From the NCBI RefSeq assembly GCF_004359215.1, contig NW_027152031.1:1480176-1544175 (forward strand): 64,000 nt of DNA, read 5' to 3'. Each line of letters begins with the position of its first letter. Positions within the stretch are counted from its first letter, which is position 1. The translations under genes were made by a program, and so were the position numbers. A model generated the notes under the pieces. It did no database searches, had not been told where the DNA came from, and worked only from the letters and a program-made list of their open reading frames with translations. Of the stretch, positions 1 to 64,000 are shown piece after piece. Source of the stretch: Bremia lactucae (lineage: Eukaryota > Oomycota > Peronosporomycetes > Peronosporales > Peronosporaceae).

Positions 1-390
1 CTCCTAGTGGATTCGGGTGCATCACAAAATTTTGTGAAACTCGCGGCTCTAAGAAAGAGACCGGCGATGTTTGAGTCGCTTTGCCAGGATGGCAAGCGAG
101 AAGAGGCGACCGTTCGTTTAGCGAACGGCGCGCTCGTTAAGTCTGAGGGAGTTCAGGTAGAACTCGCCTTCAGCTTTAGTGACTTCTCTTGTAAAGAGAA
201 GTTCACAGTGCTAGGTATGGAGAGTCCGTATGACCTCATTCTAGGCATGCCATGGTTGGCAAAACACCAACCATGGATAGACTGGCGTACACGCACAGTT
301 GCGAACTCTGCACAGGGCACCGAAAAGGATGTGCTCTTGCGAGAGGCGTATGCAACTGATGTCGTGTCAAACACGTTAAGGGTGCGTTGA
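1..390 (+). pseudogene. Ty3/gypsy aspartic protease fragment (element A1)
   Basis: Retropepsin part of a gypsy Pol polyprotein, which would cleave Gag-Pol in the particle. The frame is open from base 1 and reads LLVDSGASQNF, the catalytic D-S/T-G-A motif. About 75 residues later comes DLILGMPWL, the flap-distal ILG motif of retropepsins, followed by WIDW as in related elements. It stops at 388-390. The RT frame beginning at 625 is in the same phase, but stops lie between them, so the former pol frame is broken. The 5' part of the element (gag, 5' LTR) lies outside the window. Confidence 0.85.
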
Positions 391-624
391 CGGGATGTCG
401 GACGTCTCTAATTTCCACCTAGCTCGTGGAGACTGAGGTAGTGAAAAGGGCAATGACAAATATGTGTCCCATAGTCCTGCACAGAGCCGAGAGCCTGTGG
501 CAGTAGACAGCGATCTGACAGAAGTCACGCGTCGCATGAACCAGCACAGTGCCTAGAGCCTGGTGCGGTTGCAAGGGGTGCCTTAGCCAGGAGTGCAACG
601 GTACCTGCTTCCCAGAAAAAGGTC

Positions 625-1809
625 GTGGTGACTCGAAGAACGAGCACCCGACAGATTAGGACGACCAAAGGCACGTCTAAACGAGTGACCTTTGGATCAG
701 TCTCTAATGAAGAGGACGGGCCTTCGAACGAGGTGTTCGAGGCCGTCAAAGACGAAATTGCGGAGGCATCCTCAGTTGAGGTGCTCCGGCAAGTCTTTAA
801 ATCTGCCGAGGAGATAGTAAATCTCCCGGAGATGTCGTGGGATCTGTTCCTTGCCGAATTAAAGGAAGGAAAGATCCACGAAATAGTCACACCAGTTCCA
901 GAAGAGAACTTGGTGGACTGCTGCTCGTCGTCCACAATGGACGAGAGCGTCCTAGAAACGGACAAAAAGAAGCGGTACGCTGCTCAAGGCTGGGATGCCT
1001 TGAGAGACAGTCCGTTCTTTGAGGTTCTGTGGAAACATCGCGATGTGTTCCCAGAAGAAGTGCCGAGCCGCCTGCCAGCAGATAGAGGCATCGGGCACGA
1101 AATCGACCTCAAACCTGGCACCAACTATTGTGTGACCAGGCAATGGCCGTTGTCGAAAGAACAAGTCGATTATTTTGATGAGTTCTTCGACAAGCGAGTC
1201 AAGGCGGGACATGTGCGTGAGAGCAAATTGCCTCACTGCAGCCAGACCTTTTGTGTTCGTAAAGCCACAGGTGGATGGCGCGTGGCTCATGCTTACAATA
1301 AGCTGAACACGGCGACCATACCGGCGCAAACGCCAATTCCGCGGAAAGATGTCTTGTTGAACTCCATGGGAAAGTCAACTATCTTTTCCGCGTTGGATTT
1401 GAAGGATGGCTACTATCAGGTACTCATGAGAGAGTCCGATGTAGCCAAAACGGCAGTAAGCACCCCAAGCGGTATGCTTTGGGAGTGGCTTGTGATGCCC
1501 CAAGGTTTGAAAAATGCACCAGCGACATTCGAACGAGTGGTGGCTGACGTGATGCGTCAGCCCCTTGCCTAAGCGCCCCATTACGTTGACGATGTCTTCG
1601 TGCATAGTAGGATCGTGGACGGTCTAACAGAAAAAGTGTCGCACAAGCGTCATATAGACGCTGTGTTGATAACTTTGAAGGACGCCCAATTGTACGTCAA
1701 CTGGCAAAAGTGCGTCATAGGGGTCTTCGATATTCCTGTGCTGGGCTGCATCATAGGTAGACATGGTATACGAGTTGACCCAGACAAGGTAAAATCAGTA
1801 AAGGAATGA
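625..1809 (+). pseudogene. Ty3/gypsy reverse transcriptase, broken (element A1)
   Basis: RT core of the gypsy Pol. Family landmarks in order: HEIDLKPGTNY (about 1096), FCVRKATGGWR (about 1250), PIPRKDVLLNSM (about 1335), FSALDLKDGYYQV (about 1387), TPSGMLWEWLVMPQGLKNAP (about 1465-1530) and the catalytic YVDD at about 1582-1593. An in-frame TAA at 1570-1572 lies just before YVDD. The frame then runs on through the RT thumb to a TGA at 1807-1809, where related elements have Trp (IAQWP or ITEWP). No functional protein is possible from this copy. Confidence 0.88.
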
Positions 1810-2278
1810 TCAGTCCCACGGCATGTGCAGGATTTGCGCCAATTCCTAGAGCTCGCTAATTACTTGCATAAATATAGCAAGAATTATGCTGAGCTAACTA
1901 AACCATTGTCAGATCTCCTTAAAAGGACGCAGAATGGGTTTGGTTAAAAGAACAGATGATGCGTTCACATCAGTGAAGCAATCTCTTGTAGAGGCACCGG
2001 TCTTGGCATTGCCAGACGCGGATAAGCCCTTAAGCGTCGTCTGCGATGCAAGTAATTTTGCAATCGGCAGCGCGCTCATGCAGAAGGAAGACGACGGCGT
2101 TGACCGTGTCATCTCTTATCAGTCCCGGCTTTTAAAAGGCGCGGAACTTTATTACCCCGTGCATGACAAAGAGCTTCTTTCAATAAAGTATGCTCTCGTC
2201 AAATTTCGTGTGCACCTATTGGGCACCGAGCGATTTGTGGCTGAAACGGATCACGCATCACTGCGGACCGCAATATAA
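1810..2278 (+). pseudogene. Ty3/gypsy RT connection and RNase H fragment (element A1)
   Basis: Continuation of pol. Bases 1810-1925 read LRQFLELANYLHKYS in the RT frame. A single-base loss in the A-run near 1920 then shifts the frame. From about 1934 the RNase H domain reads VVCDASNFAIGSALMQ (first catalytic Asp), YYPVHDKELLSIKYAL (catalytic Glu) and ETDHASLRT (third Asp region), ending at a stop at 2276-2278. The order RT then RNase H then integrase is the Ty3/gypsy order. Confidence 0.85.
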
Positions 2279-2372
2279 ACTCACCACACCTCTCGCCTAG
2301 AATGGCAAGACGGCTAACCTTCTTCTCTGATTTTAATTTAAAGTTGAATACAAGCCGGGTAAGTCGAATGTC

Positions 2373-4330
2373 TTGGCTGGCGCTATATCGCACAGACGAG
2401 ACTTCGAGGTTATACACCAGGAAAGTGTGTCTAGTTGTAAAACACAATTTCAGCCGTCAACGTTGGCAGCCATGAAGGCATACCACGTGACGAGCTCTTT
2501 AATTAAAGAGAGCTACCGTCAGGACGACCATTGTTGCCTGCTTTTGGATCACTTTGGTGGGCAAAAGGTTTCTTTCCCATCGCACCCGAAAGCTAAGCTT
2601 AATCGCTTAAGCTACAGTGTCAGCGCATTAAGCCTGCACCGTCCAGTAGTGCGCCACTGAAGCCGCTACCGATTCCAACGGATTGTTAGAAGTCAGTTAA
2701 TCTGGACTTCATGTTTTGCATGCCGCCCGATCATAAGAATCGGACGGGGCTCGTCGTTTTTGTAGACAAAAAGCAAAATGGTGCATTTAGCACCATGTAA
2801 GACATCGATCACAGGCAAGAAGGCAGCTCTCTTGTTCCTGAATTATGTATACCGACTACACGGAATGCCCGAGTCCATAGTATCGGACCGGGATCTTCGT
2901 TTTACGTCTGGGTTTTGGCGACATGTGTTCGAGCTGCTAGGTAGCAAGCTCCACATGTCGACCGCAGATCTACCCAGACCGATGGCCAAACAGAACGTGC
3001 CAATAGGGTCGTGGCGGATATCTTGCTTACTACAGCAACTCGTAATGAGTGGAGCAAGCAATTGTTGTTTATAGAGTTTGCTATAAATAACAGTGTCCAC
3101 GCCAGTACGGGTGAGACACCGTTTTATATTAACGGACTGCACCATCCTTGGACGCCAGTCTCGTTTGTGCGCAGCCCAAATCTTAGTCGGGGAGGGCCCC
3201 TCACTATGCTCGGTGCGAAAGAGGGACATAGTTTCGTCAATATGACGATGACCCACGAGGGTATCATCTCAAAGATAGAAACTTGCCCTAGTGACCCTGC
3301 CAGTTTAGCAGTGGTCAATAAAACTACGCCTTATGACCGTCCTCTTGGCGGTATCACAGGCAATTTTGATGCTAAAAGCGTGAGCGAGGCTCAACGCTTT
3401 GTGAATGAGCGATTAGCCATCACACGTAAAGTCCGTGACGCGATGGCAAGCGCACAGGACAAGCAAAAAGAATATGCGGACCGAAATGGTCGCAGAAATA
3501 ATGTACTCTTTAGAGTGGGTGGAAACGTACTATTAAGTACTGCTACCCTATCTAAAAATGCAATTTCTGTTCTACCTGGAGGTACTACGAAGTTGTTGCC
3601 GCGTTTCATTGGGCCCTTTAAGGTGGTTGAAGAGGTTGAAGACCTAAATTATAGGCTCACCTTTCCCCCGTATATGAAAACGCACCCCGTAATTTACGTG
3701 GGTCGTCTGAAACAGTATGTAGACCCAAATGAGGTCACATATTCCCACCTTACTAAGGAGACCGATGATGACGCCGACTGTGAGTCGAGCGTCGTTCGGG
3801 TGAGGGGGGCGGTAAAGGCGAAAAGCTATCGGACCGATGCCTCCTACCACGAACAGGACTTGGAGAGCGAGGGATTTCACGCGAGTAACGCGGATTTCTC
3901 AGCATTATCCGTTCGAAACGGTCCAAGCGAGTCTTCAGGCGTTCATACTCCTGACGAGTCTTCGCTCGGACATCAACGAGATCCGAGGTCAGTCGCAAGA
4001 CTTGACTCTCGAGATCCGCAATACGTCGTTCAGCAGCGCTTAACGCATGGGACTAAAGGGACAAAGGTAAGGCAGCCGCGAGTAGGTGGGCGACATCGCC
4101 ACCCCTATCGGGCGCCACCTGCACTGATGGATGCGGGTGGGAATCTACACTTCCTTGTTGGAAGGTTGCTTGCCCACCGCTTCGTGACGCAAGGGTATCA
4201 GATCCTCGTCCAATGGAAAGGTTACCCGCACACTTTTGACTTTTAGGAACCGATCGATACCCTACGTATTAATATGCCCGGCTTGGTGGCTGTCTATGAA
4301 ATGGAGCACCAGCTGAGTCCTCTTCGCTAG
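2373..4330 (+). pseudogene. Ty3/gypsy integrase with C-terminal chromodomain, broken (element A1)
   Basis: Integrase remnant in at least three frames. The spacer/zinc region is about 2460-2640. The core reads MPESIVSDRDLRFTSGFWRH at about 2865, with the second catalytic Asp in SDRD. A frameshift near 3000 leads into a long frame (3011-4246) with the third-acidic region (LFIEFAINNSVHASTGETPF), the GPF module (RFIGPFKVVEEVEDLNYRL) and HPVIYVGRLKQYV. The C-terminus is a chromodomain (LVGRLLAHRF...ILVQWKGYP) interrupted by TAG at 4243-4245, where the second copy has Trp (DSWEP). The frame then runs to the true end at about 4330. A chromodomain is known to steer integration toward marked chromatin. 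Confidence 0.85.
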
Positions 4331-5254
4331 TCTCAAATGGACTAGCAGAAGTAGCGTTGTGAGAAGAAACAGGGGGTATAGTACCGCCCATGATTTCTTT
4401 CACACGCAAACGGGCGAATTTACTTCGCTGCGACCGCTGTTTCATCGCACTGGAATGCGGATGATTGTGGCGCACGAATTCCGCCTCGTATTGTTCGGGC
4501 GTTTCATTTGGACGCAACACAACCGGAATCGGGAAAATACGCCCAAGCGATTTTCTCTGAGCCCTCCATGATTAAAAGACGCCATAATAATTATTGGCGT
4601 CTACAAGAGCGCGCTCTTGGAGCGACGCTCTTGGCCCATTTCAATGAGGCCATTCAGAGGGAGGGGCCATCTTTGGAATGCCTCCCGTCACATAGCCACG
4701 TTCTAAACGACTGCCTTATGACACCGCCCGAGCACGTTCACGTGTCGTCAGCGGAGCTTTAGGCTCCGAATCCTCTATGTCCGAACCATTATGGATTATG
4801 TTCTGAGCATAAGGCGTTGTGGTTTTACTCACGGAGAAGCGGCTGCGCCTTTATAGGCAGCGCTCTCATTACCTGTCGCTGCGCTATTCAGCGCAGACGA
4901 CGAAACAGCATTTGTAAATGCTGCTGTCTCCATGTTGTGAGCCATGAAAGAAGTTTGGATAGGCAATAATGTGCCATCATTCTTCCTCAGGAGCTCATTG
5001 CCCGCATCACTACTATGAGGTGATGGCAACGGTGTCGACTCATTGTAGTCGACAATGAGCGACGGATCAACATCCTTACTGTTAAAGTGGGATGGATCCT
5101 TTAGCCCTGTTAACGCGGCAGCAGCAGTAGCTGTCGGCGTTTCGACTAAGGCATTAGACGCGGCCGGCAAATTAATGCGGCGCGTGCATTTACTTTGAGG
5201 TTGAGTGGGCGTCTTCGCAGACAACCCACCAAAGTGGCCCCTTTTAAGTGGCAT
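4269..5254 (-). pseudogene. Antisense accessory ORF of gypsy family A, copy 1 (degenerate)
   Basis: On the strand opposite pol, convergent with it and lying between the chromodomain and the polypurine tract. ATG at 5254. The first 141 residues are open: a basic start (MPLKRGHFGGLSAK), Ala/Thr-rich stretches, then VDPSLIVDYNES and LLPIQTSFMAHNM. After stops and a frameshift the C-terminal module reads RPNETPEQYEAEFVR and SKFARLRVKEIM. The same protein reads in the same antisense frame from copy 2 at 50236-51170, which supports real coding. No domain recognised: no CCHC knuckle, membrane segment or known enzyme motif. In this copy the frame runs into the antisense of the chromodomain. Confidence 0.6.
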
Positions 5255-5350
5255 TTTGGCGCCGTGTATGGATTGAGTGAACTAGCGGCGCGTAAAGGTG
5301 CTCGCAGTTCCTAACTCCTCTTTGACGAATTTAAAAATGTAAATTTGTTC

Positions 5351-5366
5351 TTTAAAGGGGGGATGG
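5351..5366 (+). other. Polypurine tract of element A1
   Basis: AAAGGGGGGATGG directly before the LTR start TGTAATGGGC. This is the expected plus-strand primer site next to a 3' LTR. The same tract, with the same upstream context, is seen inverted at about 50109-50127. Confidence 0.7.
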
Positions 5367-5897
5367 TGTAATGGGCTAAAGTTGCACTTACGTAACACAG
5401 TCCCCATTAAGTAGATCAAGTGTACTTAAGGGGATAGTCAGTTACTAAATAATAGTAATTAGACCCAGCACTCGGGTGTGGTGCACATTTGTGACCAACC
5501 CTTGTGGATGTGATGCACATGGTGCAATTACATTAAAGGGATGACGCCCAGCGTCATCCGTTACGCGAGGTATCTAGAAAGATACGCTCGCAATACACAT
5601 TAAAGGTTTTCTATAGAGATAACATTTTAATTGGTAAAAATAAGTATTTGTATTTGATTCTATTAAATATAAATCAGTCTGAAAACTACTTCCTACTTGG
5701 TTAGTGCGCATGAGGAAACGGATTACCGCTCCCGTGACGACTCTTAATCACAGTACTTAGTGTGTTGGGTGAGGCCGCCAACGCGTCCACCACAACTACC
5801 TCACTGCACGCAAGAGAAGCAGGTTAAACCGCTTCCTCGCTGTGCTAGGGCAGGTGTCTAAGTAGAGCGTGGCCGCATTACGACGTGCCCGCCTACA
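5367..5897 (+). repeat. LTR family A, copy A1 (3' LTR)
   Basis: 531 bp beginning TGTAATGGGC and ending GCCTACA (TG...CA), preceded by a polypurine tract. A second near full-length copy is at 34615-35150 and a truncated copy at 45266-45601. Shared landmarks include GATGACGCCCAGCGTCATCC, GATACGCTCGCAATACA and GCGTGGCCGCATTACGACG. Confidence 0.8.
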
Positions 5898-7252
5898 TAA
5901 GTGACTTGTTAAACTTACTTAGAGGAAGGCTTTAAATTCAAACATTCGCTTAATTCTATAAGGCTTACTTAATTCTATAGAACTAAGCGATTGTTTGAGC
6001 ATAAAGTCTTCCTCTGACTTCAGGAACAAGGTAGCTTCGCTGTAAAGTGACTGACCATGTATAATAATTTCTAAAGATCAATTAACATTTGCTGATTGAA
6101 CCATCTGACCTGTTTCTCGTCTTTCACGATCCAGCTGACAAAAATCGTTCAGAGAGCTGTACATCTCGTAATTCTGCATGAAGAGCGGATTACCTAATAC
6201 GTTTTACGCTTTCCGGTTTTGCTGAAGCTAAAGTCAGCTCATAAAAAATTATAAGAAATATACTTTAATGATTTTAAGACAGCCGCGCATGATTTTTTTA
6301 GTTGAAAGCCGCCTCAAATGACCATGTGATATGAAGATTGTCCTGTCGGCCGCCTTCATCGAGCGAAAGCCTAAGCATCCAATCGCGACAGCGCATTTAT
6401 AACCCCAAGCGAGCCTACTAGACTCGTCCATGTTCTCACCTTTGCGCCAAGGTGTGCATAATTATTAACAGCACGTATAAAATGTAGTGCGCACAGCGAG
6501 CATTAGAAAGTCGCTGACAGGGTGATAATTTACAAGGAAGGCCTCCCCGTGTAAGGCTGCAAAAAAACACCATAACGACATATTTATAGCAAAATGGTGC
6601 ATTACGCCCGTTGCTCAGAAGTTATAGACGGTCCAAAATTTGCCAAATGTTATGTGAAGAATATTTTTAGCTTTATACTCTTCCAGAGTCCATTGTGCAG
6701 GGTAGGGACACAAAGGCATCAGCTGCATCATAAAGGCAGTTTACGCTGCTAAAAGGACGTGTGAATGTGCTGCCAACCTTATCTCCTATATATTTATGAT
6801 TCAAAATCCACAGAAGATTTTAAAATTAACAATACGTTGTGTGGCTTCCTAGGCTGCATTCCACTTGTCACTAACGACTTGCGCCGCGCTTGAGTGCCGC
6901 TAAATTTAATTTTAGATTCGTCAAAAAGGCACAAATTTGAGTGTGGGGAAAGCTCCGCTCATCTACCCAATAGCAGTCTGCGGAGAAGTTTGCACCGGAT
7001 ATGTAATAAGGCCTTGTGAGTTGTGGAGCAACTGAACAAAATCGTTGAAATTACGTTTTGCGTCATCAGATAGTAATAAATTGAATAAGACACCGTAGCA
7101 GCGTAAACTGGTTGTATGACAGCACGAGTTCTCAACTGCACAACATGCAGCAGGTCACAGCTTTCGAACCGCTTGGTCAACATAATCATTATTAACTTAA
7201 ATCAAGCTTGTAGCTTTTTAAGATGTCGTGAGCAAATTGAAGGAAATAAAAC
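5898..7252. other. Gene-free AT-rich stretch
   Basis: No coding frame, RNA gene or recognised element apart from the foldback at 5919-6017. It lies between LTR A1 and LTR B1 and is probably old, decayed repeat sequence. Confidence 0.5.
5919..6017. repeat. Foldback (inverted repeat) with 42-nt arms
   Basis: Left arm 5919-5960 and right arm 5976-6017 are inverted copies with about seven mismatches, separated by about 15 nt. It starts 21 bases after the end of LTR A1. It may be a MITE-like foldback or a remnant of the element's flank. Confidence 0.55.
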
Positions 7253-7719
7253 TATAATGGGGTGTCCCGTTACACAATAATATTTTTTTTCAAAAAAAAT
7301 AATAAATATTGTCTCCTATAATAAGAAATAAACAAAGACGTACAAAAGTATTATTTTTTATTTATTTGACTTAAAAGTTTCAATATTCCAAATTTGGCAT
7401 TGACGCAATAAGGCATTGGTTCTATTTATTGGTTGATATAAATCAACCTTGCCAATCGTTACAGGACACGATAAGGCGTTGCGCAGGAGGCGCATTGCAT
7501 AGTCGGGTATAAATACATTAAAGCTAGTCGACTTTCTATATATTATAACAATTTACTTTATCCTTATCGTAAAGCCTTAGAATTAGCCCTCAGTAGCTAA
7601 GACTTCCCAGCTACTTAGAACCGTCCTCTGCACGTCGTGTGCATAAATTAATCGAGGAACCCCACCTTCACTGTAATCAGTGTAAATTGACGACAACTGT
7701 TGTCAAGACTCCCGTTGCA
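7253..7719 (+). repeat. LTR family B, copy B1 (5' LTR)
   Basis: About 467 bp, beginning with a mutated TGTAACGGGTGTCCCGTTA and ending CCCGTTGCA. It aligns with LTR B3 (48028-48534) and inverted LTR B2 (39685-40171) through shared blocks such as CCAATCGTTACA, ACACGAT(A/T)AGGCG and GCGCATTGCATA. A PBS-like AGGTAGCACTT follows and then gag, so this is a 5' LTR. Confidence 0.8.
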
Positions 7720-8291
7720 CCAGGTAGCACTTGCACTTCGTAGTCCGTTCAATGGCTTACGCACAATCAAGCCATTAAGGACATTATGGATGAAGAAGGA
7801 GGAGCTTTAAGCCTCTTGAGAAGGCTATCACGCAACGCGTAGAGGTTCACTATTTGAGTGACCTTGACTGGAGAGCGGTCGAATACATGAGCTTGGTAGT
7901 AGGCGGGCCAGCCAATGGCACCATGCTGTTCACTCGGAACACAGATGAACAACATGAGGCCATAGCCGAGTTCGTACAACGTGAACTCGACGGAACCAAG
8001 ATAAGTAGCTTTGCTTTGTCAGCAAGGCTTTCAACACACAGACATGCTGAGAAAACAGGGTAGTCAAGAGTTGAAACTGCTGAGACAGCAGCATCTACAT
8101 GCTGCTAGTGGGCCAACGCCTTCGCGTCAACCCAAAAGCCCGAAAATATGAATTGCTATTTAAGGCAATCGAAGGCGACTCCTTTTTGATGATGATTTGT
8201 TGTCGAATTACTCGACGCCATTAAAGCTCGTTGCATCATCATTGATGCGACGAAAGTAAAATTTGGCATGTTAACGTAGCCGAACGTACCA
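7720..8291 (+). pseudogene. Ty3/gypsy gag remnant (element B1)
   Basis: Gag N-terminal region next to LTR B1. Recognisable by comparison with 48599-48994: shared pieces are MSLVVGG, AMLFT or TMLFT, and EQHxAIAEFxQ. It is broken by stops after about 8063 and stays alignable at the DNA level to about 8291 (GCGACGAAAGTAAAATTTGG), where LINE sequence on the opposite strand begins. Gag would form the particle shell. Confidence 0.7.
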
Positions 8292-9852
8292 AATCTTGGA
8301 TCAGCCACCGGACATGTCCAGAAAATGTGCTCCAGTGTCTCCTTGTGAACGCCACAGACGGACAGCCTCCTGCAACTGTTGTCAAGTTCCCTGCCCGGGA
8401 AAATAAATTGAGCTGTTGGAGTAACAAACGGTAATAGACCCACACTTGCTACTCCGTAATTGCATTTTGATGACCTCACAGCTGCTTCGGGGTTTGACAA
8501 AGAGCTGCAGAGTACCAGTCTCCCCGGTCTGCGCAGGTTTGTAACTTCTGTAGTAGACCTTCCAGAGCCGTGCCGAGCCCCACCTTCGCCTTGCCATACC
8601 GCTGGCGTTTAATGTACCTAAGAACATGCCGATTCGCTACGTTGAATGAGGCATCTCACAGAAAGCTGTGGATCGATGGATGTGCCTCAATGACAAGCCC
8701 GAGAGCTCGTTGCGAGCTCCTGATGACGGCCACATCGTCCCATTCTCCAGATATACTGGATATAAGTCATCGACTGTGCAATTAATCCCGTTGGCCTTCT
8801 GCTCAAGCATGATTCTCCGTGATGAAATATCCAGCGCTGTACCTTCCACCCCTCGGACAGCTCCATTCTCTACCAGCACCCAGTTGTAAGATAGCCGGAG
8901 GTCCGGGGGGGGGGTGTCGTACAGCCACCGTGGGGATCACCTCGAATGTCCGTCCCATAGCCAACGGAGGACTCCCTAATAGAATTGCTAAAGCCCAGCG
9001 CCCGAGTTTGCGGTTCGGGTTGTGCTTCTCCGGTCCCTCAGCCAACGGGACGTGACAAACGTATGTTGTCGGACCGGTTCGCTCCATCGCAATTTCTTCC
9101 AGTGAGCACTGCCTGATGCGGTCGTATTTCTTGCTCATCAACCGATAACCTGTGCCATCGCATAACCATGGGATTGTCTGCCCACGAATACTTGGTCAAT
9201 ACCGTCTGGTCATGGCCGTTATCTCCCATGTAACTGCCGGTAACAGCTCCGCTAATCAAATCGTAAGCCGGTCTCCGTCCCTCCAGCATTTGGTCTGCAA
9301 GATGTGCCGTTGTATATTACGACCATGCCGATCCTGTAAGGCTTCATGCTCCATTTAAGCCAAGCACGAATATCAGCTTGCAACGATTCACCACGTATCT
9401 TGCTCCGTTGCCTGCGGAAATAAAGGGGGTTTAGTGGCGTGATTACGATAGAGGCGTCGTCCCGAGCCTCCGGAAACGTCCAAAATTTCCACGCCCCGAC
9501 GTATCTGTCGCGCCTCTGTGTAAGCTAACGACGAGCGTGTTTTATTCGTTGTAATTTAACAGCCACTGCTATCGAAACCAAGCCGACCCCACAAGCCGCT
9601 CGCGGTGTGTACAAAATGCCAAGTTAATTTTATGACGACTGCGCTCTGTTGAGGTTGCATGTTTCCACAGAAATTGTTTGTGGAGATTTCGGAGCTCCTC
9701 CTCCTCCTATTGTGGCATATCAAAGGCCGCTGCCGTGAAGAGTATTCCTGGCAGCATAATTACATTGAGTATGAGCACCCAGAGAAAGAGACACTGGTCG
9801 CCACCCGAGTAGCCGTCGCGAGTCGACGGTGCACGTTCCGAATCCGGACAGC
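8292..9852 (-). pseudogene. LINE ORF2 C-terminal part with zinc knuckle, broken
   Basis: 3' end of a minus-strand non-LTR retrotransposon. Near 8300-8380 it reads CGVHKETLEHIFWTCP, the zinc-binding module typical of the C-terminus of eukaryotic LINE reverse transcriptases (zf-RVT type: ETxxHxFxxC). The upstream part (8380-9852) is in several frames with stops. No poly(A) tail is visible at the junction with gypsy gag near 8291, so the 3' end is truncated or eroded. Confidence 0.65.
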
Positions 9853-10738
9853 CTAATTTGCGTCGACGAGTGTACCCACTTGGTGACCGAGATAGTGTGT
9901 TGTTTCGCCATGAGGCAACACAGGTATTCCCTCATATTCAGGCAAAGCCACTGCCGTATTCAAAAAGATGATCTGACTTTTTGTTGGCTGCACAGTGAGC
10001 CCCGATAACCGACCGAAAGCTGCGACGATGTCGAGGACGCGTGGAACATTACTCGCTTCTTGGAGAAATACAGTGGAGTCATCGACAAACGCGGAAAGGG
10101 TGTGTTGCTCACCGTGTGTCCCGGGAACTTCGATCCCCTGAAGCTCGCAGTCCTGTGTGATCGCTAATGACAGGACATCCGCCGCCAGGATGAACAGTAA
10201 TGACGCCAAAGTGCATCCCTGCCGAATCCCGTTGTGATTTCCAATGGATGAGAAAGGGAGCCATTGACCAAAAATTTAGCTGTGGTAGACTCATGCAATT
10301 TCCGCGTCATATGAATGAAAGGACTTGCGGATCTATACTCTTCCAGGACTTGAAAGAGGAAATCCGGTGCACCATGTCGTATGCCTTTCGAAAATCCAGC
10401 AATAAAATTTCTTGACTCCGTGTTGCTTCCAAGTCAGGTTCAGCCCGAGCAGTAGAGACTGCGGCGAGCATCATCATGACTGTTTTCATCATCTCCCGTC
10501 CCTGCACAAAACCCGGCTGGTTGTCCACAACCGCCTTAGGAAGGACAGCTTGTGATCGTGTTGCCATAAGTTTGGCAACTATTTTGTACCCTGTATGAAG
10601 AAGCGATATCGGCCGGTAATCCATAGCATCGACCAAGTCCCCCTTTTTGTGAAGTAAAATAATATGGCCTCCTAGAAGTGAAGGCGGCGGATCCTTCTCA
10701 TTCAGTAATTCGTTTTCGAGGAGTACCATCGCCGGCAC
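9853..10738 (-). pseudogene. LINE reverse transcriptase core, broken
   Basis: RT of a non-LTR retrotransposon. In minus-strand order: [52 protein letters not shown] (first catalytic Asp, motif A), then after frameshifts the catalytic box AFVDDSTVF (FVDD in place of the usual FADD) and GLTVQPTKSQ. The motif spacing is LINE-like, not retroviral. At least two frameshifts lie between 10209 and 10307. Confidence 0.85.
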
Positions 10739-12078
10739 TAAAATAGCTTGAGTTTATAAAAGTCATAATTCAGCCCATCATACCCCGCCGCCTTGTGCCG
10801 ATTAAGTCCTGATATTGCACTGACCACTTCGTCCATGCTTACAGGCTGAAGCAGGAAGCATTTTCGATCAAAGTCATTTTGCGAGCCTCCGGAATCGTGA
10901 CGAATTCATTGAACGCCTGACGCATGCGCCACTGCAGTATAGTGTTGTGACTCCAGCCTAAAATTTGCTGCCACTCCGTTGCAAACTTATCAGCGACTGT
11001 GGCATGGCACGAAAAGGCCACCCCATGGAGGTGGTGAAGGTTGGTAACAGTTTGGTCCCGCTCCCAATCAGAAACGCGCTTGTAATCCCATCGAAGTCAA
11101 TCTGTCGTAAGCTCAAGTCGGCGCCCCTCCTGAATCATACACTCCTTGCGAAGCGTTACTCGATGAGCGTGTATGAGTTGCTGTCGACTTGTTAGACCTG
11201 CTCGCGTTTGCCGCTGAACCTTTTCCACATACCGTTTGCTTCGTTGTTTTGAACGCTTGCGCACCATTTGATTGCAGCAATACACCAGAGAGCCTGGTCA
11301 TCCCTAGTAAGCGCTGATGGGTCTCGTCCCACATTCCGATCGATCAGCTCTGACAGCAGTGGGTTCTGAGAGATAAATAGGGTACCGAATAGGACGCACT
11401 CTTCGACTTTCGGGTGCATTTAACGCACCCCGCCCTAGAATAAGAGACACCCGTAGATGGTCGGACTCGACGGCCGGCTCTATCACCTCCACCCATTGTA
11501 CCAAAGACGCCCACCCACGCGGAACATAAAACCGATCAATACTGCTAGCCGTCGATTTGGTCCAGTATGTAAGAAAATCCGTCGGTTTTGGTGGATCGTC
11601 ATCCACCGGGGCCGACAATGTACTGGCGTCTTCGAGCCCCATTAAAGTTAGCAAGTGGCCTAACTAAGCACTTTCTGGACGTTTAGTGCGCTGGCCACCT
11701 TAGCGGTCAAGTTGGAACTTTGTACTGAGCTAAAATCGCCCGCAAGGATGGTATCTCGGCTTGGCCACGGTCATTCCACCAGGCGAGAAAAAAATGTTTC
11801 TCTTTAGGCATGACGGTTTGGCGCATAAATATTCACCAGCAGGGCATTTCCGATCTCAACGCAGACGACCCGGTTTGTCCACATTCCAGGATGCCATGGA
11901 CGTGCCTCGGCTACTCCACGTAGGTCAAGTAAAATTGCCACACACCCCGTTTTGTCTGCACCGACACTCCAGTATGATAGGAGAGACCCTGTGACAAGCT
12001 GGGGTTGTCTCCACCTGCGCTTCCAGTCGTCTTGCAATCGCGAAGCTGACTCCTCACTATTCACATGCCTTTCTTGTA
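10739..12078 (-). pseudogene. LINE apurinic-type (EEP) endonuclease domain, broken
   Basis: Endonuclease of the same LINE, which nicks target DNA to prime reverse transcription. At 11804-12064 it reads GCVAILLDLRG and LLVNIYAPNRHA. At 11304-11654 it reads LTYWTKSTASSIDRFYVPRG and ESDHLRVSL, the S-x-IDR and SDH signatures of the EEP fold C-terminus. Coding resemblance continues to about 12078 (LQERH), exactly where the copia LTR starts, so the copia element probably interrupts the LINE here. Confidence 0.75.
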
Positions 12079-12178
12079 TGTTGAATTACGTTACGCTATG
12101 AGCTTTAAGATGGACTTACGGTCGAAATTGCAAACCGGAAAGTCTATCTTCAAGCTCATGGCGTAAGGTAATTCAACA
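12079..12178 (+). repeat. Palindromic 100-bp 5' LTR of copia element
   Basis: Begins TGTTGAATTAC and ends GTAATTCAACA, directly followed by a copia-type PBS. The two 39-nt arms (12079-12117 and 12140-12178) are inverted copies with four mismatches, and the inner CGGT/ACCG can extend the stem. The LTR as a whole therefore folds as one hairpin. No 3' partner was seen because the element is truncated. Confidence 0.65.
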
Positions 12179-12194
12179 GGTTATGAGCCCAAGC
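12179..12194 (+). other. Primer-binding site, half-tRNA (initiator Met) type
   Basis: GGTTATGAGCCCAAGC follows the LTR end with no gap. Its complement reads as an anticodon arm with CUCAUAA (CAU anticodon), as in copia-type elements primed by a cleaved initiator Met tRNA. The ATG inside it (12183) is also the start of the gag frame. Confidence 0.65.
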
Positions 12195-12896
12195 AACGAC
12201 TCCGGCTTCAAGATTGAGCCTTTTCACGGCTCAAACTACGTGCTATGGAGCTACAAGATGAAGATGTACCTCATGTCTAAGGGGTTGTGGGGAGCTATCT
12301 CCGGTGTAGACGCTCCGAATGCGGTAAAGGAGCAGCAAGCGCACGCCGCGATCGCGCTGAATCTGAGTGACGCGCAGTTGATGCACATTATCGACGCGAC
12401 GACGGCGAGAGAGGCGTGGGGATGGCTGGCGAAGTTCCGTCGCACACAAGACATGGCGAATCGCCTTTGGCTTAAGGAGAAGTTTGCGTCGTTTTAGTAT
12501 ACAGCTTCAAGCATTAGTGGTCACGTGACAGAGCTTGAAGACCTAGTCATGAAGATGAATAGCGCCAACTGCGGGCCAAGTGAAGAGGACGAATGTGCGG
12601 TGATGCTGAGGAGTCTGCCTGCAAGCTACGAGAGCTTGGTGCAGGCGTTTCGCATGTCGGTGTCAAGTTTGAATTTCAGCGACCTCGTGAGCAAGTTGAT
12701 CGCTGAGGAAGTGCGGCACAAGGACACGGTATGGGTGAGAGAAGCAACGACCCTTTACACAAGTAAGAGAAACGGCAAGCAGCACCCCAAGAAGCAGCAA
12801 GAACGGCGTGCTAAGAAACCTTCAGGAGCGTGTTTTAACTGTGACAAGGTCAATTATTATGTTGGGGATTGCCGTTCAAGTCGTGGACCAAGATAA
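12183..12896 (+). pseudogene. Ty1/copia gag, broken
   Basis: Gag of a copia element. It starts MSPSNDSGFKIEPFHGSNY then WSYKMKMYLMSKGLW, the usual N-terminal capsid region of copia Gag, followed by AREAWGWLAKF. A TAG at 12495-12497 breaks the frame, which then continues in phase to 12896. Near the end, CFNCDKVNYYVGDC is a CX2CX4HX4C nucleocapsid knuckle in which the His is replaced by Tyr. The stop at 12894-12896 separates it from the protease, which is in the same frame. Confidence 0.85.
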
Positions 12897-12956
12897 ACAC
12901 GAGAAGGAGGACACGAACACTCCAACGTCGCATTTAATGCAAGCGAAGGGTCCGTC

Positions 12957-13256
12957 AGCGACTGCTGAGTTATGGACAGTGGCGCATCTGCACACATGTG
13001 CAAGGACCGGGAAGCTTTTGTGGAGAATGAAGAAGTGTGCCAGGCGCGCAGTTTATCAAGCGCGAAGAATAATGTGAAGCTCAAGGTCATCGGTCACGGA
13101 ACGGTGAAGCTGCGCGTTTGGACAGGACATGCTTGGATCGACGCTCGCCTCGAAAACACTCTCCATGTCGAAGATCTGTCAAAGAATTTATTCTCGCTTA
13201 CGGCTGCATCAGCGCGAGGAATGACAGTAAAGATCAGCGCAACGAGTGCGTTGTGA
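12957..13256 (+). pseudogene. Ty1/copia aspartic protease, broken
   Basis: VMDSGASAHMCKD carries the catalytic D-S-G-A motif of copia protease. A TGA at 12966-12968 stands where the family normally has Trp before this motif. The domain continues as GHGTVKLRVW and LHVEDLSKNLFSLTAA, both typical of copia protease. A frameshift near 13235 passes into the integrase frame. Confidence 0.82.
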
Positions 13257-14410
13257 AGCGGGGCGGGACGCCAGTTGCCACTGGAAGGAAGCAGGGCTTC
13301 CTGATGTACCTCAACGTTGAGGCTGGTGCGGAGTGTCACGTAGCCGCGTACGAGAACGAGCTATGGCACAGAAGACTGGGTCACGCATCGTATGGGACGA
13401 TTAATGATATGATAAAGGACGGAAGGATCAAAGGCGCGGAAGTGAAGACCGACGTCGTGTGTGACGTATGCGCAACGTCCAAGCAAGTACGCAAGTCATT
13501 GAAGTCAAGAGAGGAAGACAAAGGAATCAGGGAAAGTGCACGTTCTGACGATATCGTATGCTCCGACGTGCTTGAACCAATCACTCCAGCTTCTAGATTC
13601 GGTTTTAAGTACATTGTGAGCTTCATCATGATGAAGAGCCGGTATGTGACGGTTTATCCGTTGCGAAAGAAGAGTGAAGTAATAAGCGCGTTCCCAAGAT
13701 TTTACCGGGAGATCAAGAAAGTGTCTGGGACTAAGATCAAGATCATTAGAAGTGACAACGGTGGCGAGTACTGGAACACGGCAATGTATAACTTCTGCAA
13801 TGAGAAGCTTATCAAGCAAGAGTACACAGTTCCATACAATCCTGAACAGAACAGCATGGCAGAGCGCATGAATCGAACTCTGGTAGAGATGACGCGCTGC
13901 ATGCTTAAGGACAGCGGTCTCGACAAGTCTTACTGGGGCGAAGCGTTAATGACAGCAGCAGACATTCGGAACGTGGTTCCAAATTCGTCGAACAAGAAGT
14001 CAAGTCCGTACAAGATGATGTTTAAGCGAAGCCGCGCATCGATCACATGCGCGTGGTTGGTTCGCAATGTTACGCGCATGTTACAAAGGAGAATCGAAAG
14101 AAGCTGGACGATTCGGGCGTGAAGTGTTATTTTCTTGGCTATGCAAAGGATCACAAAGCGTATAGACTACTATCGCGGATGACGGCTCTATCATAATTTC
14201 AAGAAGCGTGACATTTGCCGAGCGTTTCATTTCGAAGGCAATGAAAAGTGAAGACGAGAAAATTATCGACATCATTGATGATGATGAAAATTTGGAGACG
14301 TCGACACTTAACGACAATAGTTTGGAGGTTCCAGCAAATGATGAAAGGCTTCGGACTCCGCCACTTCGAGTTTGCCGTGATCAGATTCGTGGAAAAACTT
14401 GTTGGTCCCG
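13235..14410 (+). pseudogene. Ty1/copia integrase, truncated
   Basis: LWHRRLGHASYGTI plus VCDVCATSK give the HHCC zinc module. IIRSDNGGEYWN and NSMAERMNRTL give the second catalytic Asp and the Glu of the DDE core. The first position, in SDVLEPITP, is the usual D-V/L-x-GP site with the GP altered. After a frameshift near 14050, GYAKDHKAYRLL (the conserved post-integrase motif) is readable. An acidic linker ends near 14410. The RT, RNase H and 3' LTR are missing, so the element is 3'-truncated. Confidence 0.85.
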
Positions 14411-17400
14411 ATCCAACGACCTTTGCCCGTTGGCATTCTCCGCCAGGCCTCAATTCAACCGGCTCTTGATTCCTTCGTAAGTCCCCTCACATTCTTAGTT
14501 TCTACTCGGATAATCTTTTACTGTCGAGAGCCTGCGGCTTTCCCGCCTGCTAGAGAGTTTCCGTCCCATTTGAGCTGATGGTATAAGCCGTATAGATCCC
14601 CTTGAGACATATGTTGACTTGTCGCCAGGTACTAAACTCTCATATGGCTGCCTTAGTACTGGGGAGGACTTTGAACACTCATCTGGGTGATAGAGTGCTA
14701 AAAAAAACGTGTCGAGTATGGTCCAGTCGTCCTGGTTGACCATCTCCGTGAATGCTGAGCGATATGCCGTCAGGGCTTTCAGACCCGCAAAATGACGGCG
14801 CAACTGGGACGTAATGCCAGTAGCTTTTGCGGCGTCCTCACCCGTGATGGACTGGATCTCGGCCTTGTATAGCAGAACACAGATGATGTGACGAGCTAAT
14901 CTTCCGTTATAGAGTATATCACACCGTCGGTGAAGGTCGTCTCCGCCGTATCCGCTGTCTTTTAACCTCCGTCAATTATCTGAACTATCAATGGGAGGTG
15001 CCAGTGAGGACAGGGCTACTTGGCGCAAAGTTCTTTACTTCCAATCCTCAAGCCATCTTTTAGTGACATCGTCAGACACCCGGTCTCGTTGCACGGCGAG
15101 ACGACCATACATACATTCGTAGCGCCATACCGCGGACCACGCCACAAGGGTTTCACCGATAAAAAAACCTGCAGGAGTCGGATGTTATGAGGAAAGCGTC
15201 GTGCCTTGGTAAGAAGATGCCGCGGTTCCATTTGGACCACCTTGTTCCAGTTAATGTCACAGGACCCCACCGCTGGGAACCCACTAAGTGCCGTCCTCGG
15301 CCACTCCGACTCAAGGTCTTGCAACATGTCCTGCCAGGACCTCGATCCTTCTATTTGTAATGTGCTGGACCTCCCGCCGTCACGCAGCACCGGCTGCTTA
15401 GCTCTCTGATCACGATGAGTGAACAGTGTCGTGGACTGGTGACGAATTGCTAGACTGGTATGGCCACTATCCCGGACTGCTCCCCAACGCCTGGACTGGA
15501 TCGATCCTTGAATACGAATACCCCGGCGATGGCAGTTCTGGTAGGAATTGTGGAGGAATGGTGTCTGCACTACCGTCCGCTAGGATACACTTCCAAATTT
15601 AGTGCTGGGATCAGGACCTTGCAACTGTTGAAGATCCGTGTTAAAACTCGAACGTCGTAAAGCGCCGCCCGCGCGGCCGCCCAAGATTGCCATTGTATCA
15701 TCACCGAATCCGGGATACGATAGTCTAGTTGCAGCCGCTGAGTTGGTCTGCAGAAGATTTGTCGTCATTCAGCGGAGCTGGGCGTTCTCATAGCTGGCGG
15801 CCACCGTATTCACCCGGAACTCGAGAAGTGCGGGATACCGGGGTGACGCCGAGCAACGGAGAATCAACTGAATATCTTGGCGCAATGTGTACGTCATGTC
15901 ACCGACTGTTAGTCTAGTCGACAGCTCGTTGGTGTCACCCCCCAGCGAGGCCGAATCGCAGCACCAACAAACCCTGCCAGACTCTCGTCTTCTCCTTTCA
16001 TCTCCTTTTTACTGATCTCATCTTGCGAAATATCCATATCCTCACCACTGCCATCATCAGCCGAGACCCCAGAGTCGTGCGGACCAGGTAGCGTGCAGTG
16101 AACGTAGAACAAACAGTGACGGTCTGTGTACCGGAGTATAAGAGGGAAATTTATTGGGTCCGCTCTTTTGGCTGTCGCTATCATCTCGACACATGCTGAT
16201 ACAGTCAAGATGAGCTGCTCCCCTGTCTCAATCACATTGTTAGCCTTAGTCATCGAGCTTGGCCTATATAGGCAGTAGTTCCATGGTGATGAATATTGCT
16301 TGGTTGCCTGATCACGTAAACATCTCGTTGCAAAAAAATGGCTGCCGTAAGAAGCATGGCGCTTCCTCTCTAGCTATAGTGACCGATTGGCATTACCCTA
16401 TTCGTGGTGCTGGCCGCGTATTCTTCCAGATACCATATAGATTGTTTGGTTGACTCTTTAATGGACATTGCCATCCATCCTCGCCGTACATTTACCAGGG
16501 TCTTCAGCCGCTCCACATGGTCAAATTGATCCGTCATATGTACTTAACCTGTACATTTAAGCCCCCGTTTCGCACACGTCGCAGCCCTATTCAGATTTGT
16601 CTTCACTTGTGCTAGGTCGTCGTTGGCCAGTGCTTGTACCATCGCAAGCGCCAAACAATTCCCTGGTGCCGACGTGGCGACGTGCCGCAACCGCAACACT
16701 TGTAGAATCGAATTTTCCGTGCCAATTCGGTCTCAGCGGGCATCTCCATAAGCTGCCTGTTCAGGCTGTCCGCTTCCTGACGCAGGCTTCGTAACTAAGC
16801 ACATTCCTTTTGCTTCAAAGCTACCAGTTGAGGCGTAATTGGCACTTGTGGTGGTGGGCTCTGAAGAATGCGTAGCTGCACCACAGAACTATGAACAGGC
16901 ACAGATAATGGTTCCACTTCTCGCGCGGCCAACCTCTCTTCGTCGCTCCGCGAAGTAATGTCCGCCGTCCCCGTCCTTCCTGTAACACAGAACTCCTCAT
17001 CAGGATCTGCGAGGGCTGTGAACTGGGAGGATTTAGTAGCCCGACGGGTAGATATCGCTATACCAGCCGATGCGCACGATGGCGCGAAGAAACTCGGGGC
17101 AACCTGTTAACTGGACCGTTAATTTTCATACCGTGGAAGTGCGAGAGTTGGGTGTACACGCGTCAAAGCTCTCCAGCTCCACCTCAGCACTAATATGTTC
17201 TGTGAAAAATGCAGTAAGCCGCAGATTGTCCATAAAACGTGTGACGTTATAGAGCAATGCGACGTATTCTGTTGCAGCCGTTAGTCTGGTGCCGTAGATC
17301 CAATCTGTTGGATCCATACTAACCCCGCGCTCGGAGCATGAGACTTTTGAAGCTGATACCAACGGCGTCTGAACGTGACTACCGTGCGCTGGAATTTCTT

Positions 17401-18705
17401 CGCCGCAGTACGGGTGAAAAAATGGATTGACCATTGACCCTTGTTGTAACTTATACTCTTGACTTGACTCAGCATCATATGAAGGTACCCTAGGTTCACT
17501 TGTAATCCTTCTGCAGCCAGCAATATGTCTTTCTTCAACGCTTGAGTATGCTGTCGGTTGGTAGTGATAGTCCGAGCACTAACGAGAGAAAAGGACAATT
17601 CGCCCTCCACTTGCATCAGAATTGATGTCTGGAACCGCAAGCGGTCCTTCGTAGTGAAAATTTTATTGAGAAAATATGGCAGACCCCGGCTGACGATGTG
17701 GCCCTCTGCCAAACCCTAGATAACCTTCCACTCATCTTCGGTGCCAGTTCGGAGGCGCGGACCCGATCTGTCACGACCTGTGGATGCACATATTACCCTC
17801 AGCCGTCCGATTTCTTCCAGCGAATACTTGGATAGAATTAAACATATACATTTGGTAGTTTTTAGTCCATGGCCCGTGTCAATAGATTGACCGTGGACCG
17901 CCTGCCCGTTACTTTTGCTGCCTATTATTTTCGCACAGATTTCCTTGACCACTTGACTTTGCTGGTCCTACTCTCGAGAATGGTCGATAAAGACCAGGAA
18001 GAGTTTTACAGATCCCGACATATTCCTCGGGCGTGCATACACCAGTTGGCATAAGAGCAGCCATCCACGACGCTGACTTCTTCAAAAATCCTTGGAGCTG
18101 AGCCGACTCGGCCCCTTTGAACTTGGTGTATTGCTGCTTCGTCGTCGGTGCTTGATCGTGTGGTATGTTTAGCGCCTCCAACTCAGCCGCAAACAAAGCT
18201 GCCACAGTGGCTTTCCACGCCTCCCGTAAAATTGCCTCTGGAGCGGCTCGAAGTTCCGTCGTCACCGCCGCAAATATGTGCTCGTCACTCATTTGCGGAG
18301 GTAGAACGATCACGGGCCCGCTACGACCCGTCACGTCCACGCTCCGCTGCGCAGACAAAGCTCCCCCCTCGCGCCTACATCGCCGCGGGCCAATCGCCTG
18401 GGATTCAGACCCCTCGAGTCTGGCCTCCCCTTCTCGCTTGGCTTTGGGCCGCTCAACTGTGCAGACCTCTCCCCGTCCACCCTACTACCCGCACTGGGAG
18501 GATTTTCTACCACCTTACGTGGATGAGCCCCTTGATCACCGTCTTCCCCGGTATAAAGAACACCTCCATAAAATTCGTTTAGTATCTGCGGGCTACGGCT
18601 AGAAGACCCATCGTCTTTATCACCGCGGCGCGGAGTCGAGTGTTCCGCCCCCCCTGCCCACTGCCTCCCGAGTCTGGAGGATAGAGTTCTTGTGAAGCTG
18701 CCCAC
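14411..18705 (-). pseudogene. Degenerate minus-strand coding region, probably LINE ORF1/N-terminal part
   Basis: Several same-strand open stretches: 18331-18705 (RS-rich), 17909-18358 (DEHIFAAVTTELRAAPEAI, FLKKSASWMAALMPTGVC), 17281-17712 (basic, LQVNLGYLHMMLSQVKSI), 15909-16253, 15016-15570 and 14495-14803 (FTEMVNQDDWTILDTFFLAL). The GC-rich content, shared orientation and position upstream of the LINE endonuclease suggest the 5' portion of the same LINE split by the copia element. No zinc knuckle or RRM could be recognised. It may instead belong to a different element. None of the pieces is intact. Confidence 0.4.
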
Positions 18706-18789
18706 CCCCTACTGATCCAGAGGTGCCGTCCATCTCGCCTTGATCACCACCCGACGCAGCTAGTGACGCGCTCGCTTTAACGGACTAAC

Positions 18790-20243
18790 TAAGGCTAGCC
18801 CGGGTCCTCAGTCAAATCTTTGCTCCGTGCACGGCGATTTGGAGAGTGGCCATTAATACGGACGTTGTCGCCGATATCTAGCTAACAATAAATGAATGGC
18901 GTGGTGTAAAGTATGGGCTATTGAAATTTGAAATTAAAAAATCATTTGACAGTAAGAGCTCCTTTTTTAAATGATACATTTATTCATTGCTAATTCTCAC
19001 TCTAAATTACTTATCCGAGAATAAAGGTCCACATCTAAAATTGATATCTCCGCAACTATTTCTTTATAATTTTTATTAAACTAAACCGCTCCTACTGAAA
19101 TAATTTCCATCACAATTTTTTTTGTAATAGTTTTCACTTCAAGTAAGTAAATGGTGTCGATGCTCCTCTGCATCAGATCAAAGGGAAGTCAGCTTCAATA
19201 ATTTACCCAACGGTGATATGGACATCGCCTACGCCGCTCACCCTTGAGAGCCAGGTATAGGACATGTGTTGGTTCGCTTTAAAGTAAATTGTCAGCAAAT
19301 GATCGTAGCTAATCTATGACTCCGTTTCTTTTTTTAGCTGTACCGTACACGCGGGTCGCACAGCCCTTGAGCAGAGGGATGCGTGGACCACCATGAGGCC
19401 TTATAACACGATTGTAATGTGCAAACTGCCGAGCTTCATTGGTCAATCAGCCAAAGCGTGGCGGGGCATATGCACTTTTGGCAACGCAAAAAACATAACT
19501 TTTTATAAATTCGAGGCTGTGGACCTTAGCAAATAAGGGGCTCTACATGAAACATTAAGCCATCGATCCTTAATTAGTGGTTAATTAATTATGCTCATGA
19601 GCGCTCACAAATCTGTTCGTACGTACCAGCGCGGATTACTGATCCGAGGTCAAATTTCATGTTGATTCAATGGTGATCTTAAAAATCATTTTAAAATTTG
19701 TTGAAAACGGGTTGCAATAAACTTAAATTTATACGGTACGAGCGCTTTCAGCAATGTTCGCGATAGAACCGGCATCTGACCCTGATCGTAGAAGATCGAT
19801 GGGACATACGGTATTGTATCAGCTTCTTCCTAGATGTAAGTGCAAGCGTCGAAACTGTAGCTCACACTGTACCTACATGAACATTTTCCCGTTGTTAGGT
19901 AGTCAAGCGCCTATTTAGCTTAAAATTCGAAAGTATCACAATGTTACGGCGCTTTAAGTCGATTTTATAGCGTTTTTTACCATAAAAAAAGGCTCGCTCG
20001 TTTTCCCAGTCAAATATTATAGCATCTGGTCCGATCAGCCACAAGAAATCAAGCCAGTGCCGGCTTTCGTTCCTTTACATTTTAAACAAAGTATAAATGG
20101 CTCTACCATCTTCCAAGATAAAATTCAAAACATGCGGCATGTCGAGCGCGATCTGATTCGCTACCACATGCGCCGACTTCGCTCTACAATCGGACCAGCA
20201 AAAACGTGAGGCAGAGAGGCATTGAGCCCGCCCCCCAATTCCT
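18790..20243. other. Gene-free AT-rich intergenic stretch
   Basis: No coding frame or RNA gene recognised. It contains the upstream region of the secreted-protein gene at 20317. It separates the retroelement block from the host gene island. Confidence 0.5.
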
Positions 20244-20265
20244 GTCTTCATATCGCAATTTGCCC
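20244..20265 (+). promoter_or_regulatory. Oomycete-type initiator plus FPR core promoter
   Basis: TCTTCATATCGCAATTTGCC resembles the oomycete start-site consensus: an Inr of YTCATTYY type followed by an AWTTTGYY flanking element. Position 20249 would give a 5' UTR of about 65-70 nt before the ATG at 20317, which supports that start. Confidence 0.6.
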
Positions 20266-20316
20266 TGGCAAAAAGTATTTACGAGACCCACAACTTTTTC
20301 GCATCGTTCGTTAAGA

Positions 20317-21960
20317 ATGCGTCTTCATCATATTTTACTGGCATCCGCTGTTGCGGTGTTCAGCAGCCGAGTTCTTGGAGCTGCGACACAAGAGAATCGC
20401 AACTTAGTAGCATTCGATAAACTCGAAGGAACGGCTGACGGGCCAACAGATGACGATGCCGATGTGGACGCTGATACCACGAATAAGGCGCTCCAATCTG
20501 GCGCGACTTCTGATCCTGCTGACTCCCCCGCCGTGTCGACTACGGCCGTTGCTGGTTCAAAGAATGAAGAAATTAACAGCATTCTTACACGTCTTCAGTC
20601 CGATTTGCTTGATCTCATCGGATCGGATGATGGGTCCAAACCTGTCGATCCTAATCCATTAGGTGAAAACGGAAGCAAGCTCACGAAATTGATGAATTTC
20701 TCGGATCCAAACTTCCTTAAGATTCTCAAACCGCTCGGTCTCGGTGGCTTAATTGATGGCGATCTCAATGTAAAGCAGGAACCGGGGGCCCCTACGGCCC
20801 CGGAAAATCCAGTGGCTCCGGCGACTCCGGAGGCTCCTCTAGCCGATGACACTGATCGCGACGAGTTGGAAGCTGCAGTCGCCGCCATGATCAAGAAGAA
20901 GAAAATGCAAGCGAATGGTTCCGATGGCCCAAACGACGTTGATCCCACTGATCCAACCCTTAAGAAGGGATTGAACGATGACGAGACTTCCGGTGAGGAT
21001 TTGTTGACTACGACCAAGTCATCGGCGCTACCCACGGACGACGATGGTCCTGATTCTACGTACCTTTCGTCGATTGCCAAGACTCCAGTCGTTCCCACTT
21101 CCAGCGATGAGGACAATGACGATGACATTAACTCGTTAAACCCCACTTTAGACAAAAAGACTGGAGTTGCTAATACCAAGTCTTCTGATACTGGTGTCAA
21201 GTCACCTACTACTGCAGGTGATGGCAGTGGAACGGACTCAGATTTTGACGGCAAGTTTGATAAATTGCTTCAAATGAGTGACAGTGAACTCGACGATCTA
21301 ATGACTTCAGACAAGAACAGTTCTGCTGCTCCTTACTTGGCAGCTGCTCAGAAAATGTTGGAGCCCGTGGAAAGTGTGCCTGGTGAAAACAAGACTGCCA
21401 AAGGCGAAGCGTACTTGAGCAAACTCGACAGTATGCTGAAATTGTCCGACAGTCAACTCGACGATATGCTCGACTCGATGGATATTACTTCGCTCGAAGG
21501 TCTGAAAAAAGTTGCAGGCACCAAGGACGTTGCTGTGTCCGAGACCACTACGACCTCACCTAATACGGCCAAGACCACACCGTCTTCCAATACTGTTTCG
21601 AAGTCTGCACCAGTCTTGGACGATGGTCAAAGCGATGCCGATGTTCTTTTTGAAAAGACGCCCGAGAAGGAAGATACGCTCGAGGTTATTCCACCTGCAG
21701 AGGAAAGTAGCTACTTGAAGGGTTTGTATGCGCTCTCGGACGATGACTTGAAGGCGCCGGCTCCGGCTCCGGATACCAAATCTCCCCCTAAGACAATTGA
21801 TGATAACTCGAAAACGGAGGACTCGATGTCGGATGTTGAAGATTTTGACACGTCCGAGTGCCCTACGGGATTCTTCGGACACATAAAGTCGTGGTGGAAA
21901 AACACAGTGGGCGGTGGGGACAAGTGCGCGTTAGAGCGCCGACTTCGCGTGGTTGTGTAG
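20317..21960 (+). CDS. Secreted acidic Ser/Thr/Asp-rich repeat protein (547 aa)
   Basis: I do not recognise a named family. ATG 20317 gives MRLHHILLASAVAVFSSRVL, a clear signal peptide with likely cleavage near residues 21-23. The frame is open upstream to a GTG at 20206, but the promoter signal and signal peptide favour 20317. The mature part is strongly acidic and Ser/Thr/Pro-rich. It holds at least three degenerate copies of an L-x2-L-x3-SD-x2-LDDL-type motif (LLQMSDSELDDLM, LKLSDSQLDDML, LYALSDDDLKAP). The C-terminus has two Cys and a Trp pair (SECPTGFFGHIKSWWK) and ends ERRLRVVV. ENRNLVAF after the signal peptide followed by an Asp run is at best a degenerate RXLR/EER-like layout. Single exon. 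It is probably an extracellular or cell-surface protein; an effector role is conjecture. Confidence 0.75.
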   Translation: MRLHHILLASAVAVFSSRVLGAATQENRNLVAFDKLEGTADGPTDDDADVDADTTNKALQSGATSDPADSPAVSTTAVAGSKNEEINSILTRLQSDLLDLIGSDDGSKPVDPNPLGENGSKLTKLMNFSDPNFLKILKPLGLGGLIDGDLNVKQEPGAPTAPENPVAPATPEAPLADDTDRDELEAAVAAMIKKKKMQANGSDGPNDVDPTDPTLKKGLNDDETSGEDLLTTTKSSALPTDDDGPDSTYLSSIAKTPVVPTSSDEDNDDDINSLNPTLDKKTGVANTKSSDTGVKSPTTAGDGSGTDSDFDGKFDKLLQMSDSELDDLMTSDKNSSAAPYLAAAQKMLEPVESVPGENKTAKGEAYLSKLDSMLKLSDSQLDDMLDSMDITSLEGLKKVAGTKDVAVSETTTTSPNTAKTTPSSNTVSKSAPVLDDGQSDADVLFEKTPEKEDTLEVIPPAEESSYLKGLYALSDDDLKAPAPAPDTKSPPKTIDDNSKTEDSMSDVEDFDTSECPTGFFGHIKSWWKNTVGGGDKCALERRLRVVV

Positions 21961-22641
21961 GATCTGATGCTTAAAAGGGAGGAGCTAATGGTTTGCTTAT
22001 GGTAGATTTCGTAGCGACATATTGTCATGAAATTCGTGCCTTGTTTCAATAGACGATTAAGCGCGTTATGAAGTTTACTTTTAAATGATATGTGATGTCA
22101 CGAGCTAGATGTTATTATTAAAATTTCAGGCAGCATTCCTTCTTTATGTACTAGAAGCAAGAAGTTTGCCCCTGCTTAGATTAGCTTCGTGCAGTTCATG
22201 AAAGTGACTAGGACTTTAATCAGAGATCACGTCAAATTCGGGTCCCATCGCCATTAAGTCTCTTGAAAGCTTCATCGTTGCGCTTAAGACATTTGGCGAT
22301 GAGACACGGAGGAGCTCATCGACATATAAAAATAAGAATTCACTAAAAATATATAAAAGAGGTGAATCTCGAGAGAGACATCGTAATTTCTAAGCTTTTT
22401 GGGGGCAGATGTAGGTAATGTTTTGCTCTTATTTATTTATAAATTTTCGGGTTCACTTCATACTTCCCCGAGCCCTTATTACTAACCCTATGACCAAAAA
22501 TGTTTCTAACAAGAGGGTATTAAGAAACACGACGTTCAAAATTTCGACGTTCGACAGTTTTCATAAACCGGCAATTCCTGACAAAAGTCCTCACCACTTC
22601 ATGTTAGTTCTTTATCCCATGCGTCTACGGAAGCACCTCAT
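21961..22641. other. Convergent intergenic region
   Basis: 3' flanks of the secreted-protein gene and of TPP2, which end facing each other. No coding frame or repeat recognised. Confidence 0.6.
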
Positions 22642-25600
22642 TTAAAAGATCCGATAAAACTCTGGCGCGCGGCGACGAGCCCATTTTCTCTCATATTGCG
22701 TCCAATGCGGCCACTGCAGTGCATTTAGAGTGTCGCAGATCTCCGCAGCGAGCTTTTCCTCGGTAATAATCTTGATCCGATCGGCCGGTTCCATGTCCTG
22801 CGCCTTGCGTAAACGCTGTAATCCAAGTCCAAACGCATCATCGTGGCGGTCGTGGAGCAGGGATACATGCAGATACGTAACTGTTTCGACGTCTTCCCAC
22901 TTCTGAAGAGCGGCGTAGACTGTTTCAAAGTCCTTCCAGTGCGCTAAATCGCCTAAAGCACGAGCTTTACGAGCCAATGCATCCGCCAGAATCGCCTTTT
23001 CCTTGTCCTTATCTTTACGCAATTTCATTTTTTTTGCAGGCTCGTCACTAGAGACACTTCGTGTGCCAAAGAAACGGGCGAGATCGTCCTCATTGATAAG
23101 TGCGAGCACAGCATCCGCTGCCTCAATAATCTCCGCCAAGTTGCTACTTCGTAGAGACTCCGAGTCAAAATGATGGAGCTTGGCTTGCAGAACTCGCAAG
23201 TGATTCGGATATTGTGCCACAAGACGCTGCCACGCTGGCAAGAACGTTTTTTTACCAGCAAGCTTGTTCGTTCGCTCAAGCAGAAGGTCACACATGGCTT
23301 CCTGTGTGATCTGTTCTTCTTCACGCTCGTCTGGAAGCTCCTTTGTATCGGCTTTATCGACAGGAATTAACGAAGGAATCACGTACGAAATCTCAAAGCC
23401 ACTCGGTCGTCGGCCACTCCTGCGAGAAAACACACACACGATTTTTAGTCAATTCTTTTCGAATCAATCCAGAAAAAAAATAATCACTTTGATCAACCCA
23501 CCCTTTTAGATCCGCGTTCTGGTAGCCAAAGTGAATACTTCCTTTTAGCACGTCTCCTTTCGTTGAACCCTTAGGCCATTTGTCCTGAGCAGGCTCTCCA
23601 AGAAACAACGCCACGTACTTTTCTATCGATAGGCGCTTTTTGTCCAAAGGTTTCAAGCCCAATGCTACATTGTCTTGGTGTCCATACACTGACGCTTGAA
23701 TCTCCTTGATTTCGTGGTGAAGTTCCAGCATCATTTGTTTGAGTTTCTCTAATTTACTCACACTCTCGTGACGCACTTGCGCTCGAATGAGATATGAACC
23801 GTTCTGCAGCTTCGTGTCATTCCAATACGCGTCTGAAGAGCCCAGATACTGTTTCTTGTGGTCAAAAATCATCATTAATTGCGCTTCAAACGGAGACTCG
23901 TACAGTCGATTATGGAGGAGAGGTAAGTTTGGCACGACTTTACCCGCTTCACTTTTCGTAAAGGGGTACGTGAGTATAAGTTGATAAACTTGACGCTTGT
24001 CTGGAAACTCGTCGCGGCTTGAACTGAGCGGAGAGATCTCAGCTGTAGTGGGACGGATGTGCTGTACATACTTGGTAAAGCTAATCTTAGGAGCCAACGT
24101 CTCGTGGGTTACTGTGCTCGAAATCACGACCTTGTGGGACTCTTCTCCTCCAATGATTACAATCTTCTCTTGGTCAGGTTTAATTCCATGGAAATGAATC
24201 TCCACGTGCACAATCGAGTCGCCCAGTGCACTCCAGAACTGTCCCAAACAAAACTCCGTGGTCAATCCACCCACTAGATCCATACTGAAACCAAGCTCCT
24301 GTCCAGGTGCGAGCACAAAAGCTTTGTGGAAGGACGACGCACTCTGTCGTACAAAGGGCTGAAATTGAAGAGCATCAAACATAAAGAGTTTTCCTGAAGC
24401 ATTCGATTCTACGCGAGAGTTGCAGTCTTGAAGAGGACGTGATATGTGAATATCTGCCCAAGTCGCTCCTTGTGGAGGAGTGACGAAACGACGAATGATA
24501 TGTCCAGGATGGAACTCCGTGCGATACTTTATCACCATTGTCGCATCTTCTGGTTTAATTACAGTGACGGGAATAGTAAAGAGAGCTTTACGACTTGCGT
24601 TTTTCGTATCGTAGGCTACAATCTCGCCATAGTGCACACCTGGTGCCAAGTGTTTCGTCGTCACGAGAGCTTTAAACGTCCTTCCACTGTGCATTAACGC
24701 CATGTTTTGTCCTACATCAATCCAACGCGTCGACGGTACAAGACGGATATGCTGTTCAAAGTGAATTTTGTCCATTTGCGCTGCTTTTTTGTGAAACACT
24801 GGGGTGACGGTGACAGTCACTTCGTTCGTGTCATGAACAAAGTCGACTCGGTCACGGAGGTAAATTCCACGAGAGCTTTCATCGCCTGAAGAAGTTTTAA
24901 TTGCATAGTAAAGAGGAAATTGCTTGGTTCCATCAAATGCGTTGCTACGAGTCAAGTACTCGAACGCTGGCAAGACTTGGATCAGACCTTTGCCTTGAGC
25001 GTACACGTCCACATTTGGTATTTTCATAGCCGTATTCTCCAGCGCGCGACGGATTGAATACGGCGTATAGTCGACTTTAAGGCGTTTTAATCCACTCACG
25101 AGGAGTGCGATATTTCCAGCACAATTCGGGGACGACATGGACGTGCCATTCATTAATTTTTTCTTGTCTAGCGTCCAATTCGGCACTGAAGCAATCGCAG
25201 CTCCTGGGGCACAGATATTCACGCCCACGTCTCCATCAAACGTAGGTCCACGGGACGACCACGTATAAGCCGTGCCCACTAAATCGTTCTCTCGCATGAT
25301 ATACTCACTCTCCATCATCTCGGGCGAAACGTACGCACCGACTCCGAGCATACTGGAAGTTGTGCCACCGGGTGCCCCCACTGTGCCTAGTGCCGGGCCT
25401 TCATTCCCAGCACTCACGACAAACGTCACATTGTGCTCGTCTACGAGTTCATTGCTTAATTCCACAATGCGTCCATAATTATGCAGCGAAGCAAACTCTC
25501 CATAACTCATGTTAACAATGTCGACATTGGCGTCCATGACAGCGAGAATTGCACGACTGAGCGCCGACGTTGTCTCCATACTCCCAAGTCTTGCATCGCC

Positions 25601-26515
25601 AATCTTTACGGCTACAATTTGTGCTCCTGGAGCAACGCCGTTGCATTCGATTTGATCCGGATAATATGCGGCAACGATACCCGCAACATGCGTCCCGTGC
25701 GCTCCAACGTCATTGACAATACTCAACACGTTGCCATTATCGTAAATATTGAGCACAAAATTGAGCTGCGACTCAGTAGAGAACGTCGCGTACTGCCGCT
25801 CGTGTTTAAAATTCGTCATTGCGGGGATTCCAGTAAAATTACCAGTCTCGGTCGTATCTAGAGCTGCACGCCAATTTGTCCCGTCATGAAACACGACGAC
25901 GTCGTAGATCGGTCCTGGATCTTCACGATTCTTCGCAAGCTCTTCCAATTGCTTAAGTTGTGCCTTCAAATCTTCTTTTTGGCGTAACACGGCGGAATCA
26001 GTGGTAGAAATGCTATTGGTTTTGCTCCACTGAACCAGTTGTTGTTGCACTTTATTGACTGCACTTCGTTGTTCGATGTCGAATTTCTCTTGACGTTCTG
26101 TCTTGAGACGCGCGACCAACGGACCAGGGAACAAATGATAGCCAGCGACACTCCCGACATGGTATTTTCCGTCCTGACTCGGTCCCCAGTGCGGATTAAG
26201 CGTCAAGGTGCGGTTATCCGCTAGTTTTAAAAGACCGTCCGTAGCTTCGATGACTGTCGACGTGTCGACGTCTCCCGCGCCTGTGGCATCGACGATGTCA
26301 ATAATCTTTGGGCGTCCGTCTGGCGTCATCTGGAGCCCAATGGCTCCTGGATCCACACCCGTGTCGAAAATAGCTACGATGGCATCGCGACCGTCGTAAT
26401 CCGGATATTGATCGAGGAATCGGTCTGCAAGGGTCTCTTGCTTGGGCAATAGCGACGCCGTCGGGAATGATTTCATTCGACTTGGAATGTGGGCTTTTGA
26501 ATTTGCAATAGCCAT
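22642..26515 (-). CDS. TPP2: Tripeptidyl peptidase II (giant subtilisin-like serine protease)
   Basis: TPP II removes tripeptides from peptide N-termini downstream of the proteasome and forms very large cytosolic spindles. Subtilisin triad (residues counted from the upstream ATG at 26566): Asp68 in AIFDTGVDPG, His290 in GAHGTHVAGI, Ser476 in NGTSMSSPN, with oxyanion Asn388 in SAGNEGP. The LLPKQET...YPDYDGR start and the long insert between Asp and His are typical of TPP II. Two exons: 26515-23502 and 23419-22642, joined across an 82-nt intron (donor GTGGGT, acceptor CGCAG) that restores the C-terminal helical region ending in EFYRIF. Length about 1,295 aa, near the animal enzyme. The start could be 26566, 26515 or 26476; conservation begins just after 26476. 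Divergent from PRMT7. Confidence 0.93.
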
Positions 26516-26622
26516 TTTGATGATATATTTTAGATCTATGACAGGCAAAAGTATATATTCGTACATTGCGTCAAAGATCTAAAATATGTCGTTAAAATTG
26601 CTATTGCAAATTCAGAAGCCCC
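26491..26622. repeat. Inverted repeat across the TPP2 5' end
   Basis: Arms 26491-26536 and 26576-26622 match as inverted copies with about five mismatches in 46 nt. The left arm contains the TPP2 ATG at 26515 and its following codons (MAIANSKA). The right arm carries a copy in which the ATG is lost. It sits inside the shared TPP2/PRMT7 upstream region. Confidence 0.7.
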
Positions 26623-26740
26623 CCCGTGGAATTAAAGAATCCAACCCACAATTTATTTTTAATCTCAAAATTATGCCAGTCGAATGTCGAAATCTGATGT
26701 ACCCATATTCGCAGCCAAGCATAATTAGCTGATCAAACAA

Positions 26741-29020
26741 ATGTACGCAGGTGTGGACAAGTATGGAGGTACACTAGTTGGAGAAAATCAACCCGATGGA
26801 ACATCACTAAGTGCTCCAGCTTCAAATGTTGGCTGTTCACTTGAAGATGCGATCGAAACAGCTTCTGCGGAAGAGACCGTGGTGGTAGACGTGCCATACT
26901 CGTATTTCGAAGACGAAACTGACCCAAAGTCGGTCATCTCTGGGGTGTCCAAGGTGCTTCTCTCCGCTCAATTGAATCCCGAAGCCGGTGGTCTCATGTG
27001 GGTGGAGCATAGCAATTCTCAAAAAGCTTACAAAAACGTCGTTGCGATGTCTCAGATGACGTCCATGCTCCGCGACCATGATCGAAACGCATGCTATGGA
27101 CGTGGAATTAAGCATGCAATTCAAAAATTTAAAGCTGATAGAGGTTATGCCCCTATAGTGCTTGACATTGGCACAGGCACAGGCCTGCTGTCTATGTTTG
27201 CCGTAACATACGGGGCCGCCCACGTTTATGCGTGTGAAATGTTTGAGCCCATGGCCGAGATTGCTCATCACGTGACACAAGCGAATCATCCAGACAAGAT
27301 TACAGTATTCAAGCTACGGTCGACCGACTTAAAGGTTGCTCCCGATAGAGAAGAAGACCGAGACTTTAAAATGACGTACCACCTCCCACGACGTGCAGAT
27401 TTGCTCGTATCAGAGCTCTTTGATTCGATCTTACTTGGGGAAGCAGTATTGCCAACGCTTCGGCATGCAATGCAGCATCTGCTGATTCCAGATGCTGTAA
27501 TTGTGCCCAAGAGGGCTACAGTGTTTGCTCAAGTTATCGAATGCGCGCCACTTTATCACTTTAATGCTTTCGATGTCGAGTCTACCAGGGGTCCAAAACT
27601 AGCTCGAAGTGATTTGGCTTGGCAATGTAAAGGTGGGAAACCCGCGTTACCATTGCATTTTCGTGCTTTTGAAAACGAGTCGAAATTCTTAACGAACCCA
27701 ACAAAGGTGTTGAGCTTTGACTTTACGAAATCAACATCTGAAGAGGCGACATATGACGAGATTATTGTTGACGTGATACGAGCTGGAACTGTTCAGGCGG
27801 TTCTCATGTGGTGGCACGTGAGTTTTGATGACTGTGACAAAATAGTGTATTCGACCCAATCAAGGGCTCAGAATTGGCAGGATCATTGGGTTCAGGTCGT
27901 CTTTCCTGTCACTGAGAATATCCCCGTGCAGCCTCTTGAAAGACTCGTGTTACGTGCTCATCACGATGACCTTCGCATCTGGTTTGATGTTGAAAGTACT
28001 CTAAGTAACGACAATACACTCACAAAATTAAAGCGCGCTATCGTCACTGAAAAAGAACCGTGCATCTGTGGCTTGCATCTCCTGTGCAATGCTGAGCGAA
28101 TTTCCATGCTAAATGACCGTTCCCGTCGCGAAAGCTATGATGCGTCCGTGTCTTTAGTCGTGGCTGACCTAATAAAGTCCGAACCTTTGCGTCAACTCTC
28201 GTGTCTTGACATCAGCGATGGATCTTTTGGTGCGCTACTAGCAGCTTCGCACCCAGAGATTAGGAGCGTGACGTCAATTGAGTCGAAAGCAGTATCCGCA
28301 CGGATTTTTGAGCAGATATTATCGTATAACAATTGTCCAACCGAGGTTCTTCACAGTGGTGTTAAAGGTTTGTGTCCTGAACACTTGCAAGGAGACGCCA
28401 CAAGCGTCGATTTTCTCATTGGAGAGCCATTTTACTATTCCATGCAGAACCTTCCTATTTGGCAAGCCTTTAACTTTTGGCTACGACGATCAGCTGTGGA
28501 TTCATTACTGCACCCAAAGGCACGTGTGTTACCAGCTCGAGCCCGTGTACTGGCCCAAGCTGTGCAATTTGAGCATTTGCACCAAAGTTTTGGTGCAGTT
28601 GGCAATGTCTGTGGCTACGACCACAGCTTCTTTGATCGGTATCAAGACGACTACTACATTCGCAATTTTCCATTTCCAGTCTACATGTATGCGTTTGAGC
28701 AGGCTTCAATTATCATTGAAATGGCTGCTTTGGACTTCATGCACCCGATTCACTCGATAGATACGAGCAATGTGATAGAGCTGAAGAACTCTGCAGCGAA
28801 TGCTGTGATTGTATGGGTCGAATATGTCTTGGATGTTGCTGGCCAGTACGTGGTAACAACAGGCCCTGCTGTACGCTACGCAAAGCAGCTCATTCGTTTT
28901 CTCCCACCCGTGCCGTCACTAGCATGTGTTACAGGGTCGAAGCGTATTGTGAAAGCTACGTTCTGTTTTGACTCATTGGAAGGAACGATCGATATGAACT
29001 TTGAAACCGAGAATGCATGA
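26741..29020 (+). CDS. PRMT7: Protein arginine N-methyltransferase 7
   Basis: Transfers methyl groups from S-adenosylmethionine to arginine; PRMT7 is the family member that makes only monomethylarginine. Tandem methyltransferase modules, 759 aa. The first holds motif I VLDIGTGTGLLS (residues 140-151), the acidic ribose-binding residue Glu166 in ACEMFEP, and the double-E loop SELFDSILLGE (Glu225, Glu234). The second (from about residue 450) is degenerate: LDISDGSFGALLA in place of motif I and GEPFYYSMQNLPIW in place of the double-E loop, as usual for the pseudo-active half of PRMT7. An extra N-terminal segment of about 80 residues precedes the conserved part. ATG 26741 has an in-frame TAG just upstream. 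Single exon, divergent from TPP2 with about 225 bp between starts. Confidence 0.92.
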   Translation: MYAGVDKYGGTLVGENQPDGTSLSAPASNVGCSLEDAIETASAEETVVVDVPYSYFEDETDPKSVISGVSKVLLSAQLNPEAGGLMWVEHSNSQKAYKNVVAMSQMTSMLRDHDRNACYGRGIKHAIQKFKADRGYAPIVLDIGTGTGLLSMFAVTYGAAHVYACEMFEPMAEIAHHVTQANHPDKITVFKLRSTDLKVAPDREEDRDFKMTYHLPRRADLLVSELFDSILLGEAVLPTLRHAMQHLLIPDAVIVPKRATVFAQVIECAPLYHFNAFDVESTRGPKLARSDLAWQCKGGKPALPLHFRAFENESKFLTNPTKVLSFDFTKSTSEEATYDEIIVDVIRAGTVQAVLMWWHVSFDDCDKIVYSTQSRAQNWQDHWVQVVFPVTENIPVQPLERLVLRAHHDDLRIWFDVESTLSNDNTLTKLKRAIVTEKEPCICGLHLLCNAERISMLNDRSRRESYDASVSLVVADLIKSEPLRQLSCLDISDGSFGALLAASHPEIRSVTSIESKAVSARIFEQILSYNNCPTEVLHSGVKGLCPEHLQGDATSVDFLIGEPFYYSMQNLPIWQAFNFWLRRSAVDSLLHPKARVLPARARVLAQAVQFEHLHQSFGAVGNVCGYDHSFFDRYQDDYYIRNFPFPVYMYAFEQASIIIEMAALDFMHPIHSIDTSNVIELKNSAANAVIVWVEYVLDVAGQYVVTTGPAVRYAKQLIRFLPPVPSLACVTGSKRIVKATFCFDSLEGTIDMNFETENA

Positions 29021-29740
29021 TTAAGCGCAAACTTGACTGCCGTGTATTGTGTAGAGATAGAATAATTTTTGCTTATTGACTATATGAAAAATAATTGTGC
29101 TGACTACTTGCTAGAATAGGGCCTTGTCAGTGAAACATGCTGCTTTAGAGGAATGTGGACTATTCTTAAAGGGTAATTTATTCCCTGTTATCTAAAAGCA
29201 AAGGGTTATACTGCTTTTGCTGTACGTTGAGGGTGCTTGCCCTTTCCATTCTTAACCATACCGCTCTAGCAATTAGTCATAAGTTGGTCGAACCCGGAAG
29301 ACTCACGCTCGTAAACATCAAGACACCCAATCGCATTTTAAAGGAAGTGGGGCGAGGGCGCGCACACTTGTTTAATTTATCGGTCGTTTCTTTTCGAACG
29401 GCCCGACTTCTTTCAGATTTTGATTAAACTTAATTTACCCACCTGCCAAGCATCATTGGGAGCACCAACAGTCATTTTTAACAACAAATCATTATTCAAT
29501 AAATGTTGAGAGGTCTCGATGGCAATTGATACCATCACTAAAAGCGATACCTTCATTGTGAATAGCTAGATCATAGGCGTTAAGAATTTGCTTCTTTGAG
29601 GCTTAACGACAACCACTATATTCTTGCTCGACGGACTTGTTACATTAATCTGCTACTCAATTTGACACCGATAATTTGTTCAACAATATCTTCCGAGTTA
29701 ACTCAATCAATATTCTTCAAGACTAACTTTAGTATTTCCT
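29021..29740. other. Convergent intergenic region
   Basis: 3' flanks of PRMT7 and of the F1-alpha-like gene. No coding frame, RNA gene or element recognised. Confidence 0.6.
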
Positions 29741-31618
29741 TTAGTTGCCAATTTGCTTGTCTGTTAAACGCCATTTCATTGTCTCGAGTTCTCTTAACAG
29801 CACCAAAGTCACATTTTTTTGAATGTCCAATGACCACACTTTCGTGCGAGAGCGGGTTACAAGTTGGTGTAAAATGTCGGCATTTTCTTCACTTGTTAGT
29901 GTAGCTACAACACTGTGCAGGAATGTCCACAACTCCAGCGGGGTATCACTTCGATAAAGTTGTGCCACATTGACAATTGTTAAGAAATAGGCGCCCAAAT
30001 CAATCGCTAGTTCTGTTAGCACTGGACTTTTCAATTCAGGCGTCACCGTTGACAACATGGACTTTTGTGTGAAAAACTGCTGTACGAGTTCCAAGAACTC
30101 GAGTGCCTCGGCATCTTCGGGCTCGGTTTCAAAGCCCAATTTGCGAGCTGTCTCGATATTCTGCTTGACTTGTGCAGCTGCGTTGATTCGTGCACGAAGG
30201 CGGCTCACAAATTTCCAGCGCGTAGCTGACTGAAATGGAGGACCACGGACCGACGCACCCGGTGCCAAGACATTGATCGGTGGAAAGACACGGCTCTGCG
30301 CAAGCGAGTACTCTAGACTGACGTAATCGTCAACAACCGACACAATCCGTTCCATAAACTCGGTAGCGATTTCTGAGCTATCTGGAGCATCGCCTAATAC
30401 GAAAGACGTGAGCGAAGGCCCGCCTTCTTTTTGAGTCGAACCTTTAAATTGAGCTGAACGTTCCATCAACACAGTGTGGGCACTAAGGCTTGCGTGAGCC
30501 GCACGAGGCAGCTTAAGGGACTGTATCAATCCCTCTACTACCATAGTATGCGACGCCAAGTCGTCATATACGATAACACTTTGATCAGACTTGCCATTGT
30601 GCATGAGAAACTCGGCCACTGCACAGCCCGTGAATGGTGCCAAATATTGCAATACCGGCGAGTCTCGGTCGCTCGACGCAATTATTGTCGTGTAGGGTAA
30701 AGCCTCTGATTGCTTGAGTGCATCAATAATTTGATGAATTCGAGACAAGCTCTTGCCGATACAGACGAACACAAACTGCGGCGGCTGCTCTCCGTTTGCC
30801 TTGGCTTGAGCAACCTGGTAAGCCATCATTTCTAGTGCTATACGCGTCTTGCCAGAGCTTCTTGGTCCTAAGACTGCAAACCGATGTCCGTGCGCCATTG
30901 GATGGAGACAATCGACTGCCACTAGTCCCGTCTTAAATGGCAAGTGAAGAGGGGTACGTGCGATAAGACCGGGTACGCTCTGTGTACCCCATGTAACTTT
31001 GATGCGATCATTTGCTGTTGCAACGTCGCTTGGTGCTTGCGTATCGAATTGATGTGGTCGACCGATCGGGTCTATAACGGCGCCAGCAAAGGCTGCGACG
31101 CTCCCAGGGATCTCGAGCTGCTTGCAATGCAGCGTCACGTCCATATTCTTCATCACGGGTTCGGTGCCACGCGCAGACAGAAGCGCTATGTGCACCACTT
31201 TTTCCTCCATAAACAGCACAAGCCCCTGACTTATAGAGTGGCCAGACGCGTCTGAAACGTTTACAACGCTGCCGATCGTTGCGTGACGTAGCCCTGAGAC
31301 GCGTGCCAATCCATTTTGCACGCCTATGATGACGCCACTAATTGGTAGCTCTGCCTGAGTATTTAAAAGCACATCATCTGTGGGTAGCGGTGAATGTTCG
31401 TCCTCGGCGAGCTTCATAAAATCCAGCATCTGCTGGGCTAGCGCGGATTCCGAATCATCGAGGCTTGCGCGAGAATTGATTGCACCACACGCGTGAAAAT
31501 TACGGTTATGCGTGGAAAAAGTGGAACCCCAATAAACGCTACACCAGCGTTGGCTCTGTGGCGTCCAGAACGAAGAGCGTAGAGCCCGCGAGACCCATTT
31601 GGTCCGGAGGTACCACAT
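29741..31618 (-). CDS. F1-ATPase alpha-subunit-like protein, probably mitochondrial (625 aa)
   Basis: Divergent relative of ATP synthase subunit alpha. N-terminal beta-barrel: SGVIIGVQNGLARVSGLRHA. P-loop: GPRSSGKTRIAL (canonical alpha GDRQTGKT). Walker B: SVIVYDDLASHT (canonical IIYDDLSKQA). Then VFPPINVLAPGASVRG, the region of the alpha-subunit arginine, with altered spacing, and a C-terminal helical bundle (LRARINAAAQVKQNIE, LDIQKNVTLVLLREL). The start at 31618 gives MWYLRTKWVSRALRSSFW, an Arg-rich amphipathic leader like a mitochondrial presequence. The frame is open to 31765 and beyond, but that would overlap the ASCC2 start. Oomycete mtDNA is known to carry atp1, so a divergent nuclear copy is likely a paralogue, not the main subunit. 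Function not established. Confidence 0.82.
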   Translation of the reverse strand: MWYLRTKWVSRALRSSFWTPQSQRWCSVYWGSTFSTHNRNFHACGAINSRASLDDSESALAQQMLDFMKLAEDEHSPLPTDDVLLNTQAELPISGVIIGVQNGLARVSGLRHATIGSVVNVSDASGHSISQGLVLFMEEKVVHIALLSARGTEPVMKNMDVTLHCKQLEIPGSVAAFAGAVIDPIGRPHQFDTQAPSDVATANDRIKVTWGTQSVPGLIARTPLHLPFKTGLVAVDCLHPMAHGHRFAVLGPRSSGKTRIALEMMAYQVAQAKANGEQPPQFVFVCIGKSLSRIHQIIDALKQSEALPYTTIIASSDRDSPVLQYLAPFTGCAVAEFLMHNGKSDQSVIVYDDLASHTMVVEGLIQSLKLPRAAHASLSAHTVLMERSAQFKGSTQKEGGPSLTSFVLGDAPDSSEIATEFMERIVSVVDDYVSLEYSLAQSRVFPPINVLAPGASVRGPPFQSATRWKFVSRLRARINAAAQVKQNIETARKLGFETEPEDAEALEFLELVQQFFTQKSMLSTVTPELKSPVLTELAIDLGAYFLTIVNVAQLYRSDTPLELWTFLHSVVATLTSEENADILHQLVTRSRTKVWSLDIQKNVTLVLLRELETMKWRLTDKQIGN

Positions 31619-31763
31619 GTGTTTATCTAGCAGTGTAGAAAATTCATAATTTAGCTTTATTCGAACATACAGGTCTTTGAATTCTAAAAGTTTTCGTGGT
31701 GCATGTATACCTTCCGCATAATCGGATGGACTGGTATACCTCACGGTCCGATATTTATTAAGC

Positions 31764-33737
31764 ATGAGCCTTGAATCGACGATCTCACCGCTCGTCGCTT
31801 CTAGTGACACCGAGCTACAGTGCTATCTCTCAGATGCCTGTGCGATTGAGCATCTTTCAATCCTTCTTGATGACTTCTTCACGCGCGGGATAGCGCTACA
31901 AACGAATCTTGTTGGCAGCCAAGACGTCGACGTCAACGCCACCGCACTATCGATATCAGGTCGCGCCGTATTCTCTCTGTTTTCGCGGCTTCTGGATGCT
32001 CCACAGCTACTACAGCAAGCGTATGAGTCCAGCTTGCTGCACGTGACACGGCTAATCCCGTTTTGCCAGCTCTATGGTAGTAAGAATCAAGAGACAATTG
32101 CCGAGCTTTTGGAAGCAGTTTGCGACAATGTTGCTGAATTTCCCGCAACTTTAACTGTCCTACAGCAACTGTACATTCGGCAACTCAACGATCTCTTCAA
32201 AGCTGTGAGACAAGCTGACGTAATGGATCTCATACACCGCTACTACGAGCTAAGTCTGTCCGTAGGTGGCATGACAACCGCAGAATCGGTACTGAAGATT
32301 CTTTTGCTAGGCAAAAAAGAGCTGTCAAAAGAGCTAAGAGAACAGAGTCATTCATTGCTTTATAGACTCGTGCAGTTTTACGAGGTAGTGCTTCCGACTT
32401 TGCAGCGGCAATTGTCGTCTTTGGACAAGAAAACGGCATCTCGAGTAGTTTTAGTGATAGCAGAGATCAGATATATTTTGTTGCTTGTTCTTGGGCGCTG
32501 CGTCGATTTTGAGTTGGACAAGCCTCTCCAATCGGGAGTGTGTGAAGGTAAGGTGCTGGCTGGATTCCACACATTAATCAGCGGATGCGTCGACGAAGAC
32601 GCAGAACATGGCTCGTATTTCAGTGATTTATGGTTTCTATGCGAGTACAAGGACAAAGTCTCGGCATTTTTTCATCGCCACGAATTGGACCAGGAGAATT
32701 TATCGTATTTAGCATTAATGATCGAGCAGCTCCCGAGGCGTCGATTCCTTCCATCGTTGGTAATTAAAGAGTCTCTTGCTATAGAAGAGGTCAAGTCGAA
32801 TAGCGGTTTTGAGGAGATTGAACGTCAGGCAATGGATTTGACTGCACTGGTGCACCAAGTAAAAGACCTTTTTCCTGATTTGGGAGAAGGGTACATTGAG
32901 CTCTGTTTATTGAGTGCTGATTCACAAGTAGAGACGGTGATTAATTTTTTATTGGAAAGTAACCCTCCGCCTGTCCTTATTGATGTATCACATGATGTAA
33001 AACCCTCGGATATCGAATTTAAGCGTGTTGAAGCACTTTTGAAAGGTAATTTATTGCCTGCTTACGAAAATAAAAAGCTGGATCCGAATCGAGTATGGGT
33101 GGGTAAGAAAGCAATGGAAACGAGCTACGATCCACAGATTGAAGTAAAAGATCAGCAAGTAGCTAACAAGACCAAGGAACTTGTTGCCATGTATGAGGAA
33201 GAAGATGACTATGCCTATTCGAGTGGCACCGACCGTGATGGTGGCTTTGACAGCCGAGGCGATGGGGTGGCTGTCCTCGACGAGTACGACGACGATTACA
33301 ATGACGAGTTTGATGACTTTGTGCCGTTTAGTATTCGCGATGGCGGACTTGGAGATAGTCAGGATGTTGTTCGTGAGCAGAATCGTCGGATTCGTGCAAA
33401 GGAGGAGAAAGATGCCTTTTGGGAAGGCATGAAAAATAGAAACCGTGAAAGCGTTTCGCTTAAGGCTGAAGAGATGGATTACGACGAAGAGAAAAAGGAA
33501 AGTGATAATTTTCGTGATAGGATTTTGCGCTCCCCCGCTGCTGCTGAATCGACACAGAGCTCATCTAATTCTAAGATTTCAAATCCTCGTCAAAAAGACA
33601 AAACTCATGGAGAGAAGAAATCTTATGAGCTGTTAACACCGCAACAAATGCAGCGTCAGCGAGCGAAGAAAGACAAGAATAAGGCTAAGATCGCGAACCA
33701 TAATCGGAAGGATCGTGCATTAAAGAAAATGGGCTAA
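31764..33737 (+). CDS. ASCC2: ASCC2-like protein with CUE ubiquitin-binding domain (657 aa)
   Basis: Likely homologue of activating signal cointegrator 1 complex subunit 2, the ubiquitin-binding partner of the ASCC3 helicase in alkylation-damage response and in splitting collided ribosomes. Residues 1-340 are helical, as in the ASCC2 N-terminal domain. A CUE domain lies at about 364-402 (VKDLFPDLGEGYIELCLLS, then INFLLESNPPP). The C-terminal half is charged: VWVGKK, YDDDYNDEFDDF, then a basic tail KDKNKAKIANHNRKDRALKK like that of ASCC2. Single exon. An Inr-like CCTCACGGTCCGATATTT lies at 31739-31756. Divergent from the F1-alpha-like gene with 145 bp between ATGs. Confidence 0.85.
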   Translation: MSLESTISPLVASSDTELQCYLSDACAIEHLSILLDDFFTRGIALQTNLVGSQDVDVNATALSISGRAVFSLFSRLLDAPQLLQQAYESSLLHVTRLIPFCQLYGSKNQETIAELLEAVCDNVAEFPATLTVLQQLYIRQLNDLFKAVRQADVMDLIHRYYELSLSVGGMTTAESVLKILLLGKKELSKELREQSHSLLYRLVQFYEVVLPTLQRQLSSLDKKTASRVVLVIAEIRYILLLVLGRCVDFELDKPLQSGVCEGKVLAGFHTLISGCVDEDAEHGSYFSDLWFLCEYKDKVSAFFHRHELDQENLSYLALMIEQLPRRRFLPSLVIKESLAIEEVKSNSGFEEIERQAMDLTALVHQVKDLFPDLGEGYIELCLLSADSQVETVINFLLESNPPPVLIDVSHDVKPSDIEFKRVEALLKGNLLPAYENKKLDPNRVWVGKKAMETSYDPQIEVKDQQVANKTKELVAMYEEEDDYAYSSGTDRDGGFDSRGDGVAVLDEYDDDYNDEFDDFVPFSIRDGGLGDSQDVVREQNRRIRAKEEKDAFWEGMKNRNRESVSLKAEEMDYDEEKKESDNFRDRILRSPAAAESTQSSSNSKISNPRQKDKTHGEKKSYELLTPQQMQRQRAKKDKNKAKIANHNRKDRALKKMG

Positions 33738-34614
33738 TTTCCTTATCTAAACCAACGTGCAGGCATAATTAAGATTAATTGTATGTTGGATTTAGTTGAC
33801 AAAAGAAATATCTGCCGAAATTGCTTTGAAAATGACCTACAGGTTCTTTATCTTATGCACCAATAAAAAAGCAATGTTTATTGTCGTATGAAAAGAGTAA
33901 AAAAGCTTTTCAAAACCATTAAGCTTTCGACAAGTTAAACATGAATCGACCACATTTTTTTTCCCTGAAGATATATTCTTAGCGAAATCACAATTTAGCA
34001 CATGACCCTTTTTAACAATAATTCGCACTTAGTGTCGTTGACGTTAGATAATAGGAGGTTCGCTAAGGTACCGCAATTTAATTTTGAGGTGTGAATTACT
34101 AATTCGCCACAACATAAATGCGTTGACCGCTTACCTACTCATAGCCTTGAGCGTGCTCTTAGGCGTCAGCGTTAAGCGAGCTAGTAGTAAAATCATTTGG
34201 TGCTAGGGCCTATGTATCGATGCGAGTAGTGGAATGAGTGTGATTGCCCGTGGGGACATTAGAATCCCTGTTGACCATTGATAATTCTTTGCGTCCTTCA
34301 TCTTCTGCCCAAATGAGCGCAAGAAGCCACAACTTCATAGTGTTCCTGTAACGGGGCACACATTGGTTGGAGAACCTTTGTTGTGATTCCACAATTTTTT
34401 TTTTTAAATTTCAAATTTGCACACTAAAATTGTTATTCCCACAATTTCTGTAAAGACTTAAATTGCTATTAACAATGTTGAATTAAGGCACGTAAACCCA
34501 ACAGCATGAAGCAAGGGCATTTTATACTTGTTTGTCTTGTTGTGCAGTCCAAGAACAAAACAGAAGGAAGCGCCGTGCCAATATAATAGAGTTTGGATTG
34601 GCAAATGTCATTGC
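33738..34614. other. Gene-free intergenic stretch
   Basis: 3' flank of ASCC2 up to LTR A2. AT-rich with a poly-T run near 34396. No gene seen. Confidence 0.5.
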
Positions 34615-35150
34615 TTTAACGGGCTAAAGTTGCCCTAATGTTACACAGTCCCCGTTAAGTACACTTGGTGTACTTAAAGGGATGGTCAATTACTAAATTA
34701 AAGTAATTAGACCCAGCACTCGAGTGTGGTTCACATTTGTGACCAACCCTTCTATATGTGATGCACATAGGTGCATTCACATTAGGAGGAATGACGCCTA
34801 GCGTCATCCGCTACGCGAGGTATCTGGAAAGATACGCTCGCAATACATATTAAGTGTTATCTATAGAGATTACATTTTGATTGATTGGTAGAAATAGGTA
34901 TCTATATTTAACACGAACAAATATAAATTAGTCTGAAAACTACTTCCTACTTGATAAGTGCGCACGAGGAGCCGGATTACCGCTCCCGTGACGACTCTTA
35001 ATCACAGTACTTAGTGTGTTGGGTGAGGTCGCCAACGCGCCCACCACAACTACCTCACTGCACGCAAGAGAAGGTGGTCAAACCGCTTTCTCGCTGTGCT
35101 AGGGTGCGTGTCTAAGAAGAGCGTGGCCGCATTACGACGTGCCCATCTAC
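34615..35150 (+). repeat. LTR family A, copy A2 (solo or truncated LTR)
   Basis: About 536 bp alignable end to end with LTR A1 (5367-5897), starting at a mutated TTTAACGGGCTAAAG and ending GCCCATCTAC. No gypsy coding sequence adjoins it; copia sequence follows directly. Confidence 0.78.
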
Positions 35151-36361
35151 TCAAATCGTGCCCGCGGCAGCGCATACGGACGAGCTCGGACTATCGTGGC
35201 GGCAAGTTGTCTCCAGTCGCCACCGGCTTCGTAAAGATCGTCGATGGCATCGCCCGTAAATAATTCCGATGCAATTGTACCTGTACAGAGTGAAAATGGC
35301 GTGCAATGTGCGCTACAAAGCTATCGCATCGCATATGAGCAAGCGAATGCGGCACTGATAGCTTCATCGACATACCAAGATGCGATACGTTCTCCTCAAT
35401 CCAAGGTTTGGAGTGACGCGATCAAGACTGACCCAGATGCATTGAATCAAAAAAACATGGTGCATTGAATCACAAGAAAACATGGAGTGCGGTCAAAAGG
35501 TGATCTGAACCAATTGAGTGTTCGCAGTTTAGAGGAAAGAAAATAAAAAAATGATCGATTTAAGGCTCGGCTTGTTGCATTGGGTTATAACCAAAATTAT
35601 GGTGGGGATTATTACGACACGGATTCTCCGTGTCTTCCCGGCAGTGTGTTGTCATATTTCGGTATGAATTTTCGCCAGTATGATGTTGACACGGCCTTTC
35701 TAAATTGAATATACATCTCTGTGCCTCAAAGTGTTAACATGGACGCGAGTCAAGTATTAAAGTTCGAACTAAATTTGTAAGGACTAAAACAATCTGCTGC
35801 AACATATTTTAAGACCATATCGAGCGTTTTTCGCAAAATGGGCTTTTCCATGTATTTTGGACCCGCGCATATTCGTCCGTAACGATGAAAACCATTCGGG
35901 AATATGCTAATTGGAGGTAATACTGCAGGATCAATTGTTAAAAGTTGCAGATGAATTTGTTAGTCATTTCAAGCTAGAGACGCTAAGCAACGTTTAATAT
36001 ATTCTCGGTATTGAAGTGACGTACGAGCTGCAGAAGAAGAAGCTCAAGATCAGCCAAAGTGCGTGCATCGACAGAATGGTCGAACGTTTTTTACCAAAGT
36101 GGACGCGAAAATGGTTGGCAACCCAATCAACAATTTTTTTCTTTTTTCGAGCATGCTTGAGAATTCTGACCGGGGAACAACGCACCGGTGTATTATTTCC
36201 ACCATATCGAGATGGTACCAAATCCGAGCAGTCGTCCATAGTATTCAAGCCCCCTCTGGACACAGTGGCTTGGGCCGTATCCGCACTTTCATCGTCTCAC
36301 GGGTTAGAAGAGACAATGATATCATGACTTGGACTCTTAGAGTCAAATTCGCAAGGAGGTG
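35151..36361 (+). pseudogene. Ty1/copia reverse transcriptase remnant
   Basis: Heavily broken copia RT region. Readable pieces in order: the pre-RT motif SKVWSDAIKTDPDALNQKN (35390-35450), FKARLVALGYNQNYGGDYYDT (about 35555-35615), DVDTAFLN (about 35684, motif A with catalytic Asp), GLKQSAATYFKT (about 35785), VADEFVSHFKLETL and LGIEVTYELQKKKLKISQSA (about 35940-36060). The YVDD box is not found. The region ends near 36361, where copia sequence on the opposite strand begins. Confidence 0.75.
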
Positions 36362-37700
36362 AAATTGGCGGATTGGTGCCAAATATGATCCACCACCATC
36401 GGTTCACTTTCACTCCTGGTTTAAACGCACGATAATTGAATCAAGACGTCGTCCTAATCGCCATGATGATGCACATTTTGAGTGATATTTTCACCAACAA
36501 CAACGTCCACATACTTAGACTTGGGTAGCTTTTAAAATACCAACCACTTCCACACACTTAGACTTGGGTAGCTTTTAGAATACCACTGACCTCGTAATTC
36601 CAGTCGTTTTAATTCATAATTTCGAACACAGTAGACCTTCACACCATCTGCATACCCAAAAACATGCAGCGGAATGCCTTTTTATCTAACTTTTGTCGTT
36701 TACCTTTATCGATGCGCGCGTACCCTTGCGATCCGAAAACTCGCAAATGCGACAGGTCTGGCTTCGCTCCAAAGCAAACCTCAAACGGATTCTTGTTTAA
36801 GTGAGAAGCGCAGGGTACACGATTCGTAATACATACCGCATTATTTATGGCTTCGGCTCACCATATCATCTCAACTTGAATGTAATTAATCATTGACCGT
36901 GCTCGTTTCGTCAGCGTCCGGTTCATCTGCTCAGCCGTTCCATTTTGCTGTGACGAATACGAAACTGTAGCTTGGTGCATAATTCCAGCCTGTCGCCACA
37001 CTTTATCATGGCTATTGTTAATATATCCGCCAACATTGTCGGTGCGAATACATCTAATCTTAGCATCCAACTGATTCTCCATCATCGACTTGTACTTGAT
37101 AGACTTATCGACCACGTCCGACTTGTGCGCAATATGATACGCGACAACATATCGTGACAATCGTCAGTAATTGTTACCATTAATCTCGTTCCACACAGTG
37201 ACTTGGTCTCCATGGGACCCATCACGTCACTATGAATTCACGTCATTCTGAATTAGTTGAAGTAGTGGCGTCGTCTTACTTTACCGTAACTTGACTTAGG
37301 AAATGGCTTTACTGACGACTTGCAAGTCCACAAACTTCACATATGTCATCTTGGTCTTCCACATTAGCAGACTTATCTTCCATCGTGAATCCACTGACGC
37401 ATTCTTGATTTTTAACGCCTTCATTGGTAGACGTTCTGATCGAGCGTGCCATGGACTTGGACTCACATTTGGCTCCACCGCGAACCACTTCACTCATGTT
37501 TGCAGATTCAACTTGTTCACATTCGAGAGCAAACAATTTCACCTTCTGGGTCACTTGTCTCACCACTTCATGCTCGTTCGTGATCTCGCATGTAACATTT
37601 GAGAGGTTATGTCAACCCTTAAGCAGAAAATTCAGCAATCGAAAGAAGTCTACAATACAGTTAAGGAACGTAGAGAACGTCTTCGATGCGGATGGACTTC
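36362..37700 (-). pseudogene. Ty1/copia integrase remnant, minus strand
   Basis: 36858-37160 reads RYVVAYHIAHKSDVVDKSIK, CIRTDNVGGYINNS (second catalytic Asp, in TDN) and YSSQQNGTAEQMNRTL (catalytic Glu of DDE). 36600-36800 (minus) holds the post-integrase part. 37296-37493 matches the zinc-module end (DICEVCGLA in frame 37309-37566). All broken by stops and frameshifts. The orientation is opposite to the adjoining RT remnant. Confidence 0.75.
36508..36593. repeat. 43-bp tandem duplication
   Basis: 36508-36550 and 36551-36593 are adjacent direct copies sharing ACTTAGACTTGGGTAGCTTT, with a few mismatches, inside the copia remnant. Confidence 0.75.
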
Positions 37701-38611
37701 TTGTTCTTCATTAAAGCTCGAATCGTCCCAATTCCAGCAGCTGTTACAGTTCCCCATTCGCCGAAATTTTAACCAACGTGCTGAGTGATCGTATTTCCGC
37801 AAACTCATCCTTGAATGGACACATGTGACTACTTGGACCACTGTCAATTTAGTCCCTTGTTCACTCACGGTAAACGCTTGTTCCGCATTCTTTTTCTTGT
37901 CAGGATTCTTCCAGAAATCTTGTTTCTTGTGTCCATATCGATTGCAGACATGACACTGTCCGGATAACTTGTTTCCCGTTTCCTTGGATCGAGCTCCCCC
38001 TGCTCTTGAAGCGTCGAGTAGCCTTCAAAGCAATTTCCCTTTATCCTTTCGAGCTATGACTTCGTACTCGCGACTAGGCATCTCCTTGGCTTGAAATAGA
38101 TGGATGTCCCTCACGTTCTCAATAATCTTGACGATCTGATCGTATTCTTCGAACATATTCCAAGCAAAATCACGAGCTGTTCATCTCACGACACTTCATC
38201 TCCAATGGCTTACATCGGCGAGCAAAAGTTCACCGAACTTCAGGAAGTGTCCCATCACACTTCCACCCTTCTGCATCTTATATTCATGCACTGGCGACGC
38301 ATCTGGACTCGATTATGAATGCTTCGACGAAGAAAGAAGCTCTTCTAAGTCTCATATGCCTCAGCCTTCGACCCTGCCAACCGAACCATGAATTGAAGAC
38401 GTGGACTGACCATCGTGCATACATTCGCGAAGGCCTTCATGTCGTTGACTTTCCAAGCATACGCAATAGCATCGCATTTCACTCGAAGCCTTCGTAGAAT
38501 CGAGATGGTCCAGCAAACCTTTCTTTGCAAGCTCTATTCGCGTATTAAATTCTCACACGAAATAATTGTCCTCATTTAGAACAGAATTGCATCTGCCATA
38601 ATTGGGCTCAT
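37701..38611 (-). pseudogene. Ty1/copia gag remnant, minus strand
   Basis: Begins at ATG 38611 inside the primer-binding site (or ATG 38599, in the same frame). After an early frameshift it reads LNEDNYF then EFNTRIELAKKGL, the conserved copia Gag N-terminus. CHVCNRYGHKKQD-like text near 37920-37950 (minus) is the nucleocapsid knuckle region. Stops and shifts are frequent; not functional. Confidence 0.65.
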
Positions 38612-38616
38612 AAACC
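38601..38616 (-). other. Half-tRNA primer-binding site of minus-strand copia
   Basis: Read on the minus strand: GGTTTATGAGCCCAAT, nearly the same as the PBS at 12179 and complementary to a CAU anticodon arm. The ATG within it is in frame with gag. Confidence 0.6.
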
Positions 38617-39684
38617 TATTCAGGTATATATAGCGGAGTAGTCGACTAGTCGGGAAGGAAGTAATTTGGAAAGTATATTAGTCATTTAGAGAACCTACTT
38701 TGCATTCGGCTAGCTAGCGCAGAAGAAGCAATAAGAAGGTCGTCCATCAGCCGTTATGTAGCTACATTTCAGCTACCGTTTGAAGCCCACAATCTGTAGT
38801 TTATAAAATAACGACGGTAATAAACGTAACGATGATATTGAGCGGCCACTACGTTTCCATCGTCATCATCTCCTAGTCGCACTTATGTAGTATCGTAGAT
38901 TTTTGTTGACATTTTGGATTAGAACCTCAAATTACAAAAGTTGTGTAAAATTATTGTTTGCGAATTTAAATTACTATTTAATTATTGTAAATAGTTGTGG
39001 GGGCAATAATTAAGAAAGAGCGGTTTGTTTGAATTTAAATATAACTTCCACGGTCGTTCGTTACTTTTTTCGAGAAGGATGCAACTGGCTCTACTCAGTG
39101 GCTAGAGTGATTTATCTGATTAAACAAATAGATCTTCTTTGCAAATAGCTCTTCTTTGAAGTAACAACACTGCTAGTGGCTAATTTTAATATACACAATT
39201 AAATGATGAGGTTGTCACGCTTCCTCGTGAATAAATATTAACCTGAAGCTGTTTTGGCTTAGGTTTCATTACAGTCATTTATGGGAGAAGGGGCAATCTC
39301 GTATTCAATATATGTTTGTATTCGAGTGAGCTAGATCTTGACGCCATAGCAGTGCTTCCACTCAATAGATGCACTGTTTTTGGTGAAGCTTATTGGTGCA
39401 TTGACTTAAAAATAAGGATTTAAAGTTTGTCTGACTTGCAGACGTTGTGGACGCGTCTCAAAAAGTGATCGACTCAGTCACTCGCACAGAGAAGGCATGC
39501 AATACAAGTTCGACTTGTAATTACCATTAGGCAGATGCATAAATAAAATCAAGCTGATTTATGTTTGCTTACCTCAACACGTGTAAAGTAATTCCCATAT
39601 AAGTTATGTCTAACTTTATATGTTAGGTTTAGGGAGGATACATATTTCGTATGCACCGTGTATCTATATCGTATGTGACTGCTT
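38617..39684. other. Copia LTR (extent unclear) and gene-free sequence
   Basis: The 5' LTR of the minus-strand copia should begin at 38617 and run to higher coordinates, but I could not place its outer end. There is no palindromic structure like that at 12079. The rest is AT-rich without genes. Confidence 0.4.
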
Positions 39685-40171
39685 CAAGACGGGTGCACCT
39701 TTGCTAGTACTGATAACAGTACTAGTCAACTTAAACTGATTACAGTGAAGGTGGGGTATTTCGACTACTTCACGTTCACGGCGTGAAAAGGAAAATTCTA
39801 AGTAGCTATAAAGTCTTGGCTACTAAGAGCAAATTCTAATGCTTTAAAATTGGGAGAAAGTAAAACTGTATTAATATATAAAGTAATAATAACGATCTTC
39901 TATCTACTGGCTTTAATATATTAAAATAATTAACAACGCAATGCGCCTCCTTGCGCAACGCCTAATCGCGTCTTGTAACGATTATTATGGTTGATTTCAA
40001 CTTAAATTAACCAATCTCTTCTTGCACTTCATTCGGTACTATTGGAAAAGTTACGTCAAATTTGATAAAAATAATGATTTTGTGCTTCTTTATTTGTTTC
40101 CTCTCATACGAAATAATATTTATTATTCCTCTTATAGGAAATAATATATATGTAACGGGACACCCGTTACA
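39685..40171 (-). repeat. LTR family B, copy B2 (inverted)
   Basis: On the minus strand it begins TGTAACGGGTGTCCCGTTA at 40171 and runs to about 39685. It shares the GCGCATTGCGTTG, ATCAACC and hairpin blocks of B1 and B3. No gag adjoins it, so it is a solo or truncated LTR. Confidence 0.75.
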
Positions 40172-41268
40172 TCTATCCTACTTCAATATATAAGTCAATA
40201 CTTACTTAAAAGTAGTAACTATTTAAAAAAGTTTTACCGCCATGTGACTCGTGTTTAAAAAATTTCATCTACTAAAAGATTTATGTGTATTTTTTGTTAC
40301 ACACACCCTCATTTCGAGAGAGCTTTAACCGTTAGACAATTCGAATCAATCATTTTCAACTCAAAAAACATTAACGGTATTAATTAAGTACTTACATCCG
40401 TATTCAACTGTCTTTTTCATTTCGCCACAGGATACCGTGCAGCTAAAAAGTTGAGATTGAAACTAACCTTCCAAAAAGATAAATTTCATTTTAGTATTAT
40501 TTTTCTGATACAATAGAACCCAAAGCTCAACGCTAGTATCACATAGCTGGCGTCATCGGTCGAGTTCGCTTTCCATGCTTCGACTCCACTTGCATGAGGG
40601 CTCTAAGTTAATCCTATAAAAATGGGCACGCGCCAATGCATTGTCGAGTTCTTTAAGGCTGAGAAAGAGTTACGTTATTAACTAGTCGATATGAATCGAC
40701 TTCCGACGTGAAAGAAACCTAGCTCCCCTTAACATGTTGGCTCAAGTCTAGTTAGTTCTTTAATTTTTTTTCATTTAACGTCCTCAAAGATAACACAATT
40801 TTAACTCGATGTGTATCTTTGCAGGGTCTTTGCAGGATGTCGAAGCAACAAGAATAGCACAAAATGTAGACTTATTGATGGGGTTTCCGGTAACGTGATT
40901 GCTCTCGTAAAGCTACTAGAGTGTTTTTTGAACTGCATGTTTTTTTAGAAAACGACAAAAATACAAAAATTATAGGTGCTTTGCAGAGCGGTTTTGAGCA
41001 TTAGCGTAATCGTAATAAGATCAGCAATGGCTATAATCGAATTAAACAAATATAGCTTCTCTGTTGTAAGGTATATATTTTGCTGAAAACCGCGATAAAC
41101 GAATGGTCGCATTTCAGAATTGTAAATAATCCAAATGCCGTATACCTTAATACTTAGGAGATACGGGAGTATGCTTTCATAAATAAATCGTGAGAAATGA
41201 CAGGGAACATCACTTGCTTCCCACAAACGGGAGACCAGCTGCTTTCAGTGAAGGTTTGGCCCGTGGCC
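40172..41268. other. Gene-free AT-rich stretch
   Basis: No gene or element recognised between LTR B2 and the gypsy remnant that starts near 41269. Confidence 0.5.
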
Positions 41269-42172
41269 GACTACGCGGAATGCCACCAACAATGCCGAGA
41301 GCGAGGAATACCTGTGGAGTAGGTCGATGAATGCCCACTCGTTCTTGATGACGACACTGATGTCGGCCGACAGGCGTACGAAGCCCATTTCCGCCGGTGG
41401 ATCACCGCCATGAGATATCCCATCCCCGAAATCTTCAGCTCGCCGCATCGGCTCGACTGGTTAGCGCTTCGACGTCTTCAATTTACATGGCCAAGGCGGT
41501 TGCTGATTAGCGGTGGGATGTCTGTCGTTGTATTGACCGAGACAGTCCTGCCCCCGACGCTCATTCTCCAAGAAGTCATCATCAAAAATCCAGAAGGGGA
41601 ATCCACCCCACGACATCAACCCAAAGAGCCTTATAGGCCCGGTTTGGCGCGGACCGATTGAGTGGAACGCCTGTAAGCGTTCACGAGGTTGGCGCAGTCC
41701 TTCACGAGGCGGTCCTCCGGCTTCCACGTAGTACGGGCCTTCGAGCAGCCACGCCACCATACTCAGAACTTCTGCCGTCCCCTTTACGTTGATGTCCGAC
41801 CAACTTTTTCACATGGAAGTATCGCTCTTCGTCGTGACTCAACAAGGGTTGAGGAGGACGAATCATACGTCAACGGCGTCGCTTGAAGCAGCTTACGACT
41901 TAGCTCGACGATGAACAAGAACTTGAATGACCATCAGCATTGGCTGGCTTCGTTGTATGATCGGGTGGAGATCATAAAGCGCCACCTTTTGATCTCTACG
42001 CAGGCTCCTGCACCTCCCTCGCACCAGTCTGCTTACCCCTTGCGTCATCCGTCGTACCCTTCAGGGCCACCTGCGAACACTTCCGGGACGACCGATCACC
42101 CACCAAGTGAGAGGTCTGCTGCGTCCCCGGCTGATAACTGTAGCGTCTGTTTCAGACCGGTCCGCCGGACCA
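41269..42172 (+). pseudogene. Antisense ORF at 3' end of a second gypsy lineage (degenerate)
   Basis: Plus-strand coding-like sequence, antisense to the minus-strand pol. 41269-41661 reads VADYAECHQQCRERGIPVE, one stop, then VDECPLVLDDDTDVG, QAYEAHFRRWITAMRYPIPE and LILQEVIIKNPEGEST. After frameshifts, 41800-42172 reads GSIALRRDSTRVEEDESYVN, SLEAAYDLARR and LNDHQHWLASLYDRVEIIKR followed by a Pro-rich tail. The composition (acidic helices, heptad-like stretch, Pro-rich end) looks protein-like in one strand only. No known domain recognised. It overlaps the chromodomain-coding region of the opposite strand. Confidence 0.5.
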
Positions 42173-43475
42173 CTTGAGCACCCCAACATAAAATATCGGG
42201 TGCGTTGCCACAGCCGATGGAAAGCTCAAGATGTCGGTCAATAACCGTAAGCGGTCGCACGAAAACGGACGAAGCTTCGTACTCCCGACCACTGAAACCG
42301 CGTGCATAGGTAGATATCTTGCATTAAGTAGCACCAAATCACCAGTCTTAAACATTTGCGCATTTAGAGGACCATGACTGTCACTGTTTTCCTTTTGAAG
42401 CTCTTGAGCAGCAGCCATGACGTCCCTGACACGTAGCCTAATGGCTTCACCAGTTTCAATAAACGTCAGCAAATTGCGTTTGACCGACGGTCGAATCCAT
42501 TTAGGCCTCAGGTTATCAGCGACACCCCCCATCCTCATTAGAAGCCATTGACAACAATAGGGAGTACGCGGATGCCACAACCCATTCACATAGAACAGGG
42601 AAAAACCTGTCGACGAATGCCGCATTATTCATTGCGAATATTACTTGCTCTAACTGCGCACTCCATTGGGATGGCTCATCCACGCAAACATTGCGAAACA
42701 CATCCTCCAAAACACTGTTGACCGATTCGGTCTGACCGTCAGTCTGCGAATGATCCGCTGTAGACATATCCAGTCGAAACACCATCAGCCGAAAAACATG
42801 TTGCCAAAAGGTAGACACAAACTGAGGATCTCGATCACTCACGAAAGACTCCGGAAGTCCATGATGTCGAAACACGTTGTCGATGAACAGCTGTGCCGCC
42901 TGCAGTGCCGTTATGATTCGGCATACCGCCACTTGTCACACTACCTTGCTGAGGCGACACGCAAATACCATAATGCCCGTATGGCCATGCCGATCCGCCG
43001 AAATGTCGAGTATTAAGTCCATGCTTACTGAGCGCCAACAGTTCGCTGGGACCGACAAACTCTGCAGCGGCGCTACTGAAGACGGCAGAGGCTTCACTCG
43101 TTGACAAGTCTCGCACGTCTTGACATACGACCGGACCCACTTGTACATGTGGGGCCACCACAAGTCACGTGCCACAGACGGGTACGTCTTTTTGCGCCCC
43201 AAATGTTTACGATTCGGCGTATCATGTGCCTCAGAGAAAATTCGGTGACGTAAGTCCTTGTCGTTAGGGACGACCACGCGTCTTTTATCCCTCGAATTCA
43301 CACTGTACAACAGGAGTCCATCGGACAGACTATACCGAATGGGATCTGCCTGCTGGCGCTTCGTCAACTTGATGGCTTCCGCAGAGGCGCTCAACACCTC
43401 TTCAACACCTTGAAAATCCGGGTCTTGAACACACGCCTTGCGTATAAGCTCGAACACTGAAGTTTCAAGATGCAC
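41670..43475 (-). pseudogene. Ty3/gypsy integrase and chromodomain remnant, minus strand
   Basis: Minus-strand order: YSLSDGLLLY and HDTPNRKHLGRKKTY (43475-43150), TCETCQRVKP (zinc module), VSMDLILDISADRHGHTGI (first catalytic Asp), then at 42932-42516 FVSDRDPQFVSTFWQHVF (second Asp) and TADHSQTDGQTESVN (catalytic Glu), then at 42625-42152 the GPF-like module ending THPIFYVGVLK. Near 41860-41680, VWWRGCSKARTTWKPEDRLV is a chromodomain remnant. Frameshifts lie between the parts. It belongs to a different gypsy lineage from element A1. Confidence 0.82.
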
Positions 43476-45170
43476 AACGTGTCCGATTCGTAATCAGGAC
43501 GTCTCGACAGGGCGTCCGCTAGCACGTTCTAATTTCCTGGCTTGTAAGCCACCGTGAATTGTATTCCGCAAAAAATGACAATTATTGCGCCATACCTTGT
43601 GAAAAGTGGGGCGACTGAGTCGCCGTCCTCAACGAGTCATGGTCTGTATAGACGACAAAGGGTTTACTGCCCAGCAGGTGAACCCGAACTTTGACAAGGG
43701 CGTACTTTATTGCGAGAAATTCCTTGTCGTGCACTGGATAATTCTTCTCAGTGGCCTTAAGCTGCCGCGATTGAAACGAAACACCCGCTAATTACCACTG
43801 GCATCCAGCTGCAACAGAGCACAGCCAATGGCAAAGTCTGATGTATCACACCAAACTAAATGGACTACCCTCGTCCGGCAACGCCAATGTTTGTGCCGAC
43901 TGTAGGCTCAACTTAATCGCTTCAAAAGCTTGTTTAGCTCTCTCTGTCTACGATCAGGCCGCGTCGTCTTTCAGCAAGTTGTTCGATGGCCTGGCCATCT
44001 TTGCGTAATTTTCGCTGTACTTGTGCAAGTAGTTCACGAGGCCCAACTACTTGCGAAAACCTTTCGGGATGATGGCGTTGGCCATTGTGCAATTGCACGA
44101 ATCTTCTCTGAATCCGCACGGATTCCACCCTTTCCAATGAAAAATTCCAGAAAGGGAATTGCTGCCGCCCCAAAGAGGCACTTGTTGATGTTCGCAAATA
44201 GTCGATTCTCGCGCATACACATCAACACCGCTCGAAGGTGCTCGATATGATCCTGAACATCCATCATACCCCCCCCCCTTCAGCCTTGCTGTGAACGAAT
44301 ATATTGTCGAAATTCGTCTGCGGCGAAGTGCCGCATCGGCCGAAAGAGCTGCGTATACAACCTATTAAACGTAGCTGGATCGTTGAAAACTCCTAAGGGC
44401 GTGACCAATCATTCCCACAACATCCCACTGGGAATTCTCACTGCTGTGAGAGGAATATCTGATTCTCTCATGTGATAGTTGTTAATAGCCGTCGACCATG
44501 TCGAGCGCGCTAAAAATGCTGCGGCCATGTTCTTCTGCAACACATAGATGCCGGACTTGTGACCGCATTCAGCTTGTTGAAAGCATGTATTATGCGCCAT
44601 TTCTCATTGAGTTTACGCACACAAAACGTCGGCGACGAGTGTGGCGACTTCGGCTCTTGGACTAGGCCTGCTGCGTGCTTTTCTGCAAAGAATGCGTCTA
44701 TCGCGTCCACTAGCTCCTTAGGCAGTGGTCACTGGTGCGTTGTACAGTACTTTGTACCCGGCTCCAGATCAATCTCGTGGCGTTTTCGAACCTGGTATCA
44801 GGTCGAATTTGTGTCGAGTGCTTTATCCTTAGGCAACTCGCACGGTACGGATTCAGGGAATATATCCTTGAATTCGATCAGATCCTTGCATAAAGGATTT
44901 GTCTTCAAGTACTTCAGGATTGGGACGTAATAAGTTCCATCCGAGTCTTCCCATTGAGGACACTTTCGTCCAACGATGAGCTGCTGAAAACCCGTTCGTT
45001 CTCAGGAACTACTTACGCTTACGCAGATCACGCAAGACCGTTTCGGTCTAGCGTTGGCAATTGAGTTATCTCCAAAGTTAACTTTGGAGGCGCTATCACA
45101 TCAAGTGTATAAGCGCCTACACTTGATCGCTGTTTACTAAGACATAAATACCTCACGTTTCTCATTAAAA
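43476..45170 (-). pseudogene. Ty3/gypsy RT and RNase H remnant, minus strand
   Basis: Pol upstream of the integrase. 45170-44930 has PPKLTLEITQLPTL. 44710-44409 reads HSSPTFCVRKLNEKWRIIHA and ESDIPLTAVRIPSGMLWE (RT). 44267-44034 reads RENRLFANINKCLFG and IRAIAQWPTP (RT thumb). Near 43870-43800, CDTSDFAIGCALLQLDASG is the RNase H first-Asp motif. The YVDD region near 44300 is disrupted, with a run of C (plus strand) at about 44270-44279. Confidence 0.78.
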
Positions 45171-45265
45171 CCTATTTCTAAAGGTTCCTGGGACACTTTG
45201 GCCACAGGTTTTTGGGGACTAATTTTTCCGCAGACTTTTGGGGACTTACTGCATCAAGTTTTATA

Positions 45266-45601
45266 TTAGGTGCATTCACATTGGAAGGGATGACGGCTAG
45301 CGTCATTCGTAATCCGAGGTATTCAGAATAATACGCATGCATGTAGGGGTGCACATCTACAGAGGTAGCATCCATTGATTGGATAATAGGTTTATATTAA
45401 TTTGACTTATAAATCAGTCTTAGAACTACTTCCTCGTTAACAAGTGCGCACGTGAAGCCGGAGTACTTCTTCCGTTACGACACTTGTACTAAGGTACTTA
45501 GTTCGCTGGGTGAGGTCGGTTAGGCGACCGCCAACTACCTCACTGTGCTAGAAGGTGAGTGCTTAAGTAGAGCGTGGCCACTATAGTACCGCCCACCTAC
45601 A
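45266..45601 (+). repeat. LTR family A, truncated divergent copy A3
   Basis: Alignable to the 3' two-thirds of LTR A (GTGCATTCACATT, GATGACGGCTAGCGTCATTC, GTGCGCACGTGAAGCCGGA, GCCCACCTACA). It lacks the first part of the LTR. It is flanked on both sides by gypsy coding remnants of opposite orientation. Confidence 0.68.
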
Positions 45602-46450
45602 TTTTAGCTGCTATAAGAAATGTCGAAGGTTTTTTTCGCTCTCTACATACGAAAGGTCCATTGGTTTTGGACCTCCGCTTTCTTGTCGCATACGTGGCCA
45701 AAAATAAGTCTCAGAGTGGACAAAAGCCTTTTCCAAGCTAAATCCTCCTGTTCTGCTACAGAGATCGTTTGATCTAGCGTCTCTAATTCAAGCCGAAACA
45801 GGTGGGTTTTGACAGGACCATCTGCAGGATCTTTGTTTATTAACTGGATGACTCACGATAGAACTTACAAGTATCGCATGTTGGGCATATGCGTGAAAAC
45901 CACGCCTGCCCTGCTTTAAATACAGGAGCTCTGCTCGAACCCTGAATTCAGCACTGACAGCTCAAATGTTTGCCTGAACCGGGCTTTGAAGACCTCATAT
46001 GACCCAAAATCAATGTATCGTGATGTTTGAGCTCTAAAGTCCAAGATTTGGCACGTCGGGCTAAGTTGAACATGCCAAAGTTCGCTTTCGTCACATAATC
46101 ACTGTGCGGCGAGCTTTAAATGGCATCGTCTAATTCGACGTTTAATCTTATTAGGAAGTCGCCCTCGTCGGCCTTCGACTTAAAGATTTCAATCTTTAAG
46201 CTTTCGGATCGACGCGGAAGGGTCGGTCCGCTAGCAGCATGCAAATACTGCTGTCACACTGTTGAGCGCCCTGTTGTCTTAACACTTCTGCGTGTTAAGA
46301 GCCTTGCTGGTGAGGCAAGGGTACTTTTTTTCTGGCCACGTCGATATCACCTCGGCGATGGACGCATGTTGTTCGTCTTTTTGTAAAGCGTACACATTGC
46401 GCCTTCCGCTGGCCCGCCTACAGCCAAACTCATAAGTTCGACCAATTTCA
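45602..46450 (-). pseudogene. Ty3/gypsy gag remnant, minus strand
   Basis: Minus-strand text near 46220-46120 reads ESLKIEIFKSK and LNVELDDA, matching the gag pieces at 48940 (ESLKIEILKFK) and 59600 (ETLKIDISKYK). The downstream part (to 45602) is broken. No zinc knuckle is readable. Confidence 0.6.
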
Positions 46451-46846
46451 TTTCGAGTTCATTGAAGTGAGTAAGCCTCTCACACACTGCATGAAAGCAA
46501 TATTGAGGTGCGGATGGCTCTACCAAGTACTGTAAACAATTAAAATAAACTTGTTAAGAAATGTCGTGGCATCATTCGCCACATACTCTATACAACGGCG
46601 TGCACATGCACAAGAATAGTCTGTAAATTTAATTAATGTCAGTAACTGGGTACTGTTGAAATGCTAAGTTCAACGCGATTTAGTTTGGCCGTCACCAAAA
46701 AAATTAAAAAGCAAGATTATTGTCGTGACCGAAAAAGGAGAAGCAAATCGACTAAATTTGTCAATTTAAATGCGTACAGAATTTACTGCTGAGAAAGGAA
46801 TATCCTGTTTACACATTATGATCTGGTAGAATCCATCCATCGGATC

Positions 46847-48027
46847 CTATGACAAAAAAGTACCCTTTGACATGCCATCAATGATTACGTCTTTTCGTGG
46901 TATCGGCGTTTGAGCCGCTGCCGTTGTAGCGTTCAATTTGTTGAACGCATGTACAATCCGCCACGCTCCTGTTGCTTTCCGCACAGAGAAGGTCGGAGAG
47001 TTATATGGGGAGGTCAACATGCTCACATGGCCCTCAGCTAAGGTGTCGGCAAAAATTTGTCGGTCGCTAGTACTTGTCCACAATGGTCCATGCTTCATAT
47101 TACAGTATTTCGAACATGTTTATTGATCGGTTTCGTGTCGAGTGCTTTTGTCCTTAGGCAACTCGCACGTTACGGATTCTGGGAATTTATCCTTGGATTC
47201 GATCAAATCCTTAAGACTCCCAGGATTGAGACTTGAAACGTTCAATTCGAGTATTTTCGCAAAGGACACTTTCGTCCATCGATGAGCTGCTGAGAACCCG
47301 TTCGCTTTCAGGAAATACTATTGCCGACCGAATATCGGCCACGTACTTGTCGTCTGTGATAATTACACAGACCTGATTGACTTTGCCATTACGCAGAGCA
47401 CGCAGAAACCGTTTCGGCTCAAGCGTTGGCAAATGACTTATCTTCGAAAAATTAATTTTGGAGGCGTAATCAGATCGGTGCACAAGCGCCTTCACTTGAT
47501 CTGTTGTTCCCCAAGACATTTAACATCTCAGTTTTATCATTTAAACTTATTTCTTAAGGTTCCTGGGACCCTTTGAACAAGTTTCTTGGTTCTTATTCCT
47601 CAAACATTTTGGGACGTCTTCCTTACACATTTATGAAGCATTCCCCCAACGGCGTCAAATTATGGTTGCGCAACCACAGCGAGATCCTCCACGATCGACT
47701 TTCCCAGTCAATTTTTTTATTTTTTGCACCGTCTCCTATCGACATGCGTATCAAATTTTCTTGGATGTTGCTTTCTGAACAAGCATTCATGTTTCAATCC
47801 ACCCGACTTAATCGAGTGGTCGAACTTCGACACTGCATGTCGTTTGCACAGCCGTCGGAATCTAACTCCACAGTGTGATGGGTAGTTATACCGAGGTCTT
47901 GTGCAGTCTAGTACGACTGCACAAGACTCAAGCGCACTGTCATCCTCGTTAGAGGTATATCGCCCCGAGCCGATTGAGCCTCAGTCTTATATCGAATGAA
48001 ATTGCTAAACGCTCCACAATCAATTAG
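46847..48027 (-). pseudogene. Ty3/gypsy pol fragment (protease tail to RT), minus strand
   Basis: 47519-47211 reads ISHLPTLEPKRFLRALRNGK and ERVLSSSSMDESVL, matching 61400-61600 of the plus-strand element. 47098-46847 reads FSVRKATGAWRIVHAFNKLN and PIPRKDVIIDGMSKG (RT). 48000-47880 aligns with the protease-RT linker (GACTGCACAAGACCTC). It is truncated before YVDD at 46847. Confidence 0.75.
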
Positions 48028-48534
48028 TGTAACGGGTGTCCCGTTATAAAAAATATTTTTTCCTATAGGAGGTATAATATATAATTATTATTTTCTATGA
48101 GAGGAAATAAATAAAGAAGCACAAAATAATTAAATCTTATTAATGTTGAGTTAGTTGTGCCAAATTCACCAAATTTGGTAATATTGACTTGATAAGACAT
48201 TGGTTCTATTATTTGGTTGATTTCAGCTTAAATCAACCCCGCCAATCGTTACAAGACACGATTAGGCGTCGCGCAAGGAAGCGCATTGCATAATTAGTTA
48301 TTGATATATTAAGGCCTGTAATTAGAAGATTGTTATGAATAACCAAATATACTAATACAGTTTACTTTTTCTCTATTGTTAAGCCTTAAATTTTATCTTT
48401 AGTAGCTAACTGTTCTTAGCTGCTTAGAATCTTCCTCTGCACGACGTGTACGTGAAATAGTCATCACCTTTACTGTAATTAGTGTAGGTTGACTAGTACT
48501 GTTATCAGTTACTAGCAAGAAGTGCCCCGTTAGA
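48028..48534 (+). repeat. LTR family B, copy B3 (5' LTR)
   Basis: 507 bp from TGTAACGGGTGTCCCGTTA to GTGCCCCGTTAGA. A PBS (TGGTAGCACTTCG at 48537) and gag follow, marking it as a 5' LTR. It contains the hairpin CTAGTACTG-TTAT-CAG(T)TACTAG near its 3' end. Confidence 0.82.
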
Positions 48535-48536
48535 CC

Positions 48537-50108
48537 TGGTAGCACTTCGAAGGCCGTTCAGTTGCCTACGCACGTTCCATCCAACATGAACATGTTGGAT
48601 GAAGAGGAAAGGAGCTAGCAAGCCCCTCAAGAATGCTATCACGCAACATTTGTTCACTCATTTGAGCGACCGTGAATGGAGAGCGGACAAACGCATGAGT
48701 TTGGTCGTAGGTGGGACAGCCGTTGGCGCCATGCTGTTCACTTTGAACATAGCTGAACAGCATGCGGCCATAGCCGAGTTCATACAACATGGACTCAACG
48801 GCGAAGAAAAAGTAGCCTTGCTTTACCAGCAAGGCTCTCAACACGCAGAGTTGTTCAGAGAACTGAGAGCTCGACATTTGGAACTGCTGAGACAGCAATT
48901 ACAGGCTGCTAGCGGACCAACGCTTCCGCGTCGAACCGAAAGCCTTAAGATCGAAATCTTAAAGTTTAAGGCAGTCGAAGAGAGTCGCCATTGAAGCTCG
49001 CCGCGTCAATGATAATGCGACAAAAGTGAAATTTGGAACGTCTATCTTAGCTAGACGTGCCAAATATTGAACCTTAGGGTTTAAGCTTACAACCCATTGG
49101 TTTTTAGGTCGTATGATGGCTTCCAGACCCAGCGCAAGGTAAACATTTGAGCCGCCACGTGCCGAATTCAGGGCTCGAGCTGTGGTCCAGGATTTTCTTA
49201 AGTAGGGCAAGCGTGACCTTCACGCTTATGCCCAAAATACAGATCTATAATTAGTTGTATCGTGATTCATCCAACAGATGAACAAACACAGGTAACTGTG
49301 TTTATTAAAGTTTTTGCAGACGGTCCTGTTAATACCCCACTGTTCCAGCTTGAACGCGAGACGCTAGACCAAGCGATCTATGTAGCAAAATAGGAGGACT
49401 TCAGCCCTCAACAAGCTTTCGTCCACTCTGGAGCTTGTCATTTTCAACTAAGCACATCCTACAATTGCCAGCAATTTGTAATTTTTCTTGAAAACAGAAT
49501 TTGGTAAAGAAGCGGTTTATGAAGGTCAACATAACTAACTGCCCCAGGTGATGAGACCAACCTCATCACCTTGCAAATAAATGTGTCAAATAAGTTGCCA
49601 CTTAAGTCCCTAGTTGGTTTTAGGGCGTCAAAATATTTAATTCGACACCAATCGTTAGAAGATCGCAGACTCAAACTTATTAAGTGCGATATTTATCTAG
49701 CGAGGATGACAGTGCTCCTAGCAACAGGCGCACCTGTAACAGTAAAGACACGTGTGGTTGGTATTTAATACAGGTTAACGGGTAACAGTACGATGATGAA
49801 TTCATCGGACTGAATTTGGACGACAAATTTGATGTCATCCATGGTTTATCATGCTCAAAAAGTTCGAGCCCTGCATAAATTGGCATCATTTAGTCGTGAC
49901 GATACCTGCCTATCGTTCATCAAATGACCATCTGATGAACGTCTGGGAGCTTCCACAAGCGTGTGGATGTCCTACGAGTGAGTGTGATGGCCTCACTTGT
50001 GGATCGGCCGTTTGCACGACTGCACAAGACCTCAGTGTAAGTACCCATCACACTGTGGCGTTAGACACCGACGGCTGTGCACAAGCACATAAGCGTTGAA
50101 GTTTGACT
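48537..50108 (+). pseudogene. Ty3/gypsy gag-protease remnant (element B3)
   Basis: PBS at 48537. The gag N-terminus is open at 48599-48994: MSLVVGGTAVGAMLFT, EQHAAIAEFIQHGLN, TESLKIEILKFK. The rest of gag is decayed. Protease pieces follow: LATGAPVTVKTRVV (49720-49760), then NVWELPQACGCPTSECDGLT (about 49935-50000), matching 60870-60930 of element C2. Homology with C2 stops at about 50108, where the inverted polypurine tract of another element begins. Confidence 0.75.
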
Positions 50109-50127
50109 ACTCCCCCCCTTTAAGAAC
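50109..50127 (-). other. Polypurine tract of gypsy A copy 2, without its LTR
   Basis: On the minus strand, AACAAATTTGTTC-type context equals that before LTR A1 (GTAAATTTGTTCTT, then AAAGGGGGG). The expected 3' LTR is missing; gypsy B3 sequence on the plus strand abuts directly. Confidence 0.6.
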
Positions 50128-50235
50128 AAATTTACATTTTGAAATTCGCCAAAGAGGACAGAAGTAGCGATCTACTTTACGCGTGGCTTGGTTCTCTCTT
50201 TCACTCTTCTATCTGTGTCGTACACGGAGCATAAT

Positions 50236-51170
50236 ATGCCACCTAAAAGGAGCAACACTGGTGGGTCGTCTGCAACGACACCCACTCAATCACGCGCTAA
50301 GCGCAATGGCCGCGTTAACCCGCCGGCAGCGTCTCCAATGCCTTAGTCGAAACGCCGACAGCTACTGCTGCTATCGCGTTAACGTGGCTTAAGGATCCAT
50401 CCCACTTTACCAGTGAGATGATGATCCGTTGCTCATTGTCGACTACAACGAGTCGGCATCGTTGACGTCACCTCATAGTAGTGATGCGGACAACGAGATC
50501 ATGAGGAAGGATGATGGCGCATTGTTGCCCATCCAAACGTCTCTCATGGCTCACAACATGGTGACAGAATATTTACGAATGCTGTCTCGTCGTCTGCGTT
50601 AGATAGTGCAGCGACTATTAATGATAGCGCTACCCATTAAGGCCCACCCGCTTCTTCGTTGGATTAAACCATAACACCTTATGCTCAGACCATTATCCAT
50701 AATGGTTCTGACATCGAGGATTCAGAGCCTTAAGCTCCGCCGACGACACGTGAACGTTCTCAGTCGGTGTCACAAGCCAGTCATTTTGAACGTGGCTATG
50801 TGACGGGTGGCATATCACCGATGCCCCGTTCATCTGTATGGCCTCGTTTAAACGGGCCAAGAGCGTCGCTCCTAGAGCGCGCTCTTCTTGACGCATTTAA
50901 TTATTATGGCGTCTTTAACCATGGAAGGCTCAGGGAAAATCGCTTGAGCGTATTCTCCCGATCCCGGCCGTGTTGCGTTCAAATGAAACGCCCGACCAAT
51001 ACAAGGCGGAATTCTTGCGCCGCATTCATCCGCATTCCGATGCGATGACACAGCGGTCGCAACAAATTAAATTCGCCCGCTTGCGTGTGAAAGAAATCAT
51101 GCGCGGTTATGTACCCTCTGTTTCTTCTCACAACGCTGCTTCTGCTAGTCTATTTGAGACTAGCAAATAG
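50236..51170 (+). pseudogene. Antisense accessory ORF of gypsy family A, copy 2 (degenerate)
   Basis: Second copy of the ORF at 4269-5254, again antisense to pol and again between the chromodomain and polypurine tract. ATG 50236: basic MPPKRSNTGGSSATTPTQS, then after a stop and a shift LLIVDYNESASLTSPHSSD and LLPIQTSLMAHNM, then ERSQSVSQASHFERGYVTGG and PRASLLERALLDAFNYYGVF, and a C-terminal module LRSNETPDQYKAEFLRR...KFARLRVKEIMRGY ending SLFETSK at a stop at 51168-51170. That stop lies within a few bases of the convergent pol stop. Differences from copy 1 include several silent ones in this frame (AAT/AAC twice, TTA/TTG, CCT/CCC, ACT/ACG). Function unknown. Confidence 0.62.
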
Positions 51171-51401
51171 GCCTCAGTTGGTGCTCCTTTTCATAGGCAG
51201 CCACCAAGGCGGGCACATCAATACGAAGGGTATCGATCGGTTCCCAAGAGTCGAAACTCTTCGGATAACCTTTCCATTGGACGAGGATCTGATAACTTTT
51301 TCCTCACGGAGCGGTGACAAGCAACCTTCCAACAAGAAAGCATTGATCCCCACCCGCATCCATCAGTGCAGGGGGCGCCCAATCGGAGTGACGATTTCTT
51401 C
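51165..51401 (-). pseudogene. Ty3/gypsy chromodomain C-terminus (element A2), cut by gap
   Basis: Minus-strand reading near 51265-51165: GYPKSFDSWEPIDTLRIDVP then ALVAAYEKEHQLRPIC and stop. This is the same tail as element A1, but with Trp kept where A1 has TAG. The upstream part is lost in the N gap at 51402. Confidence 0.75.
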
Positions 51402-51501
51402 NNNNNNNNNNNNNNNNNNNNNNNNNNNNNNNNNNNNNNNNNNNNNNNNNNNNNNNNNNNNNNNNNNNNNNNNNNNNNNNNNNNNNNNNNNNNNNNNNNN
51501 N
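51402..51501. other. Assembly gap (100 N)
   Basis: Exactly 100 N. It falls inside the chromodomain region of a repeated element, so its true length and even the join may be uncertain. Confidence 0.95.
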
Positions 51502-52004
51502 TCATTCATAATGATGATTCAAGGTTAAATAAATTGCGGTCATATTCGTTTAAAGAGCTCGTTTGTCCGTTGTCATCAAGCTTGATGTGAATTCGCTCTG
51601 TTCCCGTTGTCATCCCAAATATCGTCGTTTCCCACAAGATCAAGGCACCTACGGACTTCAAGTTTAAATGTAAGATGACTAATTTAATGTCATAGCAGAT
51701 CGCACTCACCTTTTTGCAACATTAGGAGCCGTTGTGTGTCTTCTTTTCGCGTCTGACATTGCGCTATGCAATTGATCTGGTTTCCCATGCTTTCGTTTTC
51801 CGATGACTGTACTTTAAGTCAATAGGCAGATTTCAAAAATGCAATTACGCAACACTGATAACAGTGAAGGTTAAAAAGCTTCCGAAAATTTCACATACCC
51901 AAAGTGCAGAGGAAAGTTTTAAAGTTGCTTAAGGTCTTTAGCAACTGAAGGTCGATAGACTTAGCATCGGGATGTTCTTCAGAACAATATGGTGGGATGT
52001 ACGA
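51502..52004. other. No gene; possible decayed LTR-like sequence
   Basis: Contains ACTGATAACAGTGAAGG and GCAGAGGAAAG, which recall inverted LTR B 3' blocks but are too diverged to delimit. No coding frame. Confidence 0.35.
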
Positions 52005-52335
52005 TGTAACGGGGCACTACGACTTGTACTGCTTCAGTACAAGTCCACTTCGCACTGAAGAGAAATAGCAGCAAAAGTACTAAATTATTCAATTGTTCGT
52101 ATATTATAAAAAATTGTTAATACACCTAACAATAAAATAAAATCACTAATTCTATTAATTAACATTGCTTTAATAGCTGCCTTATTAGCCTGTAAAGCAA
52201 GAGATGCGCATTGATGTGGACACACCAAATTGGGACTTCAGTTGCGAGTGGTGCCTTACGTTATTTCACGTAAACTAGTACGTACTTCTATTTAAGACAA
52301 CTATCTTAAAGAGCATTCGAAGGCTCATAGTCAGC
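52005..52335 (-). repeat. LTR family C-related fragment, inverted
   Basis: On the minus strand it ends ...GTGCCCCGTTACA at 52005 and carries the same hairpin (arms GACTTGTACTG / CAGTACAAGTC) and GTACGTACTAGTTTACGTGA block as LTR C1/C2. The upstream half is diverged. Confidence 0.65.
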
Positions 52336-53373
52336 TGTAATGGGCCTCTCATTACATGTCTTAGTACTTACCATAGTACATATCTCAAAGGTGCTGGGCA
52401 CCGGAGATGAGACGGAGGGAAGCGGGACATGTCTCTACAGGGTAAGACATGGGAGCCAGGGCTAAAGGTAGCCAGTTGTGCTCTAGATGAAGTGATGACG
52501 CCACATCGTCATTACTCATCTTCCTAGAAACCATCTGGCGACACTGCATGGTCGACATGAGAGTTTCAATTCAAGTTCAAAGCTTCCCAGTGGAAGATTT
52601 ACATTCAAGTACAGAATGATGGTTCCTGCTTGGGAACTACACTGGTGACGCGTCCAACGTGTCTCTACCGGTTGAAGTGAGTGGCGTGAGCCAGTCACTT
52701 CGCAGGAATTTTCCACAGGACTTCAAGTTCAAGGTCCTATGGGTTGAACCTCAGTGTACCCAAGATTTTATATCAGTTCGTAGGTTTTATTCATGCATGT
52801 GTAGGTTTTACTTGTGAAACCTCTAGGAGTCCTTAGGCTAATTAGGAGTAGCGACAGGAACCATAGCAGCTTTTCAATTCAGTTGTCATTTTACCTCCAA
52901 CCTCGCAAGTGCCCTCCAACGTTTCCTCGCCACGGTTCAGTCTCCTCTTTTAGTGAGCTGAATAAGGGACTTGGCCTAGTCCCATTACATCAGCCGCCTG
53001 ACGATGATCAGACGACTATTCTGCTCTCCCCGAGTCGGACAAAATGGCCGACTCGCATTCGAAGTCGATCTCCAAAGAGGGGTCGCATTCACGTGGTGAA
53101 TCACCACGTGCACCCGCAACATCTAGTGTTGCGGGAGAAGATGATACTCGGCAGGCGAAGCGTCTACCGCAAGCGACAATAATGCGTCGCCCGCGGTTGC
53201 ATGAACCGCAGCCGAAGGCGCCGAACTATTCGCATACCGCATGGACTTGTTAACCATGGGATAGGATTAAAAATGATGGTTCTGACCAATCAACATCGTT
53301 TTCAATTAAGTGGTCTTATCGTGTCCACTTAATTCAATGACAGTCAGAGTGATTGTCGTTTAAGGAGGGGTGA
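52336..53373 (+). other. Unidentified internal region before LTR C1, with polypurine tract
   Basis: TAAGGAGGGG at 53361-53370 is a polypurine tract just before LTR C1, so this should be the 3' interior of an LTR element. A short basic frame at 53044-53253 starts MADSHSKSISKEGSHSRGES and is GC-richer than its surroundings. No RT, integrase or gag motif is visible. Confidence 0.4.
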
Positions 53374-53807
53374 TGTAACGGGGTGAATCGTTACATGAAT
53401 TAACACTTCAAGGTTGTTAATTAAAATATATTATCTAAAAGGTAGATAATAATGGGAGAATATTACTTTACATAATAATATTCGGAAAGCTTATCCATCG
53501 GTAGATATAAACCATTATATCTACATGCTTCGCGGTCCAGTCACCGCTGGACGCGCGCAAAGAGAGAGACAGATAAGACTGTGTTACATGTTTTGTATTA
53601 GGTAAGTTAGTATTAAGCAGATAGAAACAGAAGAACTTGATTATATTAAATACAGTTTACTTTTAACCCTCTTTAAAGCAAGTGTTTTAATAAGTGTCTT
53701 CCTCTGTACGTACTAGTGTACGCGAAGTGACGTGAGGCACCACTCCACTGAAGCAGTGCGAAGTGGACTTGTACTGAAGCAGTACAAGTCGGCAGTGCCC
53801 CGTTACA
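53374..53807 (+). repeat. LTR family C, copy C1 (3' LTR next to PPOX)
   Basis: 434 bp from TGTAACGGGG to CCCCGTTACA, with 10-bp inverted termini and a polypurine tract upstream. It aligns throughout with LTR C2 (GGTAGATAATA, GGTCCAGTCACCGCTGGACG, ACTAGTGTACGCGAAGTGA). The end is 105 bp before the PPOX ATG. Confidence 0.85.
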
Positions 53808-53912
53808 GCTACCGCCCACACTAGGTAATGTTTGTTATTGTTATTACAATAAAAAAAAATGTTTCTTGGAGATTTTTTATTCCACTTTTAGAGGCGTGTC
53901 CGTAAACCGAAC

Positions 53913-55379
53913 ATGAAGGATGTGGTGATACTAGGTGGCGGTATATCCGGGCTAGCTTTGGCATACTTTATACGTCAGGCGCTGCCTAAGGCCGCGGCAA
54001 ATTCAACGCATATTCGAGTGCTGGACGCTAGCTCCATCTTGGGTGGATGGGTCCGCACTGCCAAGCTCCAGGGCTATTTGTTTGAAGAAGGCCCTCGAGG
54101 CTTCCGTCCGTCACGCAATGGGGCCGAAATGCTGCGCCTCGTGGAGCAGCTGAAGTTACAAGACCAGATGGAAGCTGTAGATCCGGCAGCTCAGGCGCGC
54201 TACATCCTACAAAATGGAAAGATTGAGAAGGTGCCATCGTCAGTATCAGAGGCGCTGCGTTGGTCGCTCTCACTGCCCGTGGCACGTGCGGCACTGCATG
54301 AGCTGTTTGTCAAATCACACTCAAAAGAAGACGAATCCATCTACAATTTTATTGGAAGGAGATTTAGCCCTCTCGTCGCTGAGAAGTTGCTAGACCCTAT
54401 GGCCTCCGGAATTTTTGGTGGTGACGTCAAAAAGCTTTCAATTCGCTCATGTTTCCCAATGCTGTTTGATTTAGAAAAAAAGCACGGGTCTGTGGTTAAG
54501 GGAATGCTTTTTGGTGGCTCTAGTGGAAACGATACACTACTTGACGGTACTAGCAAGTCGGACTTTGTTAAGCATTATGAAAAGTCTGTCAGTGTCAGCT
54601 TTACCGATGGAATGAGCACACTTATAGAAGCACTAGGAGACAGCACAAAAAACGACTCAATGTCAGAACTTGATCTTAACACGCAAGTGACTCAATTGAA
54701 AGTAAATAATCTCAACAAGTCGTCCGACGAACCACGTTTTGTCTTGGAGATGAAAGACTCCGCATCCGGCGCAATTCTAGAGCCGATACAAGCCGCACAC
54801 GTATTCTCGACGATCCCTGCTTACTGCGTCGCCTCGTTGGTAAGGGACACAGCGCCTAGCTTGGCTGAGGCTCTCGATGAAATTCAATATGTGGACATGG
54901 GCATGGTGCACGTAGGATATAATCGACAAGTGCTGAGTATTGATGGATTTGGGTATCTGATTCCTTCCTCCGCGCGAGAAAAGGTGCTTGGTGTTGTCTT
55001 TGACTCCAACACCTTTCCCCAGCAGAACATTGAGGGAAAGATTCAAACTCGATTAAGCGTCATGAGCGGCGGTGCGCACTTTCGTGAGGTGGCATCGCTG
55101 TCCAAAAAAGAATTGGAGCGCAATGCGCTGGATGCTATTAAGCGACACCTTGGCATTACGCATAAGCCCGACTATATCCGCTCATTGACCATGACGAATG
55201 GAATCCCACAATATCACGTGGGTTTTCATCAGACGCTGCAACGTATTGAGTCGCAAGTTGCCCGCAGTGCACCCGGCCTCGTTTTAGGCGGCAATAGTTT
55301 TTATGGTATTGGACTAGCCGACTGCGTGACCCATTCTAAGCGACTAGCTCTTCAGTTTGCAAAAACTATCTCGTCATAG
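53913..55379 (+). CDS. PPOX: Protoporphyrinogen oxidase (oxygen-dependent, FAD)
   Basis: Oxidises protoporphyrinogen IX to protoporphyrin IX, the penultimate heme step; in heterotrophic eukaryotes it sits in the mitochondrial inner membrane. 488 aa, close to animal PPOX (477). FAD dinucleotide-binding motif VVILGGGISGLALAYFIRQ (residues 4-22), then DASSILGGWVRT and FEEGPRGFRPS, the substrate/FAD signature of the family. MASGIFGGDVKKLSIRSCFP and the C-terminal FAD contact GGNSFYGIGLADCVTHSKRL follow. No obvious N-terminal presequence, as in animal PPOX. Single exon. The promoter region is only 105 bp long before an LTR, so regulation may have been altered by the insertion. Confidence 0.93.
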   Translation: MKDVVILGGGISGLALAYFIRQALPKAAANSTHIRVLDASSILGGWVRTAKLQGYLFEEGPRGFRPSRNGAEMLRLVEQLKLQDQMEAVDPAAQARYILQNGKIEKVPSSVSEALRWSLSLPVARAALHELFVKSHSKEDESIYNFIGRRFSPLVAEKLLDPMASGIFGGDVKKLSIRSCFPMLFDLEKKHGSVVKGMLFGGSSGNDTLLDGTSKSDFVKHYEKSVSVSFTDGMSTLIEALGDSTKNDSMSELDLNTQVTQLKVNNLNKSSDEPRFVLEMKDSASGAILEPIQAAHVFSTIPAYCVASLVRDTAPSLAEALDEIQYVDMGMVHVGYNRQVLSIDGFGYLIPSSAREKVLGVVFDSNTFPQQNIEGKIQTRLSVMSGGAHFREVASLSKKELERNALDAIKRHLGITHKPDYIRSLTMTNGIPQYHVGFHQTLQRIESQVARSAPGLVLGGNSFYGIGLADCVTHSKRLALQFAKTISS

Positions 55380-56327
55380 ATGGCAAATTCGGTGGTAACA
55401 AAGTTTTTAAATTTAATGGAATGTAATTTGTAATTGATTGTTAGAGTTACTACAGGTGACTATGCTGCTGGTGTTTTTTCATTGCTATAAACGGCGCGAA
55501 CGGTTTCATTTTGTAGATTCTATCTCCCTTTTAAGGACAATTTAGTGTCGGCGCTTAGCATATTTCACTTGAGGTTCCTCAGTTCTTTTAGGGAATCTTT
55601 AGAAAATAACAGCGTAAAGTGTCACAAATGTCAAGACAGTCAAGATAAAGAACCTTCATAACGCACAAGTCCCCAAACGCATCACCATCACCGACGTGTT
55701 ACAAATTGCGGCTTCCAAAACACAATTATAAAGCAGTTCGACGGACGACAACTGTCACGAACTAGTGCGTAGGAGAATATGAAGTGGTACATTTATCAAA
55801 TTAAGGGACGAAAGTAGACGAGAGAGTTCTTTGCCGCCATGTTAGCGTCTGTAGTTTACATGTCTTCCCAATAAAACGTCTAATGTTTTCAATTTGGTTG
55901 CTCAAATAAAAGTTGCACGATCAAAGTCCTTCCTCTACAGGTTTTTCTGGACTAAACCCCCGTGCCTTAAACAGATTGATAATTTATCAGTTAATGAAAT
56001 ACCCAGTAAATTTTAACTTTTCTCTGGCAAGAAGCGGTCAAATTTGGAAATATAGCCGTGTCTGAAATGCAAAAAAGAATATAACAACGATTTTAATTAG
56101 TCAAGAATAATCATAACATATGTAACCGCTGTCGGCAGTGACCAAGCTAATGTGTCTTCACCAACTTCCAAATTGATGTAGCAACGTGATACCTGCCTCG
56201 TACTGATCCGTTTAGGGCTTCAGTTAGCAGCATCGATCGATTCGTAATTTACCAATAATCGAACAGGGTGAATAGGCTACTTCGAAACGCCAAGACCCTG
56301 CTGTTGAGGCTCGCAAATTCATGCCTT
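55380..56327. other. Gene-free intergenic stretch
   Basis: 3' flank of PPOX. No coding frame or RNA gene recognised. Confidence 0.5.
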
Positions 56328-56339
56328 TTAAACGACATG

Positions 56340-56520
56340 CAAATCGAACCTCATTTCCCGAGAAGATGACAAAAACAATGGAATCCTAATTTTTGTAGAC
56401 AGATTCAGCAAGATGGTACATCTTGCTGCAGTACCAGAGTCGATAACAGCTCCGGGCTGTGCCCGTGTCTTTATTGTCATCGATTCACATTTAAAAAGCT
56501 TAAGAATGCGCTGTTGCTCC
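56340..56520 (+). pseudogene. Isolated Ty3/gypsy integrase core fragment
   Basis: Plus strand reads NNGILIFVDRFSKMVHLAA and PESITAPGCARVFIVIDSH, the middle of a gypsy integrase core, closely matching 63600-63720. No flanking RT, LTR or gag. About 180 bp. An orphan fragment between PPOX and taxilin. Confidence 0.7.
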
Positions 56521-56727
56521 AAGTTGAACTATTCACATTAAACTTTTGACTGACTTTGCTTCTCGTAGCCTATCGTAGAAAGACCTAAAAGAAATTTATA
56601 CCAAGACAACCTCAATAGTACGATTAAAAACGGTTGTCGCGAGCGATTACAGCCTGTTCCTTTATTTGCCAATCCATAGCTTTGCTAACTCTACATCGCA
56701 GGGCCAATCAAGAGTGGTTTATACTTG

Positions 56728-58292
56728 TTAAGTTTGCCGATTACTATTGCGTTCAGCTTGAAGATGACGGCATAGGCTTTCTAACTTTTTTACTTTCTCC
56801 TGCAGCTTAAGAGTCTCCTCAGCAGCAGTAACTTTCTCGTGAATAGTAGCAATTGCACCGCTGTCATACTCGGCACACTTCTTTCGAAGCGCAACATTTT
56901 CCTTTTCAAGTTTTTTTGTCGTTTTGGCCATTTTATTCATCTCTTCACGAAAACTGGTGAACATTTGATTGCTCTTTGTCAGTGTTTCCTGCACAACATC
57001 GAACTTTTTAGAGTACGAATTCAGTTGCGATTGCAGGTGAATTTCTCGTTCCGAAAATTCTTGGGCCTTGTCCAGAGTAATTTTCACCTTCTTAGATTCG
57101 CATGACGTGAGCTGAATCTGGTGTTGCAGCTTTGCTTCTGCAAGCTGGACGGATAAATCCTTAGCTTCTAATTGCCGATCAAAATGCTCTTCTCGTGCCG
57201 TATACTGCTCGAGAAACGTGTTGAGTTTTTGCTGCAGGCTTTATGTTGACAGTAACAATTAAAAACGTTGACAATGCACACTAACACGCAGCGTCACTGA
57301 CAAACGTACATTTCATTCTCTTTTAGCGACGACACGTAGTCCTGGCCCTGCATATCCATTTTGGCACTGACTTCTTCAATAGTTTTCTTAAACTGGGCTG
57401 ACAGGTCACGTCTGACGTAGCTTTAAAAATCAGCAACGTCGTATAACTTAGTGATGTATAGAGGTCTACCTCTTTTGGTCTTCTTCATCAGCAATCCGTC
57501 GGCTTTCACTCTATCAAAACAAAATATAAGGAGAATGCGCAATAAACTCAAACAGCTACATACGTACAACAATAAGCTTGTTTTGCTTCTGCAACTCGCG
57601 ACAAAGTTGTTCTAGCTTCGCCTTTGAGTTATTTGTCTTGACCAATTTCGTACTCACTGCATACAGCATGCACACTTGATATAACATACGACACACCAGC
57701 CCATTCACGAAAAATCGAACCTGTATCTTTGCGCTGTTTGAGCAAGGTATATTTCGCATTCAGCTCACCAATTTTTTTTTGCATAAGCTCAATCTGCTCG
57801 CTCTGCCATGTATTCACCCGTCAAGTCGAATTTTGACAAAAGATTCATTAAAATGCTCATCCGTACCAGCTGAACAATATTGTTTGCAAGTTCTGTTACC
57901 TTCACCTCGGCGGAAATGTTCTCGCTTTGCGTCAGAGCCACGACCTTGTCTCGTAGCTGCATCACGAGTGCCTCGTCCTGGTAAATTCCCGACAGGTCAA
58001 TAGGCGCCTCAAGATTTTCGTCACCACCAACTTCAATCTCGGCAATTTTGCCAGCCAAAAGTTTTTGCAGCTCATCCTCGCGGTTTACTTTGCTGTTGCG
58101 GTTAGAGAGGATGTGGACACGACCTGATGACGCCGCGAACGACGCCGAGTACTTAAGATCCTTTTCCTTACTACAATCACACTTGGTGGCACGCTTACTT
58201 TTATGCTTGTGCTTAAGACTCTTGTTCTCGCGATTAAGCTCCTTGAGTTCCAAATTAGGGGGCTCAACCGAGCGAGCCTGCAGGTCCGACAT
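56728..58292 (-). CDS. Taxilin-family coiled-coil protein (six exons, 419 aa)
   Basis: Taxilins are long coiled coils that bind syntaxins and act in vesicle traffic. Exons I derive: 58292-57867, 57802-57721, 57656-57568, 57510-57470, 57420-57310, 57238-56728. Introns are 64, 64, 57, 49 and 71 nt, all GT-AG, and the phases join exactly to a 1,260-nt frame. Signatures: KAKLEQLCRELQKQNKLI (exon 3), SRRIADEEDQKR (exon 4), LSAQFKKTIEEV (exon 5), then LNTFLEQYTAREEHFDRQLE, LNSYSKKFDVVQETLTKSNQ, FREEMNKMAKTTKKLEKE and KVKKLESLCRHLQAERN (exon 6), all matching the taxilin coiled coil. The N-terminus is Lys-rich and not conserved. The frame is open upstream to an AG near 58365, so an extra 5' exon is possible. 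Confidence 0.88.
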
Positions 58293-58758
58293 ACCAGCGA
58301 CAATGTTTGAAACTGGGGTAATATTTTCAGCACGTATCTGTTTTGCAGGGTCAACAGGACGATCCTACGTATTTAAGATTTAATTAACCTACACTACGAT
58401 GGAGGCTAAGAGTAAGGAGCGAAATTTTTCGGCTTTTGAATAGCTTGATTAATATGGTCGTGTTTTTTGCTAATCATAGCAACAGGAAGCGATGAGCGAT
58501 GTCGAGGTTGTAACGAGAATGTTACACGAACGTTTATCTTACTAAATAAATTGACATATAGATTGTCCACGTAATAATGGCCAAAATTGACTGGAGCAGC
58601 ATTGCTTTCTTGCACAAGTTGCATTGAAGGTGTGCCGGCGTATATACTGGTGATTACATGAGACGATGAAAGATAAACATGAATCATATTACGAGTTAGT
58701 TTTTCGTTATGGCTTCGTGATCTCAGGCTCAACATAAAAGTTCGATGGACTCGAAGGT
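58293..58758. other. Taxilin upstream region
   Basis: Holds the presumed taxilin promoter. A minus-strand frame at 58406-58735 is open but has no recognisable content, and no sound splice path to the taxilin frame was found. Confidence 0.4.
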
Positions 58759-59222
58759 TGTGACGGGGTGTGTATCATTACATGAAATTAACACTAAAAG
58801 GTTGTTAGAAAAAATATTATTTAAAAGGTAGATAATATTTGGAGAATATTACTTTACATTGTAATATTCGTAAAGCTTATACATTCGTAAATACAGACCA
58901 TTATATCTACTTGCTCGGCGGTCCAGTCAGCGCTGGACGCGCGCAAAGAGAGAGATAATACTTTTATTATATGTTAAGTATTAGAATATTATTAAGTTAG
59001 TATAAATAGATAGAAAACCAAAAGAACTTAATTTTATTAAATACGGTTATCTTTTAATTCTCTTTAAAGCAAGTGTTATAAAGAGTCTTCCTCTGCAAGT
59101 ACTAGTGTACGTGAAGTGACGTGAGGCACCACTCGCACCGAGACAGGGCGAAGTGGACTTGTACCGAAGCAGGGCGAAGTGGACTTGTACTGAAGCAGTA
59201 CAAGTCGGCAGTGCCCGTTACA
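58759..59222 (+). repeat. LTR family C, copy C2 (5' LTR)
   Basis: 464 bp from TGTGACGGGG to GTGCCCGTTACA. PBS and gag follow. It has an extra tandem unit (GCGAAGTGGACTTGTACCG type) at about 59145-59200 compared with C1, and the same terminal hairpin. Confidence 0.85.
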
Positions 59223-59224
59223 TC

Positions 59225-59237
59225 TGGTAGCACTTCG
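59225..59237 (+). other. Primer-binding site of element C2
   Basis: TGGTAGCACTTCG two bases after the LTR end, shared with LTR B3 at 48537. TGGTAGC fits the 3' CCA end of an initiator-Met-type tRNA (GCTACCA); the exact tRNA needs the genome's tRNA set. Confidence 0.65.
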
Positions 59238-59272
59238 TAGTCCGTCCAAGAACCACAGTTCCATCATCTTAC

Positions 59273-60370
59273 ATGGAAATGTTAGATGATAATGGAAAAA
59301 CGCATCACGTTTCGCGTGATAGCTACTCCTTTCTAAGTGACATAAAAAGGAGTGCGGTCGAACGAATGAGTTCGACCGTAGGGAATGATGCCATCTTGGC
59401 CATACTGTCCGGTTTGGACAGAGATGCCCTCCATTCAGCCATCGCCAAGCTCATACAACATGAACTTGACGAGGCGAAGGAGAAGGTAGCCTTGCATAGT
59501 CAGCAAGGCTTCCAACAGGCAAAACTGTTAAGGTTACAACAGGTACAGACCCTTGTACCTGGGATGATGTATACGCGTCGTCCAGAAACCTTAAAGATTG
59601 ACATCTCTAAGTATAAAGAGTCGAAGAAGACTCCCTCTTAAAATAGTTTGTCGAGTTGGACGATGCCATAAGAACTTGTCACATCGTCGACAAGCAAATG
59701 CAAGTCGCATTTGCTCAATCAAATTTGGCAGGTCGAGCCAAAACTTGGGCTCTAGGCCTTAAGTTGCGCGACCCATATGTCTTTATGTCGCTAGATGCTT
59801 TTAAAGTCCGGATCAAACAGACGTTTGAACCGCCTAGGGCTGAGTTCAGAGCTCGATCAGAGCTTCTAAAACTTGAGCAAGGCAAGCGAGATGTTCACGC
59901 TTATGTCCAGCACATACGACTCTTAGCGAGTTGTATCACTAACATTTCAATTCATGAACACACGTTGATTACGGTGTCATTTGGTCCCGTCAAGACCCAC
60001 CTGTTCCGCTGGAACTGGATAGCTTGAAGAAGCAATATCCGTAGCGGAACAGGAGGACTTTAGCTTGAGACAGGCTCAACCTTGTTCGTCATCGTATCGT
60101 CCTCCAAGACGACACGATCTTGGAGGTCCAGAACCTATGAACCTCTCTAATGTCGAAAGCGAGAAACCTTGCTTTTCGAACAATAAGCGATTGCAGAAAT
60201 GCAATCGCTGTCAAAAATTGGGACACTACGCTCATGAGTGTAGTGCTCCACGCCCAGTACCGAGAGGTACTGAACGTAATTATCGACCTAATGCCAAAAA
60301 GGGCAATGGTGGCGGGTCCGACGTTGTTGCGAAATCGCAACAACGAGGCGGACCGTCAAAAAACGGTTAA
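59273..60370 (+). pseudogene. Ty3/gypsy gag (element C2), frameshifted
   Basis: ATG 59273 gives MEMLDDNGKTHHV. The capsid region is in three overlapping frames: 59273-59641 (IAKLIQHELDEAKEKVAL, ETLKIDISKYK), 59656-60027 (NLAGRAKTWALGL, FKVRIKQTFEPPRAEFRARS) and 60065-60370. The last has a CCHC knuckle CNRCQKLGHYAHEC (CX2CX4HX4C intact). Only small shifts separate the frames, so this is a relatively young pseudogene. Confidence 0.85.
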
Positions 60371-61300
60371 GGGCAATAAGGGCGCAACGCCCTACTGACC
60401 CAGCAACCTCAAGAGAATTTGCAAATCTCTTGACGAAAGTTGCTCCAGATACACAATCATTAGGTGTCTCTGCACCTGGCGATGAGGAATCCCTCATCAC
60501 TTTGAAGTTAAAAGTGACAAATGATTCGTCACCTGGAGCCCTAACGGACTGTGAGGCGTCGAATAATTTTATTCGTCGCCAGTCTCTAGAGGGTCGTAGA
60601 CTCAATATGTTGAGCGCGACATCCCTCCAACGAGGATGAGGATGCGTCTAGCGACAGGCGCATCGATAACAATAATAAAACGCGAAGTGAGATTTCACTA
60701 CACGTTCAAAGATTTACAGTACGATGATGATTTCATCGTACTGGATTTAAAGGACACATTTGATGTCATCTTAGGTTTACCTTGCTCAGAAAATATGAGC
60801 CAAGAATCACCTGGCAGGACCGATCCGTAAAGATGCTTGCGACTTGTTCATCAGATGGCCATCTGATGAACGTCTTGGAGCGCCTACAAGCGTGTGGATG
60901 TACGACGAGTGAGTGCGATGGCCTCACTTGTGGTAGGGTCTTTAGTACGACTGCACAAGATCTCAGTGGGATTACTAATCAAACTGTGGAGTCAGCTGCC
61001 GGCGGCTGTGTGAATGCACAGGAAGCGCCGAATCTCCACCAATCGAATAAGTGGAGAGGATTAGAGACATGAATGTACGCCTAGTGGGCGACATTCAAGG
61101 TAGATACCGATTGTCCAAAAGGGACAACACGATGATCCTAGGTCGAGTAAAGAGTCGATAGTAGAAGACCCGACTGTGATAGCGCAATCACAGTCGGAAG
61201 ACGTTGAGGGAATAAGTCCCCACGTACTTGAGGAGAAATCCCCTCAAATAGTTAATGCTGAAGTGATTTGATCATCATCCCGAGGGATTAATCTCTCGGC
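60371..61300 (+). pseudogene. Ty3/gypsy protease and linker (element C2)
   Basis: 60540-60640 reads ALTDCEASNNFIRRQSLEGR, where the catalytic D-x-G-A-S has Gly replaced by Glu. 60636-60830 reads FIVLDLKDTFDVILGLP (ILG motif) and then, in a shifted frame, RKYEPRITWQDR. A Cys-rich linker ACGCTTSECDGLTCG (60890-60935) follows, also present in element B3. Confidence 0.8.
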
Positions 61301-62590
61301 GGCCTGTGGATAATCCCAGAAAAAAAACCATGACATTGAATGTCTTGGTCAATGACAAATCAAGAGTAGGCGCTTATACTCTTCATCGTTATGCGCCTCC
61401 GAAGTTAACTTCGGAGATAACTCAATTACCTACCCTAGAACCCAAACGGTTCTTGAGTGATCTGCATAGTGGTAGAATCAAGCAAATCTGCGTACTCGTC
61501 ACAGAGGACGAATACGTAACCGATATTCGGTCAGCGCTAATTTTTGCAGAGAACGAACGGGTTCTCAGCAGCTCATCGATGAACGAAAGTGTCCTCGATG
61601 TGAAGACTCGGATTGAGAGAGATATACTACTCAAATCTGGGAGTCACTTAAGACAAACCCTTTATACAAGAATTTAATTGAATTTAGGGATGTATTCCCT
61701 GAAACAGTTCCATGCGAGTCGCCTAAGGATAAAGGCACTCGACATGAAATCGAGCTCAAACCGGGCTCGAAGTACTATGTCTTGAAGCAGTGGCCACTGC
61801 CTCGTGAACAAGTACTTGCGATCGATAAATTCTTTATCGATCGATTAAAGGGGGCCATCTAAGGGGGTCAACATCGTCACATAGCTCTCCGACCTTCTGT
61901 GTGCGAAAGGTCACACGAGGGTGGCGGATAGTGCACGCATTCAATGAACTGAATGCTGCAACGGTACCGGCTCAAACGTCGATACCTAGAAAAGACGTAA
62001 TCATAGATGGTATGTCTAAGAGTATCATCTTTTCGTCTATGAATCTGATGGATGGATTTTATAAGATCCTTATGCGTAAACGGGACATCCCGTACACAGC
62101 AGTGAGCACTCCCAGTGGGATGATATGGGAATGGCTAGTAATGCCACAGAGGCTTAGTAACGCTCCTGCAACATTCAACAAATGCATAACGAATTTGTTG
62201 AGACCGGTGCGACAATTCGCACAGAGTTATTTTGACGATAAATTAGTATAGCCGGGACATGGACGGAAAGACGGACGTAGATTTCATAAAACTCACCCTC
62301 GACAGGTTCTTACACTTATGCAAAAGCATGTTGTACGCAAATTTCAATAAGTGTATATTCGCTGCAAGCGAATTACCACTTTTTGGGTGCATCGTCGGTA
62401 AACACGGTGCGCCCTGATCCCGATAAGATCAAGGCAATTACCGAATGGCCAGTGCCAGTACATGTAAAGGGACTTAAAAAGTTCCTCAGTTTAGCGGCGT
62501 AAGTGCACAAGTACTCACGCGATTATGCCGAGAAGACAGTGAATCTCTCTCGTCTCTTAAAAAACACGAGAAATGGTTACGGAACGCTGA
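61301..62590 (+). pseudogene. Ty3/gypsy reverse transcriptase (element C2), broken
   Basis: 61306-61677 is the pre-RT region (PPKLTSEITQLPTLEPKRFL, ERVLSSSSMNESVL). HEIELKPGSKYYVLKQWPLP lies at about 61744-61805. After a stop near 61860, 61901-62251 reads RGWRIVHAFNELNAATVPA, SIPRKDVIIDGMSKS, TPSGMIWEWLVMP and the catalytic box QSYFDDKLV (YFDD in place of YVDD). The thumb follows in other frames (ITEWPVPVHVKGLKKFLSLA). Confidence 0.85.
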
Positions 62591-63160
62591 TTGTCAGCGT
62601 TATTTGAGGGCATCTGGCAAAGCTTGATGCAATCAACCATCTTGGCGATTGCGGATCAAGACAGTCCATTCGATCAAGACAGTCCATTCCATATGGTTTG
62701 TGACGCCAGCGATTTCGCAATTGGCTGTGCGTTAATGCAATACGATACAGACGGCGCGGAGCGCGTCTTCTGTCACCAATCGCGTCAGCTGCAACCAGCT
62801 GAACGCAATTACCCATTGCATGACAAGGAACTCCTTGCCATGACATATGTACTGACTAGAATTAGGGTCTATCTCCTCGGAAATAGACCGTTCATCGTAT
62901 ATACGGACCATGCGTCATTACGCACGGCCGTAAATTGCCCACACCTCTCGCAAATAATGGCGATGTGGCTATCCTTCTTCGCGAAGCATAATTTCTCCGT
63001 GGAATATAAACCAGGAAGACTTAATGTCGTCGCTGATGCGTTATCACGCCGACCCGATCTCGAGCCGGCTGGTAATTCCAGCAGTAGAAATAATCTCACT
63101 GTTGCAACACTCCTTTTATGTGTTCCGTCATCAATCTTGTTTGATGACATAAAGAAAGCC
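62591..63160 (+). pseudogene. Ty3/gypsy RNase H (element C2)
   Basis: MVCDASDFAIGCALMQYDTD (first Asp), YPLHDKELLAMTYVLTRI (Glu) and VYTDHASLRTAVN (third Asp region), then KPGRLNVVADALSRRPDLEP, the tether motif before integrase. This domain is uninterrupted. An in-frame 15-bp duplication (DQDSPFDQDSPF) occurs at about 62655-62690. Confidence 0.87.
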
Positions 63161-64000
63161 TACGCAAAAGGTAACGACCTTCTGCGTTCAATGGATCATC
63201 TGATGAATCCATCAAATAAATCTTTTAAAGATTTACCGACTTTATATCGATTGTCATCCGATCGATACACAACAGGCAACGGCTTATTGTATAACACAGT
63301 CGTTGCCGGCGACACTCCACGTGTCGTCGTTCCAACTCACAATGATTTGCGCTTGCACATCTTGCATGACACCAGCAAGTAGGAATTGTAGACGTGAGAA
63401 AACTTATCTTACAGTAAGTCGCGACTTTTGCTGGCCCCGCCAGTATCAGTTCGTGCGCAAGTACATTCGTGCTTGCGAGGTATGTCAACGGGTGAAGCCT
63501 AAAACTTCATCCCGTGCACCTTTCCAACCTATGCCACTTCCGGCAGAATGTTGGTGGTCCGTATCTATGAACTTTGTCTTCGGCTTTCCCGAAGACGATC
63601 ACAAAAACAATGGAATCCTTGTTTGGAGACAGATTCAGCAGGATGGGACATGTTGCTGCAAAACCAGAGTCAATCACGGCTCCGGGCTGTGCCGTATCTT
63701 TATCGACATGGCATTCAGAATCCATGGTTTACCCCGTGAACTGGTCTCAGATAGAGGTCCACAGTTCACGGCGGAGTTTTGGCAATCCTTTTTCCGATCT
63801 CTCGGAACACAGCTGACTATGTTAACTTCTGATCATCCGGAAACAAATGGTCAGACGAAACGCGTCAATGGCGTCCTCGAAGAGGTACTTCGAGGTTACG
63901 TCCAATCTTATCCAAATTGGAGCGAGTTCTTACCGATGGTTGAATTCGCCATCAACTAACTTAAGGGGGGGGTGGACCCGCACGATCAAAACCGTTTCTG
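63161..64000 (+). pseudogene. Ty3/gypsy integrase (element C2), runs off window
   Basis: LPTLYRLSSDRYTTGNGLLY then a His/Cys zinc module (HNDLRLHILHDTS, RACEVCQRVKP). The core begins WWSVSMNFVFGFPED, where related copies have SMD, so the first catalytic Asp is Asn here. A frameshift near 63630 follows. Then HGLPRELVSDRGPQFTAEFW (second Asp) and TSDHPETNGQTKRVNGVLEE (catalytic Glu). A stop at 63957-63959 and a G-run end the readable part. Confidence 0.85.

Follow-up and report, generated by a model that had tools for sequence, protein, structure and literature searches.

The window analysed here, 64,000 nucleotides of the Bremia lactucae genome, holds two dead copies of what we read as a genuine antisense gene from a chromodomain Ty3/gypsy element, together with ordinary host genes (Table 1). 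The same antisense protein relic is present in both copies, which lie in opposite orientation and both retain the MP(L/P)KR start, as the earlier note on this DNA had correctly reported; five inverted repeats (I1, I2, I4, I6 and I7) connect them within the window. Pieces of the copy 1 pol relic matched Pfam families for protease, reverse transcriptase, one RNase H, the integrase C-terminal SH3 and the chromodomain. The ATG of the antisense gene of this copy is 114 nt from the 3′ LTR. An extra LTR of the copy 1 family lies elsewhere in the window (34617–35150), and no antisense-gene match was found near it. Copy 2 resembles the other copies only as far as 50111, the polypurine tract/LTR edge; the sequence past this point (window 50018–50112) was found again, inverted, at 47814–47908 (84%), so that copy 2 adjoins a different LTR or another element. 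Among the host genes, the annotated ORF starts of the ATP synthase-type and CUE-domain genes overlap. The flavin amine oxidoreductase gene (488 codons) lies between repeats, and by eye we take it to be protoporphyrinogen oxidase-like.

Table 1 Features of the 64-kb window (positions are window coordinates; residue numbers refer to the 493-aa protein P0045)
Feature	Position	Strand	Basis and remarks
Antisense gene of copy 1, whole relic	3753–5254	−	ATG at 5254, stop at 3753–3755; tblastn with P0045
Helical core (residues ~165–290)	4365–4742	−	52–77% identity among six full-length proteins; modelled helices
Coiled-coil part, opposite the pol linker (residues ~376–450)	3885–4109	−	Helix 391–446 modelled; 51–79% identity
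R/S/P-rich tail (residues ~451–493)	3756–3884	−	S/R/P make up 26–33 of the last 45 residues in six proteins
pol relic of copy 1	1–4330	+	5′ part cut by window start; TAG at 4328–4330; Pfam matches on pieces
Stretch common to pol (+) and antisense gene (−)	3753–4330	.	578 nt
Antisense leader, 3′ LTR to ATG, with polypurine tract	5255–5368	−	Sequence
3′ LTR of copy 1	5369–5896	+	87% match to LTR copy at 34617–35150
Antisense gene relic of copy 2	50236–51398	+	Five pieces in three frames; cut by N run 51402–51501
Tripeptidyl peptidase II	23393–26566	−	Pfam; ordinary host gene
Protein arginine methyltransferase	26741–29020	+	Pfam; ordinary host gene
ATP synthase alpha/beta-type	29741–31810	−	Pfam; ordinary host gene
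CUE-domain protein	31764–33737	+	Pfam; ordinary host gene
Flavin amine oxidoreductase	53913–55379	+	Pfam

Both antisense genes in the window are relics. In a tblastn alignment with P0045, residues 1–134 match copy 1 at 5254–4832 (76%) and residues 139–493 match it at 4820–3756 (81%); the relic is spread over two frames by one change near 4820–4832 and carries more in-frame stops. A straight reading from the ATG meets a stop at codon 142 in copy 1 (window 4829) and at codon 37 in copy 2 (50346), so that the stretches proposed earlier as open frames, 4269–5254 (minus) and 50236–51170 (plus), are both interrupted. The antisense frame had also been described as ending at the convergent pol stop. 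It continues past this point in both copies: in copy 1 through a frame piece at 3753–4052 (minus) to a stop codon of its own, and in copy 2 as a protein match that reaches 51398, followed by the N run. The relic match past the pol stop runs antisense through the chromodomain and the pol linker for approximately 0.58 kb.

The host element is very abundant in the B. lactucae genome (115.9-Mb assembly, 220 contigs). A protein search of this assembly gave at least 103 matches (98 of 5,950 candidates scored), and a DNA search scored 40 out of 2,329 first-look candidates. Seven of the 49 matches that cover at least 400 of 429 residues are stop-free, in a tally that counts N runs as open and leaves outside it matches 97–103, all of which are shorter. 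One genome copy has 493 open antisense codons. Another, L015, has 429 open antisense codons with the 3′ end of pol open on the opposite strand; the Pfam Chromo family scored above cut-off in L015 and in a further copy, L009, and the integrase SH3 was also found at the L015 pol end. The open copies show that the intact gene and pol overlap tail-to-tail by approximately 578 nt, with the first ~300 antisense codons beyond pol and the remainder inside the overlap. Among the copies examined, which were collected by searching with this antisense region, the antisense gene occurs in the element no less widely than the pol end. The fetched copies are star-like, with a mean distance of 0.093 (pairs sharing ≤200 positions were assigned 0.3), and look like the descendants of a single burst. 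A candidate separate subfamily at contig C11 turned out to belong to this same family and to carry a deletion, and fourteen divergent matches formed no grouping that could be called subfamilies. We also rejected a 600-codon ‘ORF’ of L009 (1489–3291), which joins the antisense gene, N runs and the antisense of a gag-like CCHC region on the other strand; it is a chimaera or an assembly gap, and misleading in ORF counts.

The open antisense frame goes beyond chance expectation. Over the first 925 nt of the 493-codon copy the antisense frame contains 0 stops, compared with 15 and 25 in the other antisense-strand frames and 16, 15 and 16 in the pol-strand frames, although this test, like the alignment and dN/dS tests below, sets the pol stop at codon 309 and the stop of the 493-codon copy is at approximately codon 302, so that about seven overlap codons were treated as non-overlap. 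Directly past the end of the 493-codon frame, stops grow dense. From base composition, the probability that 493 codons remain open is 3 × 10−9; with pol residues held fixed and codons drawn from the element’s own usage, the probability that the antisense frame is open over 186 overlap codons is 0.0034. These figures bear on whether there is a gene at all, or only an open frame left by constraint on pol and spread by one amplified master copy. Part of the frame is indeed shared with pol, and fetched copies that look like one burst mean that the open frame counts once. Against this, pol residues alone would seldom leave the overlap open, and approximately 300 codons lie beyond pol.

Relatives of the protein were found in other lineages. 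A protein search with one intact protein returned seven relatives (approximately 8,000 top candidates scored), and profile searches returned 40 and 26 among the matches listed (approximately 8,000 top candidates each). The full-length relatives in the database have 480–559 aa, one of them named Peronospora effusa, and a P. effusa entry of 481 aa represents 19 members; shorter relatives carry the names P. farinosa and P. matthiolae. No relatives were confirmed in viral and prokaryote contigs. The earlier note had also named a captured gene as an option, and for a protein without relatives in any known retroelement protein family an origin outside the element is conceivable. However, the relatives listed in the three protein searches are Peronospora-named entries or unnamed ORFs only, those of P. 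effusa are distributed over many contigs in a repeat-like manner, and no host homologue appeared among the approximately 8,000 top candidates scored per search. We regard capture of a host gene as the least probable of the explanations weighed here. In two further lineages the gene also sits in this position, as indicated by flanking sequence read into two of the relatives: the extra N-terminus of protein P0005 matches a translation of LTR edge, polypurine tract and leader (62–69% over ~41 residues, two copies), and the additional C-terminal residues of the P. farinosa protein match the pol SH3 region when this is translated from the antisense strand (65–67% over 60 residues, two copies).

Start, core and coiled coil are common to the relatives at 44–75% identity. 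In an alignment of six proteins of full-length layout (480–495 aa, with the extra N-terminus of P0005 trimmed), pairwise identity was 45–74% over the first 308 residues, where each pair differs by 3–11 length changes, and 44–75% over the rest. The tail is alike in outline, being shorter in P0007 and divergent at its end in P0005. Of the 15 pairs, 14 showed higher identity in the core than in the N-terminal part, and 14 likewise showed higher identity in the coil, which lies opposite the pol linker, than in the chromodomain-facing stretch; the limits of core and coil were set after the alignment and the model had been inspected, and their window coordinates are arithmetic from the tblastn match of P0045. 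The second result is contrary to conservation driven by pol alone, which predicts the reverse. Together with relatives that are open over their full length in other lineages, it further counts against an open frame arising as a by-product of pol constraint and amplification, which we consider very unlikely. As a yardstick, decayed copies in this genome acquire approximately 0.128 stops per percent protein divergence, and a neutral frame at 48–64% identity would be expected to hold approximately 5–7 stops (probability of none, ~0.001–0.01 per lineage); the stop-free relatives are weaker as evidence than such values imply, because the other lineages are represented by database proteins, and it is open frames that enter such listings. 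This protein conservation between lineages is the strong evidence for an antisense gene, and from it we infer that the antisense protein frame has probably been held by selection across downy mildew lineages.

Codon tests were also made within this genome. Copies 1 and 2 differ over the first 308 codons by 33 synonymous and 104 nonsynonymous changes (56, 44 and 37 differences at codon positions 1, 2 and 3), giving a dN/dS of 1.00, which deprives of weight the argument, made in the earlier note, that differences between the copies are silent in the antisense frame. For the six-frame comparison proposed there, frames were assigned by coordinate arithmetic; pooled dN/dS was 0.82 in the antisense frame (600 of 2,346 pairs, 69 copies) and 0.80–0.89 in the other five, that is, no synonymous excess in a test of low power. 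Within this genome, no synonymous excess was found in the antisense part beyond pol, and codon-phase counts on 54 copies gave no clear pattern for the antisense part or for pol itself. Where pol overlaps coil and tail, the antisense frame had a dN/dS of 0.66 and the pol frame one of 1.15, and another pol-strand frame likewise gave 0.66; upstream pol reached a modest 0.58 in its own frame. Given the star-like copies, most changes probably arose after insertion, and because pol too lacks a codon-phase pattern, we read these tests as weak, not as negative.

A missing synonymous excess within the genome is what would be seen if the antisense RNA mattered, regulating pol RNA through pairing or small RNAs, and its ORF were incidental; non-coding antisense retroelement RNAs are known (passages in PMC7264820). 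A stop-free antisense frame would be unexpected for such an RNA, as would a core and coil kept in six proteins at 44–75% protein identity, and we consider this explanation quite improbable. We instead hold, with high confidence, that the antisense ORF would prove protein-coding and selected.

The intact protein has approximately 490 residues and consists of a basic N-terminus, a long disordered stretch, a helical core, a coiled coil and an R/S/P-rich tail. The first 30 residues include 7–9 K/R in each of the six aligned proteins. Two structure models, both of low confidence, gave a mostly disordered whole protein (pLDDT 46) with a long helix at residues 391–446, and a core made of helices (pLDDT 63). 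A Pfam scan of 18 members at E ≤ 10 matched nine families, and these matches include no known domain that points to a nuclear or regulatory role. Two candidate assignments were rejected: homology to coiled-coil-type families, for which there were weak matches only (best TPR, E 0.0043, 4 of 18 members), and a secreted effector, for which there was a single RXLR match (E 0.1, 1 of 18 members). A search of solved structures gave one match only, at E 0.46, and none for the P. effusa protein; no fold match reached E ≤ 0.001, and the best match to a PEG10 capsid-like fold had E 8.7. The basic start and the R/S/P-rich tail are only suggestive of a nuclear or regulatory role.

An initiator-like YCAYTYY, the motif defined as the oomycete initiator (passages in PMC3599244), is present in 50 of 58 readable leaders, with 42 matches at −38; this count is taken over related, non-independent copies, and one shuffled leader holds the motif by chance in 6.6% of trials. 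In the course of events that we infer, an antisense transcript would begin next to the 3′ LTR, at the initiator-like motif, and would be translated into the ~490-residue protein, which would enter the nucleus, self-associate through its coiled coil and serve as an accessory regulator acting on the RNA or chromatin of the element. We give this reading as a whole, a genuine antisense gene making a nuclear, self-associating accessory regulator of the element, about an even chance; provided that the ORF is protein-coding and selected, a nuclear regulator is slightly favoured. The protein may instead be made and act in the particle or integration complex, for example as a helper of gag or integrase. 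A helical core and a coiled coil would suit a structural protein, and the gene, among the copies examined, matches the pol end in prevalence; yet an antisense transcript would be an awkward source for a particle protein, the basic start and R/S/P-rich tail are at least equally suited to a role in the nucleus or on nucleic acids, and apart from the PEG10 value given above the fold search offers no match to capsid or integrase. We rate a role in the particle as rather unlikely. An antisense ORF kept in the element family and encoding an accessory protein, one of the options put forward in the earlier note, is our best reading as well, although of the grounds given there neither the silent changes nor the end at the pol stop was borne out.

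Comparable genes are known from plant Ty3/gypsy elements as aORF-3R, among them maize Grande gene23, rice RIRE2, Silene Retand (TRP28) and bean PvRetro13; passages in PMC7264820 and PMC11963269 describe them as antisense, situated between pol and the 3′ LTR, kept in numerous copies and with relatives across species. The Grande product is nuclear, and the promoter of its transcript lies upstream of the antisense gene (same passages); the role of the plant antisense genes is given as not determined (passages in PMC7264820, PMC11963269 and PMC8365987). The Bremia gene shares this layout, being antisense to gag-pol and placed between pol and the 3′ LTR, and likewise has many genome copies and relatives, in its case in Peronospora entries. 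It is unlike Retand in that TRP28 (PF04195) is absent from the nine Pfam families matched by the 18 members, and in that it belongs to a chromodomain element, whereas Retand is a non-chromovirus (passages in PMC11963269). It also extends 0.58 kb into pol, and the word ‘overlap’ is absent from the text of the aORF-3R papers PMC7264820 and PMC11963269. On sequence grounds, the case is best read as an aORF-3R-like layout with a protein family that is apparently unrelated to the plant ones.

Outside plants, brtn of Boty, a gypsy element of Botrytis cinerea, is an additional antisense gene (passages in PMC7264820 and PMC8365987). The Bremia gene resembles it as an antisense gene of a non-plant gypsy element. 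No Botrytis-named entries were present among the profile-search matches listed. HBZ of HTLV-1 pairs through a coiled coil (leucine zipper), and the resemblance of the Bremia protein to it is one of layout only; bZIP is absent from the Pfam matches of the 18 members, and the coiled-coil helix is modelled. Passages in PMC7264820 and PMC11963269 describe HBZ and other retroviral antisense proteins as nuclear and regulatory, with expression from a promoter that lies within the 3′ LTR. Nearer to the present host is Chronos, a Ty3/gypsy element of Peronosporales and Pythiales that has a chromodomain at the pol end and a second, archaeal-type RNase H beside the Ty3 RNase H (passages in PMC5348765). 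The Bremia element is like Chronos in host group and in the chromodomain at the pol end (Pfam, L015 and L009); Chronos has two RNase H domains, whereas the degraded copy in the window showed one in the pieces up to integrase. The word ‘antisense’ is absent from the text of PMC5348765, and no description of oomycete LTR elements with an antisense ORF was found among the matches listed in the open-licence PMC literature.

A more far-reaching account, which we put forward tentatively and at somewhat less than even chances, is that the antisense gene overprinted the pol linker and chromodomain, leaving approximately 190 dual-coding codons in which the antisense coil, and not pol, would set the sequence, and that its product would be a nuclear regulator independent of the plant and fungal genes. 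An unrelated oomycete case would suggest that antisense genes arise repeatedly in LTR elements, and a repeated origin would turn the question of what they do into one for LTR elements in general. Because silent third-position changes in one frame alter the other protein in this register, the extended overlap with pol would provide a natural test. Gypsy elements account for 53 of the 91 assembled Mb in B. lactucae (passages in PMC6570648), so that a gene governing their amplification would bear on the growth of such pathogen genomes.
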